Shown: positions 1 through 64,000 of the stretch, piece by piece
Layout: every line of letters begins with the position of its first letter
Position numbering within the stretch: position 1 is the stretch's first letter
Assembly: GCF_000478195.2 (NCBI RefSeq)
Contig: NZ_AUZM01000014.1
Coordinates: 1 to 64,000, forward strand
Reading direction: 5' to 3'
Source: Lyngbya aestuarii BL J
GTDB taxonomy: Bacteria; Cyanobacteriota; Cyanobacteriia; Cyanobacteriales; Microcoleaceae
Length of the DNA stretch: 64,000 bases
Made by a program: the position numbers and the translations under genes
The notes under the pieces: generated by a model
Databases searched by the model: none
What the model saw: the letters and a program-made list of their open reading frames with translations, nothing else
Told to the model about the DNA's origin: nothing

Positions 1-452
1 GGTTCAAAGGGAACAAAACCCGCATCTTTTTGGGGTTTAATATGGGGGGGTTGTAACGAAGGTTCAAAAGGAACAAAACCCGCCTCTTTTGATGGGGGTG
101 TGGTATTTTTATGATTAGCTTTGGCTTCGGTTTCTAACGAATAACGGTTTCTTAAGTCTTCTAAGGTGTTTTTCGCCCAGGTTTGAACTTTTGCTTTGGG
201 ATGTTGTGTCAGAGTATTACAGAGGGCGATCGCTTTTTGAAGGTTGCGAGTTCGTTCATAGGCGACAACTAACCCCATTTGCGCCTTTATTCCGGCGCTT
301 CTGTGCGGTTGAGACTCGGCGATCGCTTGGAGATGGACGATCGCGGTTTGATATTGTTTTTGTTTCAGCGCCGCTAACCCCGTTTCCAGAGAAGGATTTT
401 CTTCTGGTGAGTTTTCTGAACCCGACGCAGGAGGACGAGGAGTAGATGACAT
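1..452 (-). CDS. TPR-like repeat protein, 3' end cut by window edge
   Basis: An open frame starts at an ATG at 452 and runs off the left edge without a stop, giving about 150 residues. The start follows a GGAGG ribosome binding site on the minus strand. A low-complexity Pro/Ser/Glu N-terminus (residues 1-20) precedes helical sequence resembling tetratricopeptide repeats (GLAALKQKQYQTAIVHL, then VAYERTRNLQKAIALC). The visible C-terminal part repeats the motif DAGFVPFEP or EAGFVPFEP at about a 20-codon period. Three GCGATCGC-type sites lie in the frame. Function is unknown; TPR proteins usually mediate protein contacts. The gene is read directly from sequence, but the product name is a weak fold assignment. 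Confidence 0.7.
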   Translation of the reverse strand, partial: MSSTPRPPASGSENSPEENPSLETGLAALKQKQYQTAIVHLQAIAESQPHRSAGIKAQMGLVVAYERTRNLQKAIALCNTLTQHPKAKVQTWAKNTLEDLRNRYSLETEAKANHKNTTPPSKEAGFVPFEPSLQPPHIKPQKDAGFVPFE

Positions 453-627
453 GATGTTTCCTCCACTTGGACTTCTTTTTAAGATAGCTTAGTGTGGGGG
501 AGTTTTGAGTATTTTATCAGATTGTTACAATATTTTTCTAACTTTTGGTGGATTTGTGGCGATTTTTTAATTAGAGGATGAATTAAACAGTGTTAGCGAT
601 TAGAATTAATTGTACTGGATGAATAAA

Positions 628-2190
628 TTAAGAAACAGACGGTAAAACCTCTTGCAAATAGTAATTTATTAAAGGATCGATTCGGTAGTAATGTTGACCT
701 GCTTCTAATTTATTTTCAATCAGCGATCGCTTTTCTAATGAACTTAAAATATTAACCAGTTCTGAACAGTCGCAAGGGGGTTTAAAATGATCGCAAATTT
801 CAGTTAAAGTCAGATCGGTTTTGGAATTGGCTATCTTATAGAGAACCATTTTTTCGATTTTCGAGAGTCGCCCAAACTGACGGCTGAGGCGATCGCCAAA
901 CTCCCCAAAGAAAGCGGGGTACTTGATAAACTCGGTTGTATTACCTGCAAAGACGGTTTGAATCGTTTTTCCGATGGTTTGTAAAGCCAGGGGATTTCCG
1001 TTATATTCACTGACTATCTGTTCCAGATTTTCTGCTTCGACTATTCCTTCATTTTTGAGGATTTGTTTTGCATTTTCCGGTTTTAAACCCCCAACTTTTA
1101 AGCAAGGAAAGGCTTTATTTTTTCCCGTTGATATACTAACTTTTCTCGGGGTTTCACTGCTGGTAATCAGCAAACAGCTTTGATGGATAAGTTGACCCAT
1201 TTTGTTGAGAAATTCTCCGTAGGGTTGATATCCTTCTTTGTAGTGACCCACTAGCGTATTGGGTTGAAATAGGGATTCCCAATTATCTAAAATGATTAAG
1301 CATCGATGTTTTTGGAGAAACCTGATTAGAGTTCGTATCCCGTCAGCAATAATAACAGATTGGTTAAAGTTTGAGGTCGAGACTCTAGATTGAACTAATT
1401 TCTGAAATAACTGACTGATTAAATATTCTTCTGGGTGTTCTGAAGTTTGAGATTCACTGAAAAATTGAATCAAATCTGTGAGAAGATAAGTAAAGGGCGG
1501 AGCATGATCGAGGTTTCGCCAGATAATATATTCAAACTCGTTTTGTATTTGTCCGGCTAATTTAGAAGCAAGGGAAGTTTTTCCAACCCCTTGTATTCCG
1601 GAGATCGCCACCACCCGACAGCGATCTTCGATTATCCATTGTTTAAGTGTCGTCAGTTCAGTTTCCCGTCCATAAAACGTAGAAACATCTATCGCTTCTA
1701 TCCAGTCAATTTTTTTGGGTTTAACAGGTGAAGGAGTTGTGAGAGAAGCCGAAGTTGTGAGGGGTTGTTGGGGAGGATCTTCAGCTATCAATTCTAAAAC
1801 CTCCACTGCTTGAGAAATCGGAGTTTCTTCGGTATTAAGATGAGTTGACCGTTGATATCCTACTTGGAGAAATACACAAACATCTTTCCAATGTCCTAGA
1901 GATTGGTCAGTTAGGGCTTCTACATAACGATACAATCCCCTTGATAAATCTACCCTTAAACCCGAACAACTTCGATGAAGTTCTGTGGCAATTTCCGAGG
2001 GACTCAAACCACAAAGCAACCCCCGCAACATTGTTTTTTCTGTTTTGGTGAGTTGTTGTTTCTCACTATGTTTATGGAATTGTTTGGCTGCGGTGAGGTC
2101 GGTGTAGAGTTGTTCCAGGTTCCAGTTGTTCTCCGCTTCGAGAAACTTCTGGTCTAGTGAACGCTTCAATTGGCCAGTTGAAGTTGTCAT
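628..2190 (-). CDS. STAND-type NTPase (NB-ARC-like) with N-terminal HTH-like domain
   Basis: 520 residues. Residues 1-100 resemble the LuxR-like N-terminal module of cyanobacterial vWA/MoxR-associated and WD40 STAND proteins (LTKTEKTMLRGLLCGLSPSEIA). A Pro/Ser/Thr linker spans about 135-165. The NTPase begins with FYGRETEL and has Walker A GIQGVGKTS (about 198-206), Walker B CLIILDNWE (about 298-306) and a GxP-type motif NGNPLAL near 400. It ends with a winged-helix-like segment and stops there. Relatives usually carry WD40 or TPR sensor repeats after this point, so this is a short form. STAND proteins are regulatory ATP switches in signalling or defence. It is divergent from the small gene at 2528 and shares a repeat-rich intergenic region with it. 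Confidence 0.85.
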   Translation of the reverse strand: MTTSTGQLKRSLDQKFLEAENNWNLEQLYTDLTAAKQFHKHSEKQQLTKTEKTMLRGLLCGLSPSEIATELHRSCSGLRVDLSRGLYRYVEALTDQSLGHWKDVCVFLQVGYQRSTHLNTEETPISQAVEVLELIAEDPPQQPLTTSASLTTPSPVKPKKIDWIEAIDVSTFYGRETELTTLKQWIIEDRCRVVAISGIQGVGKTSLASKLAGQIQNEFEYIIWRNLDHAPPFTYLLTDLIQFFSESQTSEHPEEYLISQLFQKLVQSRVSTSNFNQSVIIADGIRTLIRFLQKHRCLIILDNWESLFQPNTLVGHYKEGYQPYGEFLNKMGQLIHQSCLLITSSETPRKVSISTGKNKAFPCLKVGGLKPENAKQILKNEGIVEAENLEQIVSEYNGNPLALQTIGKTIQTVFAGNTTEFIKYPAFFGEFGDRLSRQFGRLSKIEKMVLYKIANSKTDLTLTEICDHFKPPCDCSELVNILSSLEKRSLIENKLEAGQHYYRIDPLINYYLQEVLPSVS

Positions 2191-2527
2191 TTCAATTTTT
2201 GTTGTTATAACGATGAGCTTGTCGCACCCTGTAAAGCTGTTTTTGATTCTTCTCAGAACGAGCGCGAAATTACGGGCAAGTTAATTAAACACCCCAAAAA
2301 CTCCGTAAATTCATTGAAACTTTACGGTACATTTTTTACCGTACCTAACAAACCTAACACGTTACCTAACACCTTGTCTAGATTACCTAACAAAATTTAT
2401 TAAAAACTCCTAATAGTTGTTAGGTGACATTGGGTTTTAGAGTTTTTTAATATAGAAGCAAGATGAGACACGACAAACCAAAAGACGATCTCATTCGTAT
2501 CAACTCTTATATCTAGCTGAAGTAAAG
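2191..2527. promoter_or_regulatory. Divergent regulatory region with ACCTAACA repeats
   Basis: This gene-free stretch separates the STAND gene from the gene at 2528. ACCTAACA occurs four times in direct orientation at 2343-2350, 2352-2359, 2364-2371 and 2385-2392, with starts spaced 9, 12 and 21 bp. It occurs once inverted (TGTTAGGT) at 2418-2425. Just upstream are two further inverted repeats, CCGTAAA/TTTACGG and TACGGTA/TACCGTA, between about 2304 and 2345. The near-helical spacing suggests a multi-site operator; the binding protein is unknown. Confidence 0.55.
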
Positions 2528-2959
2528 ATGAAGATTCAAAAAATTGACGGTTGGATTGAAAAATATCGCTACGAGGTTGGCAGTTTTCCCGAAACTAAGC
2601 CAGTTACATGGAAAGGTATCGACATGACGGTGGAAGAAGCCGAAATGGTGATCCGAGAACTTGAACAACAAAAATTAAAACTTCAACACTCTATGAATAG
2701 AGTACAAACAGGTGGAGAAATAACCTCAATTGCATCAACTGCTCTGGGATTGACAGCAATGGTTACGGGCGTGGCGTTGATGGCATTTCCGCCAACGGCA
2801 ATTGCGGGTGCAATTACAATTACATCAGGTGCTGGAACAGCAGGAATTGGCAAAATGGTAGGTAGGGGGGTCACCAAGCTTGGTACGAACACCAACACCC
2901 AAGTCATCGAGCAGATTGATTACTACATCGACTCTCTCAAAGAGGCACTGCGTAGGTAG
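2528..2959 (+). CDS. Small protein with central hydrophobic hairpin, unknown function
   Basis: 143 residues starting at ATG; no family recognised. Residues 1-60 are charged and helical and include ELEQQKLKLQ. Residues 65-113 form a long Gly/Ala/Thr-rich hydrophobic stretch broken by PP (MAFPPTAIAG), compatible with two membrane passes or a glycine-zipper hairpin. The C-terminal 30 residues are polar again. There is no signal peptide. This layout is seen in small membrane-active effectors and in ordinary small membrane proteins, and the sequence alone does not decide. A terminator follows at about 3063, and a similarly flanked gene comes next. Confidence 0.6.
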   Translation: MKIQKIDGWIEKYRYEVGSFPETKPVTWKGIDMTVEEAEMVIRELEQQKLKLQHSMNRVQTGGEITSIASTALGLTAMVTGVALMAFPPTAIAGAITITSGAGTAGIGKMVGRGVTKLGTNTNTQVIEQIDYYIDSLKEALRR

Positions 2960-3041
2960 TAGGTTGGATTGAACTGGAGTGAAACCCAATTCATAATTTC
3001 GCTGCTCGACTCAATTAATGTTGCGTTCTACGATCGCGTAA

Positions 3042-3130
3042 AACTTAATATTTAAACTTCAAGGGTAGAGACTGTATCTATCCTTTTTTTATTGATAGCA
3101 GTCAGTTGAATTAAGCCAAAGTTCAGCTTA
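3042..3130 (+). terminator. Terminator and conserved flank, copy 1
   Basis: GGGTAGAGAC can pair with GTATCTATCC (one mismatch, one G-U), and a run of seven T follows, which fits a Rho-independent terminator for the gene ending at 2959. About 40 further bases (ATTGATA...GTCAGTTGAATTAAG...AAAGTTCAG) match a second copy at 4089-4175, so more than the hairpin is conserved. Confidence 0.65.
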
Positions 3131-3309
3131 ACTGATGAGAATTGCGATACACTTGATACAACGTCACGCGATCGCACCCAATTAATTGATTCAGATTCGG
3201 TATGACTTTGTTAAGTTATTGCAATACAATCATCCTAACAAATTTTCTAATAAAATTCTATGAGCTATTAGGTGAATGTATCTGATAATAGCTGATAAGA
3301 TATTAATGG
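3131..3309 (+). promoter_or_regulatory. Upstream region resembling that of the gene at 2528
   Basis: CCTAACAAATTTT near 3234 is followed about 35 bp later by TTAGGTGA. This repeats the CCTAACAAAATTT...TTAGGTGA arrangement in front of the gene at 2528, with fewer direct repeats. A shared regulator for the two genes is inferred. Confidence 0.4.
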
Positions 3310-3315
3310 TTGCAA

Positions 3316-4002
3316 ATGAAATCAATTAAGTTAGAGAATATGACTTCTAAACAAGAGAAAAATATTGCAGACTTTATTGATAAAGTTTATATCCATGATT
3401 GGAGACTCAATATAAGACTAGGTAACGAAGGATTGAAAAAACTTATTGAATCACTTCCTGAAGAGTATATTAAAGATACCGAGTATAACAAGCACAGCTT
3501 GAAATGGTTTAAATTTCGTGGAATTGATACAAAGAGACAAGAAATCAAAATTGAATTCCGTCTGAGAGTTAAAAAGTACGAAAATGTTCTGGTCGGGCGA
3601 GTCAAAATTTACGATAATGCTTGGGATGTAAAGGCGGGTCTCAAATTAGAAGTAGACGCTAACCGAAAGCTTACTGGCAAAATCACAGTCAGAGATCATA
3701 AGTCAGATATCCCCAGTGGCATACTTGGTATTTTTGATGTTGCTTTGAGTTCAATCTCAACAGGTTCTTTGACTGTGCTTAACTCAATTTTTACAGGAAA
3801 TTTATTCACGTTTTCCAGTGCAATCATCGGCAAAAAATTAGATGGTCTATCACAAAATATTCCAGATTATGTGCTTAAAACCATTAATGATAAAGCAGGA
3901 AAATATGAGGTAGTTTATTTGGAACGAGTGAAGTATAAAGAAGATAGTGTAATCATTCAAACTAATACATTGGAAGGAGTTGACTTGAAAGAGCTTCTCT
4001 AA
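3316..4002 (+). CDS. Hypothetical protein, unknown function
   Basis: 228 residues from the ATG at 3316; an in-frame TTG lies 6 bp upstream and another ATG at 3340. No family recognised. Residues 20-130 look like alternating beta strands rich in Lys and Asp (KIEFRLRVKKYENV, GLKLEVDANRKLTGKITV). Residues 133-175 are hydrophobic with Ser/Thr/Gly (FDVALSSISTGSLTVL), and the last 40 residues return to charged strand-like sequence. There is no signal peptide. The upstream and downstream DNA matches that of the gene at 2528, so the two may be co-regulated. The region is more AT-rich than the core genes. Confidence 0.6.
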   Translation: MKSIKLENMTSKQEKNIADFIDKVYIHDWRLNIRLGNEGLKKLIESLPEEYIKDTEYNKHSLKWFKFRGIDTKRQEIKIEFRLRVKKYENVLVGRVKIYDNAWDVKAGLKLEVDANRKLTGKITVRDHKSDIPSGILGIFDVALSSISTGSLTVLNSIFTGNLFTFSSAIIGKKLDGLSQNIPDYVLKTINDKAGKYEVVYLERVKYKEDSVIIQTNTLEGVDLKELL

Positions 4003-4088
4003 AAGGTTAAGATGAATATAGACATCCTAAAAATTATCGCATTCGTGACAGTTTGTTAGAACGGTAGTAGTTTCTTCTCTAAAGTCAT

Positions 4089-4175
4089 AAACTTAGAAGT
4101 TCACATGAGAGGGTAGAGACAGTCTCTATTCTTTTTTATTGATAAGAGTCAGTTGAATTAAGCAAAAGTTCAGTC
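4089..4175 (+). terminator. Terminator and conserved flank, copy 2
   Basis: TAGAGA-CAG-TCTCTA with flanking G-C and G-U pairs is followed by CTTTTTT, a Rho-independent terminator for the gene ending at 4002. The bases after it match the flank at 3042-3130. Confidence 0.65.
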
Positions 4176-4221
4176 TAAATATTGTCGAGCTTATAAGTCA
4201 ACTCAAAAATATATTGTTTAA

Positions 4222-4377
4222 TTAAAGGTTTTCCCACTCATCTTGTGAAATCCCCGCTTGCATTAAAATTCGTTTTAATAGATTTTTACTAATATCTCCT
4301 TGATGGGGATTTGGAATCCTAACTCGTAAACTATCCCGCACCATATGACGACGGGATATAGGGCCGAAAGGTGGCAT
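4222..4377 (-). pseudogene. hicA: HicA-type toxin with internal deletion
   Basis: 51 residues, against a usual 70-85. It opens with the family N-terminus MPPFGPISRR and ends with the family C-terminus (RIPNPHQGDIS, LLKRILMQAGIS). The segment normally between them, with the first helix and the GGKHxxM core holding the catalytic histidine, is absent; the sequence jumps from SRR to HMVRDSLRV. The deletion is in frame. HicA is a double-stranded-RNA-binding-fold mRNA interferase, so this copy is probably inactive, although one His remains at the junction. Its ATG overlaps the hicB stop codon by one base (TAATG), so translation is coupled. Confidence 0.7.
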
Positions 4378-4619
4378 TAAGCAATAGGCTCCACTTTCAA
4401 ACTGACTCCATCAAACTCTGGCAATTTGTGACCCTGAGCAATACCAATTAGTATCCATTCTTCTAGAACTTCTAATAGTTCATTACGGCATTCTTCTAAG
4501 GTGTTTCCAGTTGCCCAGACTCCTGTAGCGCCCGGAATTGAACCGTAAAAACCTTCATTATCTTCGAGTATTTCATACTGCGCTGTCTGCATTGCTTTTT
4601 GAAGATATTTTTGAATCAT
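4377..4619 (-). CDS. hicB: HicB family antitoxin
   Basis: 80 residues with the HicB partial RNase H-like fold: YEILEDNEGFYGSIPGATGVWATG, followed (in pieces) by TLEECRNELLEVLEEWI. It normally binds and neutralises HicA and may autoregulate. It precedes hicA and overlaps it by one base. The antitoxin looks complete while its toxin partner is deleted. The C-terminus (FDGVSLKVEPIA) carries no separate DNA-binding domain, as in short HicB proteins. Confidence 0.85.
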   Translation of the reverse strand: MIQKYLQKAMQTAQYEILEDNEGFYGSIPGATGVWATGNTLEECRNELLEVLEEWILIGIAQGHKLPEFDGVSLKVEPIA

Positions 4620-4650
4620 TTTTCTAGTTTCATTTCTCGGTTGAACAATT

Positions 4651-4798
4651 GATGGGTTAACGACAATATAGCAGTGTGAAATAATTCGGAAAAATTCTAC
4701 CCGTTTACCGCCCCCATTATTGGGGGTTTGGGGGCTAAATAATTTTCAAATAATTAAAGAATTGCTATATAACCCATTTTATCCTTGAACTAATCTTT
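4651..4798. repeat. Duplicated Uma2 3' flank, copy 1
   Basis: About 148 bp that match 5584-5730 closely, including ATATAGCAGTGTGAAAT, a GGGGGTTTGGGGGCTAAA block and AATTAAAGAATTGCTATATA. Each copy sits immediately downstream of a Uma2 gene, so gene plus flank was duplicated as a unit. Confidence 0.8.
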
Positions 4799-5521
4799 TT
4801 ACAATTCGTCGGGATTTACTCCCAGTTCCCGCAACCGTTCTGCGAGTTTTTCTGCGCGTTCTTCTCCTGTTAACAACAAATTCCCTTCGTTATCCCACCA
4901 ACGCAACCAGGGTAATTCCATATTACCATAACGTCCTTGCCAAATTCCTAATTCAACGTTTAAAGGTGAAATTGGATAATGTCCCCGTTCGTTTGCCGTA
5001 ACAGGTTGATAGCAATTGTCTACTAAATGATACAATTCAACCGAGGCTTTTTTAACTTCATAAATTCCATAATAGGGAACTCTAATCGCCTGTTCGTAGA
5101 CCCAAAATTTACCCACTTTTCCATCACCATTAACCACAGATGCGGGTGGGGTTCGATCTCGTTCTTCCGAACCAGAACCCGAAACGAATTCTAAGACAAT
5201 TAAAGGGGCAATATACTCTTGCCACAGTACATAGGAACGTCTGACTTCTCCATTAACAAGCGGCTTAACATTGGGAACATAAAACCAGTCGGGTGCAACA
5301 GCCCCTCGTTCGGGCGGTTCTGTTAGACGCCAATAAATTCCGCAGTCTTGACCGATGGCGTATCGTCCGTCAGGATGAAGTTTATCTAGGGTAGATTTAA
5401 TAGAATCTGTCAGTAGAATACTCTGGGGATGTTCTTGAAAGTTTTTCACAAATGTACCATCGGATTCGGGAAGTTGAGTGTGATCCGGAAGTGAGGTGAT
5501 ACCGAGTTCAGATTGTACCAT
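4799..5521 (-). CDS. Uma2 family (DUF820) protein
   Basis: 240 residues. Uma2 proteins adopt a PD-(D/E)xK nuclease-like fold and are greatly expanded in cyanobacteria; their role is not established. Visible family blocks are PDHTQLPESDGTFVKNFQEH, the acidic PDWFYVPNV, IVLEFVSGSGSEERD and FWVYEQAIRVPYYGIYEV, with the C-terminal block LPWLRWWDNEGNLLL. It is closely similar to its neighbour at 5731 and to the broken copy at 18620. The C-terminal tail is shorter than in those copies (AEKLAERLRELGVNPDEL). Confidence 0.85.
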   Translation of the reverse strand: MVQSELGITSLPDHTQLPESDGTFVKNFQEHPQSILLTDSIKSTLDKLHPDGRYAIGQDCGIYWRLTEPPERGAVAPDWFYVPNVKPLVNGEVRRSYVLWQEYIAPLIVLEFVSGSGSEERDRTPPASVVNGDGKVGKFWVYEQAIRVPYYGIYEVKKASVELYHLVDNCYQPVTANERGHYPISPLNVELGIWQGRYGNMELPWLRWWDNEGNLLLTGEERAEKLAERLRELGVNPDEL

Positions 5522-5583
5522 AATAGCTCCTGTTTTCTCAACTTGTTTGTATTTTGTATGGGTCTTTTATCCGTTCAAAAATT

Positions 5584-5730
5584 GATTGGTTAACAATAAT
5601 ATAGCAGTGTGAAATCATTCGGAAAATCCTACCTGTTTACAGCCCCCAGGATTGGGGGTTTGGGGGCTAAACAACTGTCAAATAATTAAAGAATTGCTAT
5701 ATAACCCATCTTATCCTTGAACTAATTTTT
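5584..5730. repeat. Duplicated Uma2 3' flank, copy 2
   Basis: Partner of the repeat at 4651-4798. It lies directly downstream of the Uma2 gene at 5731-6522, and the similarity continues into the coding 3' ends (ACAATTCGTCGGGATT). Confidence 0.8.
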
Positions 5731-6522
5731 TTACAATTCGTCGGGATTAATCCCTTGAGAACGCAATAATTCAGCCAATTGTTCGGCCCGTTGTCGTTGT
5801 TGTTCTAGTTTAAGTTCTGCACGTTCAGCGCGTTGGCGTTCCAATTCTACTTGTTCCCATCCTGTTAACAGTAAATTTCCCTGTTCATCCCACCATCGCA
5901 ACCAAGGGAGTTCTGAATTTTGATAGCGACCTTGCCAAATTCCCAGTTCAACACCCAGAGGTGAAATTGGATAATGATCTCGTTCGTTAGCAGGAAGTAA
6001 CTGATAGTGACCCGCAACTAAAATATAAACCTCGACGCTGGCTTTTTGAACTTCATAAATTGCATAAAATACCGGACGAATAATCTGTTCATAGACCCAA
6101 AATTTTCCGGGTCTTTGAGGTTCGGGTTGATTTCGACGTAACGGCGTTTGATCGCGTTCTTCCGAACCGTCGCCCGACACGAATTCGATTACAATTAAAG
6201 GCGGAATTAACTCTTGCCAAAGCACATAGGAACGACGAATACCATCAATTGTGGGAGGCACATTCGGCACATAAAACCAGTCGGGACTTTCTGCACCCCG
6301 TTCGGGAGGTTCGGTCATTCTCCAGTAAATTCCGCAGTCTTGACCGATGGCATATTGTCCGTCAGGATGAAGTTTATCGAGGGTGGTTTTAATTGAATCC
6401 GTTAATAAAATGCTTTGCGGATGTTCTTGAAAATTCTTCACAAATGTACCATCAGATTCGGGAAGTTGAGTGTGATCGGGAAAGGGTTTAATTTCCGGTT
6501 GAGAACGAGTTAACTGAGACAT
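5731..6522 (-). CDS. Uma2 family (DUF820) protein, tandem paralog
   Basis: 263 residues with the same blocks as the gene at 4799 (PDHTQLPESDGTFVKNFQEH, ESPDWFYVPNV, IVIEFVSGDGSEERD, FWVYEQIIRP). The last 45 residues form a Gln/Arg/Glu-rich helix (ERQRAERAELKLEQQRQRAE), probably a coiled coil, which is longer than in the neighbour. The pair arose by tandem duplication of gene plus 3' flank. A nuclease activity is inferred from the fold family only. Confidence 0.85.
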   Translation of the reverse strand: MSQLTRSQPEIKPFPDHTQLPESDGTFVKNFQEHPQSILLTDSIKTTLDKLHPDGQYAIGQDCGIYWRMTEPPERGAESPDWFYVPNVPPTIDGIRRSYVLWQELIPPLIVIEFVSGDGSEERDQTPLRRNQPEPQRPGKFWVYEQIIRPVFYAIYEVQKASVEVYILVAGHYQLLPANERDHYPISPLGVELGIWQGRYQNSELPWLRWWDEQGNLLLTGWEQVELERQRAERAELKLEQQRQRAEQLAELLRSQGINPDEL

Positions 6523-6703
6523 AATGTGAATTCAGCAATTCTAAACTTATATTTTACATCAATAACAAATTAATGACTAAATGAATAACTCTTTTTTCTC
6601 AGAAGAAAAACGGTTTTTTGGGTCGAGGATGAAAATTTAACAGAATTTGGAGGCAATTTAGTTTTAAAATATAGATTGCCAATGCAACGGCTTCACATTC
6701 ATT

Positions 6704-7567
6704 ATGCAAAGTTCTGATTTACTGCTAGCGTTTCAATTTACGTCCCCCGGGCCGATTATGCTGCGGTTGGGGCCAATCGCCATTCGCTGGTATGGTTTTT
6801 TAATCGCATCTGCGGTGTTAATTGGCGTGACGCTTTCTCAGTACCTCGCCAAACGTCGTCAGGTTGATCCGGATTTGATCGGAGATTTAGCAATCTGGTT
6901 GGTGATTGGGGCGATCCCCTGTGCCAGACTTTATTATGTTGCCTTTGAGTGGGAAAATTATGCTAATGATCCGGCAAGTATGATCGCAATCTGGCGAGGA
7001 GGAATTGCAATTCACGGGGCAATTATTGGGGGAATTATTGCGGCTTTAATCTTTGCTAAAATCCAGCGAGTTCCGTTTTGGCAATTGGCGGATTTAGTCG
7101 CTCCTTCTGTTATTTTAGGTCAGGCAATTGGACGCTGGGGAAATTTCTTTAACTCCGAAGCGTTTGGAAGTCCAACCGATCTCCCCTGGAAACTTTATAT
7201 TCCGCCTGAAAATCGTCCACCTGAGTATGCAAACTTTGAATATTTTCATCCGACTTTTCTCTATGAGTCGCTGTGGAACCTTTTAGTTTTTATCTTACTT
7301 ATGGTATTATTTCTTAGAGGATTAAAAGGTAAACCTCCGTTAAAACTGGGGACTATATTTTTAGTTTATTTTGTCGCTTACAGTGCAGGTCGAGTTTGGA
7401 TAGAAGGATTAAGAACAGATAGTTTAATGTTTGGGCCGTTGCGAGTTGCTCAACTGGTGAGTTTAAGTGGTATTATATTAGGATTAGCAGGTTTAGCGTG
7501 GCTTTATGTGCTAAATCGTTCTCTACCAGATGTGGTTTCACCCAAGCAGCAACGGGATGTATCTTAA
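6704..7567 (+). CDS. lgt: Prolipoprotein diacylglyceryl transferase
   Basis: 287 residues, a normal length. It transfers diacylglycerol from phosphatidylglycerol to the lipobox cysteine of prelipoproteins in the cytoplasmic membrane, the first step of lipoprotein maturation. Seen: [10 protein letters not shown] after the start, the HGAIIGG loop (104-110), the signature [13 protein letters not shown] (143-155), [12 protein letters not shown] and the C-terminal [13 protein letters not shown], with about seven hydrophobic segments. An alternative start is the Met at residue 19. A convergent hairpin array begins 10 bp after the stop. Confidence 0.95.
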
Positions 7568-7570
7568 AAT

Positions 7571-7985
7571 AAAAACCCCTAGATCGAATGATCTAGGGTG
7601 TCAACCAGGGTGCATCTACCATTATTATTCTCTAGAAAACTCGGGCAATATCCGGAACAAAAAAATAGATAAAAAAATGCCCCAGATTTAAAATCTGGAG
7701 CTTCAACCAGGGTGCATCTACCACTATTTATATCTAGAGAAGTTTAGTAATATCCGGAATTAATCGATAATTTTGACAAAAAAAATGCCCCAGATTTAAA
7801 ATCTAGAGCTTTAACCAGGGTGCATCTACTCTTGATTATTATCGAGATCACTTTGACAATATCCGGAACAACAAAAAAATAGATAAAAAAATGCCCCAGA
7901 TTAAAAATCTGGAGCTTCAACCAGGGTGCATCTACCATTCTCTTTATCAAGAAAAGTTTGGTAACATCCGGAACAGTTTGGAAAA
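7571..7985 (-). ncRNA. Four tandem small-RNA-like units, each ending in a terminator hairpin
   Basis: Four tandem units of 102-108 bp. On the minus strand each has TCCGGATRTT, about 35 variable bases, the conserved box GTAGATGCACCCTGGTT, then a hairpin such as CCAGATTTTAAATCTGG and a T-rich run (GGGGCATTTTTTT). The conserved box lies at 7602-7620, 7704-7722, 7812-7830 and 7918-7936 (plus coordinates). The last unit uses a different but perfect stem at 7577-7598 (CCCTAGATC, 4-base loop) followed by TTTTTATTTT. Variable loops and conserved stems suggest structured RNAs, but no consistent promoter was seen before each unit. The 68-codon open frame across the array is judged spurious. Confidence 0.5.
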
Positions 7986-8012
7986 TTGATTAATTTTTGA
8001 GCAGTTTTAACT

Positions 8013-8822
8013 ATGAACAGATCAGCTACAAATTCACTACAACCTGCGGTTTATATTGTTGGTGCCGGACCTGGCGATCCTGAGTTACTGACGATAAAAG
8101 CCCAACGCTTACTCGCCCAAGCCGATACGATTTTGTATGCGGATTCGTTGGTACCTCAACAAATATTACAGGATGTGCGTTCTGATGCAGAATTAATCGC
8201 CACAGCCAATAAAACCCTAGAAGATATCATTCCGATGATGATCGAACGGGTGCGACAAGGGCGTTCTGTCGTGCGTTTGCATTCGGGCGATCCAAGTTTG
8301 TATAGTGCCATTCACGAACAAATTCATCAGTTAGCCGAGGCGGAAATTGCGGTTGAGGTGGTTCCCGGAATTAGTGCTTATCAGGATGCAGCCGCGAAAT
8401 TACAGCTAGAATTGACGGTACCTGAGTTGGTGCAGACGATTATTTTAACTCGATTTAGTGGGCGGGCGACTTCGGTTCCTCCTCGCGAGGCTTTGGCGGG
8501 TTTGGCGGCGCATCAGGCGAGTTTGTGTTTATATTTGAGTGCGCGTCATGTCGAACAAGCCCAGCAAGAATTATTGGAACATTATCCGGCTTCAACTTCT
8601 GTGGCAATTTGTTATCGTTTGGGATGGCCGGATGAAAAAATTAGAATTGTGCCGTTGACGGAAATGGCAAAAGTGACTGAAGAAGAAAAGTTGATTAGAA
8701 CAACGCTTTATGTGATTAGTCCGGCGTTGGGAAATCAGAAAACAACGACGCGATCGCAATTATATCACCCTCAGCATTCCCATTTGTTTCGCCCAAATTC
8801 TAAAAAATCTCAAAAAGTTTAG
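8013..8822 (+). CDS. cobM: Precorrin-4/cobalt-precorrin-4 C11-methyltransferase
   Basis: 269 residues. The enzyme methylates C-11 of precorrin-4 with S-adenosylmethionine in corrin-ring (cobalamin) synthesis. Tetrapyrrole methylase motifs are visible: VYIVGAGPGDPELLT near residue 13, YADSLVP, VVRLHSGDPSLYSA, VEVVPGISAYQDAAA and ILTRFSGRAT, the last typical of CobM/CbiF. The C-terminal 30 residues are a variable tail. No other cobalamin gene is adjacent, which is common in cyanobacteria. Confidence 0.93.
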   Translation: MNRSATNSLQPAVYIVGAGPGDPELLTIKAQRLLAQADTILYADSLVPQQILQDVRSDAELIATANKTLEDIIPMMIERVRQGRSVVRLHSGDPSLYSAIHEQIHQLAEAEIAVEVVPGISAYQDAAAKLQLELTVPELVQTIILTRFSGRATSVPPREALAGLAAHQASLCLYLSARHVEQAQQELLEHYPASTSVAICYRLGWPDEKIRIVPLTEMAKVTEEEKLIRTTLYVISPALGNQKTTTRSQLYHPQHSHLFRPNSKKSQKV

Positions 8823-8842
8823 GGCGAAAAACCAGCAAGTAG

Positions 8843-8862
8843 GGGCGCTGCGGTTTGCGCCC
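8843..8862. repeat. GGGCGC/GCGCCC hairpin between genes
   Basis: GGGCGC and GCGCCC are separated by eight bases within GTAGGGGCGC...GCGCCCGTAC. This type of intergenic palindrome is common in filamentous cyanobacteria. There is no T-run, so it is not called a terminator. Confidence 0.5.
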
Positions 8863-8893
8863 GTACAGGTATTTTTATAGCAAATAACTAACG

Positions 8894-9712
8894 ATGACTT
8901 TTAATCAAAAACACGCGATTATTACGGGGGGTTCGAGTGGGATTGGGAAAGCGACAGCGAAGTTGTTAGCTGCATCGGGGGCGAATATAACAATTATTGC
9001 TCGTTCTGCGGAGAAATTAGAAACAGCGAAAGCGGAAATTGAAGCGGTTAAATTACAGTCTGAACAGCGAGTTTTTACGCAAGTTGCGGATGTTTCTGAT
9101 CGCCTGATTCTGGAAAGGGTTATTGAAAATTCTGTTAAGGAATTGGGCGCTCCCGATATTTTAATTACATCGGCAGGAATTTCGATTCCGGGTTATTTTC
9201 AAGATTTGCCCATCGAAACTTTTGAAGAAACAATGGCGATTAATTATTTTGGTTCGTTGTATGCAGTTCGGGCGGTTTTGCCTTATATGGAACCGCAGAA
9301 ACAGGGTAGTATTGTGCTAATTTCGTCAGGTGCGGGATTGATTGGAATTTATGGTTATACGCCCTATTGTCCGTCAAAGTTTGCATTACGAGGGTTGGCG
9401 GAATCTTTGCGAGGGGAACTAAAACCGTTAGGAATTCAAGTAACAATTGTTTATCCGCCTGATACGGATACACCGCAATTAGAAGCAGAAAATCAGACGA
9501 AACCCCCGGAAACAAAACAGATTACCGAAACGGCGAAAATGTGGCAACCTGAAGATATTGCTCAAGAAATTCTTGGCGGAATTAAAAAGAATAAATTTGC
9601 TATTACACCGGGAATTGAAATGACCTTGTTGAGTCGGTTGCATAGTTTGTTAGCGCCGGGATTAAATTGGTCTTTTGATCAAATTGTTACTCAAAATCGA
9701 AGGAAAAAATAG
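8894..9712 (+). CDS. Short-chain dehydrogenase, 3-ketodihydrosphingosine reductase-like
   Basis: 272 residues. Classical SDR features: TGGSSGIGKATA (cofactor-binding Rossmann motif, residues 11-22), a structural NAG-like site (ITSAGIS) and a YxxxK catalytic pair in YCPSKFALRGLAESLRGELK. The stretch VYPPDTDTPQLEAE is characteristic of eukaryotic and bacterial KDSR-type reductases, which reduce 3-ketosphinganine. That substrate is inferred from the motif. There is no nearby serine palmitoyltransferase, so another ketone substrate is possible. Confidence 0.85.
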   Translation: MTFNQKHAIITGGSSGIGKATAKLLAASGANITIIARSAEKLETAKAEIEAVKLQSEQRVFTQVADVSDRLILERVIENSVKELGAPDILITSAGISIPGYFQDLPIETFEETMAINYFGSLYAVRAVLPYMEPQKQGSIVLISSGAGLIGIYGYTPYCPSKFALRGLAESLRGELKPLGIQVTIVYPPDTDTPQLEAENQTKPPETKQITETAKMWQPEDIAQEILGGIKKNKFAITPGIEMTLLSRLHSLLAPGLNWSFDQIVTQNRRKK

Positions 9713-9733
9713 GTTTTTCCTAATAATTACTAA

Positions 9734-10126
9734 CTAGGGTTTGTAAACAAGGCTTAAATATTCTCGATAACTGCAAATTTTATTGTCTCGAACATCAAAG
9801 GAAATGGCAACTTGATTGTTATAGGGTTTTCCAAACATTAAGCCTTCAGATTTGCCCTCAAAAACAACAGTGGTTTCATTAAAAGTAGTTCGTTCGAGGG
9901 TGAAAAATAAACCCTGACTAAATACTTTCTCAGACACATAAGCTAAAAATTCAGCCATGCGTTCTTTTCCTTCATTTAACCCTTGATAGGGGCCTGCGGG
10001 AAATGAGAACGTAAAGTCATCACTCAACATAGCAATGAATTGTTCCCATTCTCCTGTGGCTAAACCGTGACGAAAATGTTCAAAGGCTTGTTGGGCAGTT
10101 TCGAGCGTTTGTTGTGTTCCTTTCAT
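9734..10126 (-). CDS. NTF2-like/SnoaL-like protein
   Basis: 130 residues. The pattern of an N-terminal helix (AFEHFRHGLATGEWEQFIAMLSDD), FSFPAGPYQG and a C-terminal strand pair (ISFDVRDNKICSYREYLS) fits the NTF2-like alpha+beta barrel. Members bind small hydrophobic ligands or act as isomerases or hydrolases; no catalytic set can be assigned here. It is the first of three minus-strand genes before the methyltransferase. Confidence 0.7.
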   Translation of the reverse strand: MKGTQQTLETAQQAFEHFRHGLATGEWEQFIAMLSDDFTFSFPAGPYQGLNEGKERMAEFLAYVSEKVFSQGLFFTLERTTFNETTVVFEGKSEGLMFGKPYNNQVAISFDVRDNKICSYREYLSLVYKP

Positions 10127-10172
10127 CGATACAAACTAGAGACAATTGTTGCAATTATAGCCTCTTTTACGA

Positions 10173-10451
10173 TTAGATTGTATCAATTTCTTCCTCTAGT
10201 ATTCGCAAAATTCGAGAAAGATATTCTGTTCGCCATTGTTCTCGGTTTTTGGAAGTTTTTTCATCGGGTTGATAGGTTTCAATTTCTGATGTTGATAAGA
10301 TTCCTTTTGTTTCTAACACCCGTTCTACGGTATCTAAACGTTCGCGGAGTACAGAAACTTCACCTGCTAACGCCATAATTATTCCTAACAATTTATCCTG
10401 TTGAGGATCGTTGAGGTAAACGGGGCGTTGTCCTTTTGCTGTTTGTACCAT
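10173..10451 (-). CDS. Hypothetical coiled-coil protein
   Basis: 92 residues, no family recognised. A short N-terminal segment (GQRPVYLNDPQQDKLLGIIMALAGEVSVL) leads into a heptad-like helix (RERLDTVERVLETKGIL) and a charged helical tail. It is soluble and lies 18 bp downstream of the methyltransferase stop, so probably in the same transcript. Confidence 0.6.
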   Translation of the reverse strand: MVQTAKGQRPVYLNDPQQDKLLGIIMALAGEVSVLRERLDTVERVLETKGILSTSEIETYQPDEKTSKNREQWRTEYLSRILRILEEEIDTI

Positions 10452-10469
10452 TAGATTGTTTTCTAATAC

Positions 10470-11627
10470 TTATTTTTGGGCAGTGATCACAAACCAAGTC
10501 GGACGGTTGCTAACGGGGGGTGTTTTTTGATAAGAATAATTTTGGGGTGTTTTACAACTATATTTGCGAATAAAGTTTTCACTCACTTTTTCCGAGTTAA
10601 AACCCGCTTTTTTAACAATAGCAGTTAAATCTAACTCTCGCATTTCACCCCAAAAAGGTTCGTTGTTGTTTATGGTTTGCCAGTCGGAAATAAAAGCTGT
10701 ATAAGCATCCATATGGCGGTATAAAGGCGCATCTAGATGAATCATAATCCCACCGGGCGCTAGTAAGCGATAAGATTCTCGCATGACGTTTTCAATGGCA
10801 GAAGCGGGTATTTCATGCAACAAAATATGAGAGACAATTAAATCAAATGTTCCGTCGATAAAGCTGGTTTTTTCGGCATTTTGTTGGGAGAATTGGACTC
10901 GTTTCTTTAAGGCTTCTGCCCGAGCGTGACCGTAGTGTAACATGGGTGAACCAATATCAATCCCATGAATTTCTGCATCGGGATAAGCATCAACATAGGG
11001 AAGGGTGCTGTGACCGACTGCACATCCCATATCAAGAATTTTTTTAGGTTGAAAATGAGGATAATTTGGTTGGAGATAATTTTGAATAATGGAATGCCCC
11101 ATGTTATCATTAAGCGTTCCCAACCAACCCAAACCATAAACATAAACACCCCGATCATAAACGGCACCGGCTGCGAGATCATTTTCAATAATTTCAGTAT
11201 GATATCCTCCCGGCATACAATGAATATCAACTTCGCTCATATAAGCGGGTGTTTGGAAGTTAGGATCGAGAATTAAAGAACCAATTTGATTTTGTATATT
11301 TTTAGCTTTTTTAATCAGATCGGGAAGTTGACGTTCAACGCTTGAACCCACCGACTCCCACATCATTTCCTGTTGAAATCGCTTTAAAATACTCCACCAA
11401 TGATAATAGGATTGAGTTTGCATTTCTTGTAAAATTTCATGGCGATTTTCGGGAACACGTTGATGTTTTTCTTCAAAATTAGGCTTGACATTTTTTTCAT
11501 AAACTGTCTTAATTCCCGATCCCATTTTACGATTCACATAAAGAGATAGGCTCTGCACAAAGTTTTGACGGGCTAACTCATCATGGGTTGTCTGCGGGAG
11601 AATTGCGTGTTTAAATTGTGCGTTCAT
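10470..11627 (-). CDS. Class I SAM-dependent methyltransferase
   Basis: 385 residues. An unusual 190-residue N-terminal region rich in aromatic and charged residues precedes the Rossmann methyltransferase. Motif I reads ILDMGCAVGHSTLPY (about residues 192-206), the acidic ribose-binding residue is in IHGIDIG, and motif IV/V is FDLIVSHILLHEIP, followed by YRLLAPGGIMIHLDAP. The core is closest to methyltransferase type 11. The substrate is unknown; the cluster to its right suggests a small-molecule pathway. Confidence 0.85.
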   Translation of the reverse strand: MNAQFKHAILPQTTHDELARQNFVQSLSLYVNRKMGSGIKTVYEKNVKPNFEEKHQRVPENRHEILQEMQTQSYYHWWSILKRFQQEMMWESVGSSVERQLPDLIKKAKNIQNQIGSLILDPNFQTPAYMSEVDIHCMPGGYHTEIIENDLAAGAVYDRGVYVYGLGWLGTLNDNMGHSIIQNYLQPNYPHFQPKKILDMGCAVGHSTLPYVDAYPDAEIHGIDIGSPMLHYGHARAEALKKRVQFSQQNAEKTSFIDGTFDLIVSHILLHEIPASAIENVMRESYRLLAPGGIMIHLDAPLYRHMDAYTAFISDWQTINNNEPFWGEMRELDLTAIVKKAGFNSEKVSENFIRKYSCKTPQNYSYQKTPPVSNRPTWFVITAQK

Positions 11628-11972
11628 GGTTTAGGTGGTGTCAAGAAAAAAACAAGGTTCTATGGTCATAATTCCCCCAATATTGGGAGTTGTGCGAGTT
11701 CGATGCAAGGCTGACAGTCAGAGAAGTTTGAGGTTAAAATTGGGTATTGAGATTAAGGCTATCTCGAACTCAGATTAGGATTGATTAGCTATTTAAATCT
11801 TCCTAAAGATTGACTGTTGTTTGCTGTATGGGTTGATACTGCATTTATATATCGAATTTGGTAAAATTTATATACTCCCCAATTATTTTTCAAGGTTAAA
11901 TTAAGAATAACTGGAAAATTTACTATTGGGGTTTTGATTAATCAAATGAAACAAGTACAGTATTTTTGAAAG
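11628..11972. other. Intergenic region between divergent genes
   Basis: It contains the starts of the methyltransferase (minus) and the Rid protein (plus). The only clear structure is a perfect 12-bp palindrome CCCAATATTGGG at 11676-11687. It is AT-rich near 11840-11960, and no confident -35/-10 pair was picked. Confidence 0.4.
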
Positions 11973-12404
11973 ATGACAAAGCGCGAAGTTATTATCCCTG
12001 AAGGAATGGAAATTCTCTATGAAAAATTTCACTATTGTCCCGGAATTAAAGTCGGAAACACATTATATATTTCCGGTCAAGTGGGCCGTGATAAAAATTT
12101 ACAAGTTGTTGAAGAAATAGAAGCCCAGTTTGTTCAAGCCTTTGAAAATGTTAAGGCTGTTCTTAATGCTGCTGGAGGAAGTTTTGATGATGTTTTCGAG
12201 ATGATTACTTATCATGTAACCGGAACTCCGCCAACGACTCCCGAAGAACAAAAACAGTTTAAAATTCCGAATTTACAACTTTTTATACAGGTGAAAGACC
12301 GCTATTTTGTTAACCAGTATCCAACTTGGACCGGGGTAGGAATAACAGCTTTATCTACACCGGGTTTGTTAGTTGAAATTAAGTGTACTGCTATTTTAGG
12401 ATAA
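11973..12404 (+). CDS. Rid family protein lacking the RidA arginine
   Basis: 143 residues, slightly longer than RidA (about 128). Family features: VGNTLYISGQVGRD, EAQFVQAFENVKAVLNAAGG and YPTWTGVGITALSTPGLLVEIKC. RidA deaminates reactive enamines/imines using an arginine in a P-A-R motif. Here that position is Trp119 (YPTWT), so canonical 2-aminoacrylate deaminase activity is unlikely. An insertion, TGTPPTTPEEQKQF (about 84-97), also departs from RidA. It is better described as another Rid/YjgF subfamily of unknown activity. It is convergent with the reductase gene. Confidence 0.85.
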   Translation: MTKREVIIPEGMEILYEKFHYCPGIKVGNTLYISGQVGRDKNLQVVEEIEAQFVQAFENVKAVLNAAGGSFDDVFEMITYHVTGTPPTTPEEQKQFKIPNLQLFIQVKDRYFVNQYPTWTGVGITALSTPGLLVEIKCTAILG

Positions 12405-12416
12405 GCAAAATCTCAA

Positions 12417-13424
12417 CTAAAATTGAACGACAACTTTTCCACAGTTTTTCCCTCCGAGTAAGTAATTAACCGCAGAGGGAATAGATTCAATTCCTTTAAA
12501 TTCGGCCGAATCAATTGCAACTTGAATTTGACCGGATTCGAGTAAATGAAATAAACGATTTCTAGCTTCTAAACTGTATTTTTGATAAAGTGGCATCAGA
12601 AAACCTCTAACTGAAGCCCCTTTCCAAAAGATTTTTTCATAAATTCTGGGTTGATTTACCACTTCTAATTGTTCTGCATATTCGGAGATAAAACCAACGA
12701 CAATTAAGCGACCTCGAACGGCTAAATTATCAACGCAAACATCAAATATTTTGCGACCAATACATTCAAAAACCAAGTTAATTCCCTCTGGATATTCTTG
12801 CTGAAGCACCTCGTTTACATCTTCTTTTCGATAGTTAATTACCCGGTCGCAACCCAATTTTTTGAGTAGGTTGGCTTTGGCTTCTGAACCGCAAGTTCCG
12901 ATTACATGATTTCCCGCTAATTTTGCCACTTGAACGGCTATGTGTCCGGTTCCTCCTGCTGCTGCGGTGACTAATATTGTCTCTTGAGTTGTCATTTCTC
13001 CCACCTGTTCTAAGGCGACTAAAGCAGAAATTCCGGTGGGAATTAATGTTAAAATTTCTGGGGTTGCTTGGGGAACTTTGATGGCGAGGTTTGCATCAAT
13101 TACCTGATATTCGCTATAGCCACCCCCCCGAATTGTTGTGGCGACAGCATCACCTATTTTTAAAGTGGTAATATTTTGACCAACCGCTACGACTTCCCCC
13201 ACCGCTTCAACGCCCAATTCAAAGGGCGGAGTGGGTTGAAAATAGGGAATCTTTCCTTGAGATAATAAAGTATCAAAACCGGCATTGACTCCAGCAAATT
13301 TATTTTGAATGACAATTTCATTATCTGCGGGTTCAAGTAAGGGAACTGTAATGATTTCAATAGCGGATTTAAAGTCGCTACTAATTTGATTTGCAACTAA
13401 TTTTTTGTACGTTTTCGGGTTCAT
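12417..13424 (-). CDS. Medium-chain (quinone oxidoreductase-like) NAD(P)H reductase
   Basis: 335 residues. A GroES-like N-terminal domain (NKFAGVNAGFDTLLSQG, PPFELGVEAVGEVVAVG) precedes a nucleotide-binding domain with AAAGGTGHIAVQVAKLAG and the downstream VINYRKEDV, a typical zinc-free MDR pattern near prostaglandin reductase 3/ZADH2-like enzymes. Such enzymes reduce alpha,beta-unsaturated ketones with NADPH. Its start touches the neighbour: the hydrolase stop is at 13425, one base away. It is the last gene of the 18130-to-12417 operon. Confidence 0.88.
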   Translation of the reverse strand: MNPKTYKKLVANQISSDFKSAIEIITVPLLEPADNEIVIQNKFAGVNAGFDTLLSQGKIPYFQPTPPFELGVEAVGEVVAVGQNITTLKIGDAVATTIRGGGYSEYQVIDANLAIKVPQATPEILTLIPTGISALVALEQVGEMTTQETILVTAAAGGTGHIAVQVAKLAGNHVIGTCGSEAKANLLKKLGCDRVINYRKEDVNEVLQQEYPEGINLVFECIGRKIFDVCVDNLAVRGRLIVVGFISEYAEQLEVVNQPRIYEKIFWKGASVRGFLMPLYQKYSLEARNRLFHLLESGQIQVAIDSAEFKGIESIPSAVNYLLGGKNCGKVVVQF

Positions 13425-14249
13425 TTAATTGGGTGTCTCATCTAAAAAGTTAATTACGGCTTCAGTAACTTCTTGATAAACTTGATTCATCATACAAATT
13501 GTACCGCTAGCAATTTCAACAACTGTGTTATTCGGGATAACTTGAGAAACAAAATGGCGTTTTTCGGCTGCGGCTAACCCCAAACGTTCAAATTCATAAA
13601 CATCATCTAAACCCCATAAAATAAGGGTTGAACATTGAATTAAACGAAATCGTTCTTCCGCTTCTAAACAATAATTTTTAACCGCCCAAACTGCATACAA
13701 AGGATGACCAAAACATTTTAAATCATCCAATACCCAACGATGATTAAGTTCAGCCGAACCTATATAACGAGAACGGGCTAACCAACGTTTCATTAAATGT
13801 GAACCATCGGGTTGAATTTGAAAGCCAATGTCATAAAATTCAGAGAGTTTGGCTTGTCCAGCTTCTCCAAAACCCGCAACATTTCCTAAGATTAATTTCT
13901 TGACTCTATTGGGGTAAGTGGCTGCAATTTCTCCGGACACAAAAGCCCCAGTATGATTTCCTAAAATGCAAGCTGTTTCGATTTTGAGTTCATCTAAAAG
14001 AGCAATTGCCGTTTTAGCATAGTCAGAAATTGTGTACATTCTCGGGGGTTTATCGGAGTCTCCAAACCCCATTAAATCCATTGCAATGACTTTTTTTGTT
14101 TGGGCTAAAATCGGCATTAATTCCCGATATTCGTCACCACTGCGAGGATTCATATGTAATAACAGTAAAGGTTCTCCCTCTCCCGCGATTCGGTAATGGA
14201 TTTGACCATCTTCTGTGTCTAAGAAAGCTCGTTTTATTTTTATATTCAT
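13425..14249 (-). CDS. Alpha/beta hydrolase fold protein without classical triad, copy A
   Basis: 274 residues. The fold is clear: LLLLHMNPRSGDEYRELMPIL for the oxyanion loop, DLMGFGDSDKPP and LILGNVAGF. The nucleophile elbow reads GNHTG (97-101), with His99 where Ser, Asp or Cys belongs. The usual catalytic His position near the C-terminus reads SGTICMMNQ (248-256), with Thr250. No Asp is obvious at the usual acid site beyond WGLDDVYEF. It shares MMNQ, HLMxRWL and LNHRxVxDDLKCFG with copy B, 19 bp away. It may be a binding protein or use different chemistry. Confidence 0.85.
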   Translation of the reverse strand: MNIKIKRAFLDTEDGQIHYRIAGEGEPLLLLHMNPRSGDEYRELMPILAQTKKVIAMDLMGFGDSDKPPRMYTISDYAKTAIALLDELKIETACILGNHTGAFVSGEIAATYPNRVKKLILGNVAGFGEAGQAKLSEFYDIGFQIQPDGSHLMKRWLARSRYIGSAELNHRWVLDDLKCFGHPLYAVWAVKNYCLEAEERFRLIQCSTLILWGLDDVYEFERLGLAAAEKRHFVSQVIPNNTVVEIASGTICMMNQVYQEVTEAVINFLDETPN

Positions 14250-14268
14250 GGTTTTTAAATTAATGAAT

Positions 14269-15087
14269 CTATGAAGTTTTTAAGAAATCGTCCACTAACT
14301 TGCAAATATTTTCAGGTTGTTGATTCATCATCCAAAGCGTACCATTTTCAATTATAATCTCTTGAATGTCAGGAATAGACTCAGATAGCCAAGTTTGATT
14401 TTCTGCTTTTGCTAAACCTGCTTTTTCTAAGGGTTCTAACGCTTTATCTCCGGTTAAAACTAGAGTTGGAGATTGAATCTGTTTAAATCTTTCTTTTGCT
14501 AACAAACAGTAATTTGCTACAGCAACACCCGGATAGACAGGAAAACCAAAGCATTTTAAATCATCAATCACACAACGATGATTTAACTCTCCATTTCCTA
14601 CATAATTAACACGAGAAAGCCAACGTTCCATTAAATGAGAACCATCTTCTTTTATTTTAAATCCTATTGAATATCTTTGCACAATTTTTTGCTGTTCTTC
14701 GGCATCAAATCCATGCACATTACAGAGAATTAATTTATTAACTCTTTCTGGATAAATCGCCGCCAATTCTCCCGCAATATAACCGCCCGTTACACTTCCG
14801 AGAACGTTGCTTTTTTCTATCCCCAACTCATCCCAAAGTGTAATAATGTTTTGAACATAATCAGCGACAGAATACTCTCTAGGCGGTTTGTCTGAATCTC
14901 CCAACCCCATTAAATCCATTGCAATCACTTGTTGACTTTCGGCTAAAATGGGGATAATTTCTCGAAATTCATCGCCGCTTCGAGGTGTCATGTGTAGGAG
15001 TAAAATAGGTTCTCCTTTGCCAGCAATTCGGTAAAGAATTTGTCCGTCTTCTGTGTCTAAATATGCTCTTTTCACTGGCTGTTTCAT
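14269..15087 (-). CDS. Alpha/beta hydrolase fold protein without classical triad, copy B
   Basis: 272 residues, aligning without gaps to copy A over most of its length. The elbow is GSVTG (97-101) with Val99 at the nucleophile position, and the C-terminal His site is NGTLWMMNQ with Thr250. Conserved between copies are LHMxPRSGDEFRE, DLMGLGDSDKPPREY, GSHLMERWLSR and LNHRCVIDDLKCFG. Conservation of these blocks while the catalytic positions differ suggests a retained but non-hydrolytic or atypical role. It is inside an operon of closely spaced genes. Confidence 0.85.
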   Translation of the reverse strand: MKQPVKRAYLDTEDGQILYRIAGKGEPILLLHMTPRSGDEFREIIPILAESQQVIAMDLMGLGDSDKPPREYSVADYVQNIITLWDELGIEKSNVLGSVTGGYIAGELAAIYPERVNKLILCNVHGFDAEEQQKIVQRYSIGFKIKEDGSHLMERWLSRVNYVGNGELNHRCVIDDLKCFGFPVYPGVAVANYCLLAKERFKQIQSPTLVLTGDKALEPLEKAGLAKAENQTWLSESIPDIQEIIIENGTLWMMNQQPENICKLVDDFLKTS

Positions 15088-15128
15088 TATCTAAATTTTT
15101 ATTTTGAACAACAATTAAATTCCCAATT

Positions 15129-15575
15129 TTATTGCATTCGTTCTTCCTGAATTAAAGTGCGTTGATAGACTTGATTGTTTTTGAACCATTGCCAAGTGCG
15201 GGCGCGATAATTGTTACAAGGGCTAATTTGAATCATTTCATAAATATAAGCATCCGGTACGCCTTTATAAGCCAACCACAAAATCAGAGTAGATTCATCT
15301 GCTTCCCACGCTTTTCCGGTAATGCGTTCAGTATCAAAAATAAGTTTGTTATCCTGATAGATGCCCGGGAATTGATGTTCTTCTTGTTTACCATTTTCCC
15401 AGTGATAACGGTTGATTTGAAAGTAGGGATAATCCCCTGTTTCGGGAAATTGACAGGTTAAATGAGATTGATGTTTATCGATAATTTTCCCTTCCGTATT
15501 AACGAGGGTATAGCTTCCTGTCCAGTCTCCTTCATGGCGGGCTAAAACGGGCATTTTTTCGCGCAGATTGGACAT
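15129..15575 (-). CDS. DUF3598-like lipocalin-type protein
   Basis: 148 residues. The sequence (MPVLARHEGDWTGSYTLVN, HLTCQFPETGDYPYFQINRY, WLAYKGVPDAYIYEMIQIS and NNYRARTWQWFKNNQVYQRT) looks like the cyanobacterial DUF3598 family, predicted beta-barrels related to lipocalins. The family assignment is from memory of its pattern and is moderate. It has no signal peptide. It may bind a small hydrophobic ligand handled by the neighbouring enzymes (inference). Confidence 0.65.
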   Translation of the reverse strand: MSNLREKMPVLARHEGDWTGSYTLVNTEGKIIDKHQSHLTCQFPETGDYPYFQINRYHWENGKQEEHQFPGIYQDNKLIFDTERITGKAWEADESTLILWLAYKGVPDAYIYEMIQISPCNNYRARTWQWFKNNQVYQRTLIQEERMQ

Positions 15576-15677
15576 AATTTATTCTCCTCTTTTAAATTTA
15601 TAATTGTACTTTGAGGATATCTGATTTTAACAGAAGAATAAGATTGTTTTTCATTGTTTATGAACTTTTTAGTTTTG

Positions 15678-17084
15678 TCAATACCACCAGGGGTCTACAA
15701 CGGGTTGTGTTTTGGTTAAGAGGGCTTTTTTGCGGAAAAATCGAGCCATTGAAGCCGCCCCCATTCGTGAACCTCCCAAACCTGAAGATTTAAACGAATT
15801 TTTTTCACCTTCATTAATTAAAGCGGTTAACCCTGCATCATTAATACTAATTGCCCCGGCTTCTATCTGTTGGGCGACTTCTAATGCTTCTGTTTGTGAA
15901 GCAGCAAAAACAGCCGCACTCAACCCATAAACGCTATCATTTGCGAGTTTAATTGCTTCTTCTTTCGAGGTAAAAGTCATTATAGGCATGACCGGGCCGA
16001 AGGTTTCTTCGGTTATTATTTTCATGTTACGATTAACACGGGTTAATACCGTCGGACGACACCAAAATCCTCCGTTTAATTCTTCGACTTGACCCCCACA
16101 ATTAATAATTGCTCCTTTTTCAGTTGCATCTAATAAATGTTCAGCAATAATAGTTGCTTGTTTGGCTGAAATAATCGGCCCAATTTCACCGTTTTTGATA
16201 TCAGAATAGTTGAGAGATAACTGACTGGCTTTATCAACAAGTTTATCAACAAAATAATCGTGAATTGATTCGGCTACATAAATCCGTTCTATGGATAAAC
16301 AAGACTGTCCGGCATTAATCACAGAACCCCATAAAATCGCTAAAGTTGCTTGTTCTAAATTAGCAGATTCTAAAACAATAGCCGGATCTTTTCCTCCCAA
16401 CTCTAAAAACACCGGAATTAACTGTTTTGCAGCTAATTGTGAAACTTTTTTACCCGTTGAAACACTGCCAGTAAAACAAATTGCATCAACATTTTCAATT
16501 ATGATTTTGCCTGTTTCTCCTGCTCCTTGCATAAAAGACAAAACCCGATTTAACTGGGAAACAGATTCAATTGTTTTAACTAAAGGCTGAATAAATCTGG
16601 GAGTAATTTCACTGGGTTTAATGATGACTGCACATCCAGCCAATAACGCCGGAATTGCATCAATTAGAGACAGTAACAAGGGAAAATTCCAAGGACTAAT
16701 TACCCCAACTAATGAATAAGGAACGAGTTGAGATTTAATCTGAATAAACGGAATAGCTGTGTTTTTTTCTTCCGTTAAACAGAGTTCGGGTGCGAGTTTA
16801 CACCATCGCTCTAAACTGGAAATCACACCATCAACTTCCATGACTGACTCTCGAATTCTTCCTGTATCTTCAACCAAGGCTTGAATCAAAGCATCTTTTT
16901 CAGCAATAAGGACTTTTTTCCAGTTTTGTAAAACTTCAATTCTTTGATGAATATCTAACTGCCAGTCAATTTGAGATTGTCGTAAATTATTACACTGTTC
17001 AGCAATTTCTGTATCTGTAAGAGGTGTAATAAAATAATCAATTTTTCCAGTTCTGGGATTGCGAACTTTAATTTTCTTTTCCAT
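15678..17084 (-). CDS. NAD(P)-dependent aldehyde dehydrogenase
   Basis: 468 residues. It oxidises an aldehyde to a carboxylate. All expected residues are present: Asn133 in SPWNFPLL, Lys156 in IKPSE, Glu228 in LELGGKDP and catalytic Cys262 in GQSCLSIERIYV. The TGS motif (FTGSVSTGK) and EETFGPVMPIM are also intact. It starts 2 bp after the nitrilase-like gene ends, so the two are translated from one transcript. The substrate is unknown. Confidence 0.93.
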   Translation of the reverse strand: MEKKIKVRNPRTGKIDYFITPLTDTEIAEQCNNLRQSQIDWQLDIHQRIEVLQNWKKVLIAEKDALIQALVEDTGRIRESVMEVDGVISSLERWCKLAPELCLTEEKNTAIPFIQIKSQLVPYSLVGVISPWNFPLLLSLIDAIPALLAGCAVIIKPSEITPRFIQPLVKTIESVSQLNRVLSFMQGAGETGKIIIENVDAICFTGSVSTGKKVSQLAAKQLIPVFLELGGKDPAIVLESANLEQATLAILWGSVINAGQSCLSIERIYVAESIHDYFVDKLVDKASQLSLNYSDIKNGEIGPIISAKQATIIAEHLLDATEKGAIINCGGQVEELNGGFWCRPTVLTRVNRNMKIITEETFGPVMPIMTFTSKEEAIKLANDSVYGLSAAVFAASQTEALEVAQQIEAGAISINDAGLTALINEGEKNSFKSSGLGGSRMGAASMARFFRKKALLTKTQPVVDPWWY

Positions 17085-17086
17085 TT

Positions 17087-18130
17087 TTAAATTATTCCTT
17101 GCTGAATCAAGTTGTTAATCGTTGCTTGCTGAGTTTTAATAAAATGTTGGCGTTCTATCTCTCCTTCTAGCATTGTGTTGGCTGGATAAAAATGAGGTTG
17201 CTGATATGTTTCAGTATACAATCCTGAACGATGACGCGCCAATAAATTTTGAATCCCAGGGCGTTTGCGGTTGCGTCGGAGCGCCGCTAAATCAATTTCT
17301 GCAAAAGCTGCCATACTCTCACCCGCTCCCGTTTCAGCTAATAGAATCCCCCGATAGTCGATTATTTTTGAACCCCCATCAGTTGAAGAACTAGGAAGCG
17401 GAGTGTTAACAATTCCGGCAGTGTTAGCAGAGATAACATAAGCCATATTTTCCACAGCCCGAGACACTTTTGCAGCTTCTTTTGGCAGTCTTGCATGACC
17501 ATAAATTTCTGAAGTTGGATGTAAGAAAATTTCGGCTCCTCGGGTGGCAAAGGTTCGCGCTAATTCTGGAAATAATATCTCGTCCGAGGCGATAGTTGCT
17601 AAATTGCCAATTTCGGTTTTTGCCACCGGAAAAATCCCATCTAAACCATAACAATCTAGATATTTATCCCAAACATCGTGCGGTGTAGGCGTGTACATAG
17701 AATTTAACCGTCGATACCGCAAAACCATTATTCCAGATGGGTTAAAAATAAAGCAGCTTTGAAAGTATAAACTCGGAAAATTGGGATCAATTTCATAGGC
17801 ATTTCCGGCTAAAAATATATTGAATTTCTGTGCGATTTCTGCTAAAGTATCATAGATAGGATCATCCATTGCCAAACAAGCTTTCTGCGCCCAAATCCCT
17901 AATGCTTCCCCCATTGGAAAACCTGTTAACCAATATTCAGGAAGTAACACCAAACGACAGTCTGAACCAATAAACGCTAAACTGGTGGCTATTTTTCCCT
18001 CTAAACTCTCTACCGCTTTCGTCATAATGCTTCGGGCTTCGGAAGGACTACTCGCTAAATTAACCGCCTCACAAGTCAACTGAAGGGCTAAGGCTCGAAA
18101 AGATTCGATGCGCTCTGGATTTGCTGTCAT
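17087..18130 (-). CDS. Nitrilase-superfamily protein with Cys replaced by Ser
   Basis: 347 residues with the CN-hydrolase fold. The Glu is kept (Glu65 in LLPEYWLTGFP). The catalytic Lys position reads Arg141 (LRYRRLN where YRK is usual). The catalytic Cys position reads Ser182 (TIASDEILFPEL where ICYDxRFPEL is usual). Later blocks (RGAEIFLHPTSE, RAVENMAYVISANTAG) are normal. The protein therefore lacks two of three catalytic residues of ordinary amidases and nitrilases. It may be an atypical subfamily or non-catalytic. It is the first gene of a six-gene minus-strand operon. Confidence 0.85.
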   Translation of the reverse strand: MTANPERIESFRALALQLTCEAVNLASSPSEARSIMTKAVESLEGKIATSLAFIGSDCRLVLLPEYWLTGFPMGEALGIWAQKACLAMDDPIYDTLAEIAQKFNIFLAGNAYEIDPNFPSLYFQSCFIFNPSGIMVLRYRRLNSMYTPTPHDVWDKYLDCYGLDGIFPVAKTEIGNLATIASDEILFPELARTFATRGAEIFLHPTSEIYGHARLPKEAAKVSRAVENMAYVISANTAGIVNTPLPSSSTDGGSKIIDYRGILLAETGAGESMAAFAEIDLAALRRNRKRPGIQNLLARHRSGLYTETYQQPHFYPANTMLEGEIERQHFIKTQQATINNLIQQGII

Positions 18131-18256
18131 AGAAAATTAGGCTTGACTAATGTTCGTTGTGAAAAAATTTTACATCATTTGTATCCGATCAAACTACTTT
18201 TTTGGAGATTTAATTCTTACTCATAAACTAGGTTAATTCCATAACATTACTTAATA

Positions 18257-18283
18257 AATAAAAAAGTTAGCTGTGATGCTAAC
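18257..18283 (-). terminator. Rho-independent terminator
   Basis: On the minus strand GTTAGC-ATCACA-GCTAAC is followed by TTTTTTATTT. It lies after the 18381 gene and before the nitrilase-operon start, and would separate the two transcripts. Confidence 0.7.
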
Positions 18284-18380
18284 TTGTGCTAATATATTAT
18301 GAGTAAAGGTGCAAGATTCAGTACCCCAAAATAGCACCCTGACTCAAACTTTAAATTTCAAACTTTAAAGCTAATCGTGC

Positions 18381-18554
18381 TTACTCTTGATTCATTTGGC
18401 GTTCAACGGTTTCTATCGCCGCATTGAGTCCAGCCAGCCGAGTTTCGAGATCATCTCGCATCCACTTCATAAATTGCAGTTTGCGCTCTTGGTAGGCTTT
18501 GTGAGAACTAGATGAATTATCCCAATTCCAGCAAGGATTGAAGAAAGGAAACAT
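18381..18554 (-). CDS. Small hypothetical protein
   Basis: 57 residues when started at the ATG at 18554, which follows GAGG at a good distance; an upstream in-frame start at 18593 lacks one. It opens with an aromatic segment (MFPFFNPCWNWDN) and continues as a charged helix with LETRLAGLNAAIETVERQM. It looks like a conserved short cyanobacterial protein, but no function is known. Its gene follows the broken Uma2 copy. Confidence 0.6.
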   Translation of the reverse strand: MFPFFNPCWNWDNSSSSHKAYQERKLQFMKWMRDDLETRLAGLNAAIETVERQMNQE

Positions 18555-18619
18555 AGATACCTCTAAAATGACTCCATCTATATTTTGAAGCAAAAATCAA
18601 ATAATGGGTGGTCTGAGGC

Positions 18620-19480
18620 TTAAATTTGTTGTTGAACTTGTTCGATGCTGAGGTTGAGTGCTTCCGCCACCTGTTCAACACTTAAACCCATTCCCAACAA
18701 CCGAGGAATGGCATTTTTGCGCTCTTGTTCGGCTTGTTCGGCACGTTGCTTTTCTTGTTCGGCGCGTTCATCTCCTATTAATAACAAGTTACCTTCGTTA
18801 TCCCACCATCTTAACCACAATTGGTCTTGATTTTGATAGCGACCTTGCCACAATCCCAATTCAATTCCTAAAGGTAAAATCGGATAATGATTGCGTTCAT
18901 TGGGAGACATTTTTTGATAATAGCCGTTCCGATGAGTGTAAACTTCTAACTTGCTATTATTGATTTCATAAATACCGTAATAGGGAATGCGAATAATTTG
19001 CTCATAGACCCAAAATTTACCCGGTTTGGTTTTTTCTCCCGTTCGAGATAACGGTGTATTATCCCGTTCTTCGTCTCCATTTCCGCTAGCAAATTCTAAG
19101 GCAATTAAAGGAGCCATAAATTCCCGCCACAAGACATAAGAACGACGAATTTGACCGTCAAGTTTGGGCGGAACATTCGGAACATAAAACCAGTCCGGCG
19201 CTTCCGCTCCTTTTTCGGGCGGGTCAGTTTCTTGCCAATAAATCCCGCAGTCTTGACGAAGTCACAGCAGCTCCGGGAGCTTGCATCGCGGAGAACTGTG
19301 ACCGATGGCATATTGTCCGTCTGGATGAATTTTTTGTAAGATTGGGCCGATAGAATCTGTGAGTAAAATACTCTGGGGATGGTTATAAAAATTTTTTACA
19401 AAAGTACCATCCGACTCGGGGAGTTGAGTATGGTCTGGGAAAGGGGGTGGAAGTTCGATTTTTGAGGTTATCTCAGTCAT
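18620..19480 (-). pseudogene. Uma2 family gene interrupted by in-frame 45-bp insertion with stop
   Basis: Read from the ATG at 19480, the frame gives normal Uma2 sequence through DGQYAIG. It then enters the insertion (HSSPRCKLPELL) and stops at a TGA at 19262-19264. The same frame resumes with QDCGIYWQ and continues to a complete C-terminus (EFASGNGDEERD, FWVYEQIIRIPYYGIYEI). Removing 45 bp restores an intact frame matching the copies at 4799 and 5731. An internal Met at 19132 could start a truncated product but would lack the N-terminal third. The tail has a Glu/Arg coiled coil and LSVEQVAEALNLSIEQVQQ. Confidence 0.85.
19258..19302. repeat. 45-bp palindromic mini-insertion
   Basis: GTCACAG (19261-19267) and CTGTGAC (19296-19302) form a perfect 7-bp outer inverted repeat. 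Inside, AGCTCC-G-GGAGCT forms a second hairpin. GAC is present on both sides, consistent with a short target duplication. The boundaries come from comparison with intact Uma2 copies at about 5350 and 6344. Confidence 0.75.
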
Positions 19481-19550
19481 AGAAACGCGACTGAACAAAT
19501 TAAACTTACCTCTATTTTAACACAAAAAACCAAGATAATACCAAATTAAT

Positions 19551-21041
19551 TCATTGTTTTTTAGTCTTTCTATAGGGTCGTTTTAAATAACGTCCTTGAG
19601 GCGAACCGAGAATTTCTCCGTTGTGATAAATCAAATTTCCGCGAAGAAATGTACTTTTAACTCGTCCAGTTAATTCCATACCTTCAAAGGGAGTATAACC
19701 TTGTTGAGACGGGGATTCATCCGCTTGAACCGTAAACATTTCATGGGGATCAACTAACACCAAATCCGCATCATAACCCACAGCAATATCCCCTTTTTCT
19801 AACAGCCCAAATCGTTGTGCAGGATTCCAAGATAATAATTCAGCCATTTGATGATAAGGCATTCCGCGTTTATTTCCTTCACTAAAAACCCCAGATAGTA
19901 AATATTCAGTTCCGCCAAAACCTGACTTCGCTAACCAAATATTTTCGGGGTCTTTTTGAGAAACTTTTTGTTCCGCAGAACAACAAGCGTGATCGCTCAC
20001 AATCCAATCAATTTGACCGTTTAAAACCGCTTGCCATAAAAATTCTACATCCTCTCGCGGACGAATGGGAGGATTCACTTTTGCCCATTTTCTAGTCGGT
20101 GTATCTACATCTAAAAGTAAATGTCCGACGGTGACTTCTCGACGGAAATTAATATGAGGAAATGTCGCTTGCATCATCAAAGCCGCTTCAAGAGCTTTGC
20201 GAGAACTTAAGTGCAGTAAATTGATATTAATACAGTTAGTTTCATGGGCGAGGTAAGACGCAATACAAATCGCTAAACCTTCTGAATGAGGAGGACGAGC
20301 CGCACTATAAGCTTTTAGTCCAGTTAAGGTATTATCCTGTTGAACAATTTTAGTATAAGCACTCAATATTTCCGCAATTTCACAATGCAAACTCAAACTG
20401 AGATAATCTTGACAATCGGGATATTTTTCTCTCATTTGAGTTAAACTTCGCATGATAAACTCAAAGTGAGCCACGTCGTAGCGTTCTTCTTTATTTATCA
20501 TTAAAAATAAATTTTGCTGGTCAGATAATCCGTGCAACCCATAACCGCCATAAAACATAAAAATTTTAAACGAAGACACCCCAAACTCCTCAAACAGTTG
20601 GGGCATTTCTTCAAGATGTTGGGCGGCTATTGGAGCAACATGATACCCATAATCAACATAAAAATTACCCTCAGAAAGTGCTAAGACTTTCGGGAAAAAC
20701 TGATGGTAAGAACCACCTTGATTGAGATAATATTGACCTGTACGAATATAGTTTAAACTGGTTGTTACACCGCCCATTGCAGCCGCTTTGCTTTCGGTAA
20801 CAGCATCTTGGTTGAGGGGTTGATAAATCCCAACGTGCATATGAGCATCTACCACACCTGGAAAGGCTAAAAGGTGATTTCCATCGAAGGTTTGTTGAGC
20901 GTATTTAGGGTTAATATTCGGTTCAATTTTAACAAATTTTCCATTCTTAATCCCGAGATCAAGTGTTTCCACAGAAGGCTGATGAGGACGAATAACCTGA
21001 ACATTTTTAATCAGTTGATCAAAGGTAAAAGCTTCAGACAT
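19551..21041 (-). CDS. Dihydroorotase/hydantoinase-like amidohydrolase
   Basis: About 496 residues from the ATG at 21041; a GTG 15 bp upstream is less likely. The metal-dependent cyclic amidohydrolase set is intact: DAHMHVG (HxH), SFKIFM (carbamylated Lys), LSLHCE, LLHLSSR and SDHACC (catalytic Asp). Such enzymes open cyclic amides such as dihydropyrimidines, hydantoins or allantoin. Substrate specificity cannot be read. It is the only hydrolase in this neighbourhood with a full active site. It is transcribed with the AbrB-type gene, which ends 89 bp upstream. Confidence 0.88.
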   Translation of the reverse strand: MSEAFTFDQLIKNVQVIRPHQPSVETLDLGIKNGKFVKIEPNINPKYAQQTFDGNHLLAFPGVVDAHMHVGIYQPLNQDAVTESKAAAMGGVTTSLNYIRTGQYYLNQGGSYHQFFPKVLALSEGNFYVDYGYHVAPIAAQHLEEMPQLFEEFGVSSFKIFMFYGGYGLHGLSDQQNLFLMINKEERYDVAHFEFIMRSLTQMREKYPDCQDYLSLSLHCEIAEILSAYTKIVQQDNTLTGLKAYSAARPPHSEGLAICIASYLAHETNCININLLHLSSRKALEAALMMQATFPHINFRREVTVGHLLLDVDTPTRKWAKVNPPIRPREDVEFLWQAVLNGQIDWIVSDHACCSAEQKVSQKDPENIWLAKSGFGGTEYLLSGVFSEGNKRGMPYHQMAELLSWNPAQRFGLLEKGDIAVGYDADLVLVDPHEMFTVQADESPSQQGYTPFEGMELTGRVKSTFLRGNLIYHNGEILGSPQGRYLKRPYRKTKKQ

Positions 21042-21129
21042 AGTTGTAAGTTGCACAAGTTTAAATCTATGATACCTAAATTTTTGAAAAAACTTATTTT
21101 ATTTTATTTTTCTTTAAAACAATTAGCAA

Positions 21130-22191
21130 TTAGACATCTTTTTGGTCTTGTTTACTCACAAAAGCAGTTAGCCAGGGAGTCAATAAAAGAATCATTAACA
21201 TTCGAGTTAATTGCATCGCTAATACTAAGCTAGTATCACCGCCAAGCTGCACAACAGTTGCAATCATCGCTTCAAGTCCTCCCGGTGTTAAACCTAAAAT
21301 AGCAGTAACAATATCAACCTCTGCCACCCGATGAAATCCATATCCAATTGCTAAACAACAAATTATTAGCGAAATGACTAATACTGCTTCAATTAACACT
21401 GCTTTAAAGAGTTTACGAACCGTTTGAAAATCAAACTTCAATCCAATTGAAAGTCCGACAAATAACAATCCAATTTTAAATAACCATTGAGGGACTTGGA
21501 TATAGTCAGGAAACGTCCAAAAGACAATTAAACCGACAATAAATGTCCCTAGAAATCCTGATGCAGGTAGATTAAATTTATTTCCGCCCCAGATGCCTAG
21601 ACCACAACAAATTGCTAATATAAACAAATTGGAAACGAAAGGAATAGATAATTGATCTACTGTCAAAATAGGGATTAGATTTGGACTCTCAGAATTAGCC
21701 GGAAACAAGAAAGTTGCTAGAGTCGGAACAATCACAATTACTAACAATAAACGCAAATATTGAAACAAAGCAATTGCCACCGCATCTGCTCCCATTTCTT
21801 CGCCAATTGCCACAATACTCGACGCCAAACCGGGAATAAAAGCTAACAATCCCGTGACGCGATCAATTCCTGAAAAACGAGCTAATAAATAGCCATGAAA
21901 TAAGCTCATAATTCCGGTAATAGCAATACAAAGTAATAGAGGAATGGCATAATTAGCAGCAAGAATTAAAGTATCTGGAGAAAAGCGAACTGCTGTTGCT
22001 AACCCCAAAAAAGCCTTACCCAATGTCATAAAAACCGGAGGTAAGGGTTGAGAATAACCTAAAATCGTAGCATACAAAATCCCGACGATCATTGGCCCGA
22101 GTAGCCAACCCACCGGAATATTCAGCCAGTAGAATAAAAAGCCGACTGCTATTGCAAAGATAAACTGCTGAATTATTTTTTGAGGTTTCAT
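21130..22191 (-). CDS. AbrB family integral membrane protein
   Basis: 353 residues with about nine to ten hydrophobic segments and the AbrB/ammonia-monooxygenase-like duplication. GWLLGPMIVGILYA occurs early and GFLGTFIVGLIVF later, each followed by GLA or GLS repeats. LTPGGLEAMIA near the C-terminus is typical. Members are putative transporters or regulators of uptake, with unknown substrate. Its position before the amidohydrolase suggests import of that enzyme's substrate (inference). Confidence 0.85.
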   Translation of the reverse strand: MKPQKIIQQFIFAIAVGFLFYWLNIPVGWLLGPMIVGILYATILGYSQPLPPVFMTLGKAFLGLATAVRFSPDTLILAANYAIPLLLCIAITGIMSLFHGYLLARFSGIDRVTGLLAFIPGLASSIVAIGEEMGADAVAIALFQYLRLLLVIVIVPTLATFLFPANSESPNLIPILTVDQLSIPFVSNLFILAICCGLGIWGGNKFNLPASGFLGTFIVGLIVFWTFPDYIQVPQWLFKIGLLFVGLSIGLKFDFQTVRKLFKAVLIEAVLVISLIICCLAIGYGFHRVAEVDIVTAILGLTPGGLEAMIATVVQLGGDTSLVLAMQLTRMLMILLLTPWLTAFVSKQDQKDV

Positions 22192-22264
22192 CGGCTTGTA
22201 AAAATTGATAGGATTAACGACAGAAATTGGTGTATCCTAAATTATAGAGGTTTAATATTGCCCT

Positions 22265-23131
22265 ATGTCTTTTGGAAATCAACTCAGAACACGACTCGAA
22301 CAATCAGAAATTTTGGTAATTCCGGGTATTTATGACTGTTTGAGTGCTAAAATCGCTGAACAGTTAGGCTTTGAAGTTATCGCTACTAGCGGGTTTGGTA
22401 TTGCTGCATCCACACTCGGTTTACCCGACTATGGCTTTCTCACGGCGACTGAAATGTTTTATAGTATTGGTCGAATTGTTCAGTCCATTGAAATTCCGTT
22501 AATTGCAGATTTAGATACAGGCTATGGTAATGTTTTAAATGTAACTCGTACAGTTAAAGATGCGGTTAATGTAGGTATTTCGGGAATTATTTTAGAAGAT
22601 CAAGAATGGCCTAAAAAATGTGGTCACTTTGAGGGAAAACGAGTGATTTCCACAACCGAACAAATTGCGAAAATCAAAGCCGCAGTTGAGGCGAAAGCGG
22701 ATAGTAATTTAGTGATTATTGGACGGACAGATGCACGCGCACCTTTGGGTTTAGATGAGGCCATTAACCGAGGGAAAGCTTATTTTGAAGCGGGTGCTGA
22801 TGTGATCTTTATTGAAGCACCCCAGTCTGAAGATGAACTTGTTAAAATTGCTAATGCTTTACCCAATATTCCTTTAGTTGCAAATATCATAGAAGGCGGA
22901 AAAACACCGCAATTGTCAGCCCATGAATTACAACAGTTGGGGTTTAAAATCGTCTTTTTTCCGTTATCGGGTTTATTCACAGTAACCAAAGCAATGATGG
23001 ATTGTTTGCGTCAGTTGAAAGAAACAGGAACTACAGCTAATTTAAAAAACTTAGTCAGTTTTCAGGAGTTTGAGAAACTGATTGATGTCCCGAAATATCG
23101 TCAAATTGAACAGAAATTTGATCAGGAATAA
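22265..23131 (+). CDS. Isocitrate lyase/PEP mutase family enzyme
   Basis: 288 residues. The TIM-barrel family signature is clear: IPGIYDCLSAKIAEQLGF, ADLDTGYGN (metal-binding Asp residues), LEDQEWPKKCGHFEGK (the KKCGH loop with catalytic Cys) and IGRTDAR. Members cleave C-C bonds of 2-methylisocitrate-like acids, or P-C bonds, or decarboxylate oxaloacetate. The KKCGH loop favours a lyase. The exact substrate is unknown. It is divergent from the AbrB-type gene and 22 bp upstream of the N-acetyltransferase gene. Confidence 0.87.
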   Translation: MSFGNQLRTRLEQSEILVIPGIYDCLSAKIAEQLGFEVIATSGFGIAASTLGLPDYGFLTATEMFYSIGRIVQSIEIPLIADLDTGYGNVLNVTRTVKDAVNVGISGIILEDQEWPKKCGHFEGKRVISTTEQIAKIKAAVEAKADSNLVIIGRTDARAPLGLDEAINRGKAYFEAGADVIFIEAPQSEDELVKIANALPNIPLVANIIEGGKTPQLSAHELQQLGFKIVFFPLSGLFTVTKAMMDCLRQLKETGTTANLKNLVSFQEFEKLIDVPKYRQIEQKFDQE

Positions 23132-23153
23132 TGATCAAAATATTAAGTTTTAT

Positions 23154-23912
23154 ATGGACGTTGAAGCCTATCTAAACCGTATTCACTATCAAGGCTCTCT
23201 TGAACCCAATCTTGAGACGCTTCATCAACTGCATTGCTGTCATTTACTCACCGTTCCCTTTGAAAATCTTAGTATTCATCTCAACCAACCGATTCATCTC
23301 AATTTAGAAGCTTTATACACTAAAATTGTTCGACAAAACCGAGGAGGATTTTGTTATGAACTTAATTCTTTATTTTCTTGGCTCTTGCAAAAACTGGGTT
23401 TTAAGGTGACTCTACTTTCCGCTCAGGTGGCGCGAGAAGATGGTCATTTTGGGCGAGAATTTGGTCATTTAACGCTATTGGTAAAAGATAGAGATAATTG
23501 GTTAGCTGATGTTGGTTTTGGAGACTCATTTCTTTATCCTTTGAAGTTAGAAACTTTAACTGAACAAATCAAAAATGAAGAATATTATCAGTTAATAAAA
23601 GAGGATATTAACTGGATATTTTATCAAAAAAAGGATAACCACTATCAACCCAAATATTGTTTTACTTTAACACCTAGAAAACTAACAGATTTTCAACCCA
23701 CTTGTGAATATAATCAAACTTCTCCTCAATCTATTTTCACTCAGCGTCGTATCTGTACGAAAGCAACTCTTGAAGGTCGAATCACATTGAGCGATAATCG
23801 ATTAATAATCACCCAAAATGGTCAACGACAAGACTATACCATACAGACTGAAGCAGAATATAACAAAATTTTACGAGATTCTTTTGGAATTGACTTAGAT
23901 TTAAAATCTTAA
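23154..23912 (+). CDS. nat: Arylamine N-acetyltransferase
   Basis: 252 residues from the ATG at 23154; a longer in-frame start would overlap the preceding gene. The catalytic triad is visible: Cys67 in RGGFCYELN, His105 in FGHLTLL and Asp119 in LADVGFGD. LLTVPFENLSIH matches the family N-terminus. NATs acetylate arylamines and hydrazines from acetyl-CoA, and relatives form amide bonds in natural-product synthesis. It is probably co-transcribed with the gene at 22265. Confidence 0.92.
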   Translation: MDVEAYLNRIHYQGSLEPNLETLHQLHCCHLLTVPFENLSIHLNQPIHLNLEALYTKIVRQNRGGFCYELNSLFSWLLQKLGFKVTLLSAQVAREDGHFGREFGHLTLLVKDRDNWLADVGFGDSFLYPLKLETLTEQIKNEEYYQLIKEDINWIFYQKKDNHYQPKYCFTLTPRKLTDFQPTCEYNQTSPQSIFTQRRICTKATLEGRITLSDNRLIITQNGQRQDYTIQTEAEYNKILRDSFGIDLDLKS

Positions 23913-24262
23913 CATCAATTTCTATCAGGTACAAAACGATGGATTAAAAAAAATCTACCTTTTTATAGATATCACTTGTGAATTATGAGGATTTAATTCT
24001 CCTCATTTTACCTCATTAGATAGATGAATAAACCCTTTTTTTTGAGATTCTACTGGCTAAGAGGTTAAGAAGATTTATAATTGTGGTTAAGAATAGATGA
24101 TCCATTGAATCATTTCCCTGCGAGATTGAAAAGTTAGTGGTAAAATTAGGTGTAATTCAGTCAAAATTGTTGTAGAACAAGTCAAAAAAACTCAATTGTA
24201 TAGTCACGTACAATTTGTCGAATTGAATGAACTCAAAAATTAATTAATTAACGGGAGGATTT
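23913..24262. other. Intergenic region upstream of ldh
   Basis: AT-rich, with no open frame of interest. GGGAGGA (24252-24258), a strong ribosome binding site, precedes the ldh ATG. No clear terminator or operator was recognised. Confidence 0.5.
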
Positions 24263-25264
24263 ATGTTTGAGGGATTATTTAATCTACATCCAGATGCGGA
24301 GAATTTTCACAGTAAAATTAAACTTCGTAAAGGGGTAATCATTGGAGCAGGTCAAGTCGGAATGGCTTGTGCCTATTCTATCTTAATTCAAGACTGTTTT
24401 GATGAACTAATCTTACAAGATATTGCCACCGAAAAAGTCGAAGGAGAAGTCATGGACTTATTACATGGCGTTCCTTTTATCTCTCCGACTCGCATCAAAG
24501 CCGGAACAGTCGCCGATGTTGGACAAGATGCAGATGTTGTGATTGTCACAGCAGGTTCCAATCAAAAAGAAGGTGAAACTCGTCTAGATTTATTACACCG
24601 TAATGTCAAAATTTTCAGAGGTTTAATTGGGGATGTTGCGAAACATTGTCCCAATGCAATTTTACTAATTGTCGCCAACCCTGTTGATATTATGACCTAT
24701 GTTAGTCTCAAGCTTTCCGGTTTTCCCAGTTCCCGAGTATTTGGTTCAGGAACGGTACTCGATACCGCTCGTTTTCGCGCTTTATTAGCTAACCGACTTG
24801 ATATTGATCCTCGCAGTGTTCATGCTTATATTATTGGTGAACATGGTGATAGTGAAGTTCCGGTTTGGAGTAAGGCAAATGTTGCGGGAATGAAAATCTG
24901 TGATGGTGACTGGGAAGGAAGCCCAAGTTGTGATTTGGCAGAATTAAATGAAATTTTTGAACAGGTAAAAAATGCCGCTTATGAAATTATTAAGCGAAAA
25001 GGATATACTTCCTATGCCATTGGTTTAGCCGTAACAGAGATTGTTAAAGCTATTCTTGGCAATCAAAATCGGATTTTTACCGTCAGTACCCGAGTCGATA
25101 AAATGTACGGATTGTCTGAAGATATTTGTATTAGTTTACCTTCAATTGTTAACCAAAAAGGTGTGATGAAAGTTATGAATTTTACCCTAGCTGAAAACGA
25201 AGAAAAACTCCTCAAAAAATCGGCTCATACTTTACGAGAATATATCGATAAACTCGATCTTTAG
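24263..25264 (+). CDS. ldh: L-lactate dehydrogenase
   Basis: 333 residues. It interconverts pyruvate and L-lactate with NAD(H) in the cytosol. Visible: GAGQVG (28-33) for cofactor binding, the specificity loop [10 protein letters not shown] whose Gln marks lactate rather than malate dehydrogenase, [11 protein letters not shown], and catalytic His in [14 protein letters not shown]. The N-terminal 20 residues extend beyond many bacterial LDHs. It lies directly before pyk, so the two enzymes around pyruvate may be co-expressed. Confidence 0.93.
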
Positions 25265-25419
25265 AAACACAAAATTTCAATCTGCAAACTCCTAATTAAA
25301 GAATATTCTGTTTTTTTTGCTTATTTATCTGATCTTGGTCTTCATCTACTGAAAAGAAGATCAAATCTCCCTAAACAGGGAACTTTAAATCAACCTCTAA
25401 GTGCTAACAGATTCAGCTT

Positions 25420-26844
25420 ATGCAAACGTTAACTCATCGAACCAAAATTGTCGCCACTATCGGCCCAGCTAGTCGAGATACCAATATCCTCAAACAAATG
25501 GTATTTGCAGGCCTAAGAATCGCTCGATTAAATTTCTCTCATGGTAGCTACGAAGATCATACCGAAACTATTAAAATGTTACGTCAGGTTTCAGATGATT
25601 TAGACATCCAAATTACACTCTTACAAGACTTACAAGGGCCGAAGATTCGAGTTGGTCAATTACCCGATGGTGCGGTAGAATTAATCACTGGTGAATCCCT
25701 AACTTTAGTTCCGCTTGATGAGTATAATAATCAACCCAATACTATTTCTATTGATTATCCCTCTTTAGCAGAAGAAGCCGAACCGGGAGCGCAAATTTTG
25801 CTCGATGATGGCTTATTAGAACTCAGAATTGAGGAAATTTCGGGTTCATCTGTTAACTGTAAAATCATTGAAGGGGGCTTATTAAAAAGTCGCAAAGGCG
25901 TCAATCTACCCAGTTTAATTTTACAACTGCCTTCAATGACAGAAAAAGATATCCAAGACTTAGAATTTGGTTTATCTCAAGGTATTGATTGGGTGTCTCT
26001 GAGTTTTGTCCGTCGGGCTGAAGACGTTCGCCACTTAAAAACATTTCTCACAGAACACGGGGCGGAACATATTCCGGTAATGGCAAAAATTGAGAAGCCC
26101 CAAGCTATTGATAACCTAGAAGCAATTATTAATGAATGTGACGGTTTGATGGTCGCCCGAGGGGATTTAGGAGTAGAAATGAGTCCGGAAAAAGTGCCTT
26201 TGTTGCAAAAACAGATTATTAAACTCTGTAACCAAAAAGGCATTCCGGTGATTACCGCAACTCAAATGCTAGAAAGCATGATTAACAACCCCCGTCCAAC
26301 TCGTGCAGAAGCCTCAGATGTTGCGAATGCGATTATTGACGGTACCGATGCAGTGATGTTGTCGGGAGAGTCCGCCGTGGGTAATTTTCCGGTAAAAGCG
26401 GTGGAAATGCTGGCTAAAATTGCCTCTGGTGTTGAACCCGAATTGAAATTTGTTAACTATCCTCCTGCTGAGTCTGACGAAACCCATGCGTTGAGTGAAG
26501 CCTTAAATACAATTGATAAAATTCTGCCGTTGAAGTGTATTGTCGCTTATACTAGCACCGGATATACTGCTGAACTTGCGGCTGCCGAACGACCAAAAGC
26601 TCCAGTTGTGGCTTTTACTCCCGATGAAATTACTTACCATCGTTTGAACTTAGTTTGGGGCGTTCTCCCCATTTTATTAACTCACGAAGTCGGTTCTTTT
26701 GAAGGATTAATTGACCAAGCCGAAACCTTGCTGTTAGAGCGTCAGTTAGTCAATACGGGGGATCAAATTCTAGTTGTTGCTGGAATTCCCACCAAACATC
26801 CGCGAGGAACCAATTTCTTGAAGATTCATCGCATTAAAAATTAA
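25420..26844 (+). CDS. pyk: Pyruvate kinase
   Basis: 474 residues. It transfers phosphate from PEP to ADP, the last glycolytic step. Visible: [13 protein letters not shown] at the start, [24 protein letters not shown], the active-site block [23 protein letters not shown] and [11 protein letters not shown], with [24 protein letters not shown] split over the substrate site. A normal C-terminal allosteric domain follows. The intergenic gap to ldh is 155 bp. Confidence 0.95.
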
Positions 26845-27126
26845 AAACTAGAGTCTCAAGCTTGTTAAACAGATGATTAAGAGAGCGGGGGAATTCGTTT
26901 GTTGGGGTATTGATAGAGAAGCTGCTATGAAGTGCCATGCTTACTTGGCGTAAATATAAGGTTCCTGCTATCAAGTGCAGCCTGTTGCTGAAACTACTTC
27001 TATATATAGTTTTCAGCCTATGAATTACTCTCCTCTCTTTTACAAAAATTTGGGACTAATTAATAAGTTTTCCAAATATATGACAGCTTCTCTAGCATTA
27101 CGCCAACAAATAATAAGTTCTATTTC
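26845..27126. other. Intergenic region between pyk and the XRE regulator
   Basis: About 280 bp with no convincing gene; an 84-codon plus-strand frame at 26975 mostly overlaps the XRE gene in antisense. No terminator stem was seen. Confidence 0.4.
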
Positions 27127-27366
27127 TCATTTATCAAACCCGATATCTAAATCAACACCCAAAACTATCTCAATCTTACGGATCATCTCCTCTGTCGCAG
27201 GTGCTCTCAAGTCTTCAGCCTCCAGTTGATACCAGTAAGCACGACTAATGCCAGCCTCGCGACAAATTTGGACAAGTGGTCGTTTATCCTTCTCCCTCAC
27301 CTGTTTGATTCGCTTCCCTAAGCCTGGAAACTCTTTCACAACTTCTATTACACGCTTAACTTGCAC
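27127..27366 (-). CDS. XRE-type helix-turn-helix regulator
   Basis: 79 residues starting at GTG. The HTH spans about residues 18-62: LGKRIKQVREKDKRPLVQIC, REAGISRAYWYQLEAE and MIRKIEIVLGVDLDIG. It is divergent from the restriction-modification gene, with the large palindrome between them. This layout resembles controller (C) proteins of type II systems, which delay nuclease expression. That role is inferred from position. Confidence 0.8.
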   Translation of the reverse strand: MQVKRVIEVVKEFPGLGKRIKQVREKDKRPLVQICREAGISRAYWYQLEAEDLRAPATEEMIRKIEIVLGVDLDIGFDK

Positions 27367-27420
27367 TGTTACTATAGACTCAAATTTACAAATTTATTTA
27401 GATCCCCATTTTAAAGTAAA

Positions 27421-27462
27421 TTGTCTACAGACAGTTGACATATGTCTGTAGACAGTAGACAA
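27421..27462. promoter_or_regulatory. Palindromic operator between XRE and RM genes
   Basis: TTGTCTACAGACA (27421-27433) and TGTCTGTAGACA (27443-27454) form a 12-bp inverted repeat around a 9-bp spacer, and a further half-site GTAGACAA follows to 27462. The position in the divergent promoter region suggests binding by the XRE protein. Confidence 0.7.
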
Positions 27463-27515
27463 TATAGATACGAAATTTACTCTGCGGTTGGTCTTTGTCT
27501 AGATTGTGTATATCT

Positions 27516-30500
27516 ATGCCAATTCAAAAACAGCTTGAAATCCCTTTAGAAATAACAACGTCCTCACAGCCTGAAGTGCTTGATTTGAGAAACATTCGTC
27601 TATTAGTCACCCGTCTCCACGATCTTCTCCGCGATAATGACAGCCAAAGCAATATCATTAATCGTTTAGACGAAATTATTAAGCTGATTTTTTCTAAAGT
27701 TATATTTGACAAAGCTCAGAATCATAAACTCTCTAAACTATTTTCGTCTGCTGAAGTTCCAGTGAATTCTAACGCTATTAGAAGCTACTATAAGGAGCTT
27801 GCACATCAGTATAGTAGTTTAATTCCGAAACGTTTTAGAGAGCTTTCCTGTTCTGATGATGCGATTATAAAATGTATTGCTACTCTTCAGTCATTAAATT
27901 TTGCATCTACAAGATTCGATGTAACAGGATTAGCATATGAAGAAGTTATTCGTAATACCTTCAACAAAGGAGATCATCAGCAATTTTTTACACCGCCTCA
28001 CATTGTTGATTTCATTATTTCTGCCTGTAAACCCTATATTAAAGGAGATATATGTGATCCCGCATCAGGAACAGGAGGTTTCCTTGCTAGTATTGTAAAA
28101 CATAAAATTAACTATTCATCTTTAACTAGCATTGAAATAGATGAACGTTTATCTTGGATTTCAGGAATTAATATGCTTCTTCACGAAGCTGATAACTTTC
28201 ATACATTTTTTATTCCTAACGGTGGGACATTAAGTAATGAAGCAAATCAATTATTTTCATCTTTTGATACGATAATAACCAATCCACCATTTGGGAGCGA
28301 CTTCGCCGATTCAGAAACTTTAGATACGTTCAAATTAGGTTCAGGTAGAACAGCTCGAAGACGTGGTATTCTTTTCATCGAACGTTGTCATGCACTGTTA
28401 CGTGAAAGGGGTGTGCTTGCAATTATTTTAGACGAAGGTGTTTTAAACCTATCTCATGCAACTGATGTTAGAAAATTTATTAGTAGAAATTTTAATTTGG
28501 AAGCTGTAATTAACTTGCCTGAAACAACTTTTATGCCATATGCAACAGTAAATAGTTCTATTTTAATAATGTCTAAAAAAGCTGATAATATCAGTAATCC
28601 AAATATTTTCTTTGCTAAAGCAGATAAAGTTGGTCGTAAAACAAACGGTGATGAAGATATCAACTACGACGAACGAGGTAAAAGCCACCTTAATAGTGAT
28701 CTTCCCCTAATATTAAAAGCTTGGCAAAGATATTGTAAATATGGGAAGGTTGAAACATCAGAGAATATCTACATCACAGATATTTACTCTAATCTATCTT
28801 ATCAAGATAATGACTACAGAATAGACTTCCAGTTTCATCATCCATCTAGAATTGACAGTCAGAAGCTTATCAGTAACTGTATCTATCCTTTGAAGCGGCT
28901 GGACGAAATATGCATAGAGAGAAATATTTCAGTTACTCCACATAAAGAACTTGCTGGTGAAGTTATTTGCTACACTAGCCTGACAAATATAGAAGCTAAT
29001 ACTGGACGATATGAACAAGTTTCCACTCTTGCTGATTCATTAAAAAGCGCGGTAAAAATGTATTATCCTGGTGATATTATTTTTGCTAAAATGCGTCCTA
29101 ATTTAAGAAAAGTTGTATTAGCGAGTTTTCCTGAACCAGGTTTCGTATCGTCTGAATGCTCTGTTTTCACTATCAAAAAGGAGCTTGATGGCTCACCTGT
29201 AGTTGATCCTCTTATATTGAGCGTTTTACTTAGATCTGACTTTGTTTATGGACAAATTCGGCATTTAGTAGCAGGGATCGGTCGTCCTAGAGTAAAGTCA
29301 AAAGACCTACGTCAAGTTATGATTCCACTACCATCCAAAGATATTCAAGAGCAAATTCATTATCAGTATTTAAGTCAACGTCAAAAAGTTGATGATATCA
29401 ACTCAGAAATCAAAAGCTTATTGACTCATTCTCAACTGATGCTAACATCATCTGTTCAAGAGGTGGTTTCTTCTTTTAGTGGGCATCAACGATTACAAAT
29501 AACTAATAAAAGAAGAAAAGAAATGATGTTTGATCCTACAATTTTAAAGGCTTTTCTTAAAGGAGAGTTTAATCCGATAGATACATTATCATGGTTAGCT
29601 GAGTCTTTCCTTCCGGAAATTGTCAAAACACTCAATAAAACAGATGTTCGACGTAAACTTGGCATCTATTCTGGTGAAAAAATTCCAGAAAACGAAAGAA
29701 ATTTAACCGATACACGCAATCGCGTTAGTTTAATTATCGAGTATGAGTTAGCACGGATAGCAAATTCTATTCTTGAGAATCTTGAGATTAAAGATATTTT
29801 TTGGACATACGTTGTTGCTAATCGTTTTCCTGATCTAGAGGTTCGTACAACTTCAGGTCATAAAGGTCTTCGAGTTGAAGTTAAGTGTCTTCAGTCAATT
29901 TCGGAAGAAAAATCTGCTAATTTTGACACCCTGAGAAAAGATATTCATCCTAAAACAGACTTTGTAGTTATTTTTGCTTGGGATTGGAAAAACGATCCTG
30001 AAAATATTAATTGGGATCGAGCATCTTTTGTTTACCAAGTATATGTTTTTCACGCATCATCACTAGCTTTATTGCGTGATTGGTATTGGTTGAACTGTCC
30101 TCCTAAAGATTTAGGCAACGGATTGCAGGGATTTGATCTTAGATACGCAGTGAACTGTAAAGAAGGCAAATACAATGAAGAAGAAGGTAACTACGGAAAG
30201 CTTCTAAGGATTTGGCAGCAAGACTTTGAATATGAACCACTTATGACAGATTTGCTTCGCCGTACTGTCTCTGATTATCTGACTTTTAAAAATGAAGTAG
30301 TTCGACTAGGTTTTGATAGATTAGCATATTCATTTCTTCCAAAGCTATCTGGATATCCTGAAATTACACCTGTTTTGTTCAAAGATAAGCAAATCGGTTG
30401 GCAATCAGGTGATACTCTTTTTTTGTTAAATTCTATTGCACCTAAGCCATCAAAGCAAAAAGTGCTTCTTCGAGAGTTAGGTATCAACAAAGTTTTTCGA

Positions 30501-30620
30501 TTTTCAGACAAATATCACTGGAGTGAGCTTAGGTATGAGCAAGGGACGTTAAAAAAGAAACGATCGGGAAAAAAACCAAAGCATTTAATTCCCATCAATC
30601 TGGATCAAGCCGAAAATTAA
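27516..30620 (+). CDS. Single-chain restriction-modification protein (N6-adenine methyltransferase, specificity and nuclease domains)
   Basis: 1034 residues from the ATG at 27516 (a TTG 21 bp upstream is less likely). HsdM-like features: QFFTPPHIVDFI, motif I DPASGTGGFL (near 180) and motif IV NPPFGS (near 255), an adenine methyltransferase set. Residues about 440-640 resemble one HsdS target-recognition half, with PLKRLDEIC, GDIIFAKMRPNLRK and DIQEQIHYQYLSQR. A C-terminal domain (about 720-900) contains FPDLEVR and LRVEVKCLQ, a PD-(D/E)xK pattern. The order M-S-R differs from usual type IIG R-M-S. No helicase domain or separate hsdR was seen. The coding region is AT-rich, suggesting transfer. 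Confidence 0.8.
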   Translation: MPIQKQLEIPLEITTSSQPEVLDLRNIRLLVTRLHDLLRDNDSQSNIINRLDEIIKLIFSKVIFDKAQNHKLSKLFSSAEVPVNSNAIRSYYKELAHQYSSLIPKRFRELSCSDDAIIKCIATLQSLNFASTRFDVTGLAYEEVIRNTFNKGDHQQFFTPPHIVDFIISACKPYIKGDICDPASGTGGFLASIVKHKINYSSLTSIEIDERLSWISGINMLLHEADNFHTFFIPNGGTLSNEANQLFSSFDTIITNPPFGSDFADSETLDTFKLGSGRTARRRGILFIERCHALLRERGVLAIILDEGVLNLSHATDVRKFISRNFNLEAVINLPETTFMPYATVNSSILIMSKKADNISNPNIFFAKADKVGRKTNGDEDINYDERGKSHLNSDLPLILKAWQRYCKYGKVETSENIYITDIYSNLSYQDNDYRIDFQFHHPSRIDSQKLISNCIYPLKRLDEICIERNISVTPHKELAGEVICYTSLTNIEANTGRYEQVSTLADSLKSAVKMYYPGDIIFAKMRPNLRKVVLASFPEPGFVSSECSVFTIKKELDGSPVVDPLILSVLLRSDFVYGQIRHLVAGIGRPRVKSKDLRQVMIPLPSKDIQEQIHYQYLSQRQKVDDINSEIKSLLTHSQLMLTSSVQEVVSSFSGHQRLQITNKRRKEMMFDPTILKAFLKGEFNPIDTLSWLAESFLPEIVKTLNKTDVRRKLGIYSGEKIPENERNLTDTRNRVSLIIEYELARIANSILENLEIKDIFWTYVVANRFPDLEVRTTSGHKGLRVEVKCLQSISEEKSANFDTLRKDIHPKTDFVVIFAWDWKNDPENINWDRASFVYQVYVFHASSLALLRDWYWLNCPPKDLGNGLQGFDLRYAVNCKEGKYNEEEGNYGKLLRIWQQDFEYEPLMTDLLRRTVSDYLTFKNEVVRLGFDRLAYSFLPKLSGYPEITPVLFKDKQIGWQSGDTLFLLNSIAPKPSKQKVLLRELGINKVFRFSDKYHWSELRYEQGTLKKKRSGKKPKHLIPINLDQAEN

Positions 30621-30945
30621 CAACAGACTGACAGAACTGAAATGCCCAGTCACTAAACTCTAATCCAGAACAATGATTGATTAGAAGTATTGTCTGCTCA
30701 ATAGGTAATACTTCAATGGGTATCTTCTCAAAGTTGTATAATTGGCACTGGTCACGATCAAGAGAACGAAAATGAAAAAAGTACCCACCTCTGTCAGGAT
30801 GTCCATCAAGGCTTCGAACACAGATACTAACTCCTTTTGGATGATTTTTCAAAATTTCTGAAATTTGGCTTACTGAAACTGGAGTATCAGTATCTATTTT
30901 GACTAAATCAGGAAAAGGAAGCCCCTCGAACTTTTTCTTCGCCAT
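30595..30945 (-). CDS. Hypothetical protein overlapping the RM gene 3' end
   Basis: 116 residues, no family recognised. It starts MAKKKFEGLPFPDL and contains VSVSQISEILKNHPKGVSICV and RSLDRDQCQLYNFEKIPIEV. It is soluble, with no signal peptide. Its 3' end overlaps the convergent restriction-modification gene by 26 bp, so the two are tightly packed. It may be an accessory factor of that system or a bystander. Confidence 0.55.
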   Translation of the reverse strand: MAKKKFEGLPFPDLVKIDTDTPVSVSQISEILKNHPKGVSICVRSLDGHPDRGGYFFHFRSLDRDQCQLYNFEKIPIEVLPIEQTILLINHCSGLEFSDWAFQFCQSVVNFRLDPD

Positions 30946-31026
30946 TTTGAATTATCTTTACAATAGCTCCTAGACGAGTAGATTGTATCTGATCAAAGGA
31001 ACCGTTCACTCCCCCCCCCAAAAAAA

Positions 31027-31065
31027 GCGATTGGGCGAAGCCCAGTGCGCTACCGCGTCAATCGC
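31027..31065. repeat. Nested palindromic element
   Basis: GCGATTG and CAATCGC form the outer 7-bp inverted repeat. GGGC-GAA-GCCC forms an inner hairpin, followed by a GTGCGCTACCGCG block. The architecture parallels the insertion at 19258-19302, although the sequence differs. Confidence 0.6.
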
Positions 31066-31089
31066 ATTATGAGGAGCAAAACTAGCATT

Positions 31090-31343
31090 GCTGACACCAG
31101 GGGCAATCTAGATAATTTTGCAGCTTTCAATGTTTGAGCAGGTCTTGACGACAATTAAGCTAAAACTACTGAAACCTTTGCTCTGTAAAGATTGTAGCTA
31201 TTGACTCCTAATGCGTGTCCCCTCCGAATTTTGCAGGAACTACCTAGAAGCTGCAATATCTTCTCGACTGCAAAGCATCAGTTTTCACTTTCTGAAAGCC
31301 TTACACAGTAGCAGTTTCCAGATAGATTGCCCCTGATGACAGC
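31090..31343. repeat. 21-bp inverted repeat bounding 254 bp
   Basis: The left arm 31090-31110 and the reverse complement of 31323-31343 share GCTG, CA and CAGGGGCAATCTA, differing at two positions. The interior has no intact gene. It could be a non-autonomous element or a decayed duplication. No flanking target duplication was found. Confidence 0.45.
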
Positions 31344-31508
31344 CTCGCTAGTTCTAGCCCTTGTTTGGCAAATTCTTCCGCTTTCATTCCCGGATAGTTT
31401 GATAAATTTATAAACTTAAATTGATGAGTCAATACAATGTCTGATTTTGTATCTCTTTGTGTAGGATTGTATAGTAATAAGTTGATCAATAAACTGAGGT
31501 ATTATGCT

Positions 31509-31757
31509 TTATTCTTCGTTCTCCTCGGGTTTGAGTTGACGAACGGTCTCCAAAACTGAACCGACGGCAAACCCCATCGCGGTTCCCGCCATTGCATATT
31601 GACTCGGTGCTTTTGAGCGAGAATAACCCACATCATTGATGCTAATCTGATTACAACATTGATACCGATCCTGGTGTAGCTTAGAGACAGCCAACCCAAA
31701 TACAGAGCCAAGCATCGCCATGATAATCCCCGAAAAGAGGATGAGCCTCGTATTCAT
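31509..31757 (-). CDS. Small membrane protein, unknown function
   Basis: 82 residues. An N-terminal hydrophobic segment (residues 5-26, LILFSGIIMAMLGSVFGLAV) is either a signal anchor or a signal peptide. A polar middle holds CC (RYQCCNQ), followed by a Gly/Ala-rich hydrophobic stretch (YAMAGTAMGFAVGSVL) and an acidic tail (PEENEE). No family is recognised. Another frame over the same DNA (31502-31711) is a shadow. Confidence 0.6.
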   Translation of the reverse strand: MNTRLILFSGIIMAMLGSVFGLAVSKLHQDRYQCCNQISINDVGYSRSKAPSQYAMAGTAMGFAVGSVLETVRQLKPEENEE

Positions 31758-32000
31758 CGTATTTTCCCCCTAAGCTGACTCATATCTACATTTTTTGTTT
31801 AGTCTCTATATCCGTTTTAGCAAACCGTGGAGACATTACAAACATTGTTTTACGAAAATTAAAATAATTTTCAATAATCTCTCCCCCGTTGTTGAGGTAA
31901 AAATTAAGAGATCATGATCAGCGTGCAAGGATAATCAATAGAAATTCAATCAAAATCCACCTCAACACCACCGAAAATAATTACTCAAATTAAAAAGAAA

Positions 32001-32093
32001 TTAAGCCAAAATAAAAGAAACGAGTAATAGCAAAATCGTCACAGCAAACAGGATATGATTAATCCAATCATCCGGAGACCAATCTTTAAACAT
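32001..32093 (-). CDS. 30-residue single-pass membrane peptide
   Basis: MFKDWSPDDWINHILFAVTI, then LLLLVSFILA and a stop. The polar N-terminus has two Trp, followed by about 17 hydrophobic residues. Its ATG lies inside the end of the GUN4-domain gene with an 8-bp overlap (ATGTTTAA), and AGAGG sits 9 bases upstream. Translational coupling and the classic micro-membrane-protein layout support it; function is unknown. Confidence 0.55.
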   Translation of the reverse strand: MFKDWSPDDWINHILFAVTILLLLVSFILA

Positions 32094-32751
32094 TTTCAAT
32101 GTCCTCTGCAATCAGTTGAACATCAGAAGTAACATCACACTGCATCAGTCGTGCCAGAAAATAAACCGCCATCTTCGCCCCATACGCTGAACGCCACCAG
32201 TTAGAGGGATGACAGCCCAACGGCGCCGATGAACTAAAATCCAAGCGATCGTAATCTAACCATTTATTATTATCCCGCCATCCCAGGCGATCGCCAACTT
32301 TTTCTAAAACCTTCAAATCAATATTAGAAATATCATCAGTTCCCCCTTCACTGACATAAATTTGTTGTTGTCGGCTAAACCCAAAATGATCATGACTATA
32401 AGTCCGCCAAAGTTGATCCAACAAGCATAAACTACTACAAGGAAACTTAATCACATCATCCGGCGTAATATTATCGTGATTACTCTGTCCGATAATTTCT
32501 AACATCACTCTAGTCGTTTCGATATCCGCTTCCTTCCACTGTTGCGCCGCCAACAAGTCTCGCAATTTCCCGTAACGGTAGACATCACTCAACAACAACG
32601 CCATACGACTCAACTGTTCCTCCAACTGTTCAACGCGCTGCGACAAGCTAAAAAGAGTTAACGCTGTCGAGTCATCCGAGTTAGAGACTGAAAGGCTGTC
32701 AGCTTGGGAAGCCTCAGCAGAATTACCTTGAACACGTTCTTCATCCGTCAT
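32086..32751 (-). CDS. GUN4-domain protein
   Basis: 221 residues. Residues 1-35 are low-complexity, and 35-58 form a short coiled coil (LFSLSQRVEQLEEQLSRM). The GUN4 porphyrin-binding domain fills 60-205: LRDLLAAQQWKEADIETTRV, LCLLDQLWRTYSHDHFGFS, LGWRDNNKWLDYDRLDFS and HPSNWWRS. Classical Gun4 stimulates Mg-chelatase in chlorophyll synthesis. Extra GUN4-domain proteins of unknown role are common in filamentous cyanobacteria, and this one has a non-canonical N-terminus. It lies 36 bp after the RND pump gene. Confidence 0.88.
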   Translation of the reverse strand: MTDEERVQGNSAEASQADSLSVSNSDDSTALTLFSLSQRVEQLEEQLSRMALLLSDVYRYGKLRDLLAAQQWKEADIETTRVMLEIIGQSNHDNITPDDVIKFPCSSLCLLDQLWRTYSHDHFGFSRQQQIYVSEGGTDDISNIDLKVLEKVGDRLGWRDNNKWLDYDRLDFSSSAPLGCHPSNWWRSAYGAKMAVYFLARLMQCDVTSDVQLIAEDIENV

Positions 32752-32787
32752 AGCATTCGTTGATTTACTCCTAAGTGAATAGTAAAC

Positions 32788-35700
32788 CTAAACCCCTTCT
32801 CCAGTGGGATCAGGAGACTGATGATTGATTCGTAAAGCCTCATCAGGACTCAACATTTCTTCTGTAGAAGATTCAGAATTACCACTCTGACGGCGCTTTC
32901 TAGACTTGAATAACCCCCCTAAACCCGAAGAATCATCATCACCATCACCATCGGTTTTATCCGGTTTTTCCCCTTTCAACAGACCCGCCTCCAAACTTTT
33001 CACCGCAATAAAGAGATTTGGCGTAATCAACAAACTTAACACCGTCCCCACCAACATCCCGCCAAAAATAGCCGTTCCCAACGACCAGCGGCTCGAAGCG
33101 CCCGCACCCGACGCCACCACCAACGGCCAAAACCCGATCAGCGAAGAAATCGCCGTCATTTGGATGGGTCGAAACCGCTGTTCTGCCGCTTGGGTCGCCG
33201 CTTTTTTAATGCTCAACCCTTTGTCGCGCAGTTGGTTGGCAAACTCCACAATCAAAATTGAGTTTTTAGACGCCAAACCGATCAGCATCACCAGCGCCAC
33301 CTGACAGTAAACGTCATTCGTGACTCCAGGCCACAAGCCCCCCGCCATCAAAACGTTAGAGCGGAACCAGACCGCAGATAACGCTCCCAACACCGCCAAC
33401 GGCACAGACAGAATAATAATCAGGGGATCAATGTAGCTTTCGTACTGCGCCGACAGCACCAAAAACACCATCACCAACCCTAATCCAAAGATAATCGGTG
33501 CCGCTCCCCCAGAAGATTTTTCTTCCAAAGCACTCCCCTGCCACGCATACCCAAAACCGGGGTCAAGCACTTCTGCTGCTGCCTGTTCCATCGCGGCGAT
33601 CGCCTGTCCGCTACTATAACCCGGAGCCGGATTTCCTTGAATCAGCATTGAACGGAAAATATTAAAACGGGTAATCGTTTCCGGGCCGACAAAATCCGTA
33701 ATTTTAATCAAACTACTCAACGGAATCATCTCATCATTGCGGGAGCGAACATAAAGTTTATCAAGATCATTAGGAGCCGCCCGGGCATCAGCTTCAGCTT
33801 GGATATAAACCCGATACTGTCGCTGTCCGAGAACGAAGTCACTCACATAGGCCGAACCAATATAGGTTTGCAACGTTCGGAAAATATCGCTAACATTGAC
33901 ATTCAGCACATTAGCGCGATCGCGAAGCACTTCAATTTGTTTTTGAGCCTTATTTGCCGTAAATTGACTAAAAGCCGCACCCACAGCCGGATACTGAGCC
34001 GAGTTCACCGCCTCCATTAAACGATTACCATTTTCTAGCAACGCTGAAATCGGCAAATTCCCGGTGCGGTCTTGCAGTTGAAACTCAAAACCCCCCGTAC
34101 TGCTCAACCCCGGTACAGGCGCGGCGTTCACCGCAAATGCTCTCACAGAGGGGACAGTTTGCAAAGCTCCGTTTACCCGACGCAGCACCCCGTAAGCCGA
34201 CTGATCGGGGGTCGGGCGTTCTGACCAAGGTTTAAGCGGTACAAACATAATCCCCTGACTGGGGTTAATCCCAGTAAAACCAAACCCAGCGACTCCAAAG
34301 GTTCCCTCCACCTCGGGAGATTCCAAAACGCGATCGGTAATTTCGTCGATCGCCTCTGCGGTGTAGTTGAGAGAAACCCCATCTGGAGATTGAATCAGAA
34401 TCAGAAAATAGCCCTGGTCTTCTTCTGGGACAAATCCCCCCGGCACCCACTGGTACATCAAAAAGGTGAGAACCAAACCCCCCACAAAAATTCCCATCAC
34501 CAGGGTATTGATTTTGATCAGAAAATTCACCAGTTTGGCATATTTATTTTGCAACCAACCAAACCCCTGATTAAACTTTCTAAACAGCCATCCAAGCGGC
34601 CCTTTCGTTTCATCTTTCGGACGCAACAGCAGCGCCGCCATACTGGGTGAAAACGTCAAAGCATTAAAGGTCGAACAGGCAACCGCAAAAGCAATTGTCA
34701 AGGCAAATTGTTTAAAGATAATTCCCGTTGTTCCCGGAAAGAAAGACACCGGAATAAATACCGCCATCAACACCAAAGAAGTAGCAATCGTTGCCCCTGT
34801 CAGTTCGCTCATCGCGTCCAGGGCGGCTTGACGGGGTTTCATCCCCTGTTCAATTTTCAGAGAAACCGCCTCAACAATCACGATTGCATCATCAACCACC
34901 AAACCCGTTGCTAGGGTACTGGCAAAAAGCGTCAGAGTATTAAGTTCAAATCCCATGATTTTTAACCCCGCCATTGCCCCAATTAACGCCACCGGAATCG
35001 CCACCGCCGGAATTAATGTAGTGCGCCAGTCTTGCAAGAAAATAAAAATGACTAAAATCACCAAACCAATTGCTTGGGTGAGGGTGACAACCACTTCTTC
35101 TAAAGAAGCCGAAATAAATAACGTAGTGTCGTAGGCAATTTCATAATTTAATCCTGGCGGAAAACCCTGACTCAACTCCGCCATAGTTGATTTGATCTCA
35201 TTGGCAACTTCGAGGGCATTACTTCCGGGAAGTTGATAAATCCCCAACCCCACCGTCGGCTGACCTTTAAAGGTTGCAGTGGTACTGTAAGTCTCAGCAC
35301 CCAGTTCAGCCCGGCCCACATCCCGCAGTTGCACCAGCGTCCCATCATCCCCAACTTTCAGCACCAAATCTTCAAACTGATCGACTGTTAAACGGCTTGT
35401 TGCCTGTAGGGGAATTTCAAATAGCTGACCTTCTGGGGCTGGATTCTGACCCAGCGTTCCCGCACCCACCTGAATATTTTGTTGCTGTAGTGCCGACGCC
35501 ACATCTTGAGCCACCAATCCCCGGGCGGTCATCCGTTGGGGATCGAGCCAAATTCGCATCGCATACTGCCGTTCCCCAAAAATCGTGACATCACCCACCC
35601 CCGAAACTCGTTTAAGTTGGTCTACGATGTTGAGATCGACGTAGTTACTCATAAAGATATCGTCGTAGAGATATCTGCCGTTATCGTTGGTATCGGAGTA

Positions 35701-36135
35701 AAAGGCAATCACCAGCAGAATACTCGGCGAAGAAGCGCTCACCGATATCCCCGTTTGTCGAACTGCTTCCGGTAGGGTAGGTTCGGCTTGGGCAACCCGG
35801 TTTTGAACGTTGACCTGAGCGATATCTCGATCCACATCTACGGGGAAAGCAACAGAAACATTAGAAACGCCGTTATTTCCGGTATTGGAGGAGATGAATC
35901 TCATATCCTCTACCCCGTTAATTTCCCGTTCTAAAATCGTCGTGACCGTCGTTTCAGTGGTTTGAGCGTCTGCCCCAGTATTAACCGCAGTCACATTAAT
36001 TTGGGTGTTTGCGAGTTGGGGTAACTGAGTAATCGGCAGCAAAGGAATACAGATAGCTCCCAACAAAATAATAATAATCGTGCAAACCGTTGTCAGAACG
36101 GGTCTTTTAATAAATGTGCTAACGAATAACAACAT
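32788..36135 (-). CDS. RND efflux pump, HAE1/AcrB family
   Basis: 1115 residues. This inner-membrane proton-driven pump forms a tripartite exporter with the adaptor encoded upstream and an outer-membrane channel. Visible: N-terminal FIKRPVLTTVCTIIIILLG, the charged relay block ATGLVVDDAIVIVEAV in TM4, FNALTFSPSMAALLL and the C-terminal TQAAEQRFRPIQMTAISS. The last 70 residues are a polar, Asp/Ser-rich tail (GDGDDDSSGLGG) absent from AcrB. Substrates may be drugs, solvents or lipids. No outer-membrane channel gene is in the window. Confidence 0.93.
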   Translation of the reverse strand: MLLFVSTFIKRPVLTTVCTIIIILLGAICIPLLPITQLPQLANTQINVTAVNTGADAQTTETTVTTILEREINGVEDMRFISSNTGNNGVSNVSVAFPVDVDRDIAQVNVQNRVAQAEPTLPEAVRQTGISVSASSPSILLVIAFYSDTNDNGRYLYDDIFMSNYVDLNIVDQLKRVSGVGDVTIFGERQYAMRIWLDPQRMTARGLVAQDVASALQQQNIQVGAGTLGQNPAPEGQLFEIPLQATSRLTVDQFEDLVLKVGDDGTLVQLRDVGRAELGAETYSTTATFKGQPTVGLGIYQLPGSNALEVANEIKSTMAELSQGFPPGLNYEIAYDTTLFISASLEEVVVTLTQAIGLVILVIFIFLQDWRTTLIPAVAIPVALIGAMAGLKIMGFELNTLTLFASTLATGLVVDDAIVIVEAVSLKIEQGMKPRQAALDAMSELTGATIATSLVLMAVFIPVSFFPGTTGIIFKQFALTIAFAVACSTFNALTFSPSMAALLLRPKDETKGPLGWLFRKFNQGFGWLQNKYAKLVNFLIKINTLVMGIFVGGLVLTFLMYQWVPGGFVPEEDQGYFLILIQSPDGVSLNYTAEAIDEITDRVLESPEVEGTFGVAGFGFTGINPSQGIMFVPLKPWSERPTPDQSAYGVLRRVNGALQTVPSVRAFAVNAAPVPGLSSTGGFEFQLQDRTGNLPISALLENGNRLMEAVNSAQYPAVGAAFSQFTANKAQKQIEVLRDRANVLNVNVSDIFRTLQTYIGSAYVSDFVLGQRQYRVYIQAEADARAAPNDLDKLYVRSRNDEMIPLSSLIKITDFVGPETITRFNIFRSMLIQGNPAPGYSSGQAIAAMEQAAAEVLDPGFGYAWQGSALEEKSSGGAAPIIFGLGLVMVFLVLSAQYESYIDPLIIILSVPLAVLGALSAVWFRSNVLMAGGLWPGVTNDVYCQVALVMLIGLASKNSILIVEFANQLRDKGLSIKKAATQAAEQRFRPIQMTAISSLIGFWPLVVASGAGASSRWSLGTAIFGGMLVGTVLSLLITPNLFIAVKSLEAGLLKGEKPDKTDGDGDDDSSGLGGLFKSRKRRQSGNSESSTEEMLSPDEALRINHQSPDPTGEGV

Positions 36136-36515
36136 AAAAATCAGCAGGAATAGATGAGTTTAGGGTTGGGAGTACCGATTGTTAACGAGAGTCGGACTCT
36201 ATTTTAAACTTCTTTTTTAAGATACTGGTATTTGAACGTCTTGATGTTTTCGAGTACAAACTAGGTTAAAAAAATTAATCTTTTTTATAACAAAAGAATT
36301 GATGTACTATAATTGCCTTCCAGTTTATCAGACTCCTTACCTTTTGATTGATTCAATCAACTGAGCGATTGACTAAAATTCCATACCGTTTGAGTTTTGT
36401 GAAAGCATCCTCCTTTCGGGTGAATTTCTATTAGCTCAACTCATGATTGGAGATCAGGGTAAGGTCAGCGACACAACGCCCCCACTCTCAATTACTCCGA
36501 AACTGATCCGGCTTC
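36136..36515. other. 380-bp gap between pump and adaptor genes
   Basis: AT-rich around 36220-36330, with no open frame worth calling. The gap is long for one operon, so the pump may have its own promoter. No clear element was identified. Confidence 0.4.
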
Positions 36516-38117
36516 CTATTGTTGATTTGGCTCCGCAACAGGTGTACCATCACGCAGTTTAATCACCCCTTCGGTGACAATGCGATCGCCTGCTTTTAAC
36601 CCCGATAACACTTCAAAGCCTTGACCCTGCATACTCCCCAACTCCACAGGTCTTTGCTTGGCAATCTGCATTTGCTGACCGTCTTGATTTTCTTCTTCAA
36701 CCACAAACACAAAGCTTTGAGCGCCCATGCGGTTAATTGCCGTTGTCGGTACTGTAATTCCCGCAAGTTGTTCCCAAATCACTCTCGCTCGCACAATTTG
36801 GTCAGTTCGCAGTTTGTTATCTTGGTTGTTGTAAATCGCTTTAACTAAAATCGTTTGAGTTGCTGTTCCCGCACTGGGAGAAACATAGGAAATCCTACTT
36901 GTACCAATCTGTTGACCTGTTTCTTGAGAGATCAGTTCAACCGGAGTCCCGACTCTAATTTGAGATAATCGTCCTACAGGCACATCAATATTCACTTCTA
37001 ATTGATCATTTTGTCGAATACTGGTAATCGTCGTTTGACTATCAACAAAATCCCCCACTTTCACAGGCAGATTACCCACAATTCCCGAAATTGGAGCTTC
37101 TACACTATAGTAGTCGAGTTGCACCTGTTGGGCCGTCGCATCCGCTTGAGCCTGTTGAATTTCCCGTCCCAAGCGATTAATTTCAGATTGTTGAGCATCT
37201 ATCACCTTTTGCTGACTCTCAATTTGAGCATTAAGAGTCGCAACTTGGCGTTCAAACGCTTGTCCGGCACTCTCAACCCTCGCCCGAGCCGCTTCGATCC
37301 GGCTTTGCTGAGTGCTAATCTGAGCTTGTAAGGTACTAATCTGGCGTTCGAGATCCTGTTGAGCGGCTACAACTTGCGCTTGTGCAGATCGTATGGCATC
37401 TTCTTGTTGAGCAAGGCTTGCTTCGGCTTCTCGAATCTCGCGCAACCGTTGATCATAGGATTCTGAAGAAACAACCCCTTCTTGCCACAGCTTCTCATAT
37501 CTCTGAAAGGCTCTGTCCCGTTCTTCTTTAACGACAGCCCGACGATCTCGCTCCCGACGGGCGGCTTCGAGTTGTTGTTCGGCATCTCTCAATTGGGCTT
37601 CTTCTGAAATAAACTCCAGTTCCCGTTCCAGGCGTTGCTTTTCTTGCCTTTCGGCTTCCAGGGTTTGTTCTGCGTCTCTCAAATTGGCTTCTTGGGATTG
37701 AAAGCTCAACTCCGCTTGCAATCGCCTTAATTCGGCCCGTTGAGAGTCGAGGTTGGCTTTGGCACTTTCGAGTTGGGCGCGTCTGGATTCGACCACGGCC
37801 AACCGGCTTTCCAAGTTTGCCTGCTGTTGGGACGGATCAATCAACATCAGCGGATCTCCGGTTGACACCTGATCGCCTAATCTCACATACACTTGTTTCA
37901 CCCAACCACTTACCCGAGGTTGAAGGATAGAGTTTTCCACCCCTTCGACACGAGCAACAAACTCGGTGCTATTTCTAACTTGACTCGATTCCACTCGGTC
38001 AATTTCTACAACGACGGGTGGAGGTGCCGCAGCTTGAGGTTGTTCCGCACAAGAACTCAGCAGTAGAGTCCCCAGTAACAGAAGTAAGGATTTGTTCGAG
38101 TATCTTTTGCTATCCAT
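36516..38117 (-). CDS. RND periplasmic adaptor lipoprotein with long coiled coil
   Basis: 533 residues, longer than the usual 370-420. A lipoprotein signal ends at LLLSSC (Cys23). The barrel-sandwich halves are at about 50-100 (VARVEGVENSILQPRVSGWV) and 345-375 (YYSVEAPISGIVGNLPVKVG). Between them is about 240 residues of Gln/Glu/Arg/Ala-rich heptads, with an internal near-repeat around EANLRDAEQTLEAERQEKQR and EEAQLRDAEQQLEAARRERD. A beta-barrel and membrane-proximal domain follow. The long hairpin should reach an outer-membrane channel; Lgt would lipidate it. Confidence 0.92.
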   Translation of the reverse strand: MDSKRYSNKSLLLLLGTLLLSSCAEQPQAAAPPPVVVEIDRVESSQVRNSTEFVARVEGVENSILQPRVSGWVKQVYVRLGDQVSTGDPLMLIDPSQQQANLESRLAVVESRRAQLESAKANLDSQRAELRRLQAELSFQSQEANLRDAEQTLEAERQEKQRLERELEFISEEAQLRDAEQQLEAARRERDRRAVVKEERDRAFQRYEKLWQEGVVSSESYDQRLREIREAEASLAQQEDAIRSAQAQVVAAQQDLERQISTLQAQISTQQSRIEAARARVESAGQAFERQVATLNAQIESQQKVIDAQQSEINRLGREIQQAQADATAQQVQLDYYSVEAPISGIVGNLPVKVGDFVDSQTTITSIRQNDQLEVNIDVPVGRLSQIRVGTPVELISQETGQQIGTSRISYVSPSAGTATQTILVKAIYNNQDNKLRTDQIVRARVIWEQLAGITVPTTAINRMGAQSFVFVVEEENQDGQQMQIAKQRPVELGSMQGQGFEVLSGLKAGDRIVTEGVIKLRDGTPVAEPNQQ

Positions 38118-38442
38118 TTCTTAAATGTTTCCATTGAGGTTAATCAGTTTTATTTAAAAATGTGTGCGGCTGACTGATAAACAGAGATGACTTGAAACTA
38201 GAATACAGCCAGCTCGTTTTCAATGAGCAATGAGCTTCCCCATTCACTTGTAAAGTGGTGAAGCTTACAACTCTTAGCCATCTTTCGACCTCCTGAGCAG
38301 AGGTATTGCTGAGGCTTGAAAAGTTAGAAAATTAAACGATATAGTCTAGTATAGAAAAATTTATCTTAAACCGAAGCAACAATTTACGCAACGACTGAAG
38401 ACATGAAAAACTAATATTGTGAGCAATTTTGATCTAAAATCG
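38118..38442. other. Intergenic region upstream of the adaptor gene
   Basis: No gene was found. Short inverted runs occur near 38280-38320 but none is convincing. Confidence 0.35.
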
Positions 38443-38491
38443 AAAAAAAAATCAGGGTATTGATGGCAAGATCCCCGGATCTTGCCATCAA
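38443..38491 (-). terminator. Strong Rho-independent terminator
   Basis: On the minus strand TTGATGGCAAGATCC and its perfect complement flank a two-base centre (38460-38491). A T-run follows (A-run at 38443-38451 on plus). It terminates the transcript from the gene at 38544. Confidence 0.85.
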
Positions 38492-38543
38492 TCATCTGTG
38501 GTCAATCTTTAAGTCTTTGAGATCAGATTGATCGGGTCAGAGG

Positions 38544-39221
38544 TCAGGTTTGGGGTTGTTGTTGATTGGTTTCCGTTTCACTCGGAGTCGCACTCAAAGG
38601 CGATCGTACACACAGATAGAATAAAGGCCCTAGCAAGGGAAGTAAAGCCACCCCCCAAAAGAGAAAAGAATTATTCATTTTCCGTCGCGCCATATCATCC
38701 CAGAGTAAAGCCGGAAACACCAGACCGAGCAGACAAAAATCTAAACTCATCACATGAATAAAGCGACTCGTTTGCCATTGTTGTAGAAAGTCTGACCAAT
38801 CTCCACCGTTTAAACCGTAGCCCATCAGCGTAACTGCGCCGATTGTTAAAAGAATACCTGTAATTCGAGAATCGAATAATTTTAAAACAAAATTTAGAGA
38901 ACCCGAATAATTGGGGTTGGGTTGACGGAAAACCAGATAAGGTAATATTGCAAACGCCCCCACCGCAAAAGAAGCCATTGCAAACGGCCAAGCCAGTATT
39001 TTTTGACCTTGACCATCAAAAAACAATAAACTGCTATAAATCAGCGGCCAAATTCCCATTAAATTAAAAAGAGCAACGATCAGAGGATTGATTCCCTGCC
39101 AGTTGCCCGTTGACAAATCTTTAATCAAAACTAAGGTATCGGGCTGATCGGGTGGCGCCAAGGTAAAGGCGTAGGTAACAAACCCGATCCACAAAAATCC
39201 AAAGAAGACTTTCCTGAACAT
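38544..39221 (-). CDS. Multi-pass membrane protein of cyanobacterial/plastid type
   Basis: 225 residues with about six hydrophobic segments (for example VFFGFLWIGFVTYAFTL, IVALFNLMGIWPLIYSSLL, FAMASFAVGAFAILPYLVF). It resembles the DUF2834-like proteins shared by cyanobacteria and chloroplasts; function is unknown. The C-terminus is polar and Gln/Thr-rich. It starts 16 bp after the nickel-sensor gene ends, suggesting co-transcription. Confidence 0.75.
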   Translation of the reverse strand: MFRKVFFGFLWIGFVTYAFTLAPPDQPDTLVLIKDLSTGNWQGINPLIVALFNLMGIWPLIYSSLLFFDGQGQKILAWPFAMASFAVGAFAILPYLVFRQPNPNYSGSLNFVLKLFDSRITGILLTIGAVTLMGYGLNGGDWSDFLQQWQTSRFIHVMSLDFCLLGLVFPALLWDDMARRKMNNSFLFWGVALLPLLGPLFYLCVRSPLSATPSETETNQQQPQT

Positions 39222-39237
39222 AAATGCAGCACAAGGC

Positions 39238-39597
39238 TTAGGGGATAAACCGATCTAAAGCAGATTTTAACTGCTCAATCTCATCATCGATGTTACCTTC
39301 TTTTGCCGCTCTTGCCACACATTCACTCAAGTGTTCATCTAGGATAATCCGCGCCACTCGGTCTAAGGCGCCTCGAATTGCGGCAATTTGCACTAAAACA
39401 TCCGGACAAGGATCACTTTCGGCGACCATTCTTTTCACCCCTCGGATATGCCCTTCAATCCGAGACAAGCGGTTCACAATACGTCGCAGGGATTCTTCAC
39501 TGTGAACATGAGGAGTGGTCTGGTGATGTTCGTGGTCATTGTGAATGTGTTTGGCTTGATGAGCGTGCTGTTCTAACTTGGGGTCTGATCCAATCAT
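39238..39597 (-). CDS. inrS: InrS-like nickel-responsive CsoR/RcnR repressor
   Basis: 119 residues. A His-rich N-terminus (residues 11-32, HAHQAKHIHNDHEHHQTTPH) precedes the all-helical CsoR/RcnR core (RRIVNRLSRIEGHIRGVKRM). Cys64, His89 and Cys93 have the same spacing (25 and 4) as Cys53, His78 and Cys82 of Synechocystis InrS, and His32 lines up with InrS His21. That set matches nickel sensing rather than copper. In Synechocystis the target is an efflux gene; no such exporter is adjacent here. Confidence 0.85.
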   Translation of the reverse strand: MIGSDPKLEQHAHQAKHIHNDHEHHQTTPHVHSEESLRRIVNRLSRIEGHIRGVKRMVAESDPCPDVLVQIAAIRGALDRVARIILDEHLSECVARAAKEGNIDDEIEQLKSALDRFIP

Positions 39598-39738
39598 GCG
39601 GTATTGTCAGCAACAATGAGTAGAGTTGAACGGCTTCAATTCGCGTGCGCTGAAATTGGAGGTTCCAACTACAGCTCACAAATCGTGCTTTGCTGTTGAT
39701 ATTATACCTTACCTTGGCGCTCCCTGCGGTTCCCGAGT

Positions 39739-39785
39739 GCATCTGCCCCCACTCCGCTGGGTTGATTGAAAGGGGAGACAGATGC
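39739..39785. repeat. Inverted repeat after rpoC2
   Basis: GCATCTG (39739-39745) and CAGATGC (39779-39785), with CCCC and GGGG next to them, could form a stem-loop between rpoC2 and inrS. There is no T-run, so a terminator role is uncertain. Confidence 0.45.
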
Positions 39786-39887
39786 CAAAACGTTTAACAG
39801 TGATCTATCTAATAGTCGCGAAGTCGTCATCCCCAGAGAGACTCCTGAACTTCTAAACCTCTAAATATTCACGGAGCGCCTTTGTTT

Positions 39888-42800
39888 CTATTGTTCTTCC
39901 TCAAAACTATCATCATCAATCAGTTCATCATCCAAGAATAGAGAATTATCCTTGACGAGTTCATCGGAATCTTGAGTTGGGTTGAGATCGCCTCGATCCA
40001 TCTTCCGAGCCGTGCGATCGTCAAGAACAACATCTTGCAATTCGATTTCCTCATCTTCGAGATAACTCATGTCGTTATTCTCAAGGCTAAAATCCCCAAC
40101 ACCGAGTTCTTCATAGGCATTAAATCCAGTTCCTGCCGGAATCAAACGACCAATAATTACGTTTTCTTTCAAGCCTCGTAACCAGTCAGACTTCCCTTCA
40201 ATGGCGGCTTCGGTTAACACCCGAGTGGTTTCTTGGAAACTCGCCGCAGAGATAAAGCTATCAGTATTCAAGGACGCTTTAGTAATCCCGAGTAACATCG
40301 GAGTATATCGTGCAGGTGCGCCCCCGGTAATCGACATCGCTTCGTTGACCTGTTCAACCTGCCGCAGTTCCACCAACTCACCCGGTAACATAGTTGTATC
40401 TCCACCATCATCAATCCGCACCTTCGAGGTCATTTGTCGAACAATCACTTCAATGTGTTTGTCAGAAATGTCAATCCCTTGAGACTGATAAACCGATTGC
40501 ACCTCGTTCACCAAGAAAGTTTGGCATTGTTGGAAACTCCGCAACGCCGCCTCATAAATGCCCTCGGTGTGTTGATGATAGTTAAAGAAAACCTCCAAGA
40601 TTTCGTGAGGATTTGCCGGCCCATCAGTTAAGGGTTGACCCACTTCCACCATTTGTCCATCGGAGACAATCACCGTTTGACCGGGTAACAACGGATATTC
40701 ACTAATGTTGCCATCATTTTCCATCACCCGCAGGTCAACAATTTCATCCGTGACATTGACTTGAGCAGTTCCGGGATGTTTGGCGAGAATACAAGCCTCT
40801 TTGGGTTTACGAGCTTCTAGGAGTTCTTCAATCCGAGGTAAACCCTGAATAATATCCCCCGTTTTTGCCCGTTCAAACACCAGCAACACCAGGTTATCCC
40901 CCCGTTGAACCAAATCTCCATCATTAAGATGTAAAATCGCCCCAGAAGACACCCGATAAGGACGCCCCAAACGCAACACCACTCTCGTTGAAGCCGCTTG
41001 CGCCAGTTGGGAATCATCTTCCGAACCCTCCGAGACAGACCCCTCATTAGCAGACCCAGATGACCCTGGATGAACAGCCACAATCTCACCCGACTCGGGA
41101 AGCGTCACCCCAGGAGCCAGTTCACTACTTTCCACCACCAACTGACCCGGTTTAACATCAGTAGTCACACCAGCAGGAAGGTCAAATTTCATTTGGTCAG
41201 CATCACGCACCACCAAAATTCGTCGCAGAATTTCCGTCCCGGAGCGAATACCACTGACAATTCCCGTTTCTTTACACAAAATTTCCGTCCGACTGACCAC
41301 AGCACCCGGTTCAATCTCGTCTCCATCCTTAACGAGTAAACGAGTGCGGGTACTCCCTTGAGTCGCATCAGCCACGATATCCCGACGAATCACCAAAGAC
41401 TCTAAAATCACCAATTGCAGGCGCATCAGTTCCGAGTCTTCTTCGTGGGGAATCAGTTCAATATCAGCCGCCAGTTGGGGAGCATCAGTGTCGATATTAA
41501 TCACCAATTGAGTCCGCAACAGTTCCACACCTTCCACTGAGCGCACCCGTTCGCCATCCTTAAAAGTTAAGCGCTGTACCGCTTGCAGCGAAATCGATTC
41601 GTTTAAAGACTCTTGAGAGGGAATCGGGGGAGTTTCCGGTACAGCAAACTCGGTCACGGGTCGCAGCAACAAAGCAGGACCCTCGGGAGTTTCCACATAC
41701 TCAACATAGTGCAGTTCTTTGGCTTCAATCCCGGGAATCACTTCTTGTCCCGGATTAACAATCTGACCATCAATTTTAATCACCATTTCCGGGTCATCAA
41801 CCAAATGCAGTTCACCCGGTTTAATCACAATCTCCCGCAAAATGTCATTTTTCTGAGTCACCTCAATCACCCCATTGGACTGACAGAAGATGTCTTTAAC
41901 GACTTCAGTCCCGGCTTCGACATATTGACCATCTTCGGCCAACAACAGAGAAATATCTTTATTGACCTCGTGACATTCTTCGGGAATCCACAGGAGTGTA
42001 CCGCCTTGAATGACTTCATACCCAAGTTTAGCCTTGCTCCGTTTGGCGACTTCAACCCCCGCATATTTAATAATGCCTCCGGTAGCCGTGCGGTAGCTAT
42101 CATCCATCAACTCAGCAATCACTTCATGGTTCTCGACTTTACTACCGGGTGTCACCTTCAGCAAAAAGCGATTGTTGTTGGTGGTTTCAATCACATATTG
42201 TTCCCGACCCTGGAGTTGCTGTATCCGCACTAACGCCTGGTCTAACAACACCGAAGCCGTGATAATTTCAATCTCACGGGGAAGGTCTGATTTAGCCGTA
42301 GTAGTTGGAGTGACCACACCCGCACCCGTTGGTTCCGCTAAAGGTTTCACAGTAGGTTCGAGAACCTCTGGTGTTGTCGTTTCACTTTCCGGTTGATGAA
42401 TCCGAACAATTCCCCCATGTTCAGAAACCAATCGGGTTTGAGCCAGTACACTATCGACCCCAACATGATCTCCATTTTTAACCGTCGGTTCAGCCCCAGG
42501 AAGTAAGTTATACACCTCACCTGAGAGAATCCAAATCAAACCCCCACGCGAAGCGATGCGGGTCATGTTCCCTTGACGGTCTGTTTTTTCCTCAGCAACT
42601 ACATCCGCAAACTTGACTTCACCCGCTAAGTCTGTGGCCACGTCTTTGGTCGCTTTTTCTGTGGTTTTACGAGCGGTACGACCGCCTGCGGGAATCTCCA
42701 CCAACACTTGGTCAGCTTTAACTGGCTGTCCCTCTTTGACGACTAGCGAACTTCCTTGAGAGACATTTAACGATTGACTCCGATCCCCATTTTCAACAGT

Positions 42801-43988
42801 GATTTTACCGTTACTTTCAATGTAAAAAGAATCATCACCGTGACGAGTCCGGAAGGCCCGTAATCGCAGTGTTTTCGGTAAGCGAACCACACCATCAAAG
42901 GGAGCTTTAATAATTTCGGCGGCTTCTGCGGTGAAGACTCCTCCGGTGTGGAATGTCCGCATGGTTAACTGGGTTCCCGGTTCACCGATGGATTGGGCTG
43001 CAATAATCCCAATGGCTTCTCCGAGGTCAACCATATCTGCATGAGCCAAACTCCAGCCATAGCAATGCCGACAGACAGATCTTGTCGCTTCACAAGTTAA
43101 CGGACTCCGCAGAAAAACTTCCTTGACTTTTGATTGACCAATCGCAGTTGCGAGGTCGGCACAAATGGCTTGGTTGCGAACAGCTTTTTTGCCTTCAAAG
43201 CTAACAATTTCCCCAGTTTCGGGGTGGATAACATCTGCTCCTAGCACTCGTCCAAACAACCGATCTTGTAAGGGAATTAGAATGCGTTCCCCATCGGTCA
43301 TACTTCGCAGCCAAATTCCCTTTTCGGTGCTACAATCGATTTCCCGCAAAATGACATCTTGAGCCACGTCTACTAAACGACGGGTTAAATATCCCGAGTC
43401 AGCAGTTCGTAAGGCGGTATCCACTAAACCTTTCCGCGCCCCGTAGGAGGAGATAATGTATTCGGTAACGGTTAATCCTTCTCGGAAGTTGGTTTTAATC
43501 GGTAAGTCAATAATTTCCCCTTGGGGGTTTGCCATCAGTCCCCGCATTCCCACAAGCTGACGAACTTGGGAGATATTACCCCGCGCCCCAGAAAATGCCA
43601 TCATGTAAACGGAGTTGAGCGGGTTTGTGGCTTTAAAGTTCCGCACCACTTCATCTTTGAGGGCCTCACTCGTCCCGTTCCAGGTATCGACCACTTTTTG
43701 AAAGCGTTCGACTTCGGTGATTTCTCCTTTGGTATAGCGACGTTCTGTGCGACGAATTTCTTCTTGGGCTTCATCGAGAAGACCTCGTTTAGACGGGGGA
43801 ACTTGCAAGTCTTCTACACTAATGGAAACTCCGGCGCGTGTGGCATAGCGGAATCCCATATCTTTTAATTCATCGGCAATTTGAGCGGTACGAGCGGTAC
43901 CATGATGGGTAAAGGACCAAGAAATGAGTTTCTTGAGTTGCTTTTTATCAATAATTTGATTACGGAAGATTTTTTTATTTTCAGTCAT
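39888..43988 (-). CDS. rpoC2: RNA polymerase beta-prime subunit, C-terminal part (RpoC2)
   Basis: 1366 residues. In cyanobacteria and plastids beta-prime is split, and this subunit carries the trigger loop and jaw. Visible: [19 protein letters not shown] at the start, [40 protein letters not shown] (trigger-loop region) and [13 protein letters not shown] zinc-site residues near 305-320. Between about 350 and 1000 lies the large beta-strand-rich SI3 insertion typical of cyanobacteria. The acidic C-terminus ([14 protein letters not shown]) is normal. It follows rpoC1. Confidence 0.97.
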
Positions 43989-44092
43989 GGGTTATAGAGC
44001 GTGAATAGTGAACAGTGAATTAGTCAGCAGGTGACAGGTGAAGGTGATCTTCTCACTTGGGGTGAACACCTGAAACGAGAACTCGAAAACAA

Positions 44093-45982
44093 TTACACTA
44101 AAACGTCTTGAACGGTTTTATTGAAGATCACACGTCCCGGAGTGGTTCGCACATATTGGGACAAAATTTTTCCGTCTTGATCTTCTCGCACCCGACGAGT
44201 GGGTTGTCCACTTTTCTCTCCGACGTAGATTTTGGTGACGACTCCATCACTGTTGGTTTCTTCTTTTTCCAGTCGTTCACCTTCGCTTCCCATTACTTCA
44301 CCTTGAAAGCGCACCCAGACGTAGGCGTGTAAGTCTACAGCTCCTTGTTCATAAGCGGTGATAGCATCGGTAAGACTGGCAAAGTAGCCGTTTGCTCCTT
44401 TTGTAGCTGCGGGGTTTTCAGCCGTGAGATAATAACAGCCGAGTACCATGTCTTGGCTCGGTGTGACAATCGGAGAACCCGTCGCGGGTGAAAGAATATT
44501 GTTAGAAGCCAGCATCAGCAGTCTCGCTTCGGCTTGAGATTCGATCGACAAGGGAACGTGAACGGCCATTTGGTCGCCGTCAAAGTCCGCGTTAAAGGCA
44601 GGACAGACGAGAGGATGTAACTGAATGGCTCGTCCTTCTACTAATATCGGTTCAAAGGCTTGAATCCCCAAACGGTGTAGTGTCGGCGCTCGGTTGAGCA
44701 TGACTGGATGACCATAAATTACTTCTTCTAAAACATCCCAAACACTGGGATCATTGCGTTGAATTAATTTCTTGGCTGCCTTAATATTGTTGACTAATCC
44801 CTGACGAATTAACCGATGAATTACAAAGGGCTGAAAGAGTTCAATCGCCATCTCGCGCGGGAGTCCACACTGGTGCATTTTCAGTTTCGGCCCGACGACA
44901 ATCACTGAACGTCCGGAGTAGTCTACCCGTTTTCCGAGTAAGTTTTGCCGAAAACGACCTTGTTTTCCTTCGATAATATCGGAGAGGGATTTCAATGGAC
45001 GATTATTCGCCCCCACAACTGTTCGTCCTCGCCGACCATTATCAATTAAGGCATCAACGGCTTCTTGCAACATCCGTTTTTCGTTGCGGATAATGATTTC
45101 TGGGGCGAGAATTTCCTGCAAACGAGCCAGACGGTTATTACGATTAATCACCCGACGATAGAGATCGTTTAAGTCACTGGTGGCAAAACGTCCCCCATCT
45201 AATTGCACCATAGGTCGCAGATCTGGAGGAATGACGGGAATGACGTGTAATACCATCCACTCCGGTTTTGACCCAGTGGCGATAAAGTTATCAATCACCC
45301 GTAGGCGTTTAATCAGTTTGGCGCGTTTTTGTCCTTTGGCAGCAGCGATGTCTTCACGCAGTCGTTCGGCTTCTTCTTCAAGGGGAATATCTGCTAAGAG
45401 TTGAGCAACAGCTTCAGCCCCGATTCCGACTTCTACGCCACTGAGGGTTGTATCCTCACTATACATTTGTTCTTCGATTTCTAGCCACTGCTCTTCCATC
45501 AGTAACTGTTTGTAGGAGAGGTTTTCGGCGTTACCGGGGTTGAGGACGACGTAGGCGTTGAAGTAAACCACCTGTTCGACATCCCGCAGGGGCATATCGA
45601 GCAAGATTGCCATATAGCTCGGAATTCCTTTGAGATACCACACATGAGTCACTGGAGCGGCTAATTTAATGAAGCCCATGCGATGACGACGAACTCTTGA
45701 CTCGGTGACTTCTACGCCGCAACGTTCACAAACAATACCCCGATGTCGAACCCGCTTGTATTTACCGCAATGACATTCCCAATCTTTCGCCGGACCAAAA
45801 ATTCGCTCGCAGAATAAACCATCCATCTCCGGCTTCAGGGTGCGATAGTTGATGGTTTCGGGTTTGGTGACTTCGCCAACAATTTGGTTATTGGGTAATG
45901 TCCGTTCTCCCCAAGTCCGAATTCGCTCTGGAGAAGCTAACCCAATTTTGACGTAATCAAAGCGCTGTTCTAGTTTAGGCAT
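44093..45982 (-). CDS. rpoC1: RNA polymerase gamma subunit (RpoC1)
   Basis: 629 residues, the N-terminal half of beta-prime. Visible: the zinc ribbon [20 protein letters not shown] (about 70-89), [20 protein letters not shown] and the catalytic [15 protein letters not shown] (near 465) whose three Asp bind the active-site magnesium. Length matches cyanobacterial RpoC1. It lies between rpoB and rpoC2 in the conserved order. Confidence 0.97.
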
Positions 45983-46115
45983 AGTTTGTAGAAACGGAGT
46001 TGTTAACGAATGAGTTAACGGTGGGGGTGGTCAACGTTAACGTTATAGAAACGGATAAGTCTCAGTTATCAGTTTTTTTAGATTGTTCCGGTGTTCACGG
46101 GTCACTGTTGACTGT

Positions 46116-49100
46116 TTAAGAGTCTTTTTTGTCTTCTTCGGTGGCTGTAAACTCATAGGTGGGTTTGGAGGGGGTGCGTCCTCGGTTGGATTCGTCTGCC
46201 ATCAAGTCCACCTCTAAGTCGCGACCCACTCCGTCTTCACCTGTTTCAACTTTGTGAACGGCAATATCCAAGCATAGAGATTGTAATTCCCGCATCAACA
46301 CTTTAAAGGATTCTGGTGTTCCGGGTCGAGGAATGGCTTTTCCTTTGACAATGGCGTTGAGAGCCTCGTTACGGCCTTGCATATCGTCGGATTTGACGGT
46401 GAGCAATTCCTGTAAGGTGTAAGCAGCACCAAAGGCTTCGAGCGCCCAAACTTCCATTTCTCCAAATCGCTGTCCACCTTGTTGGGCTTTTCCGCCCAGG
46501 GGTTGTTGAGTCACCAGAGAGTAAGGGCCGGTTGAACGGGCGTGAATTTTATCATCGACGAGGTGAACCAGCTTCAGCATATAAGCCACCCCAACGGTTA
46601 CAGGTTGATCAAAGGGTTCTCCTGTACGACCATCGTAGAGCAGAACTTTACCGGGGTTATCGGCGTTAAATAGCCAATCTTTGTTCTGTTTTTCTCGGGC
46701 GAGTTGCAACTCTCCATGAACGGTTTCTCGTGACATTTCCTGTCCGTGCATTTCGTCGAAAGGAATGACTTTGTACCGCGTCTTTAAGTTTTCACCTGCC
46801 CATCCGAGTAAACATTCAAAGATTTGACCGACGTTCATCCGAGAGGGTACACCCAAGGGATTCAACACAATATCCACTGCCCGTCCATCGGGTAAATAAG
46901 GCATATCTTCGACAGGGAGAATCCGCGAAACAATCCCTTTATTTCCATGTCGTCCCGCCATTTTGTCGCCGACTTGGATTTTCCGTTTTTGAGCGACATA
47001 AACCCGGACAACCATATTGGCACCAGGGGGGAGTTCATCGCCTTGTTCGCGAGTAAAGACCCGCACATCGACCACTCGACCTTTTTCGCCGTTGGGAACT
47101 CGCAGGGAGTTATCACGAACATCTCGGGCTTTTTCTCCAAAAATCGCTCGTAGGAGTTTTTCTTCTGGGGGTTGGTCTGATTCTCCTTTGGGGGTGACTT
47201 TTCCCACGAGGATGTCTCCGGCTTCTACCCAGGCCCCAACTCGGATAATCCCATTGGCATCGAGTTGTCGCAAGGAGTCTTCCCCGACGTTGGGAATTTC
47301 GCGGGTAATTTCTTCAGGCCCTAGTTTGGTTTGTCGGGCTTCAATTTCGTATTTCTCAATGTGGATGGAGGTGTAAATATCCTCATAAACCAGACGTTCG
47401 CTAATTAAAATCGCGTCTTCGTAGTTGTAGCCTTCCCACGGCATATAAGTCACAACCACGTTATGCCCTAAAGCCAGTTCTGCCCCTTCTGTTGAAGAAC
47501 CATCTGCCAAGACTTGTCCGACTACCACTTGGTCGCCTTCATAAACGAGGGGACGTTGATTTAAACAGGTGTCTTGGTTAGAACGGTTATATTTCTGTAA
47601 CTCGTACTCGACTTCTTCGCCTTCCGGTGAGGCGACTCGAATTCTTGCCCCATCAACATAGGAGACTTCTCCATCAATTTGTGAAACAATCACCATCCCC
47701 GAATCTCGGGCGGCTTGGGCTTCTAAACCTGTTCCCACGAGGGGGCGTTGGGGTCGCAGCAGGGGTACTGCTTGGCGCTGCATATTAGACCCCATTAATG
47801 CCCGGTTCGCATCGTCGTGTTCGAGGAAGGGAATCAATGAGGTGGCAACGGAAATGATTTGAACGGGGGAAACGGCTACATAGTCTACTTGGTCGGGAGT
47901 CGTTTCGGTGAAGTCCTGACGATAACGGACTGGAATCACTTCCCCTAAAATATTGCCTTCGGCATCTGTGGCGACATCTCCCGGTGCCACTCGCAAATCA
48001 TCTTCTTCATCAGCAGTCATGTACACGGGAGGCCCATCTCGTCGCACCCGGCCGTTTTCGGCTGGATAGTAGGGGGTAGCAATAAACCCGTAGGGATTGA
48101 CTCGCGCATGGGTAGCGAGAGAACCAATTAAACCCGCGTTCGGGCCTTCTGGGGTTTCAATCGGACAAATCCGCCCATAATGGGAGGGGTGAATATCTCG
48201 GACAGCAAACCCAGCTCGTTCTCGGGTCAGACCACCTGGGCCTAGAGCGGACAGACGACGTTTATGGGTCAATTCGGCCAGGGGATTGGTTTGATCCATA
48301 AATTGCGAAAGTTGAGAACTGCCGAAGAATTCTTTAATCGCCGCCACCAGGGGTTTAGGGTTCACTAAAGATGCGGGGGTCAAAGAGTCTGAGTCGCTAA
48401 CGGTCATCCGTTCGCGGATAATTCGTTCTAGACGGTTTAAACCCACTCGGACTTGGTTTTGCAGGAGTTCCCCGACAGAACGCACGCGACGGTTTCCTAA
48501 GTGGTCGATGTCGTCGGTTTCGCCGATGTCGTATTCGAGGTTAATTAGGTAGTCGATCGCGGCTAAAATGTCGGTAGGTGTCAGAACACGGGTAATGTCG
48601 GGAATGGTCAGGCGCAGTTTACGATTGAGTTTATACCGTCCGACTCGACCGAGATCATAGCGTTTGGGATCAAAGAAGCGGTTATTGAGGAGTTGTTCTC
48701 CTCCGGCGACGGTTGGGGGTTCTCCCGGACGAAGTTTGCGGTAGAGTTCCATCAAGGCGTCTTCTTCGCTAAATTCGCCTTCTCGATCTATGGTTTTCTG
48801 GAAGTAGTCGGGGTGGCGCAGGGCGTCGAAGATTTCGTTGTTGGAGAGTCCGAGGGCTTTGAGGAGGACTTGGGCGGAGAGTTTACGGGTTTTATCGATT
48901 CTCACCCACACGAGATCGTTTTTGTCGGTTTCAAATTTTAACCAGGCGCCTCGGTTGGGGATCAGGGATGCGCTGTAGGTTCGGCGTTGGTTTTTATCAA
49001 TTTCTGATTTATAGTAGACACCAGGACTCCGCACGATTTGGTTAACGATGACTCGTTCGGCTCCGTTGATGATAAAGGTTCCGCGTTCGGTCATTAACGG

Positions 49101-49415
49101 CAGATCGCCGATGAAGACTTCTTGTTCTTTGATTTCGCCTGTTTCTTTGTTGATTAAGCGGGTGGGAACGTACATCTGTACGGCGTAGGTACTATCGCGT
49201 CGTTTGGCTTCATCAACGTCGTATTTGGGCTGTTTGAGTCGATAGTTTTGAGCGAGGAAGTGGAGTTCCAGTTTTCCGGTATAGTCGGTGATCGGGGAGA
49301 AGCTTTCGAGTTCTTCAATGAGTCCGCTTTCTAGAAACCACCGAAAACTTGAGCGTTGAATGTCGATCAAGTCGGGGAGTAGGAACATTGATTCTTCGGC
49401 GGTGGTATTCGTCAT
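46116..49415 (-). CDS. rpoB: RNA polymerase beta subunit (RpoB)
   Basis: 1099 residues, a typical length for cyanobacteria, which lack the large E. coli insertions. Visible: [19 protein letters not shown] near the start, the rifampicin-region blocks [20 protein letters not shown] and [36 protein letters not shown], and the C-terminal [20 protein letters not shown]. It is the first gene of the rpoB-rpoC1-rpoC2 run. Confidence 0.98.
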
Positions 49416-49763
49416 GAGTTTAGTTTTTGAGTTGCGTGGAATTGGATTTTTGGGGATGGGGTCAGGTGGACGGACTAGATTTTGAACATTGATGGGTACT
49501 GTGTTGAATTTAGGGGAGGTTTGAGCAAGCCTGTCGGTTCTTTTAACAAAAGCATAATTTATTTAAGAGTTAACTCGTTTTCGGATTTTATGAGTTGGGG
49601 ATGGGTTTCCTCTACTTTGGGGCGTGAAAGCTGGGGGTGTTTCCTTGAGGCTGAATTGAATGGGTTCAACAAAAGCCGATTATTCTTTTTTCCTCAAGAG
49701 TTGTTGATTTGGAACGGATAATAGTGAGTCTTGGGGTAAAAAGTCCCCTCTCAAAAATTGGGG
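49416..49763. other. Intergenic region between tatD and rpoB
   Basis: About 350 bp. Frames of 79 and 106 codons on the plus strand are antisense or non-coding by composition. It presumably holds the rpoB promoter or leader; no specific element was recognised. Confidence 0.4.
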
Positions 49764-50576
49764 TTAAACACTCAAGGGTTGTTCTTCTTGGAGTTCGGGT
49801 TGGGGTAAGCCAAATAACCGACAAGCGTTTTCGGTGGTTTGTCGGGCGAGAATCTCGACGGGTATGTCTCGAAGTTGGGCGACTTTTTCAGCGACATAAC
49901 GCACGTAGGCGGGTTCGTTGCGTTTTCCCCGACGAGGAACAGGGGCCAGGAAAGGACAGTCGGTTTCGATCAAAAGGGGTTGACTATCGACTATCCGGGC
50001 TGAGTCTTGAATTTGAGTGGCTTTTTTAAAGGTGACTGTTCCACTAAAGCTGATGTAAAATCCCAGATCGAGAAAGGACTGGGTTTCTGTGGGTGTTCCT
50101 CCCCAACAGTGCATGACACCCTGAACCGGGCCTTGTCGCTCCCAAAAGTTTCGCAAGAGTTGAAGCATCGGTTCGGCTGCATCCCGACAATGGATAATGA
50201 CGGGTTTGTTTAGGTGATAAGCCAGTTCGAGTTGGGCTTCAAACACAAGCAATTGCAAGTCGTAGTTATCGGCTTTATAAAAGTCCAGTCCCATTTCACC
50301 TAAAGCGACGACACGGGAATCGGATTGCGCCAGTTTGAGGATTTGGTCTGGGGTAACGGTTGTCCATTTTTCGGTGTCTAATGGATGCAAACCGACTGAA
50401 AAAAAGAGGTTTTCGACTTGATTTGCGATCGCTTGAATTTCGGTGAATTCGTGTGGATGTACGCAGGAATGGACTAAACGAACAACACCTGAAGCTTTCC
50501 AGCGTTGTTGAATCGCTTCTAAGTCCGATGCGAGAACATCAAAGTTAAGATGAACGTGAGTATCAACGAGCTGCAT
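49764..50576 (-). CDS. tatD: TatD family metal-dependent deoxyribonuclease
   Basis: 270 residues from the ATG at 50576; an upstream in-frame start adds 18 unrelated residues. The TIM-barrel metallohydrolase set is complete: DTHVHLNFD (HxH), [16 protein letters not shown] (Glu), VIIHCRDA (His), GVMHCWGG (His) and LIETDCPFL (Asp). TatD proteins are 3'-5' exonucleases implicated in DNA turnover and repair. Its place between rpsT and rpoB is conserved in cyanobacteria. Confidence 0.93.
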
Positions 50577-51069
50577 TATAATTGAGTAGATTCGCGTTTC
50601 GGGAGAGCCTTGGCAGCAATTCAACTGCATTTTAACGTGATGTTGACAGAAGTTGGGTTAGGGCTGTCTGGCATCCCAGGCAAACTTGACAATCGCGTGG
50701 GTGTGATTTTCCTCAAGTGCCGGTTAGTGGGGATCAAGATCAGTAAAGATCGCCAATTTTCTACGCTTTTAGCAAGTGAGGCGTGCTAACCCTCTCCTTT
50801 GTGATCAGATTGGCAGTCGGTCACGGGTTGTTAACTCACTTGCAACTTTTGACTTAATTTAAGGGTCACTTTTATATCTAAATGTTTAGAACTCTAGAAT
50901 ACAATAGAGGAGATTCAGGGCAGAACGCTCTAGGATCGAGTTCTTGAGTCGCTGCGAATGAATCTTTATCAATTGGCAAATGGGAGAAGAGCTAACTCAT
51001 CTCCCTTCCCCTGTTGATCATGACAAATGAGTAATTTTTTCTCTTTTGTCTACAGCCATTTAGGATTCC
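50577..51069. other. Intergenic region between rpsT and tatD
   Basis: About 490 bp without a supported gene. A hairpin is present at 50982-51005 (next entry). The remainder is AT-rich with no recognised element. Confidence 0.4.
50982..51005. repeat. Hairpin downstream of rpsT
   Basis: GGGAGA and TCTCCC enclose GAG/CTC, giving about nine pairs with a short loop. There is no T-run on the minus side, so it may be an RNA-stability or attenuation element rather than a simple terminator. Confidence 0.45.
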
Positions 51070-51387
51070 TTAGGACACTGCGGACTCCTGAGCATTTGGA
51101 TTTGGGAAGTAAGGTTTGAGAGCTTTAGCCAGTCGAGCCTTCTTTCGTGCGCCATTATTGCGATGGAGGACGCGGTGCTTGACCGCTTTGTCTATTTTGC
51201 TGTAAGCGGCTGACATTCTCTGATTGACTTCGTTTAAGTTGTCTGGGTTGGGATCAGATGCGTATTTTTCGACCGCTGCGAAATAATTTTTCATTAACGT
51301 TTTCACGGCGGACTTGTAAAATTTGTTTTGGAGCCGATTGCGTTCGGCAATTTCAATTCGTTTGATGGCAGACTTAATATTAGCCAT
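51070..51387 (-). CDS. rpsT: 30S ribosomal protein S20
   Basis: 105 residues. It starts [20 protein letters not shown] and contains [28 protein letters not shown] and [13 protein letters not shown], the S20 pattern. The C-terminal 15 residues are a slightly longer tail, common in cyanobacteria. It binds 16S rRNA early in assembly. It is first in the rpsT-tatD-rpoB order. Confidence 0.96.
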
Positions 51388-51845
51388 AGGTTCGCGTTCT
51401 CACCAAATGCGGGTCTTCAGGACTTCTAGATACACAAGTTACAGAAATACTACTATAACATCTTTTCTGCAAAAATAGTAACCGAAAAAATTGGATTTTT
51501 GGATCAAGCGTGATCCGCTTCGTCGGGTGTCCGAAAATCTTTAAGGGCAGGCCCTCTCACCTGGATCAAGGAAAAAAAAGCAATGGGAAGTGAGCGAAAA
51601 GCTGGAATCTGGGACGGGCAAGGGTAGGATACGTTAAACTATTACAAGAAGTTCGGGAACACCCAACATTCGGAATGGATGAAAGGTGATGGAAAATGCT
51701 GAAATCGAGACAGGTCAAGGCAAAAGGGGGATTTTGAATCTCCGACTCGAAGTGACTCCGATTTTGTACTGTCCACTCCATTTCTGGACTGATTCCCAAT
51801 TCCGTCTTCTAGCCGATAACTCTTGAGGTTGGCACTCCTATCACC
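51388..51845. other. Divergent promoter region between rpsT and hisD
   Basis: About 460 bp. Two minus-strand frames inside are short and overlapping and are not supported. It must contain the promoters of both genes. No operator was recognised. Confidence 0.4.
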
Positions 51846-53180
51846 ATGCTGCGAATTATCACTCAGTGGGTTGAAGCACAATCAGAACTACGACGGATCG
51901 CGAGTCGTACCCATGATGACATGATCCTTCATAAAGAGGCAACGGTGCGGGAAGTGCTGCAAACCGTTAAACGACAAGGTGACAAAGCTCTACTGCACTA
52001 CACCCAAGAATTTGACCACCAAACCTTAACGCCAGAACAGTTGCGTGTCAGTGGTTCAGAGTTGGATGCTGCCTATCAGCAAGTCTCTAAAGAACTTCTC
52101 GATGCGATTCGGTTGGCGGCTAAACAAATCGAGGCCTTTCACCGACAACGGATTCCAAAATCTTGGGTTCAGTTTCAAGAGGATGATGTGGTCTTAGGTA
52201 AACGCTACACTCCGGTTGATCGGGCGGGCTTATATGTTCCCGGAGGCCGAGCAGCTTATCCGAGTACCGTTTTAATGAATGCAATTCCGGCGAAGGTGGC
52301 GAAAGTCCCTCGGATTGTCATAACTACGCCTCCAGGCCCCGAAGGTAAAGTCAATCCAGCCGTGCTGGTGGCCGCACAAGTGGCCGGGGTTCAAGAAATT
52401 TATCGCGTGGGTGGAGCGCAAGCAGTAGCCGCTCTAGCTTACGGTACGGAAACAATCCCAACCGTTGATGTGATCACAGGGCCGGGGAACGTCTATGTCA
52501 CCTTAGCGAAAAAGTTAGTGTATGGAACGGTTGGCATTGACTCCCTCGCCGGGCCATCAGAAGTTTTAGTGATTGCCGATAGTGGGGCAAATCCAGTTTA
52601 TGTGGCGGTGGATCTGTTAGCTCAAGCTGAACATGATCCGATGGCGGCGGCGATCTTACTGACAACAGACTCGGCATTAGCCCGTCAGGTTGTCACGGAA
52701 GTCGAACGTCAACTCACGAATCACCCTCGACGAACCTTAACAGAAAAAGCGATCGCTCATTATGGTTTAGTGGTTGTGGTTGAGTCTTTAGAAGCGGCCG
52801 CTAAACTGTCTAATGAATTTGCTCCAGAGCATTTAGAACTCGAAGTTGCAGATCCTTGGGCAATGGTGGAAAAAATTCGCCATGCGGGGGCTATTTTTCT
52901 GGGCAGTTCAACTCCAGAAGCGGTGGGAGATTATCTCGCAGGCCCGAACCACACTTTACCGACTTCCGGGGCGGCTCGTTATGCTTCGGCTTTGGGGGTG
53001 GAAACATTCCTGAAGCATTCTAGTTTAATCCAATATTCTCCTACGGCTCTCCAAAAAGTTGCTGATGCGGTTAATATTCTGGCGACTGCTGAAGGTTTAC
53101 CCTCTCATGGGGACTCAGTACGTTTGCGAACGGAAACCTCTGACGATCAAGGGAATTTTGATCTTGATGGTCAGTTGTAA
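51846..53180 (+). CDS. hisD: Histidinol dehydrogenase
   Basis: 444 residues. It oxidises L-histidinol to L-histidine in two NAD-dependent steps with zinc. Visible: YTPVDRAGLYVPGGRAAYPS, GGAQAVAALAYGTETIP, DVITGPGNVYVTLAKK, LAGPSEVLVIAD, LLAQAEHDPMA (zinc Gln/His) and NEFAPEHLEL with catalytic Glu-His, then GPNHTLPTSGAAR. Complete and of normal length. No other his gene is adjacent. Confidence 0.97.
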   Translation: MLRIITQWVEAQSELRRIASRTHDDMILHKEATVREVLQTVKRQGDKALLHYTQEFDHQTLTPEQLRVSGSELDAAYQQVSKELLDAIRLAAKQIEAFHRQRIPKSWVQFQEDDVVLGKRYTPVDRAGLYVPGGRAAYPSTVLMNAIPAKVAKVPRIVITTPPGPEGKVNPAVLVAAQVAGVQEIYRVGGAQAVAALAYGTETIPTVDVITGPGNVYVTLAKKLVYGTVGIDSLAGPSEVLVIADSGANPVYVAVDLLAQAEHDPMAAAILLTTDSALARQVVTEVERQLTNHPRRTLTEKAIAHYGLVVVVESLEAAAKLSNEFAPEHLELEVADPWAMVEKIRHAGAIFLGSSTPEAVGDYLAGPNHTLPTSGAARYASALGVETFLKHSSLIQYSPTALQKVADAVNILATAEGLPSHGDSVRLRTETSDDQGNFDLDGQL

Positions 53181-53292
53181 CTGAATATTTGCGGTCAAGT
53201 AATCTCGATATTCGGGGTTTGAGGATCAGATCTTGGTATGATTGGAAGTCACGAACAATCGTAGCTTGTCGTCTGGGAGGATAACTCTATCT

Positions 53293-53712
53293 GTGCTGAA
53301 AACAATATTGGTTGCTGTTGATGGTTCACCATCGACTGAGTTGGTGATTCAGGCTCTAGAACAATTTCAATTACAACCGACCACAAATATTATCTTCTCC
53401 CATGTGATTTCTGCCCAGGAGTCTGATAGCGAAGCCCTCGCCGATCGTCCTCATCCCGACTCAGGAGAATTTCTCCAAGAGCAACTCCGCCTTTATCAAG
53501 ACAAGTTAGATTTTCGGAGTGAACTGGAAATCGTTCATGGTGATCCGGCAGTCGAGATTATTCGCCTGGCAAATATCTACAAAGTAGACTTAATTATTCT
53601 GGGAAGTCGGGGATTGACTGGGTTAAATCGTATTTTACAAGGTTCTGTCAGCGCTCAAGTTGTGGCGGAGGCTCACTGTTCAGTGTTGGTGGTCAAAGAC
53701 AACGGAGATTGA
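53293..53712 (+). CDS. Universal stress protein (UspA family)
   Basis: 139 residues from GTG at 53293, preceded by GGGAGG. A longer frame from 53242 adds 17 unlikely residues. TILVAVDGSPSTELV gives the N-terminal Asp, and the ATP-binding motif G-2x-G-9x-G(S/T) appears in ILGSRGLTGLNRILQGSVS. It is likely an ATP-binding Usp with a role in stress tolerance. Confidence 0.9.
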   Translation: MLKTILVAVDGSPSTELVIQALEQFQLQPTTNIIFSHVISAQESDSEALADRPHPDSGEFLQEQLRLYQDKLDFRSELEIVHGDPAVEIIRLANIYKVDLIILGSRGLTGLNRILQGSVSAQVVAEAHCSVLVVKDNGD

Positions 53713-53739
53713 CAGACTCCCCCGTTAACCGTGACGCAA

Positions 53740-53779
53740 AAACAAAGATTGAAACCCGACTCTAGCAGTTAGGTTTCAA
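53740..53779 (-). terminator. Terminator for prfC
   Basis: TTGAAACC (53749-53756) and GGTTTCAA (53772-53779) pair perfectly. On the minus strand the stem is followed by TCTTTGTTTTTG. It sits between the convergent usp and prfC genes. Confidence 0.6.
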
Positions 53780-53801
53780 CTCCCATCCTGGTGGAGGTTA
53801 A

Positions 53802-55430
53802 CTAGATAGATTCAGGTTCTTGACCCGAAACAACGGGCGCAACACTATTAAGTTGCAACTCTGGGTGATCGCCTTGCACCTGTTGATAATTCCATTCATT
53901 TTTAAATAGCAATACAGGTCGTCCCCAACTATCTTTAACCGTAACGGTATTAAATAACCGTCCAACTTTTTCGAGGGCTTCCCAACCGCCATGCACCCAA
54001 CGCGCCAAACTGTACGGAAGGACATCGAGAAGGGTTTCTACGCCATATTCTTGCTGAAGTCGGAACTGTACCACCTCAAATTGCAGTTGACCGACGGCGG
54101 CTAAAATCGGATCACGTTTAGCATCATCAACAGAATACATAATTTGTATCGCACCTTCTTCCCGTAACTCAGAAACGCCTTTACGGAACTGTTTAAACTT
54201 GGAGGGGTTGGGATTTCTCAGGTAGGCAAAGAGTTCGGGAGAAAAGCAAGGAATCCCTTCGTATTCAAGTTTTTGACCGTTGTAAATGGTATCGCCGATG
54301 GCAAATACACCGGGATTGTTTAAGCCAATCACATCACCGGGATAGGCATCTGCAATCGATTCTCGGTCTTGAGCAAAGAGTTTTTGGGGACGAGACAGAC
54401 GAACGGTTTTGCCTGTACGAGCATGGTTGACGGTCATATCTTTTTCAAATCTTCCGGTACAGACTCGCACAAAGGCAACGCGATCGCGATGTTTCGGGTC
54501 CATATTCGCTTGGAGTTTAAACACAAAGCCTGTAAACTCTGGATACTCGGGGGGAATTTCGCCCTGGGTACTGCGATGAATGCCGGGTTTTAAGCCGTAT
54601 TCCAAAAAAGCTTCGAGAAATAGTTTCACCCCGAAGTTGGTCATGGCACTTCCGAAAAATACGGGGGTCATTTTGCCTTGATGGACTTGTTCGAGGTCTA
54701 GATCTGATCCGACTTCTTCTAAGAGTTCTAAATCTTCTTTGAGTTGGTAGTAGAGGTCTTGGTCTAAGAGGTCTTCAATGCGAGGATCGCCGAGACTAAT
54801 GATGGTTTCTGTGGCTTCACGGCTACCATGATGCGATCGCTGAAAGAGATAGATTTGTTGGGTACGGCGGTCAAATACGCCTTTAAAGGTGTCTCCCATG
54901 CCGATTGGCCAGTTGACGGCGTAGGGTTTGAGTCCGAGTTCTTGTTCGATTTCATCGAGGAGTTCTAAGGGATGGCGTCCCGGTCGATCCATTTTATTGA
55001 TGAAGGTGAAGATGGGAAGACTCCGCATTTTACAGACTTCAAACAGCTTGCGGGTTTGAGGTTCTAACCCTTTAGCCGCATCTTCGAGCATAACCGCGTT
55101 GTCGGCGGCCGCTAAAGTACGATAGGTGTCTTCACTGAAGTCTTGGTGGCCGGGTGTATCGAGAAGGTTGATTTGGTAGTCACTGTACTCAAACTGTAGC
55201 ACGGTGGAGGTGATGGAAATTCCCCGTTGTTGTTCCATTGCCATCCAGTCAGAAGTGGCGTGACGTTGGGATTTACGGACTTTTACAGCGCCTGCTTCGT
55301 GGATAGCGCCTCCGTACAGCAGGAGTTTTTCGGTTAGAGTGGTTTTCCCCGCATCGGGGTGAGAAATAATGGCAAAGTTGCGTCTTCGTTCTACTTCGAG
55401 TTGAAGTTCGGTTTGAGTTTCTGGGGACAT
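53802..55430 (-). CDS. prfC: Peptide chain release factor 3
   Basis: 542 residues. This translational GTPase recycles RF1/RF2 after termination. G motifs: [13 protein letters not shown] (G1), RGISITST (G2), [16 protein letters not shown] (G3), [20 protein letters not shown] begins G4. [17 protein letters not shown] and LPYSLARWV in the C-terminal domain separate it from EF-G. A normal length for RF3. Confidence 0.95.
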
Positions 55431-56220
55431 TTCAAAGCCTTGTTGGAAAGGGGAAGAACTATTGATTCGGGTGACTACGGTTCTAAAGCTATAGATTCAG
55501 AGTAACAAAAAATTTAGTTCCTTTTCTTTATAAGTTTAATTAAATTTCACCTTAATATCAAGTCTGTGGTAAGCCGGGATAGGGCGACGAGGGGGTGAAT
55601 CTCCTGAGCAGTTTCACTAAAAATTCACAAGATTACTGGGAATTTCTTGGCAACTTAGGGGTTAATGGCTAATTATTTTGAGAACTGTTGCCGTTTTTCG
55701 ATGTTAGATTGTTCTCGGACTGTGCTTTCTGCTGAATTGGGGTGATCATTTTACTTTTCTGATTTTTTTGACTTTAAGCCGGGTGACGCTCTTTTGATGA
55801 GGGATGTAACTATTTTTGGGTATCACTTAATCTTGAGTTCAAAGGACTATTCTGTTAAAGCTCTGGATGAATTGAGTGTTCAGGGTTAATATAGATCTCA
55901 TCTTAACTCGTAATGTAGAGATTCTTTCCCGAAGGAAATTAGAGAGCTTACCAGAATACCTCTAAGATTAAGTGTTTTTGTTTTATTAAAACTAAAAATA
56001 TTGATATAAGTGATGTAAAACTTATCTATAAATCACTTTTATATTTTTTGTTTAGAGGAAGTTTGAAAATGATTAAAAATTAATTTTTAGGGGGTGATCT
56101 ATTTTAACTTTGAGCTAATATTAGAGATGAAAGTATCAATTTCGTGTTAGATTCACCTATCTATTGTTTAATTACTTTTAAGCTGCTTCGACCCATTCCA
56201 ATCAGATCAATTAGTCTATT
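55431..56220. other. 790-bp intergenic region upstream of the sensor kinase
   Basis: This is the longest gap in the window. It is strongly AT-rich from about 55980 to 56200 and has no open frame of note. It contains the divergent promoters of prfC and the sensor kinase. No confident stem-loop or operator was identified. Confidence 0.4.
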
Positions 56221-58950
56221 ATGGAAATTTTATCAGATCTTTTGGCAATAAGTTCTTTTATTCCTCATGGTCATTGTTACCTTTGGCAACCTCAATTAGT
56301 TGGATTACACGTTATTTCTGATGTCTTAATTGTTCTGGCTTATTTTTCCATTCCAGCAACCTTATTTTACTTTGTTCGGAAGCGGAAAGATTTACCCTAT
56401 GTCCATGTTTTCCTATTGTTTGCGGCGTTTATTATTGCTTGTGGTTTAACGCATTTAATGGCGATAGTCACCCTTTGGTATCCAATCTATTGGGTATCAG
56501 GAACAATCAAAGCAATTACAGCTTTTATTTCAGTGGTGACGGCTACAGCAATTATTCCTTTAGTTCCCCAAATTTTGGCTTTAAAAAGCCCAAAAGAACT
56601 CGAAAAAATTAATCAAGCTCTTGAACGCGCCCATCAACAGCTTAGTTTTCATATTGAAAATACCCCTTTAGCGGTGATTGAATGGGATAGTAATTTTCAC
56701 GTTCAACGATGGTCACAACAAGCAGAAATGATCTTCGGATGGACAGCAAAAGAAGTAATAAATTTACATCCGAGTGAGTGGAATTTTGTTGTACCGGAAG
56801 ATGTGGAAGCGGTGAGTGAAGTCATGACTTCGCTGCTGGATAGAGATCAACCCCGGAATTTAATTCGCAACCGCAATTATACAAAAAATGGCTCAGTTGT
56901 TTATTGCGATTGGTACAATTCAGCTTTATTTGATGAGTCGGGTCAACTGGTTTCTATTTTATCATTGGTTCAGGATGTAACCGATGAAATTGAAGCTCAA
57001 GAAGCCTTACGAGAGAGTGAAAAACGTTATCAAACTTTAGCTGAAACTTCACCTGTAGGAATTTTTCATACAGATAGTCAAGGAAATTGTTTGTATGTTA
57101 ATGAACGTTGTTGTGAAATTTCTGGAACTAATCAAGCCGCTTCTTTAGGAACAGGATGGATCAAAACTATTTATTCAGAAGATCGATCTAGAGTTGTTCA
57201 AGAATGGCAAAAAACAGTTCAACAGGGAAAAACATTTCGTTCTGAATATCGAATACAACGTCCGACAGGTGAAGTGAGTTGGGTGTTTGGTCAGGCGATC
57301 GCTCAAAAAAATGAACAGGGAGAAATAATCGGTTATATTGGTACGATCACAGATATTACCGCTCGTAAACAAGCTGAAGTTGCACTACAAACTTCGGAAA
57401 CAAAATTTCGTCAACTCGCTCAACAGGAAGAATTAATTAATCGAATTGCGAGTCAAATTCGGAATTCCCTTGACCTCAATACTATTCTAAAAACAACAGT
57501 AGGTCAGATTCAGGATTTATTACAGCTTGATCGGTGTTATTTTGTTTGGTATCGTTCTCAGTCGTCAATTTCTCAATCAAAACTGCAATTAAACTCTCCA
57601 AAAAATTCATTTTTTCTTGATTATTGGGAGATTGTTTATGAGTCTAAAAATTCAGATCTTCCGAGTTTAGTGGGTGATTATTCTGTAGAACAGGTGGGAA
57701 GTTGGGCGATGCGATTTTTACAGCTAGAGAGAATTCAAGTTAATGATATTGCTGAGGTTTCAGAAGCGGAGATGCGTCAATTTTTAACACAGTTAGGCTT
57801 TCTCTCGTTGTTGTCAATTCCTATTGAAACTCAAGGCGGTGAAATTGGAATTATTGCTTGTGCTTATCATCAAAAAACTCATCAGTGGAATGAGAATGAA
57901 ATCGAATTATTAAAAGCCGTTACCGATCAACTTGCGATTGCGATTAATCAAGCTCAACTTTATGCTAAAACCCAAGCAAATGCGATTCAAGCGCAAGCTC
58001 AAGCTCAACAATTAGAAGTAACATTACAACAGTTAAAGCAAACTCAAACTCAACTGATTCAAACTGAAAAAATGTCAAGTTTGGGTCAAATGGTTGCTGG
58101 GATTGCTCATGAGATTAATAATCCGGTGACTTTTGTTTATAGCAATGTAATTCCAGCCATTCAACATACAGACGATTTATTAAATTTACTAAATCTCTAT
58201 CAGAAATATTATCCGCAACCCGCGTTAGAAATCAAGCAATATATTGAAGAAATTGAGTTAGAATTTGTTCAGGAAGATTTACCCAAACTGCTCAATTCAA
58301 TGAAGATTGGAGCCGAACGAATTCGTCAGATTGTATTATCGTTGCGGAGTTTTTCTCGACTGGATGAAGCGGAGTTTAAAGCAGTAGATTTGCATCAAGG
58401 AATTGACAGTACACTTTTAATCTTGCAAAATCGCTTAAAAGAGCAAGCCGGACAGGTCGGAATTGAGGTCGTGAAAAGCTATGGTAATCTTCCTTTGGTG
58501 GAGTGTTACGCAGGTCAGATGAATCAAGTATTTATGAATATTTTGGTTAATGCTATTGATGCTTTAAATGAACCGAAGACCTCAAATGTTGAGTATTTAT
58601 TGTCTGATTTTGAGTCTAATGATGATTTCTCTCCCCAAAAACCAACGATCCAAATTCAAACCGAAGTGGTAAACTCGAATTGGGTGATGATCCGAATTGT
58701 AGATAATGGCCCCGGAATGCGAGAACAGGTTCGTTGCAAACTATTTGATCCCTTTTTTACGACGAAACCAATTGGTCGAGGAACGGGGCTAGGGCTATCG
58801 ATTAGTTATCAGATTGTCGTCGAAAAACATCAGGGTCAGTTAGAATGCTACTCTAATATCGGACAGGGATCAGAGTTTGTGATTCAGATTCCAATTCGAC
58901 AAGCAACTGCTTCTCGAAAGCGGTTAAATCTGTTTAAAGGTGAAGAATAA
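56221..58950 (+). CDS. Ethylene-receptor-like sensor histidine kinase (PAS-PAS-GAF-HK)
   Basis: 909 residues. Three N-terminal membrane helices (about 27-120) form an ethylene-binding-type domain. Asp34, Tyr41, Pro45, Cys74 and His78 (ISDVLIVLAYFSIP, ACGLTHLM) line up, each offset by nine, with Arabidopsis ETR1 Asp25, Tyr32, Pro36, Cys65 and His69, including the copper ligands. Two PAS domains (about 135-255 and 262-385), a GAF domain (about 400-580), a coiled coil, HisKA with His in GIAHEINNP (near 629), and HATPase with DNGPGM and GTGLGLSIS follow. There is no receiver domain, so a separate response regulator is needed; none is adjacent. Confidence 0.92.
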   Translation: MEILSDLLAISSFIPHGHCYLWQPQLVGLHVISDVLIVLAYFSIPATLFYFVRKRKDLPYVHVFLLFAAFIIACGLTHLMAIVTLWYPIYWVSGTIKAITAFISVVTATAIIPLVPQILALKSPKELEKINQALERAHQQLSFHIENTPLAVIEWDSNFHVQRWSQQAEMIFGWTAKEVINLHPSEWNFVVPEDVEAVSEVMTSLLDRDQPRNLIRNRNYTKNGSVVYCDWYNSALFDESGQLVSILSLVQDVTDEIEAQEALRESEKRYQTLAETSPVGIFHTDSQGNCLYVNERCCEISGTNQAASLGTGWIKTIYSEDRSRVVQEWQKTVQQGKTFRSEYRIQRPTGEVSWVFGQAIAQKNEQGEIIGYIGTITDITARKQAEVALQTSETKFRQLAQQEELINRIASQIRNSLDLNTILKTTVGQIQDLLQLDRCYFVWYRSQSSISQSKLQLNSPKNSFFLDYWEIVYESKNSDLPSLVGDYSVEQVGSWAMRFLQLERIQVNDIAEVSEAEMRQFLTQLGFLSLLSIPIETQGGEIGIIACAYHQKTHQWNENEIELLKAVTDQLAIAINQAQLYAKTQANAIQAQAQAQQLEVTLQQLKQTQTQLIQTEKMSSLGQMVAGIAHEINNPVTFVYSNVIPAIQHTDDLLNLLNLYQKYYPQPALEIKQYIEEIELEFVQEDLPKLLNSMKIGAERIRQIVLSLRSFSRLDEAEFKAVDLHQGIDSTLLILQNRLKEQAGQVGIEVVKSYGNLPLVECYAGQMNQVFMNILVNAIDALNEPKTSNVEYLLSDFESNDDFSPQKPTIQIQTEVVNSNWVMIRIVDNGPGMREQVRCKLFDPFFTTKPIGRGTGLGLSISYQIVVEKHQGQLECYSNIGQGSEFVIQIPIRQATASRKRLNLFKGEE

Positions 58951-58973
58951 ATTGAGAATCAGGAGAGTGACTG

Positions 58974-59309
58974 ATGAACGCAGAAGATAAGCGCAGACTG
59001 TTATCAGCTTTGTGTCATGGTTCGATTTTTTTTAGTAGTCTTTTAGTTTCGGTGGGAATTCCGTTTGCGATTTTCTTTGCGACTGAGGATTCGGTGGTCA
59101 AGGAAAATGCGAAAGAAGCTTTAAATTTTCATATCAATCTCTATATTGCGGCTTTTATCTGTGTTATTCTAATTTCTGTTTTAATTGGAATTCCGCTTTT
59201 ATTTATAGTCGGGTTAATTAGTTTTGTGATGCCAATTATTGGGATTGTTTCTGTGATTAATAATCCGAGTAAACCCTACCGCTATCCGTATATTTTTCGC
59301 TTTTTTTAA
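58974..59309 (+). CDS. DUF4870-like membrane protein, copy 1
   Basis: 111 residues, three hydrophobic segments. The first 42 residues (starting MNAEDKRRLLSALCHGS) are identical to those of the gene at 59593, and the rest (ALNFHINLYIAAFICV, GLISFVMPIIGIVSVINNPS) fits the DUF4870 pattern of small membrane proteins. It starts 23 bp after the kinase stop, behind AGGAGAG. Function is unknown; a link to the kinase is only positional. Confidence 0.8.
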   Translation: MNAEDKRRLLSALCHGSIFFSSLLVSVGIPFAIFFATEDSVVKENAKEALNFHINLYIAAFICVILISVLIGIPLLFIVGLISFVMPIIGIVSVINNPSKPYRYPYIFRFF

Positions 59310-59454
59310 GGGTAAAATTGGAGGAAAAAGAGGGCGTGAATCAAGCGATTATTTGTCCTAATTGACAATTCGAGAATTTAACCGATTCTCTGGACAATCA
59401 GACTCGGTATCGCGGATCATAGTCCGGAAACCTCCCCCCACAGTTTAGTCATAA

Positions 59455-59545
59455 GCTGTTAGAATGTTAATTAGAGGTCGGACAGGCATCGGAGTTTATT
59501 ATTCAGATTCCCATTCAACAAGGGAACACTTCCCCAACTTTGTAA
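59455..59545 (+). pseudogene. Duplicated 3' tail of the sensor kinase gene
   Basis: From 59480 the frame reads GQASEFIIQIPIQQGNTSPTL and stops at 59545. This matches the kinase C-terminus GQGSEFVIQIPIRQATAS at about 58871. Weaker DNA similarity extends back to about 59455 (TTAGAATG). No start or other kinase sequence is present, so this is a remnant of a duplication that also produced the second DUF4870 gene. Confidence 0.8.
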
Positions 59546-59592
59546 GATTCATCCACAAGTTAAGAGTAAACCGAGAATCGGGAGAGTGACTG

Positions 59593-59967
59593 ATGAACGC
59601 AGAAGATAAGCGCAGACTGTTATCAGCTTTGTGTCATGGTTCGATTTTTTTTAGTAGTCTTTTAGTTTCGGTGGGAATTCCGTTTGCGATTTTCTTTGCG
59701 ACTGAGGATTCGGTGGTGAGATCAAATGCTAAGGCAGCTTTAAATTTGCATATCAATATCTATGGTTTTCTGTTCTTCATCTTGGCTTTAGCTGCAATTC
59801 CAGTTTTTTGGATTCTTCCTCTGATTTTTTATGCTTTAATAGCAATTCCAGTTTTGCTTTGGGTTTGTTTTATGAGTTTTATTATGCCTATAATTGGGAT
59901 TGCTTCTGTATTTAATAATCCTAGTAAAGCCTACCGATATCCATGTATATTTCACTTTTTTAAGTAA
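59593..59967 (+). CDS. DUF4870-like membrane protein, copy 2
   Basis: 124 residues. The first 125 bases are identical to those of copy 1 (58974-59098 against 59593-59717). After that the sequence diverges, with a longer middle (FFILALAAIPVFWILPLIF) and a similar ending (FIMPIIGIASVFNNPSKAYR). There are three to four membrane segments. The mix of perfect identity and divergence points to recent gene conversion. Confidence 0.8.
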   Translation: MNAEDKRRLLSALCHGSIFFSSLLVSVGIPFAIFFATEDSVVRSNAKAALNLHINIYGFLFFILALAAIPVFWILPLIFYALIAIPVLLWVCFMSFIMPIIGIASVFNNPSKAYRYPCIFHFFK

Positions 59968-59993
59968 ATTTAATAATGAAATGATAAATTATG

Positions 59994-60284
59994 CTAGTTT
60001 ATACTTCGAGAATTTAACGGATTTTCAGGACAGTGAATGCTCGGTTTTATGCAAATAATATCGGCGATATTTCGTTGCATGGTTTGACAAATGGAATCCA
60101 ACTGTAAATCATTAAGATCGTAACCGAAGGGATTTTCAATTTCCCGACCTATTTCTTCAATACCAAACAAAGTAAAGCTAATCATTCCGACAACAATTCC
60201 ATTATACCAGAGTAAATCATCGGCTAATTGTAGGGATAAAACAAAACAATAAATTAACAGAATTTGCTTTCTCGAAAGGCAAGT
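59994..60284 (-). pseudogene. Bestrophin family remnant (C-terminal part)
   Basis: The frame from 60284 reads QILLIYCFVLSLQLADDLLW, then GMISFTLFGIEEIGREIENP and FGYDLNDLQLD. This is the C-terminal block of bestrophin/UPF0187 anion-channel proteins, which are about 300 residues long. It is closed upstream by TAA at 60285-60287 with no start, and the DNA beyond (to about 60420) has no matching bestrophin sequence in any frame I could read. Truncated and probably non-functional. Confidence 0.75.
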
Positions 60285-60423
60285 TTAAACCAGTTTTTGT
60301 TGCCATTAACCATAGGATAAATTTAGAAAAGAATTGATGACTCTTTAAATCATCTATACTTGATCGACGACTGGCTGATATATTTCGATAGAATAAGGAT
60401 TTCAGGTCATTCGTCAACAATAA

Positions 60424-62100
60424 ATGAATCTTAACCTCCCATCCCCCATGTTTGATCCTCTTTTTTGCGTCGAACATCTTCGAGTCGCCTACCCGAGTCG
60501 CAGCGATACCGTAACTTGGGCGGTGGATGACGTTTCTTTTAGCCTCAAACCCGGAGAAAAGTTGGGACTGGTGGGGGAGTCGGGTTGTGGAAAATCAACG
60601 TTAGGGCGGGCGGCGATGCGGTTGCTTCCCTCCTCTACAAAAGTGGAAGGGCGAGTTACATTTGGAGAAAAGTCAGTATTTGAGATGAACCCCAACCAGT
60701 TGAGACGGTTTCGGGGTGAAGCGGTGGCGTTGGTATTTCAAGACCCAATGACTCGTCTTGATCCGTTGATGACGATTGGTGAACATTGTATCGAAACATT
60801 GAACGCTCATCAACCTCAACTTTCTCGTTCCCAAGCTAAAGAAAAAGCGATTGAAACATTAGAATCTGTGAAAATTCCGGCGAGTCGGTGGTCACAATAT
60901 CCCCATGAATTTAGTGGAGGAATGCGACAACGGGTCGCCATTGCATTAGCCTTACTTCTTGATCCTAAATTAATTGTAGCAGATGAACCGACGACCAGTT
61001 TAGATGTGACAATCTCGGCTCAAATTTTGCAAGAATTAACGCGATTATGTGAAGAACGAGGAACCGCGATTTTATTGATTTCCCATGATTTAGCAATGGT
61101 TGGGGAATATTGCGATCGCATGGCGGTGATGTATGCTGGAAAAATGGTCGAAATGAATTTTACAGATCAACTTTTACAACAACCTCAACACGAATATACA
61201 CGATCCCTTTTGAATGCAGCTTTACATATTCAAGCGGTTGAAGATCCTTCAGAAACTCCTCTAATTTCTGAGAACAAAGCTAAACCCTTATTAAGCGTTA
61301 AAAATCTACAACAATATTATAGCTTAGAATCAAATTTAATTCAACAGTTTTTTACCCGCAAACAAACAGCAATTAAGGCGGTTGATGGAGTCAGTTTAGA
61401 CCTTTATCCCGGTGAAATATTAGGGCTAGTCGGTGAGTCAGGCTGTGGGAAAAGTACCCTCTCTCGAAGTATTTTACAGTTAGTCCGTCCGACGGGCGGA
61501 ACCGTTGAATTTGCCGGGACAGAATTAACCAATTTATCACTTCCTAAAGTCCGTTCCTATCGCCGTCAAATGCAGATGGTTTTTCAAGATCCCCTCGCTT
61601 GTTTAAATCCCATGATGACCATCGGACAGGCAATTTCTGATCCGCTTTTTATTCATAAACTAGCCACACCAGAAGCCGCAAAATCTCAAGTTTTAGCAAT
61701 GTTAGAACGTGTAGAATTAACCCCTGCATCCGAGTATTCTGAACGTTATCCGGGTGAATTATCCGGCGGACAACAACAGCGGGTTGCCATTGCGAGGGCG
61801 TTAATTACTCATCCACAATTAGTCATTTATGATGAACCCGTAAGTATGTTGGATGCCAGTGTTCAATCGCAGGTTTTAGCCTTAATGTTAGACTTGAAAC
61901 AAGAATTTAATTTAACCTATTTGTTTATTACTCATGATCTTTGGGTGGCGAGATATTTGTGCGATAGAATAGCCGTAATGAATGCCGGAAAAATTGTAGA
62001 AATGGGTTCAACAGAAGACATTTTTAAACATCCTCAACATCCTTATACTAAAACTCTTTTAAATGCGGCACCTTTGTTAGCTCGTTCTATTAATTCTTAG
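60424..62100 (+). CDS. Double-ATPase peptide/nickel-type ABC transporter protein
   Basis: 558 residues, two fused nucleotide-binding domains of the DppD/DppF (GsiA-like) type. The first has GESGCGKSTLGRAAM (near 50), FSGGMRQRVAIA and ADEPTTSLDV. The second has GESGCGKSTLSRSIL (near 337), LSGGQQQRVAIARAL and YDEPVSMLDAS. Each is followed by the family's oligopeptide-type C-terminal zinc-like region (HPYTKTLLNAAP). The Met at 60448 is an alternative start. It energises import of peptides or similar solutes; permease and binding-protein genes are not in the window. Confidence 0.92.
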   Translation: MNLNLPSPMFDPLFCVEHLRVAYPSRSDTVTWAVDDVSFSLKPGEKLGLVGESGCGKSTLGRAAMRLLPSSTKVEGRVTFGEKSVFEMNPNQLRRFRGEAVALVFQDPMTRLDPLMTIGEHCIETLNAHQPQLSRSQAKEKAIETLESVKIPASRWSQYPHEFSGGMRQRVAIALALLLDPKLIVADEPTTSLDVTISAQILQELTRLCEERGTAILLISHDLAMVGEYCDRMAVMYAGKMVEMNFTDQLLQQPQHEYTRSLLNAALHIQAVEDPSETPLISENKAKPLLSVKNLQQYYSLESNLIQQFFTRKQTAIKAVDGVSLDLYPGEILGLVGESGCGKSTLSRSILQLVRPTGGTVEFAGTELTNLSLPKVRSYRRQMQMVFQDPLACLNPMMTIGQAISDPLFIHKLATPEAAKSQVLAMLERVELTPASEYSERYPGELSGGQQQRVAIARALITHPQLVIYDEPVSMLDASVQSQVLALMLDLKQEFNLTYLFITHDLWVARYLCDRIAVMNAGKIVEMGSTEDIFKHPQHPYTKTLLNAAPLLARSINS

Positions 62101-62369
62101 TGGTCTTAAATCATCAGAAAAATTTTTAACCTATGACTCCCTTTTCTACCCCTACCAACCTCCCCAATCCCCCCTTAAATCCCCCCTTAAAAAGGGGGGT
62201 AGGAGGAGGCTATTAGTTTCTTCTCATCTCAGGAGAGGATAAGGGAGAGGTGAAAATAAGTTCTAAAAAAATGGTATAACAATGAGAGTACATATTTAAG
62301 TCTCTGTACAGTTACGCTCAAAAATAATAAGTACAGTTAGGGTTTATTCATCTACCGGAATTTAGAAAA
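62101..62369. other. Intergenic region with C/G-rich hairpin
   Basis: CCCCCCTT and AAGGGGGG (62181-62199) form a strong stem with a short A loop, preceded by another CCCCCCTTAAAT copy. Such C/G-run hairpins are scattered through filamentous cyanobacterial genomes. There is no clear T-run on the plus strand. Confidence 0.5.
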
Positions 62370-64000
62370 GTGTCTCCTAAATCATCTAAAACCATTCATC
62401 CTCTCACTCGCCTATTTCGCTACGCTCATCCTTACCGGATGGAAATTTTCAAAGCGACAATTTGTTCAATTTTAAACAAACTTTTTGATTTAGCACCGCC
62501 TGTTTTAATTGGTGCTGCGGTTGATGTTGTGGTTAACCAACAAGACTCATTTATCGCCCAATGGGGAATAGAAAATGTTGTCGGCCAACTCTGGGTATTA
62601 TCACTGTTGAGTTTAATAATTTGGGGATTAGAATCAAGCTTTGAATACGCCTATGAACTCCTGTGGCGAAACTTAGGTCAAACCATTCAACATGACTTGC
62701 GTTTGGATGCTTATAGTCATTTACAAGAGTTAGAATTAGCCTTTTTTGAAGAACGAAGCACCGGGAGTTTGATGTCAATTTTAAATGATGATATCAACCA
62801 GTTAGAACGGTTTTTAGACTATGGTGCAAATGTAATTATCCAAGTAATCACAACAGTAATTTTAATCGGAGGTGGATTTTTTATCATCGCCCCGAGTGTG
62901 GCTTGGTTTGCCATGTTACCCATGCCTTTTATTATCTGGGGTTCGCTGATTTTTCAAAAACGTCTCGCGCCTCGCTATGCAGGAGTCAGAGAACGAGTGG
63001 GGTTTTTAAATGGACAGTTATCGAATAATTTGAGCGGAATTACAACCATTAAAAGTTTTACCGCAGAAGACTATGAAACCGAACGCATTACCGAACAAAG
63101 TGAAGCCTATCGCCAGAGTAATAAACAGGCAATCAAACTTTCTTCTGCGTTTGTGCCACTGATTAGAATTTTGATTTTTTTTGGGTTTATTGCAACGTTA
63201 TTATTGGGGGGAATGCAAGCAATATCTGGACGTTTAGCGGTGGGAACTTATAGCGTTTTAGTGTTTATTACTCAGCGTTTATTATGGCCGTTAACGCGAC
63301 TGGGAGAAACCTTTGACCAGTATCAACGGGCGATGGCTTCGATTAACCGAGTGATGAATTTACTCGATACACCCATTGAAACCCATCCGGGAGATATTCC
63401 CCTTCCGGTTAATCAAGTTAAAGGTGAAATTGATATCAAAAATATTACCTTTGCCTACAATAATCGAGTTAATGTTGTTGAAGATTTATCGCTGAAAATT
63501 CCCGCCGGAAAAACGATCGCAATTGTGGGGGCGACAGGTTCGGGAAAAAGTACATTAGTGAAGTTATTATTGCGACTCTATGAAATTCAATCTGGAACAA
63601 TTACCCTCGATGGGATCGAAATTGATCGGATCAAATTAAGAGATTTACGTCAATCCATTGGTTTAGTGAGTCAGGATGTTTTTCTCTTTCACGGCACCAT
63701 TGCCGAAAATATTTGTTATGGAACATTTGATGCGAGTTTACCTGAAATTATCGCCGCCGCCCAAGTCGCAGAAGCCGATAATTTTATTCAAACCTTACCG
63801 CAAGGATATGATACAATAGTTGGGGAACGAGGACAAAAGTTATCCGGCGGACAACGACAACGAATTGCGATCGCCAGAGCCATATTAAAAAATCCCCCGA
63901 TATTAATATTAGATGAAGCGACCTCTGCCGTCGATAACGAAACAGAAGCCGCCATTCAGCGATCGCTAGAATATATTACCCAAAATCGGACAACCATTGC
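62370..64000 (+). CDS. ABC exporter, fused permease-ATPase, 3' end cut by window edge
   Basis: The frame from GTG at 62370 is open to the right edge (543 codons visible). An N-terminal type-1 exporter membrane domain (residues 20-310, for example FEERSTGSLMSILNDDINQL) is followed by an ATPase with GATGSGKST (near 387), LSGGQRQRIAIARA (near 491) and Walker B ILILDEATSAVD (near 512). It is MsbA/multidrug-like and probably acts as a homodimer or with a partner. The substrate cannot be read. Confidence 0.9.
   Translation, partial: MSPKSSKTIHPLTRLFRYAHPYRMEIFKATICSILNKLFDLAPPVLIGAAVDVVVNQQDSFIAQWGIENVVGQLWVLSLLSLIIWGLESSFEYAYELLWRNLGQTIQHDLRLDAYSHLQELELAFFEERSTGSLMSILNDDINQLERFLDYGANVIIQVITTVILIGGGFFIIAPSVAWFAMLPMPFIIWGSLIFQKRLAPRYAGVRERVGFLNGQLSNNLSGITTIKSFTAEDYETERITEQSEAYRQSNKQAIKLSSAFVPLIRILIFFGFIATLLLGGMQAISGRLAVGTYSVLVFITQRLLWPLTRLGETFDQYQRAMASINRVMNLLDTPIETHPGDIPLPVNQVKGEIDIKNITFAYNNRVNVVEDLSLKIPAGKTIAIVGATGSGKSTLVKLLLRLYEIQSGTITLDGIEIDRIKLRDLRQSIGLVSQDVFLFHGTIAENICYGTFDASLPEIIAAAQVAEADNFIQTLPQGYDTIVGERGQKLSGGQRQRIAIARAILKNPPILILDEATSAVDNETEAAIQRSLEYITQNRTTI

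Follow-up and report, generated by a model that had tools for sequence, protein, structure and literature searches.

A gene set that is conserved, and patchily distributed, in cyanobacteria is present in the 64,000 nt of Lyngbya aestuarii BL J DNA analysed here (the window), and most likely directs the breakdown or salvage of some cyclic amide (a lactam, imide or cyclic ureide), a reading to which we assign a probability of about 0.5. The reactions, the direction of the pathway and its substrate are deduced from gene content, clustering, genome-wide co-occurrence and residue replacements. The original prediction, of an uncharacterised metabolic cluster serving a catabolic or natural-product pathway, is partly supported. 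The cluster is real, and the genes named are all intact ORFs at the positions given below, with families assigned by Pfam and NCBIfam. The catabolic half of the proposal is the reading adopted here; the natural-product half is less probable and is weighed below.

Gene organization and conservation

The features of the region are as follows, with neighbourhood counts (x/80) referring to the best 80 of 345 loci that carry the nitrilase-fold gene NIT, all of them cyanobacterial.

9734..10126, minus strand: SnoaL-like small protein (PF12680, Pfam 45 bits), orthologue in 11/80 NIT loci
10173..10451, minus strand: 92-amino-acid protein, no Pfam match, partner of the methyltransferase
10470..11627, minus strand: SAM-dependent methyltransferase of 385 amino acids (PF13649), possible accessory member
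11973..12404, plus strand: Rid-family protein (PF01042) of Rid4-7 type, Trp119 replacing the deaminase Arg, 8/80 loci
12417..13424, minus strand: QOR, MDR-family NAD(P)H reductase, enone/quinone reductase-like (PF00107/PF08240), 12/80 loci
13425..14249, minus strand: ABH1, alpha/beta-hydrolase fold, His99 elbow GNHTG, Thr250, 14/80 loci
14269..15087, minus strand: ABH2, paralogue of ABH1, Val99 elbow GSVTG, 5/80 loci
15129..15575, minus strand: DUF3598-type calycin barrel, putative small-molecule binder (PF12204, 28.2 bits, cut-off 22), 43/80 loci
15678..17084, minus strand: ALDH, NAD(P)-dependent aldehyde dehydrogenase (PF00171, 363 bits), 67/80 loci
17087..18130, minus strand: NIT, nitrilase fold, E65-R141-S182, first gene of the operon (PF00795, 93 bits, cut-off 23.2)
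18264..18285, minus strand: terminator-like hairpin between NIT and the genes upstream, predicted by consensus scan only
19551..21056, minus strand: HYD, binuclear-metal cyclic amidohydrolase, allantoinase/hydantoinase-like by sequence, six ligands intact
21130..22191, minus strand: AbrB-type membrane protein, possible transporter (PF05145, 269 bits; TIGR03082), 73 bp upstream of HYD
22265..23131, plus strand: PEPM, PrpB-like lyase of the PEP mutase/isocitrate lyase superfamily (PF13714), 5/80 loci

The six genes from 12417 to 18130 form a minus-strand operon in the order NIT, ALDH, DUF3598, the two ABH-fold genes and QOR, with an intergenic gap of 2 bp between NIT and ALDH followed by gaps of 102, 41, 19 and 0 bp. 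The Rid gene is convergent with the operon, from which it is separated by 12 bp, and HYD is located upstream. Terminator-like sites in the region as a whole are not above chance (15 found by the consensus scan versus 12.2 expected). The ORF listed for an N-acetyltransferase (NAT), with a TTG start at 23082, overlaps the lyase ORF at its end, and so the true NAT start probably lies downstream of this TTG. A broken Uma2-type gene has left a remnant, the ORF at 18620-19132.

In relatives, the genes of the set cluster far more than chance would allow. A lack of such clustering had been named as grounds for abandoning the original prediction; NIT, ALDH, DUF3598, HYD, ABH, reductase, Rid and SnoaL genes were found to co-localise in subsets of the 80 loci. 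HYD is present in 19 of the 80. Of these 80 loci, 53 reach 9 kb or more downstream of NIT, and 22 of the 53 carry at least three of 11 further cluster genes. Locus L038, in a genome of another family, has the order NIT-ALDH-DUF3598-ABH-QOR with Rid on the opposite strand, so that gene order is nearly the same in the window (f1) and in this genome (G060, f22). All genes of the original list are present in the window, but AbrB and NAT are not members elsewhere, being neighbours of the cluster only in the window (0/80 NIT loci). A relative of the methyltransferase (40% identical) is found in one of the 80 loci only, L085, where the pair of methyltransferase and 92-amino-acid protein recurs beside DUF3598 (50% identity).

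Genome-wide co-occurrence was evaluated for HYD, ABH, Rid and PF06405, with ALDH, QOR, DUF3598 and SnoaL left out and with E-value limits that differ between families. NIT is found in 22 of 386 cyanobacterial genomes, and these include all 16 genomes with HYD (E 1e-120), all 11 with the ABH family and all five with Rid (E 1e-30), overlaps for which the hypergeometric P values, ignoring relatedness, are 9e-24, 1e-15 and 4e-7, respectively. Counted by genus, the overlaps with NIT are 10/10, 9/9 and 5/5. HYD, ABH and Rid are restricted to NIT genomes even when placed elsewhere on the chromosome; HYD is within 20 kb of NIT in six of the 16 genomes that hold both, the window counted. This co-occurrence, together with the conserved order in G060, argues for a single pathway of breakdown or salvage, and makes it quite improbable that there is no single pathway and that the region is simply a recombination-prone one that gathers accessory metabolic genes. 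That explanation does accommodate the wide variation in gene order and content, the full-length loci that consist of NIT alone (for example, L048 and L104) and the divergence of ABH and Rid, which do not follow the pattern of NIT (distance correlations of 0.18 and 0.44, respectively) and so look like a separately moving module. The same three observations count against breakdown or salvage.

Intact and altered active sites

HYD is, as originally predicted, an intact hydantoinase-like amidohydrolase. Alignment to 1nfg, together with the ligands typical of the family, identifies H72, H74, K164, H224, H282 and D355 as its six metal ligands, none of which is lost in more than one of 20 proteins. 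They correspond to the HxH motif, carboxylated Lys, two His and Asp of the cyclic amidohydrolase group (hydantoinase, allantoinase and dihydroorotase), and HYD shares its fold, as judged by sequence, and all six ligands with allantoinase, D-hydantoinase and dihydropyrimidinase. It is, however, under the NCBIfam cut-off for all 25 models listed of the 52 matched, with scores of 240 versus 357.85 bits for allantoinase (TIGR03178) and 197 versus 393.25 bits for dihydropyrimidinase (TIGR02033). ALDH retains the catalytic C262 and E228, both of which occur in 95% or more of 67 proteins, and the intact residues of these two enzymes argue for breakdown or salvage. ALDH scores under the cut-off for succinic semialdehyde dehydrogenase (PRK09407, 351.7 versus 521 bits), and PEPM is under the cut-off of TIGR02317 (278.8 versus 354.4 bits).

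Key active sites had been predicted to differ from those of known enzymes, and they do so in NIT, in the two ABHs and in Rid. NIT has the nitrilase-superfamily fold and lacks the Glu-Lys-Cys triad. Aligned to 1ems and 1f89, 80 of 80 proteins have Ser182 in place of the catalytic Cys and Arg141 in place of the Lys, with E65 kept. A structural model of NIT (mean pLDDT 76) matches the aliphatic amidase 2uxy (Z 28.6, rmsd 3.5, 287 aligned), and the fold and conserved Glu are shared with the aliphatic amidase/formamidase branch (2uxy, 5g3o). That branch has Cys and Lys, whereas the 80 proteins have Ser and Arg and belong to a clade with a PTPHDVWD-like motif, which includes Ala-variant archaeal and actinobacterial relatives as well. 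ABH1 and ABH2, which are 56% identical, have neither the Ser, Asp or Cys nucleophile nor the C-terminal His of alpha/beta-hydrolase enzymes. The nucleophile elbow has His or Val/Leu, with no Ser, Asp or Cys in the 20 of 21 proteins (all but L108) in which it is readable. The usual catalytic C-terminal His is Thr250 in the window pair, this position having been read in the pair and in two plasmid relatives. Trp occupies the deaminase Arg position in nine of nine cluster Rids, including that of the window, the closest PDB match of which is YjgH (1pf5). As each of these families is conserved in its altered form, NIT, ABH1, ABH2 and Rid have probably been re-purposed and not decayed. Having Trp and no Arg, the cluster Rid belongs with the YjgH-like Rid4-Rid7 proteins; PMC4433059 describes Rid4 and Rid7 with this Trp and reports the function of Rid4-Rid7 as unknown in 2015. 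In contrast to these, the cluster Rid sits in a defined metabolic gene set.

The combination of HYD, a nitrilase-superfamily protein, Rid, ABH and ALDH does resemble the parts list of pyrimidine breakdown, as noted originally, and the Rut system likewise combines Rid and ABH folds with the opening of a ring and an aldehyde step. This likeness does not survive inspection of the residues, and it is disfavoured, and very improbable, that the set encodes one of the known reductive or Rut-type pathways for pyrimidines, hydantoins or allantoin. The beta-ureidopropionase of reductive pyrimidine catabolism has a catalytic Cys and a Lys where NIT has Ser182 and Arg141, and the ABHs have neither nucleophile nor His. 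The cluster Rids have Trp for the Arg needed for RutC activity, RutC R104A being inactive according to PMC8113886. Scores are far under the NCBIfam cut-offs for RutC (38.1 versus 169.1 bits) and RutD (35.5 and 40.8 versus 238.5 bits), and HYD misses those for dihydropyrimidinase and allantoinase, as above.

Breakdown, biosynthesis and candidate substrates

In the proposed pathway of breakdown or salvage, the ring would be opened by the metal-dependent HYD, an alpha,beta-unsaturated carbonyl would be saturated by the MDR reductase and an aldehyde end converted to a carboxylate by ALDH, with the carbon skeleton finished, in some genomes, by a PrpB-like lyase or a beta-keto acid cleavage enzyme. 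NIT, ABH1, ABH2 and Rid, hydrolase and deaminase folds without their defining residues, may contribute binding, isomerisation, elimination or an unorthodox nucleophile. We suggest, tentatively, that the ring could be opened by a new pathway, to which NIT, both ABHs and Rid bring reactions that their folds are not known to perform. NIT might, for instance, be a Ser/Arg amidase or lyase of nitrilase fold, and the His-elbow ABH a lyase or isomerase. Such a pathway would provide the first defined role for Rid4-7-type proteins and for the Cys-less nitrilase clade.

Relatives in heterotrophs favour uptake and breakdown. In the plasmid collection, HYD has its closest relatives in actinobacteria, as uncharacterised genes of 55-57% identity. 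One adjoins an NMT1/THI5-type ABC importer in Streptomyces (L126) and another lies among CoA-transferase, CoA-ester-lyase, cyclase, amidase and hydantoinase A/B genes in Rhodococcus (L125). The closest NIT relative in this collection, from Nonomuraea (L127; 53%, Ser and Arg kept), lies within ~6 kb of two NMT1/THI5 binding proteins. Breakdown or salvage is less easily reconciled with the cyanobacterial loci, as AbrB is confined to the window and, of the recurrent families of the 80 NIT loci that were scanned with Pfam, none was recognised as a transporter.

A serious, if unlikely, rival is the biosynthesis or tailoring of a small natural product of non-PKS/NRPS type. HYD would then close a ring or trim an intermediate, with the altered NIT, ABH, SnoaL and calycin proteins as cyclases or condensation/isomerisation catalysts. 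In favour of this rival, biosynthetic pathways often give altered hydrolase folds a new purpose. SnoaL, MDR reductase, cupin (DUF4437) and Asp/Asn-beta-hydroxylase genes are neighbours, and a methyltransferase is encoded in the window and L085; as the hydroxylase, cupin, SnoaL and methyltransferase genes fit biosynthesis as well as breakdown, they count against the latter. The DUF3598 barrel (AlphaFold model, pLDDT 94) has as its nearest solved folds BFA1, DUF3598 2o62, nitrobindin, the phycobilin lyase CpeS (Z 13.6) and two spirocyclases, OssO (Z 15.0) and OlmO (Z 14.2), the resemblance to which is consistent with a biosynthetic role. Biosynthesis is, however, at odds with an intact hydrolytic HYD, with ALDH and PrpB/BKACE-type cleavage enzymes, which fit breakdown, and with the importers and CoA-lyase genes that adjoin the heterotroph relatives, and neither a carrier protein nor a peptide ligase was recognised among those recurrent families of the 80 loci that were scanned.

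The similarity of the same barrel to CpeS, and to Ycf58 (Z 12.7), would also fit a catabolic route in which linear tetrapyrroles (bilins or chlorophyll catabolites) yield monopyrrole imides for HYD to open, although calycin barrels bind many ligands. A PF06405 gene (red-chlorophyll-catabolite-reductase-like, 79.6 bits) is present in 27 of the 80 NIT loci and a pheophorbide-a-oxygenase-like Rieske gene in three, and nine of 13 PF06405 genomes have NIT. The four others do not, and in two the sole gene of the set adjoining PF06405 is NmrA-like. At E 1e-5, PF06405 has no match in the genome of the window, and among the genomes with NIT its presence does not go with that of HYD (P 0.18). The housekeeping gene hisS is about as frequent a neighbour of NIT (30/80), so synteny explains the PF06405 adjacency as well, and we consider a tetrapyrrole substrate improbable.

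The gene set ties three orphan groups, the Cys-less nitrilase clade, the nucleophile-less ABH family and a Rid4-7-type protein, to one metabolic context, in which their roles become testable together with the orthodox HYD and ALDH as assay handles. NtcA boxes are not enriched upstream of NIT (9/79 versus 7.6 expected), and nitrogen control is thus unsupported, which counts against breakdown or salvage. If catabolic, the set would point to a nitrogen or carbon source, or a metabolite of their own making, that is recycled by many filamentous cyanobacteria. Nitrogen-fixing genera such as Nostoc, Anabaena and Trichodesmium are among these.

Gene layout and neighbours of the nitrilase-fold gene

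All of the genes named in the original prediction, as one metabolic cluster, are present and intact in the window, part of contig C14 from a genome of 6.86 Mb in 437 contigs. Several of them form two groups with a broken gene between them:

12417-18130, minus strand: compact operon of six genes, encoding a nitrilase-fold protein (NIT), an aldehyde dehydrogenase (ALDH), a calycin-barrel protein (DUF3598), two alpha/beta-hydrolase-fold paralogues (ABH2, ABH1) and an MDR-family reductase (QOR)
12 bp past the operon end, convergent to the operon: Rid-family gene (Rid)
Upstream of the operon, minus strand: second gene pair, a cyclic amidohydrolase (HYD) and the AbrB membrane protein
18620-19132, upstream to ~19500, minus strand: broken Uma2-type gene between the two gene groups
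4799-5521 and 5731-6522: two Uma2 genes, each spanning the whole profile

The operon gaps, in the order NIT to QOR, are 2, 102, 41, 19 and 0 bp. A terminator-like hairpin separates the operon from the HYD/AbrB pair, although promoter- and terminator-like sites in this region are no more frequent than in shuffles. The broken Uma2-type gene is interrupted by a small insertion bearing an in-frame stop, of which no second copy was found in the window with 14-base words. The G+C content rises from ~34-43% to 43-49% over positions 32000-56000, a stretch whose genes resemble, on visual inspection, those for RND efflux and rpoB/rpoC.

A search with the NIT of the window matched 22 of 386 cyanobacterial genomes at E 1e-40. 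ALDH adjoins NIT in each of the 20 loci retrieved for 20 of the 22 matches, the window and genome G300 being left out, and DUF3598 is present in 15 of the same loci. Scanning the GTDB genomes with a NIT alignment identified 345 relatives, with the best 80 loci kept for neighbour counts. Record titles are cyanobacterial for all 80 named loci of these best 80, and the scan is biased to cyanobacteria as both of its search patterns were built on cyanobacterial proteins. Within the best 80 of the 345, ALDH is present in 67 loci, in 61 of them on the same strand and ≤1.5 kb downstream, followed by DUF3598 (43), HYD (19), an Asp/Asn-hydroxylase (18), ABH1 (14), QOR (12), SnoaL (11), a cupin (10), Rid (8), a beta-keto acid cleavage enzyme (BKACE; 7), a PrpB-like lyase (5), ABH2 (5) and the methyltransferase (1). 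These counts are lower bounds, since only 53 of the 80 loci have at least 9 kb downstream of NIT; at least one of eleven further cluster genes is present in 39 of those 53, and at least three in 22. AbrB and an N-acetyltransferase, also predicted to be members, each occur in none of the best 80 loci. The same is true of three window neighbours outside the set, an SDR (8894-9712), a tetrapyrrole methylase (8013-8822) and an LDH (24263-25264); a 69% match to the methylase is present in one of the 20 fetched loci (L040). Gene order and content differ between NIT loci, and some full-length loci, for example L048 and L104, have no other genes of the set.

At G300:C45:141726-142118 (L044), what is left of NIT matches over 131 residues and contains an internal stop, with ALDH- and DUF3598-type ORFs still nearby, and the gene has apparently been lost recently. 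Genome G042 (L032) has a partial HYD match, 75% identical and about half length, adjoining QOR and ABH, and as there is no G042 HYD at E 1e-120 the gene may be decaying. In genome G125 (L185), a gene resembling those for red chlorophyll catabolite (RCC) reductase adjoins ALDH and hisS in the absence of NIT, which suggests local loss of NIT.

Genome-wide co-occurrence and gene histories

At E limits of 1e-120 for HYD, 1e-40 for ABH and 1e-30 for Rid, these genes are present in 16, 11 and 5 of the 386 genomes, respectively, and every one of these genomes is within the NIT set (hypergeometric P of 9e-24, 1e-15 and 4e-7, respectively, values that ignore relatedness). Counted by genus, co-occurrence with NIT is 10/10, 9/9 and 5/5. 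These figures cover HYD, ABH and Rid. The carriers are mostly in one family (f6), but the set extends to f1, the family of the window, and to f22. The f22 genome, G060 (L038), has NIT-ALDH-DUF3598-ABH-QOR in nearly the window order, with Rid on the opposite strand. The distribution is patchy, as NIT is in none of the 11 other f1 genomes listed.

HYD and NIT are on different contigs or over 20 kb apart in 10 of the 16 genomes that carry HYD. The companions of HYD at these distant loci (L158-L167) are the Asp/Asn-hydroxylase (10/10), SnoaL (8), QOR (6) and the cupin (5). At L158, L161 and L162, the HYD/Asp-hydroxylase group is within ~10 kb of mysA-mysC-like genes, separated from them by a thermolysin-like peptidase and a methyltransferase. 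These neighbours look like the mycosporine-like amino acid genes mysA, mysB and mysC, and their proximity was treated as local synteny.

Mirror-tree correlations with NIT are 0.94 for ALDH, 0.91 for QOR, 0.88 for HYD, 0.82 for SnoaL, 0.63 for DUF3598, 0.44 for Rid and 0.18 for ABH1. With a value of 0.84 for the housekeeping hisS control, vertical descent explains this agreement, and the test does not support co-evolution, as the other genes agree with NIT no better than the control. Judged from these sequence comparisons, the histories of ABH and Rid differ from that of NIT. The hisS gene (histidyl-tRNA synthetase) is itself in 30 of the best 80 of 345 NIT loci. A self-resistance role for a second synthetase was rejected: in 12 genomes searched there is exactly one match (85-100% identical) in 10, a partial 37% match in G060 and none in G000, the window's genome. 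A single hisS of this type in ten genomes points to housekeeping synteny.

Altered and intact active sites

Where the canonical nitrilase triad is Glu-Lys-Cys, NIT has Glu65, Arg141 and Ser182. This Glu/Arg/Ser combination is invariant in 80/80 proteins, the window plus 79 of the 80 loci, with L080, which ends at a contig end, left out. The NIT model has an amidase/formamidase fold (mean pLDDT 76, pTM 0.80, best Z 28.6). Ser and Arg are retained in a Nonomuraea relative (53% identical, with 79% of the query covered), Cys is present in a Streptomyces relative (26%), and Ala and Lys are found in relatives of ~30% identity from Tsukamurella and two haloarchaea. These last nitrilase-fold relatives, with Ala for the catalytic Cys, are on plasmids (L128, L188, L189), that of Tsukamurella within an apparent aromatic-degradation cluster that also has genes for RidA and cyclases. 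The nucleophile position is His in ABH1 and Val or Leu in ABH2, and the usual catalytic His is Thr in both window ABHs; GHHTG is present in two actinobacterial ABH relatives (34-37%). Rid has Trp for the deamination Arg in 9/9 proteins. Trp at that position is reported for Rid4 and Rid7, without known function (PMC4433059), and a RutC R104A variant is reported to be inactive (PMC8113886). HYD retains its metal ligands, each in at least 19/20 proteins, and ALDH its Cys and Glu in at least 95% of 67 proteins. Read from these residues, the set has orthodox enzymes where the ring would be opened and the aldehyde oxidised, and unorthodox ones at the other steps.

The DUF3598 protein is predicted to form a calycin-type barrel in which 11 strand segments follow a short helical start (pLDDT 94). 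The closest solved structures are BFA1 (Z 18.1), a Nostoc DUF3598 protein (16.2) and nitrobindin (15.1), followed by spirocyclase OssO (15.0), CpeS (13.6) and Ycf58 (12.7). The model suggests at most that DUF3598 binds a small molecule.

Candidate pathways

The predicted likeness to pyrimidine breakdown does not hold: on the features tested, the set is none of the Rut, reductive pyrimidine, allantoin or hydantoin pathways. No description of this cluster was found in the open-licence PMC papers searched, and, within that literature, the superfamilies are known but the subfamilies and their combination appear to be undescribed.

The top HYD relatives in the plasmid collection (55-57%) are actinobacterial. 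The Streptomyces relative (L126) adjoins an NMT1/THI5-type importer, and that in Rhodococcus (L125) is amid CoA-transferase, CoA-ester-lyase, cyclase, amidase and hydantoinase A/B genes. The top NIT relative in this collection (Nonomuraea, L127) has two NMT1/THI5 binding proteins within ~6 kb. The ORFs of L126 and L127, from records without a gene table there, were called in this analysis. Combined with the genes for ALDH, PrpB-like lyase and BKACE, these plasmid neighbourhoods favour the breakdown of a cyclic amide, in which HYD would act first, then the reductase and then ALDH. The plasmid contexts are too different to name a substrate, and an ADH adjoining the Rhodococcus YL-1 ABH has only 22% identity to QOR. 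Biosynthesis in place of breakdown is a serious alternative, consistent with the SnoaL, cupin, hydroxylase and methyltransferase genes among the neighbours. No transporter was recognised in the subset of recurrent families scanned from the cyanobacterial loci. Control by NtcA in response to nitrogen is not supported: of 79 loci, 9 have the NtcA motif GTAN8TAC upstream of NIT, versus 7.6 expected from mononucleotide shuffles.

A cyclic amidohydrolase has been proposed, in PMC10381486, to participate in an anabaenopeptin hydantoin pathway. Anabaenopeptin hydantoins were rejected as the substrate, as no NRPS was seen among the subset of recurrent families scanned. Tetrapyrrole catabolism, examined through the RCC-reductase-like family PF06405, pheophorbide-a-oxygenase-like genes and the calycin fold, is a weak alternative to cyclic amide breakdown. 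A PF06405 gene, often with an NmrA-like gene and sometimes in two copies, is located upstream of NIT in L054, L059, L063, L111 and other loci, and the family is present in 13 of the 386 cyanobacterial genomes.
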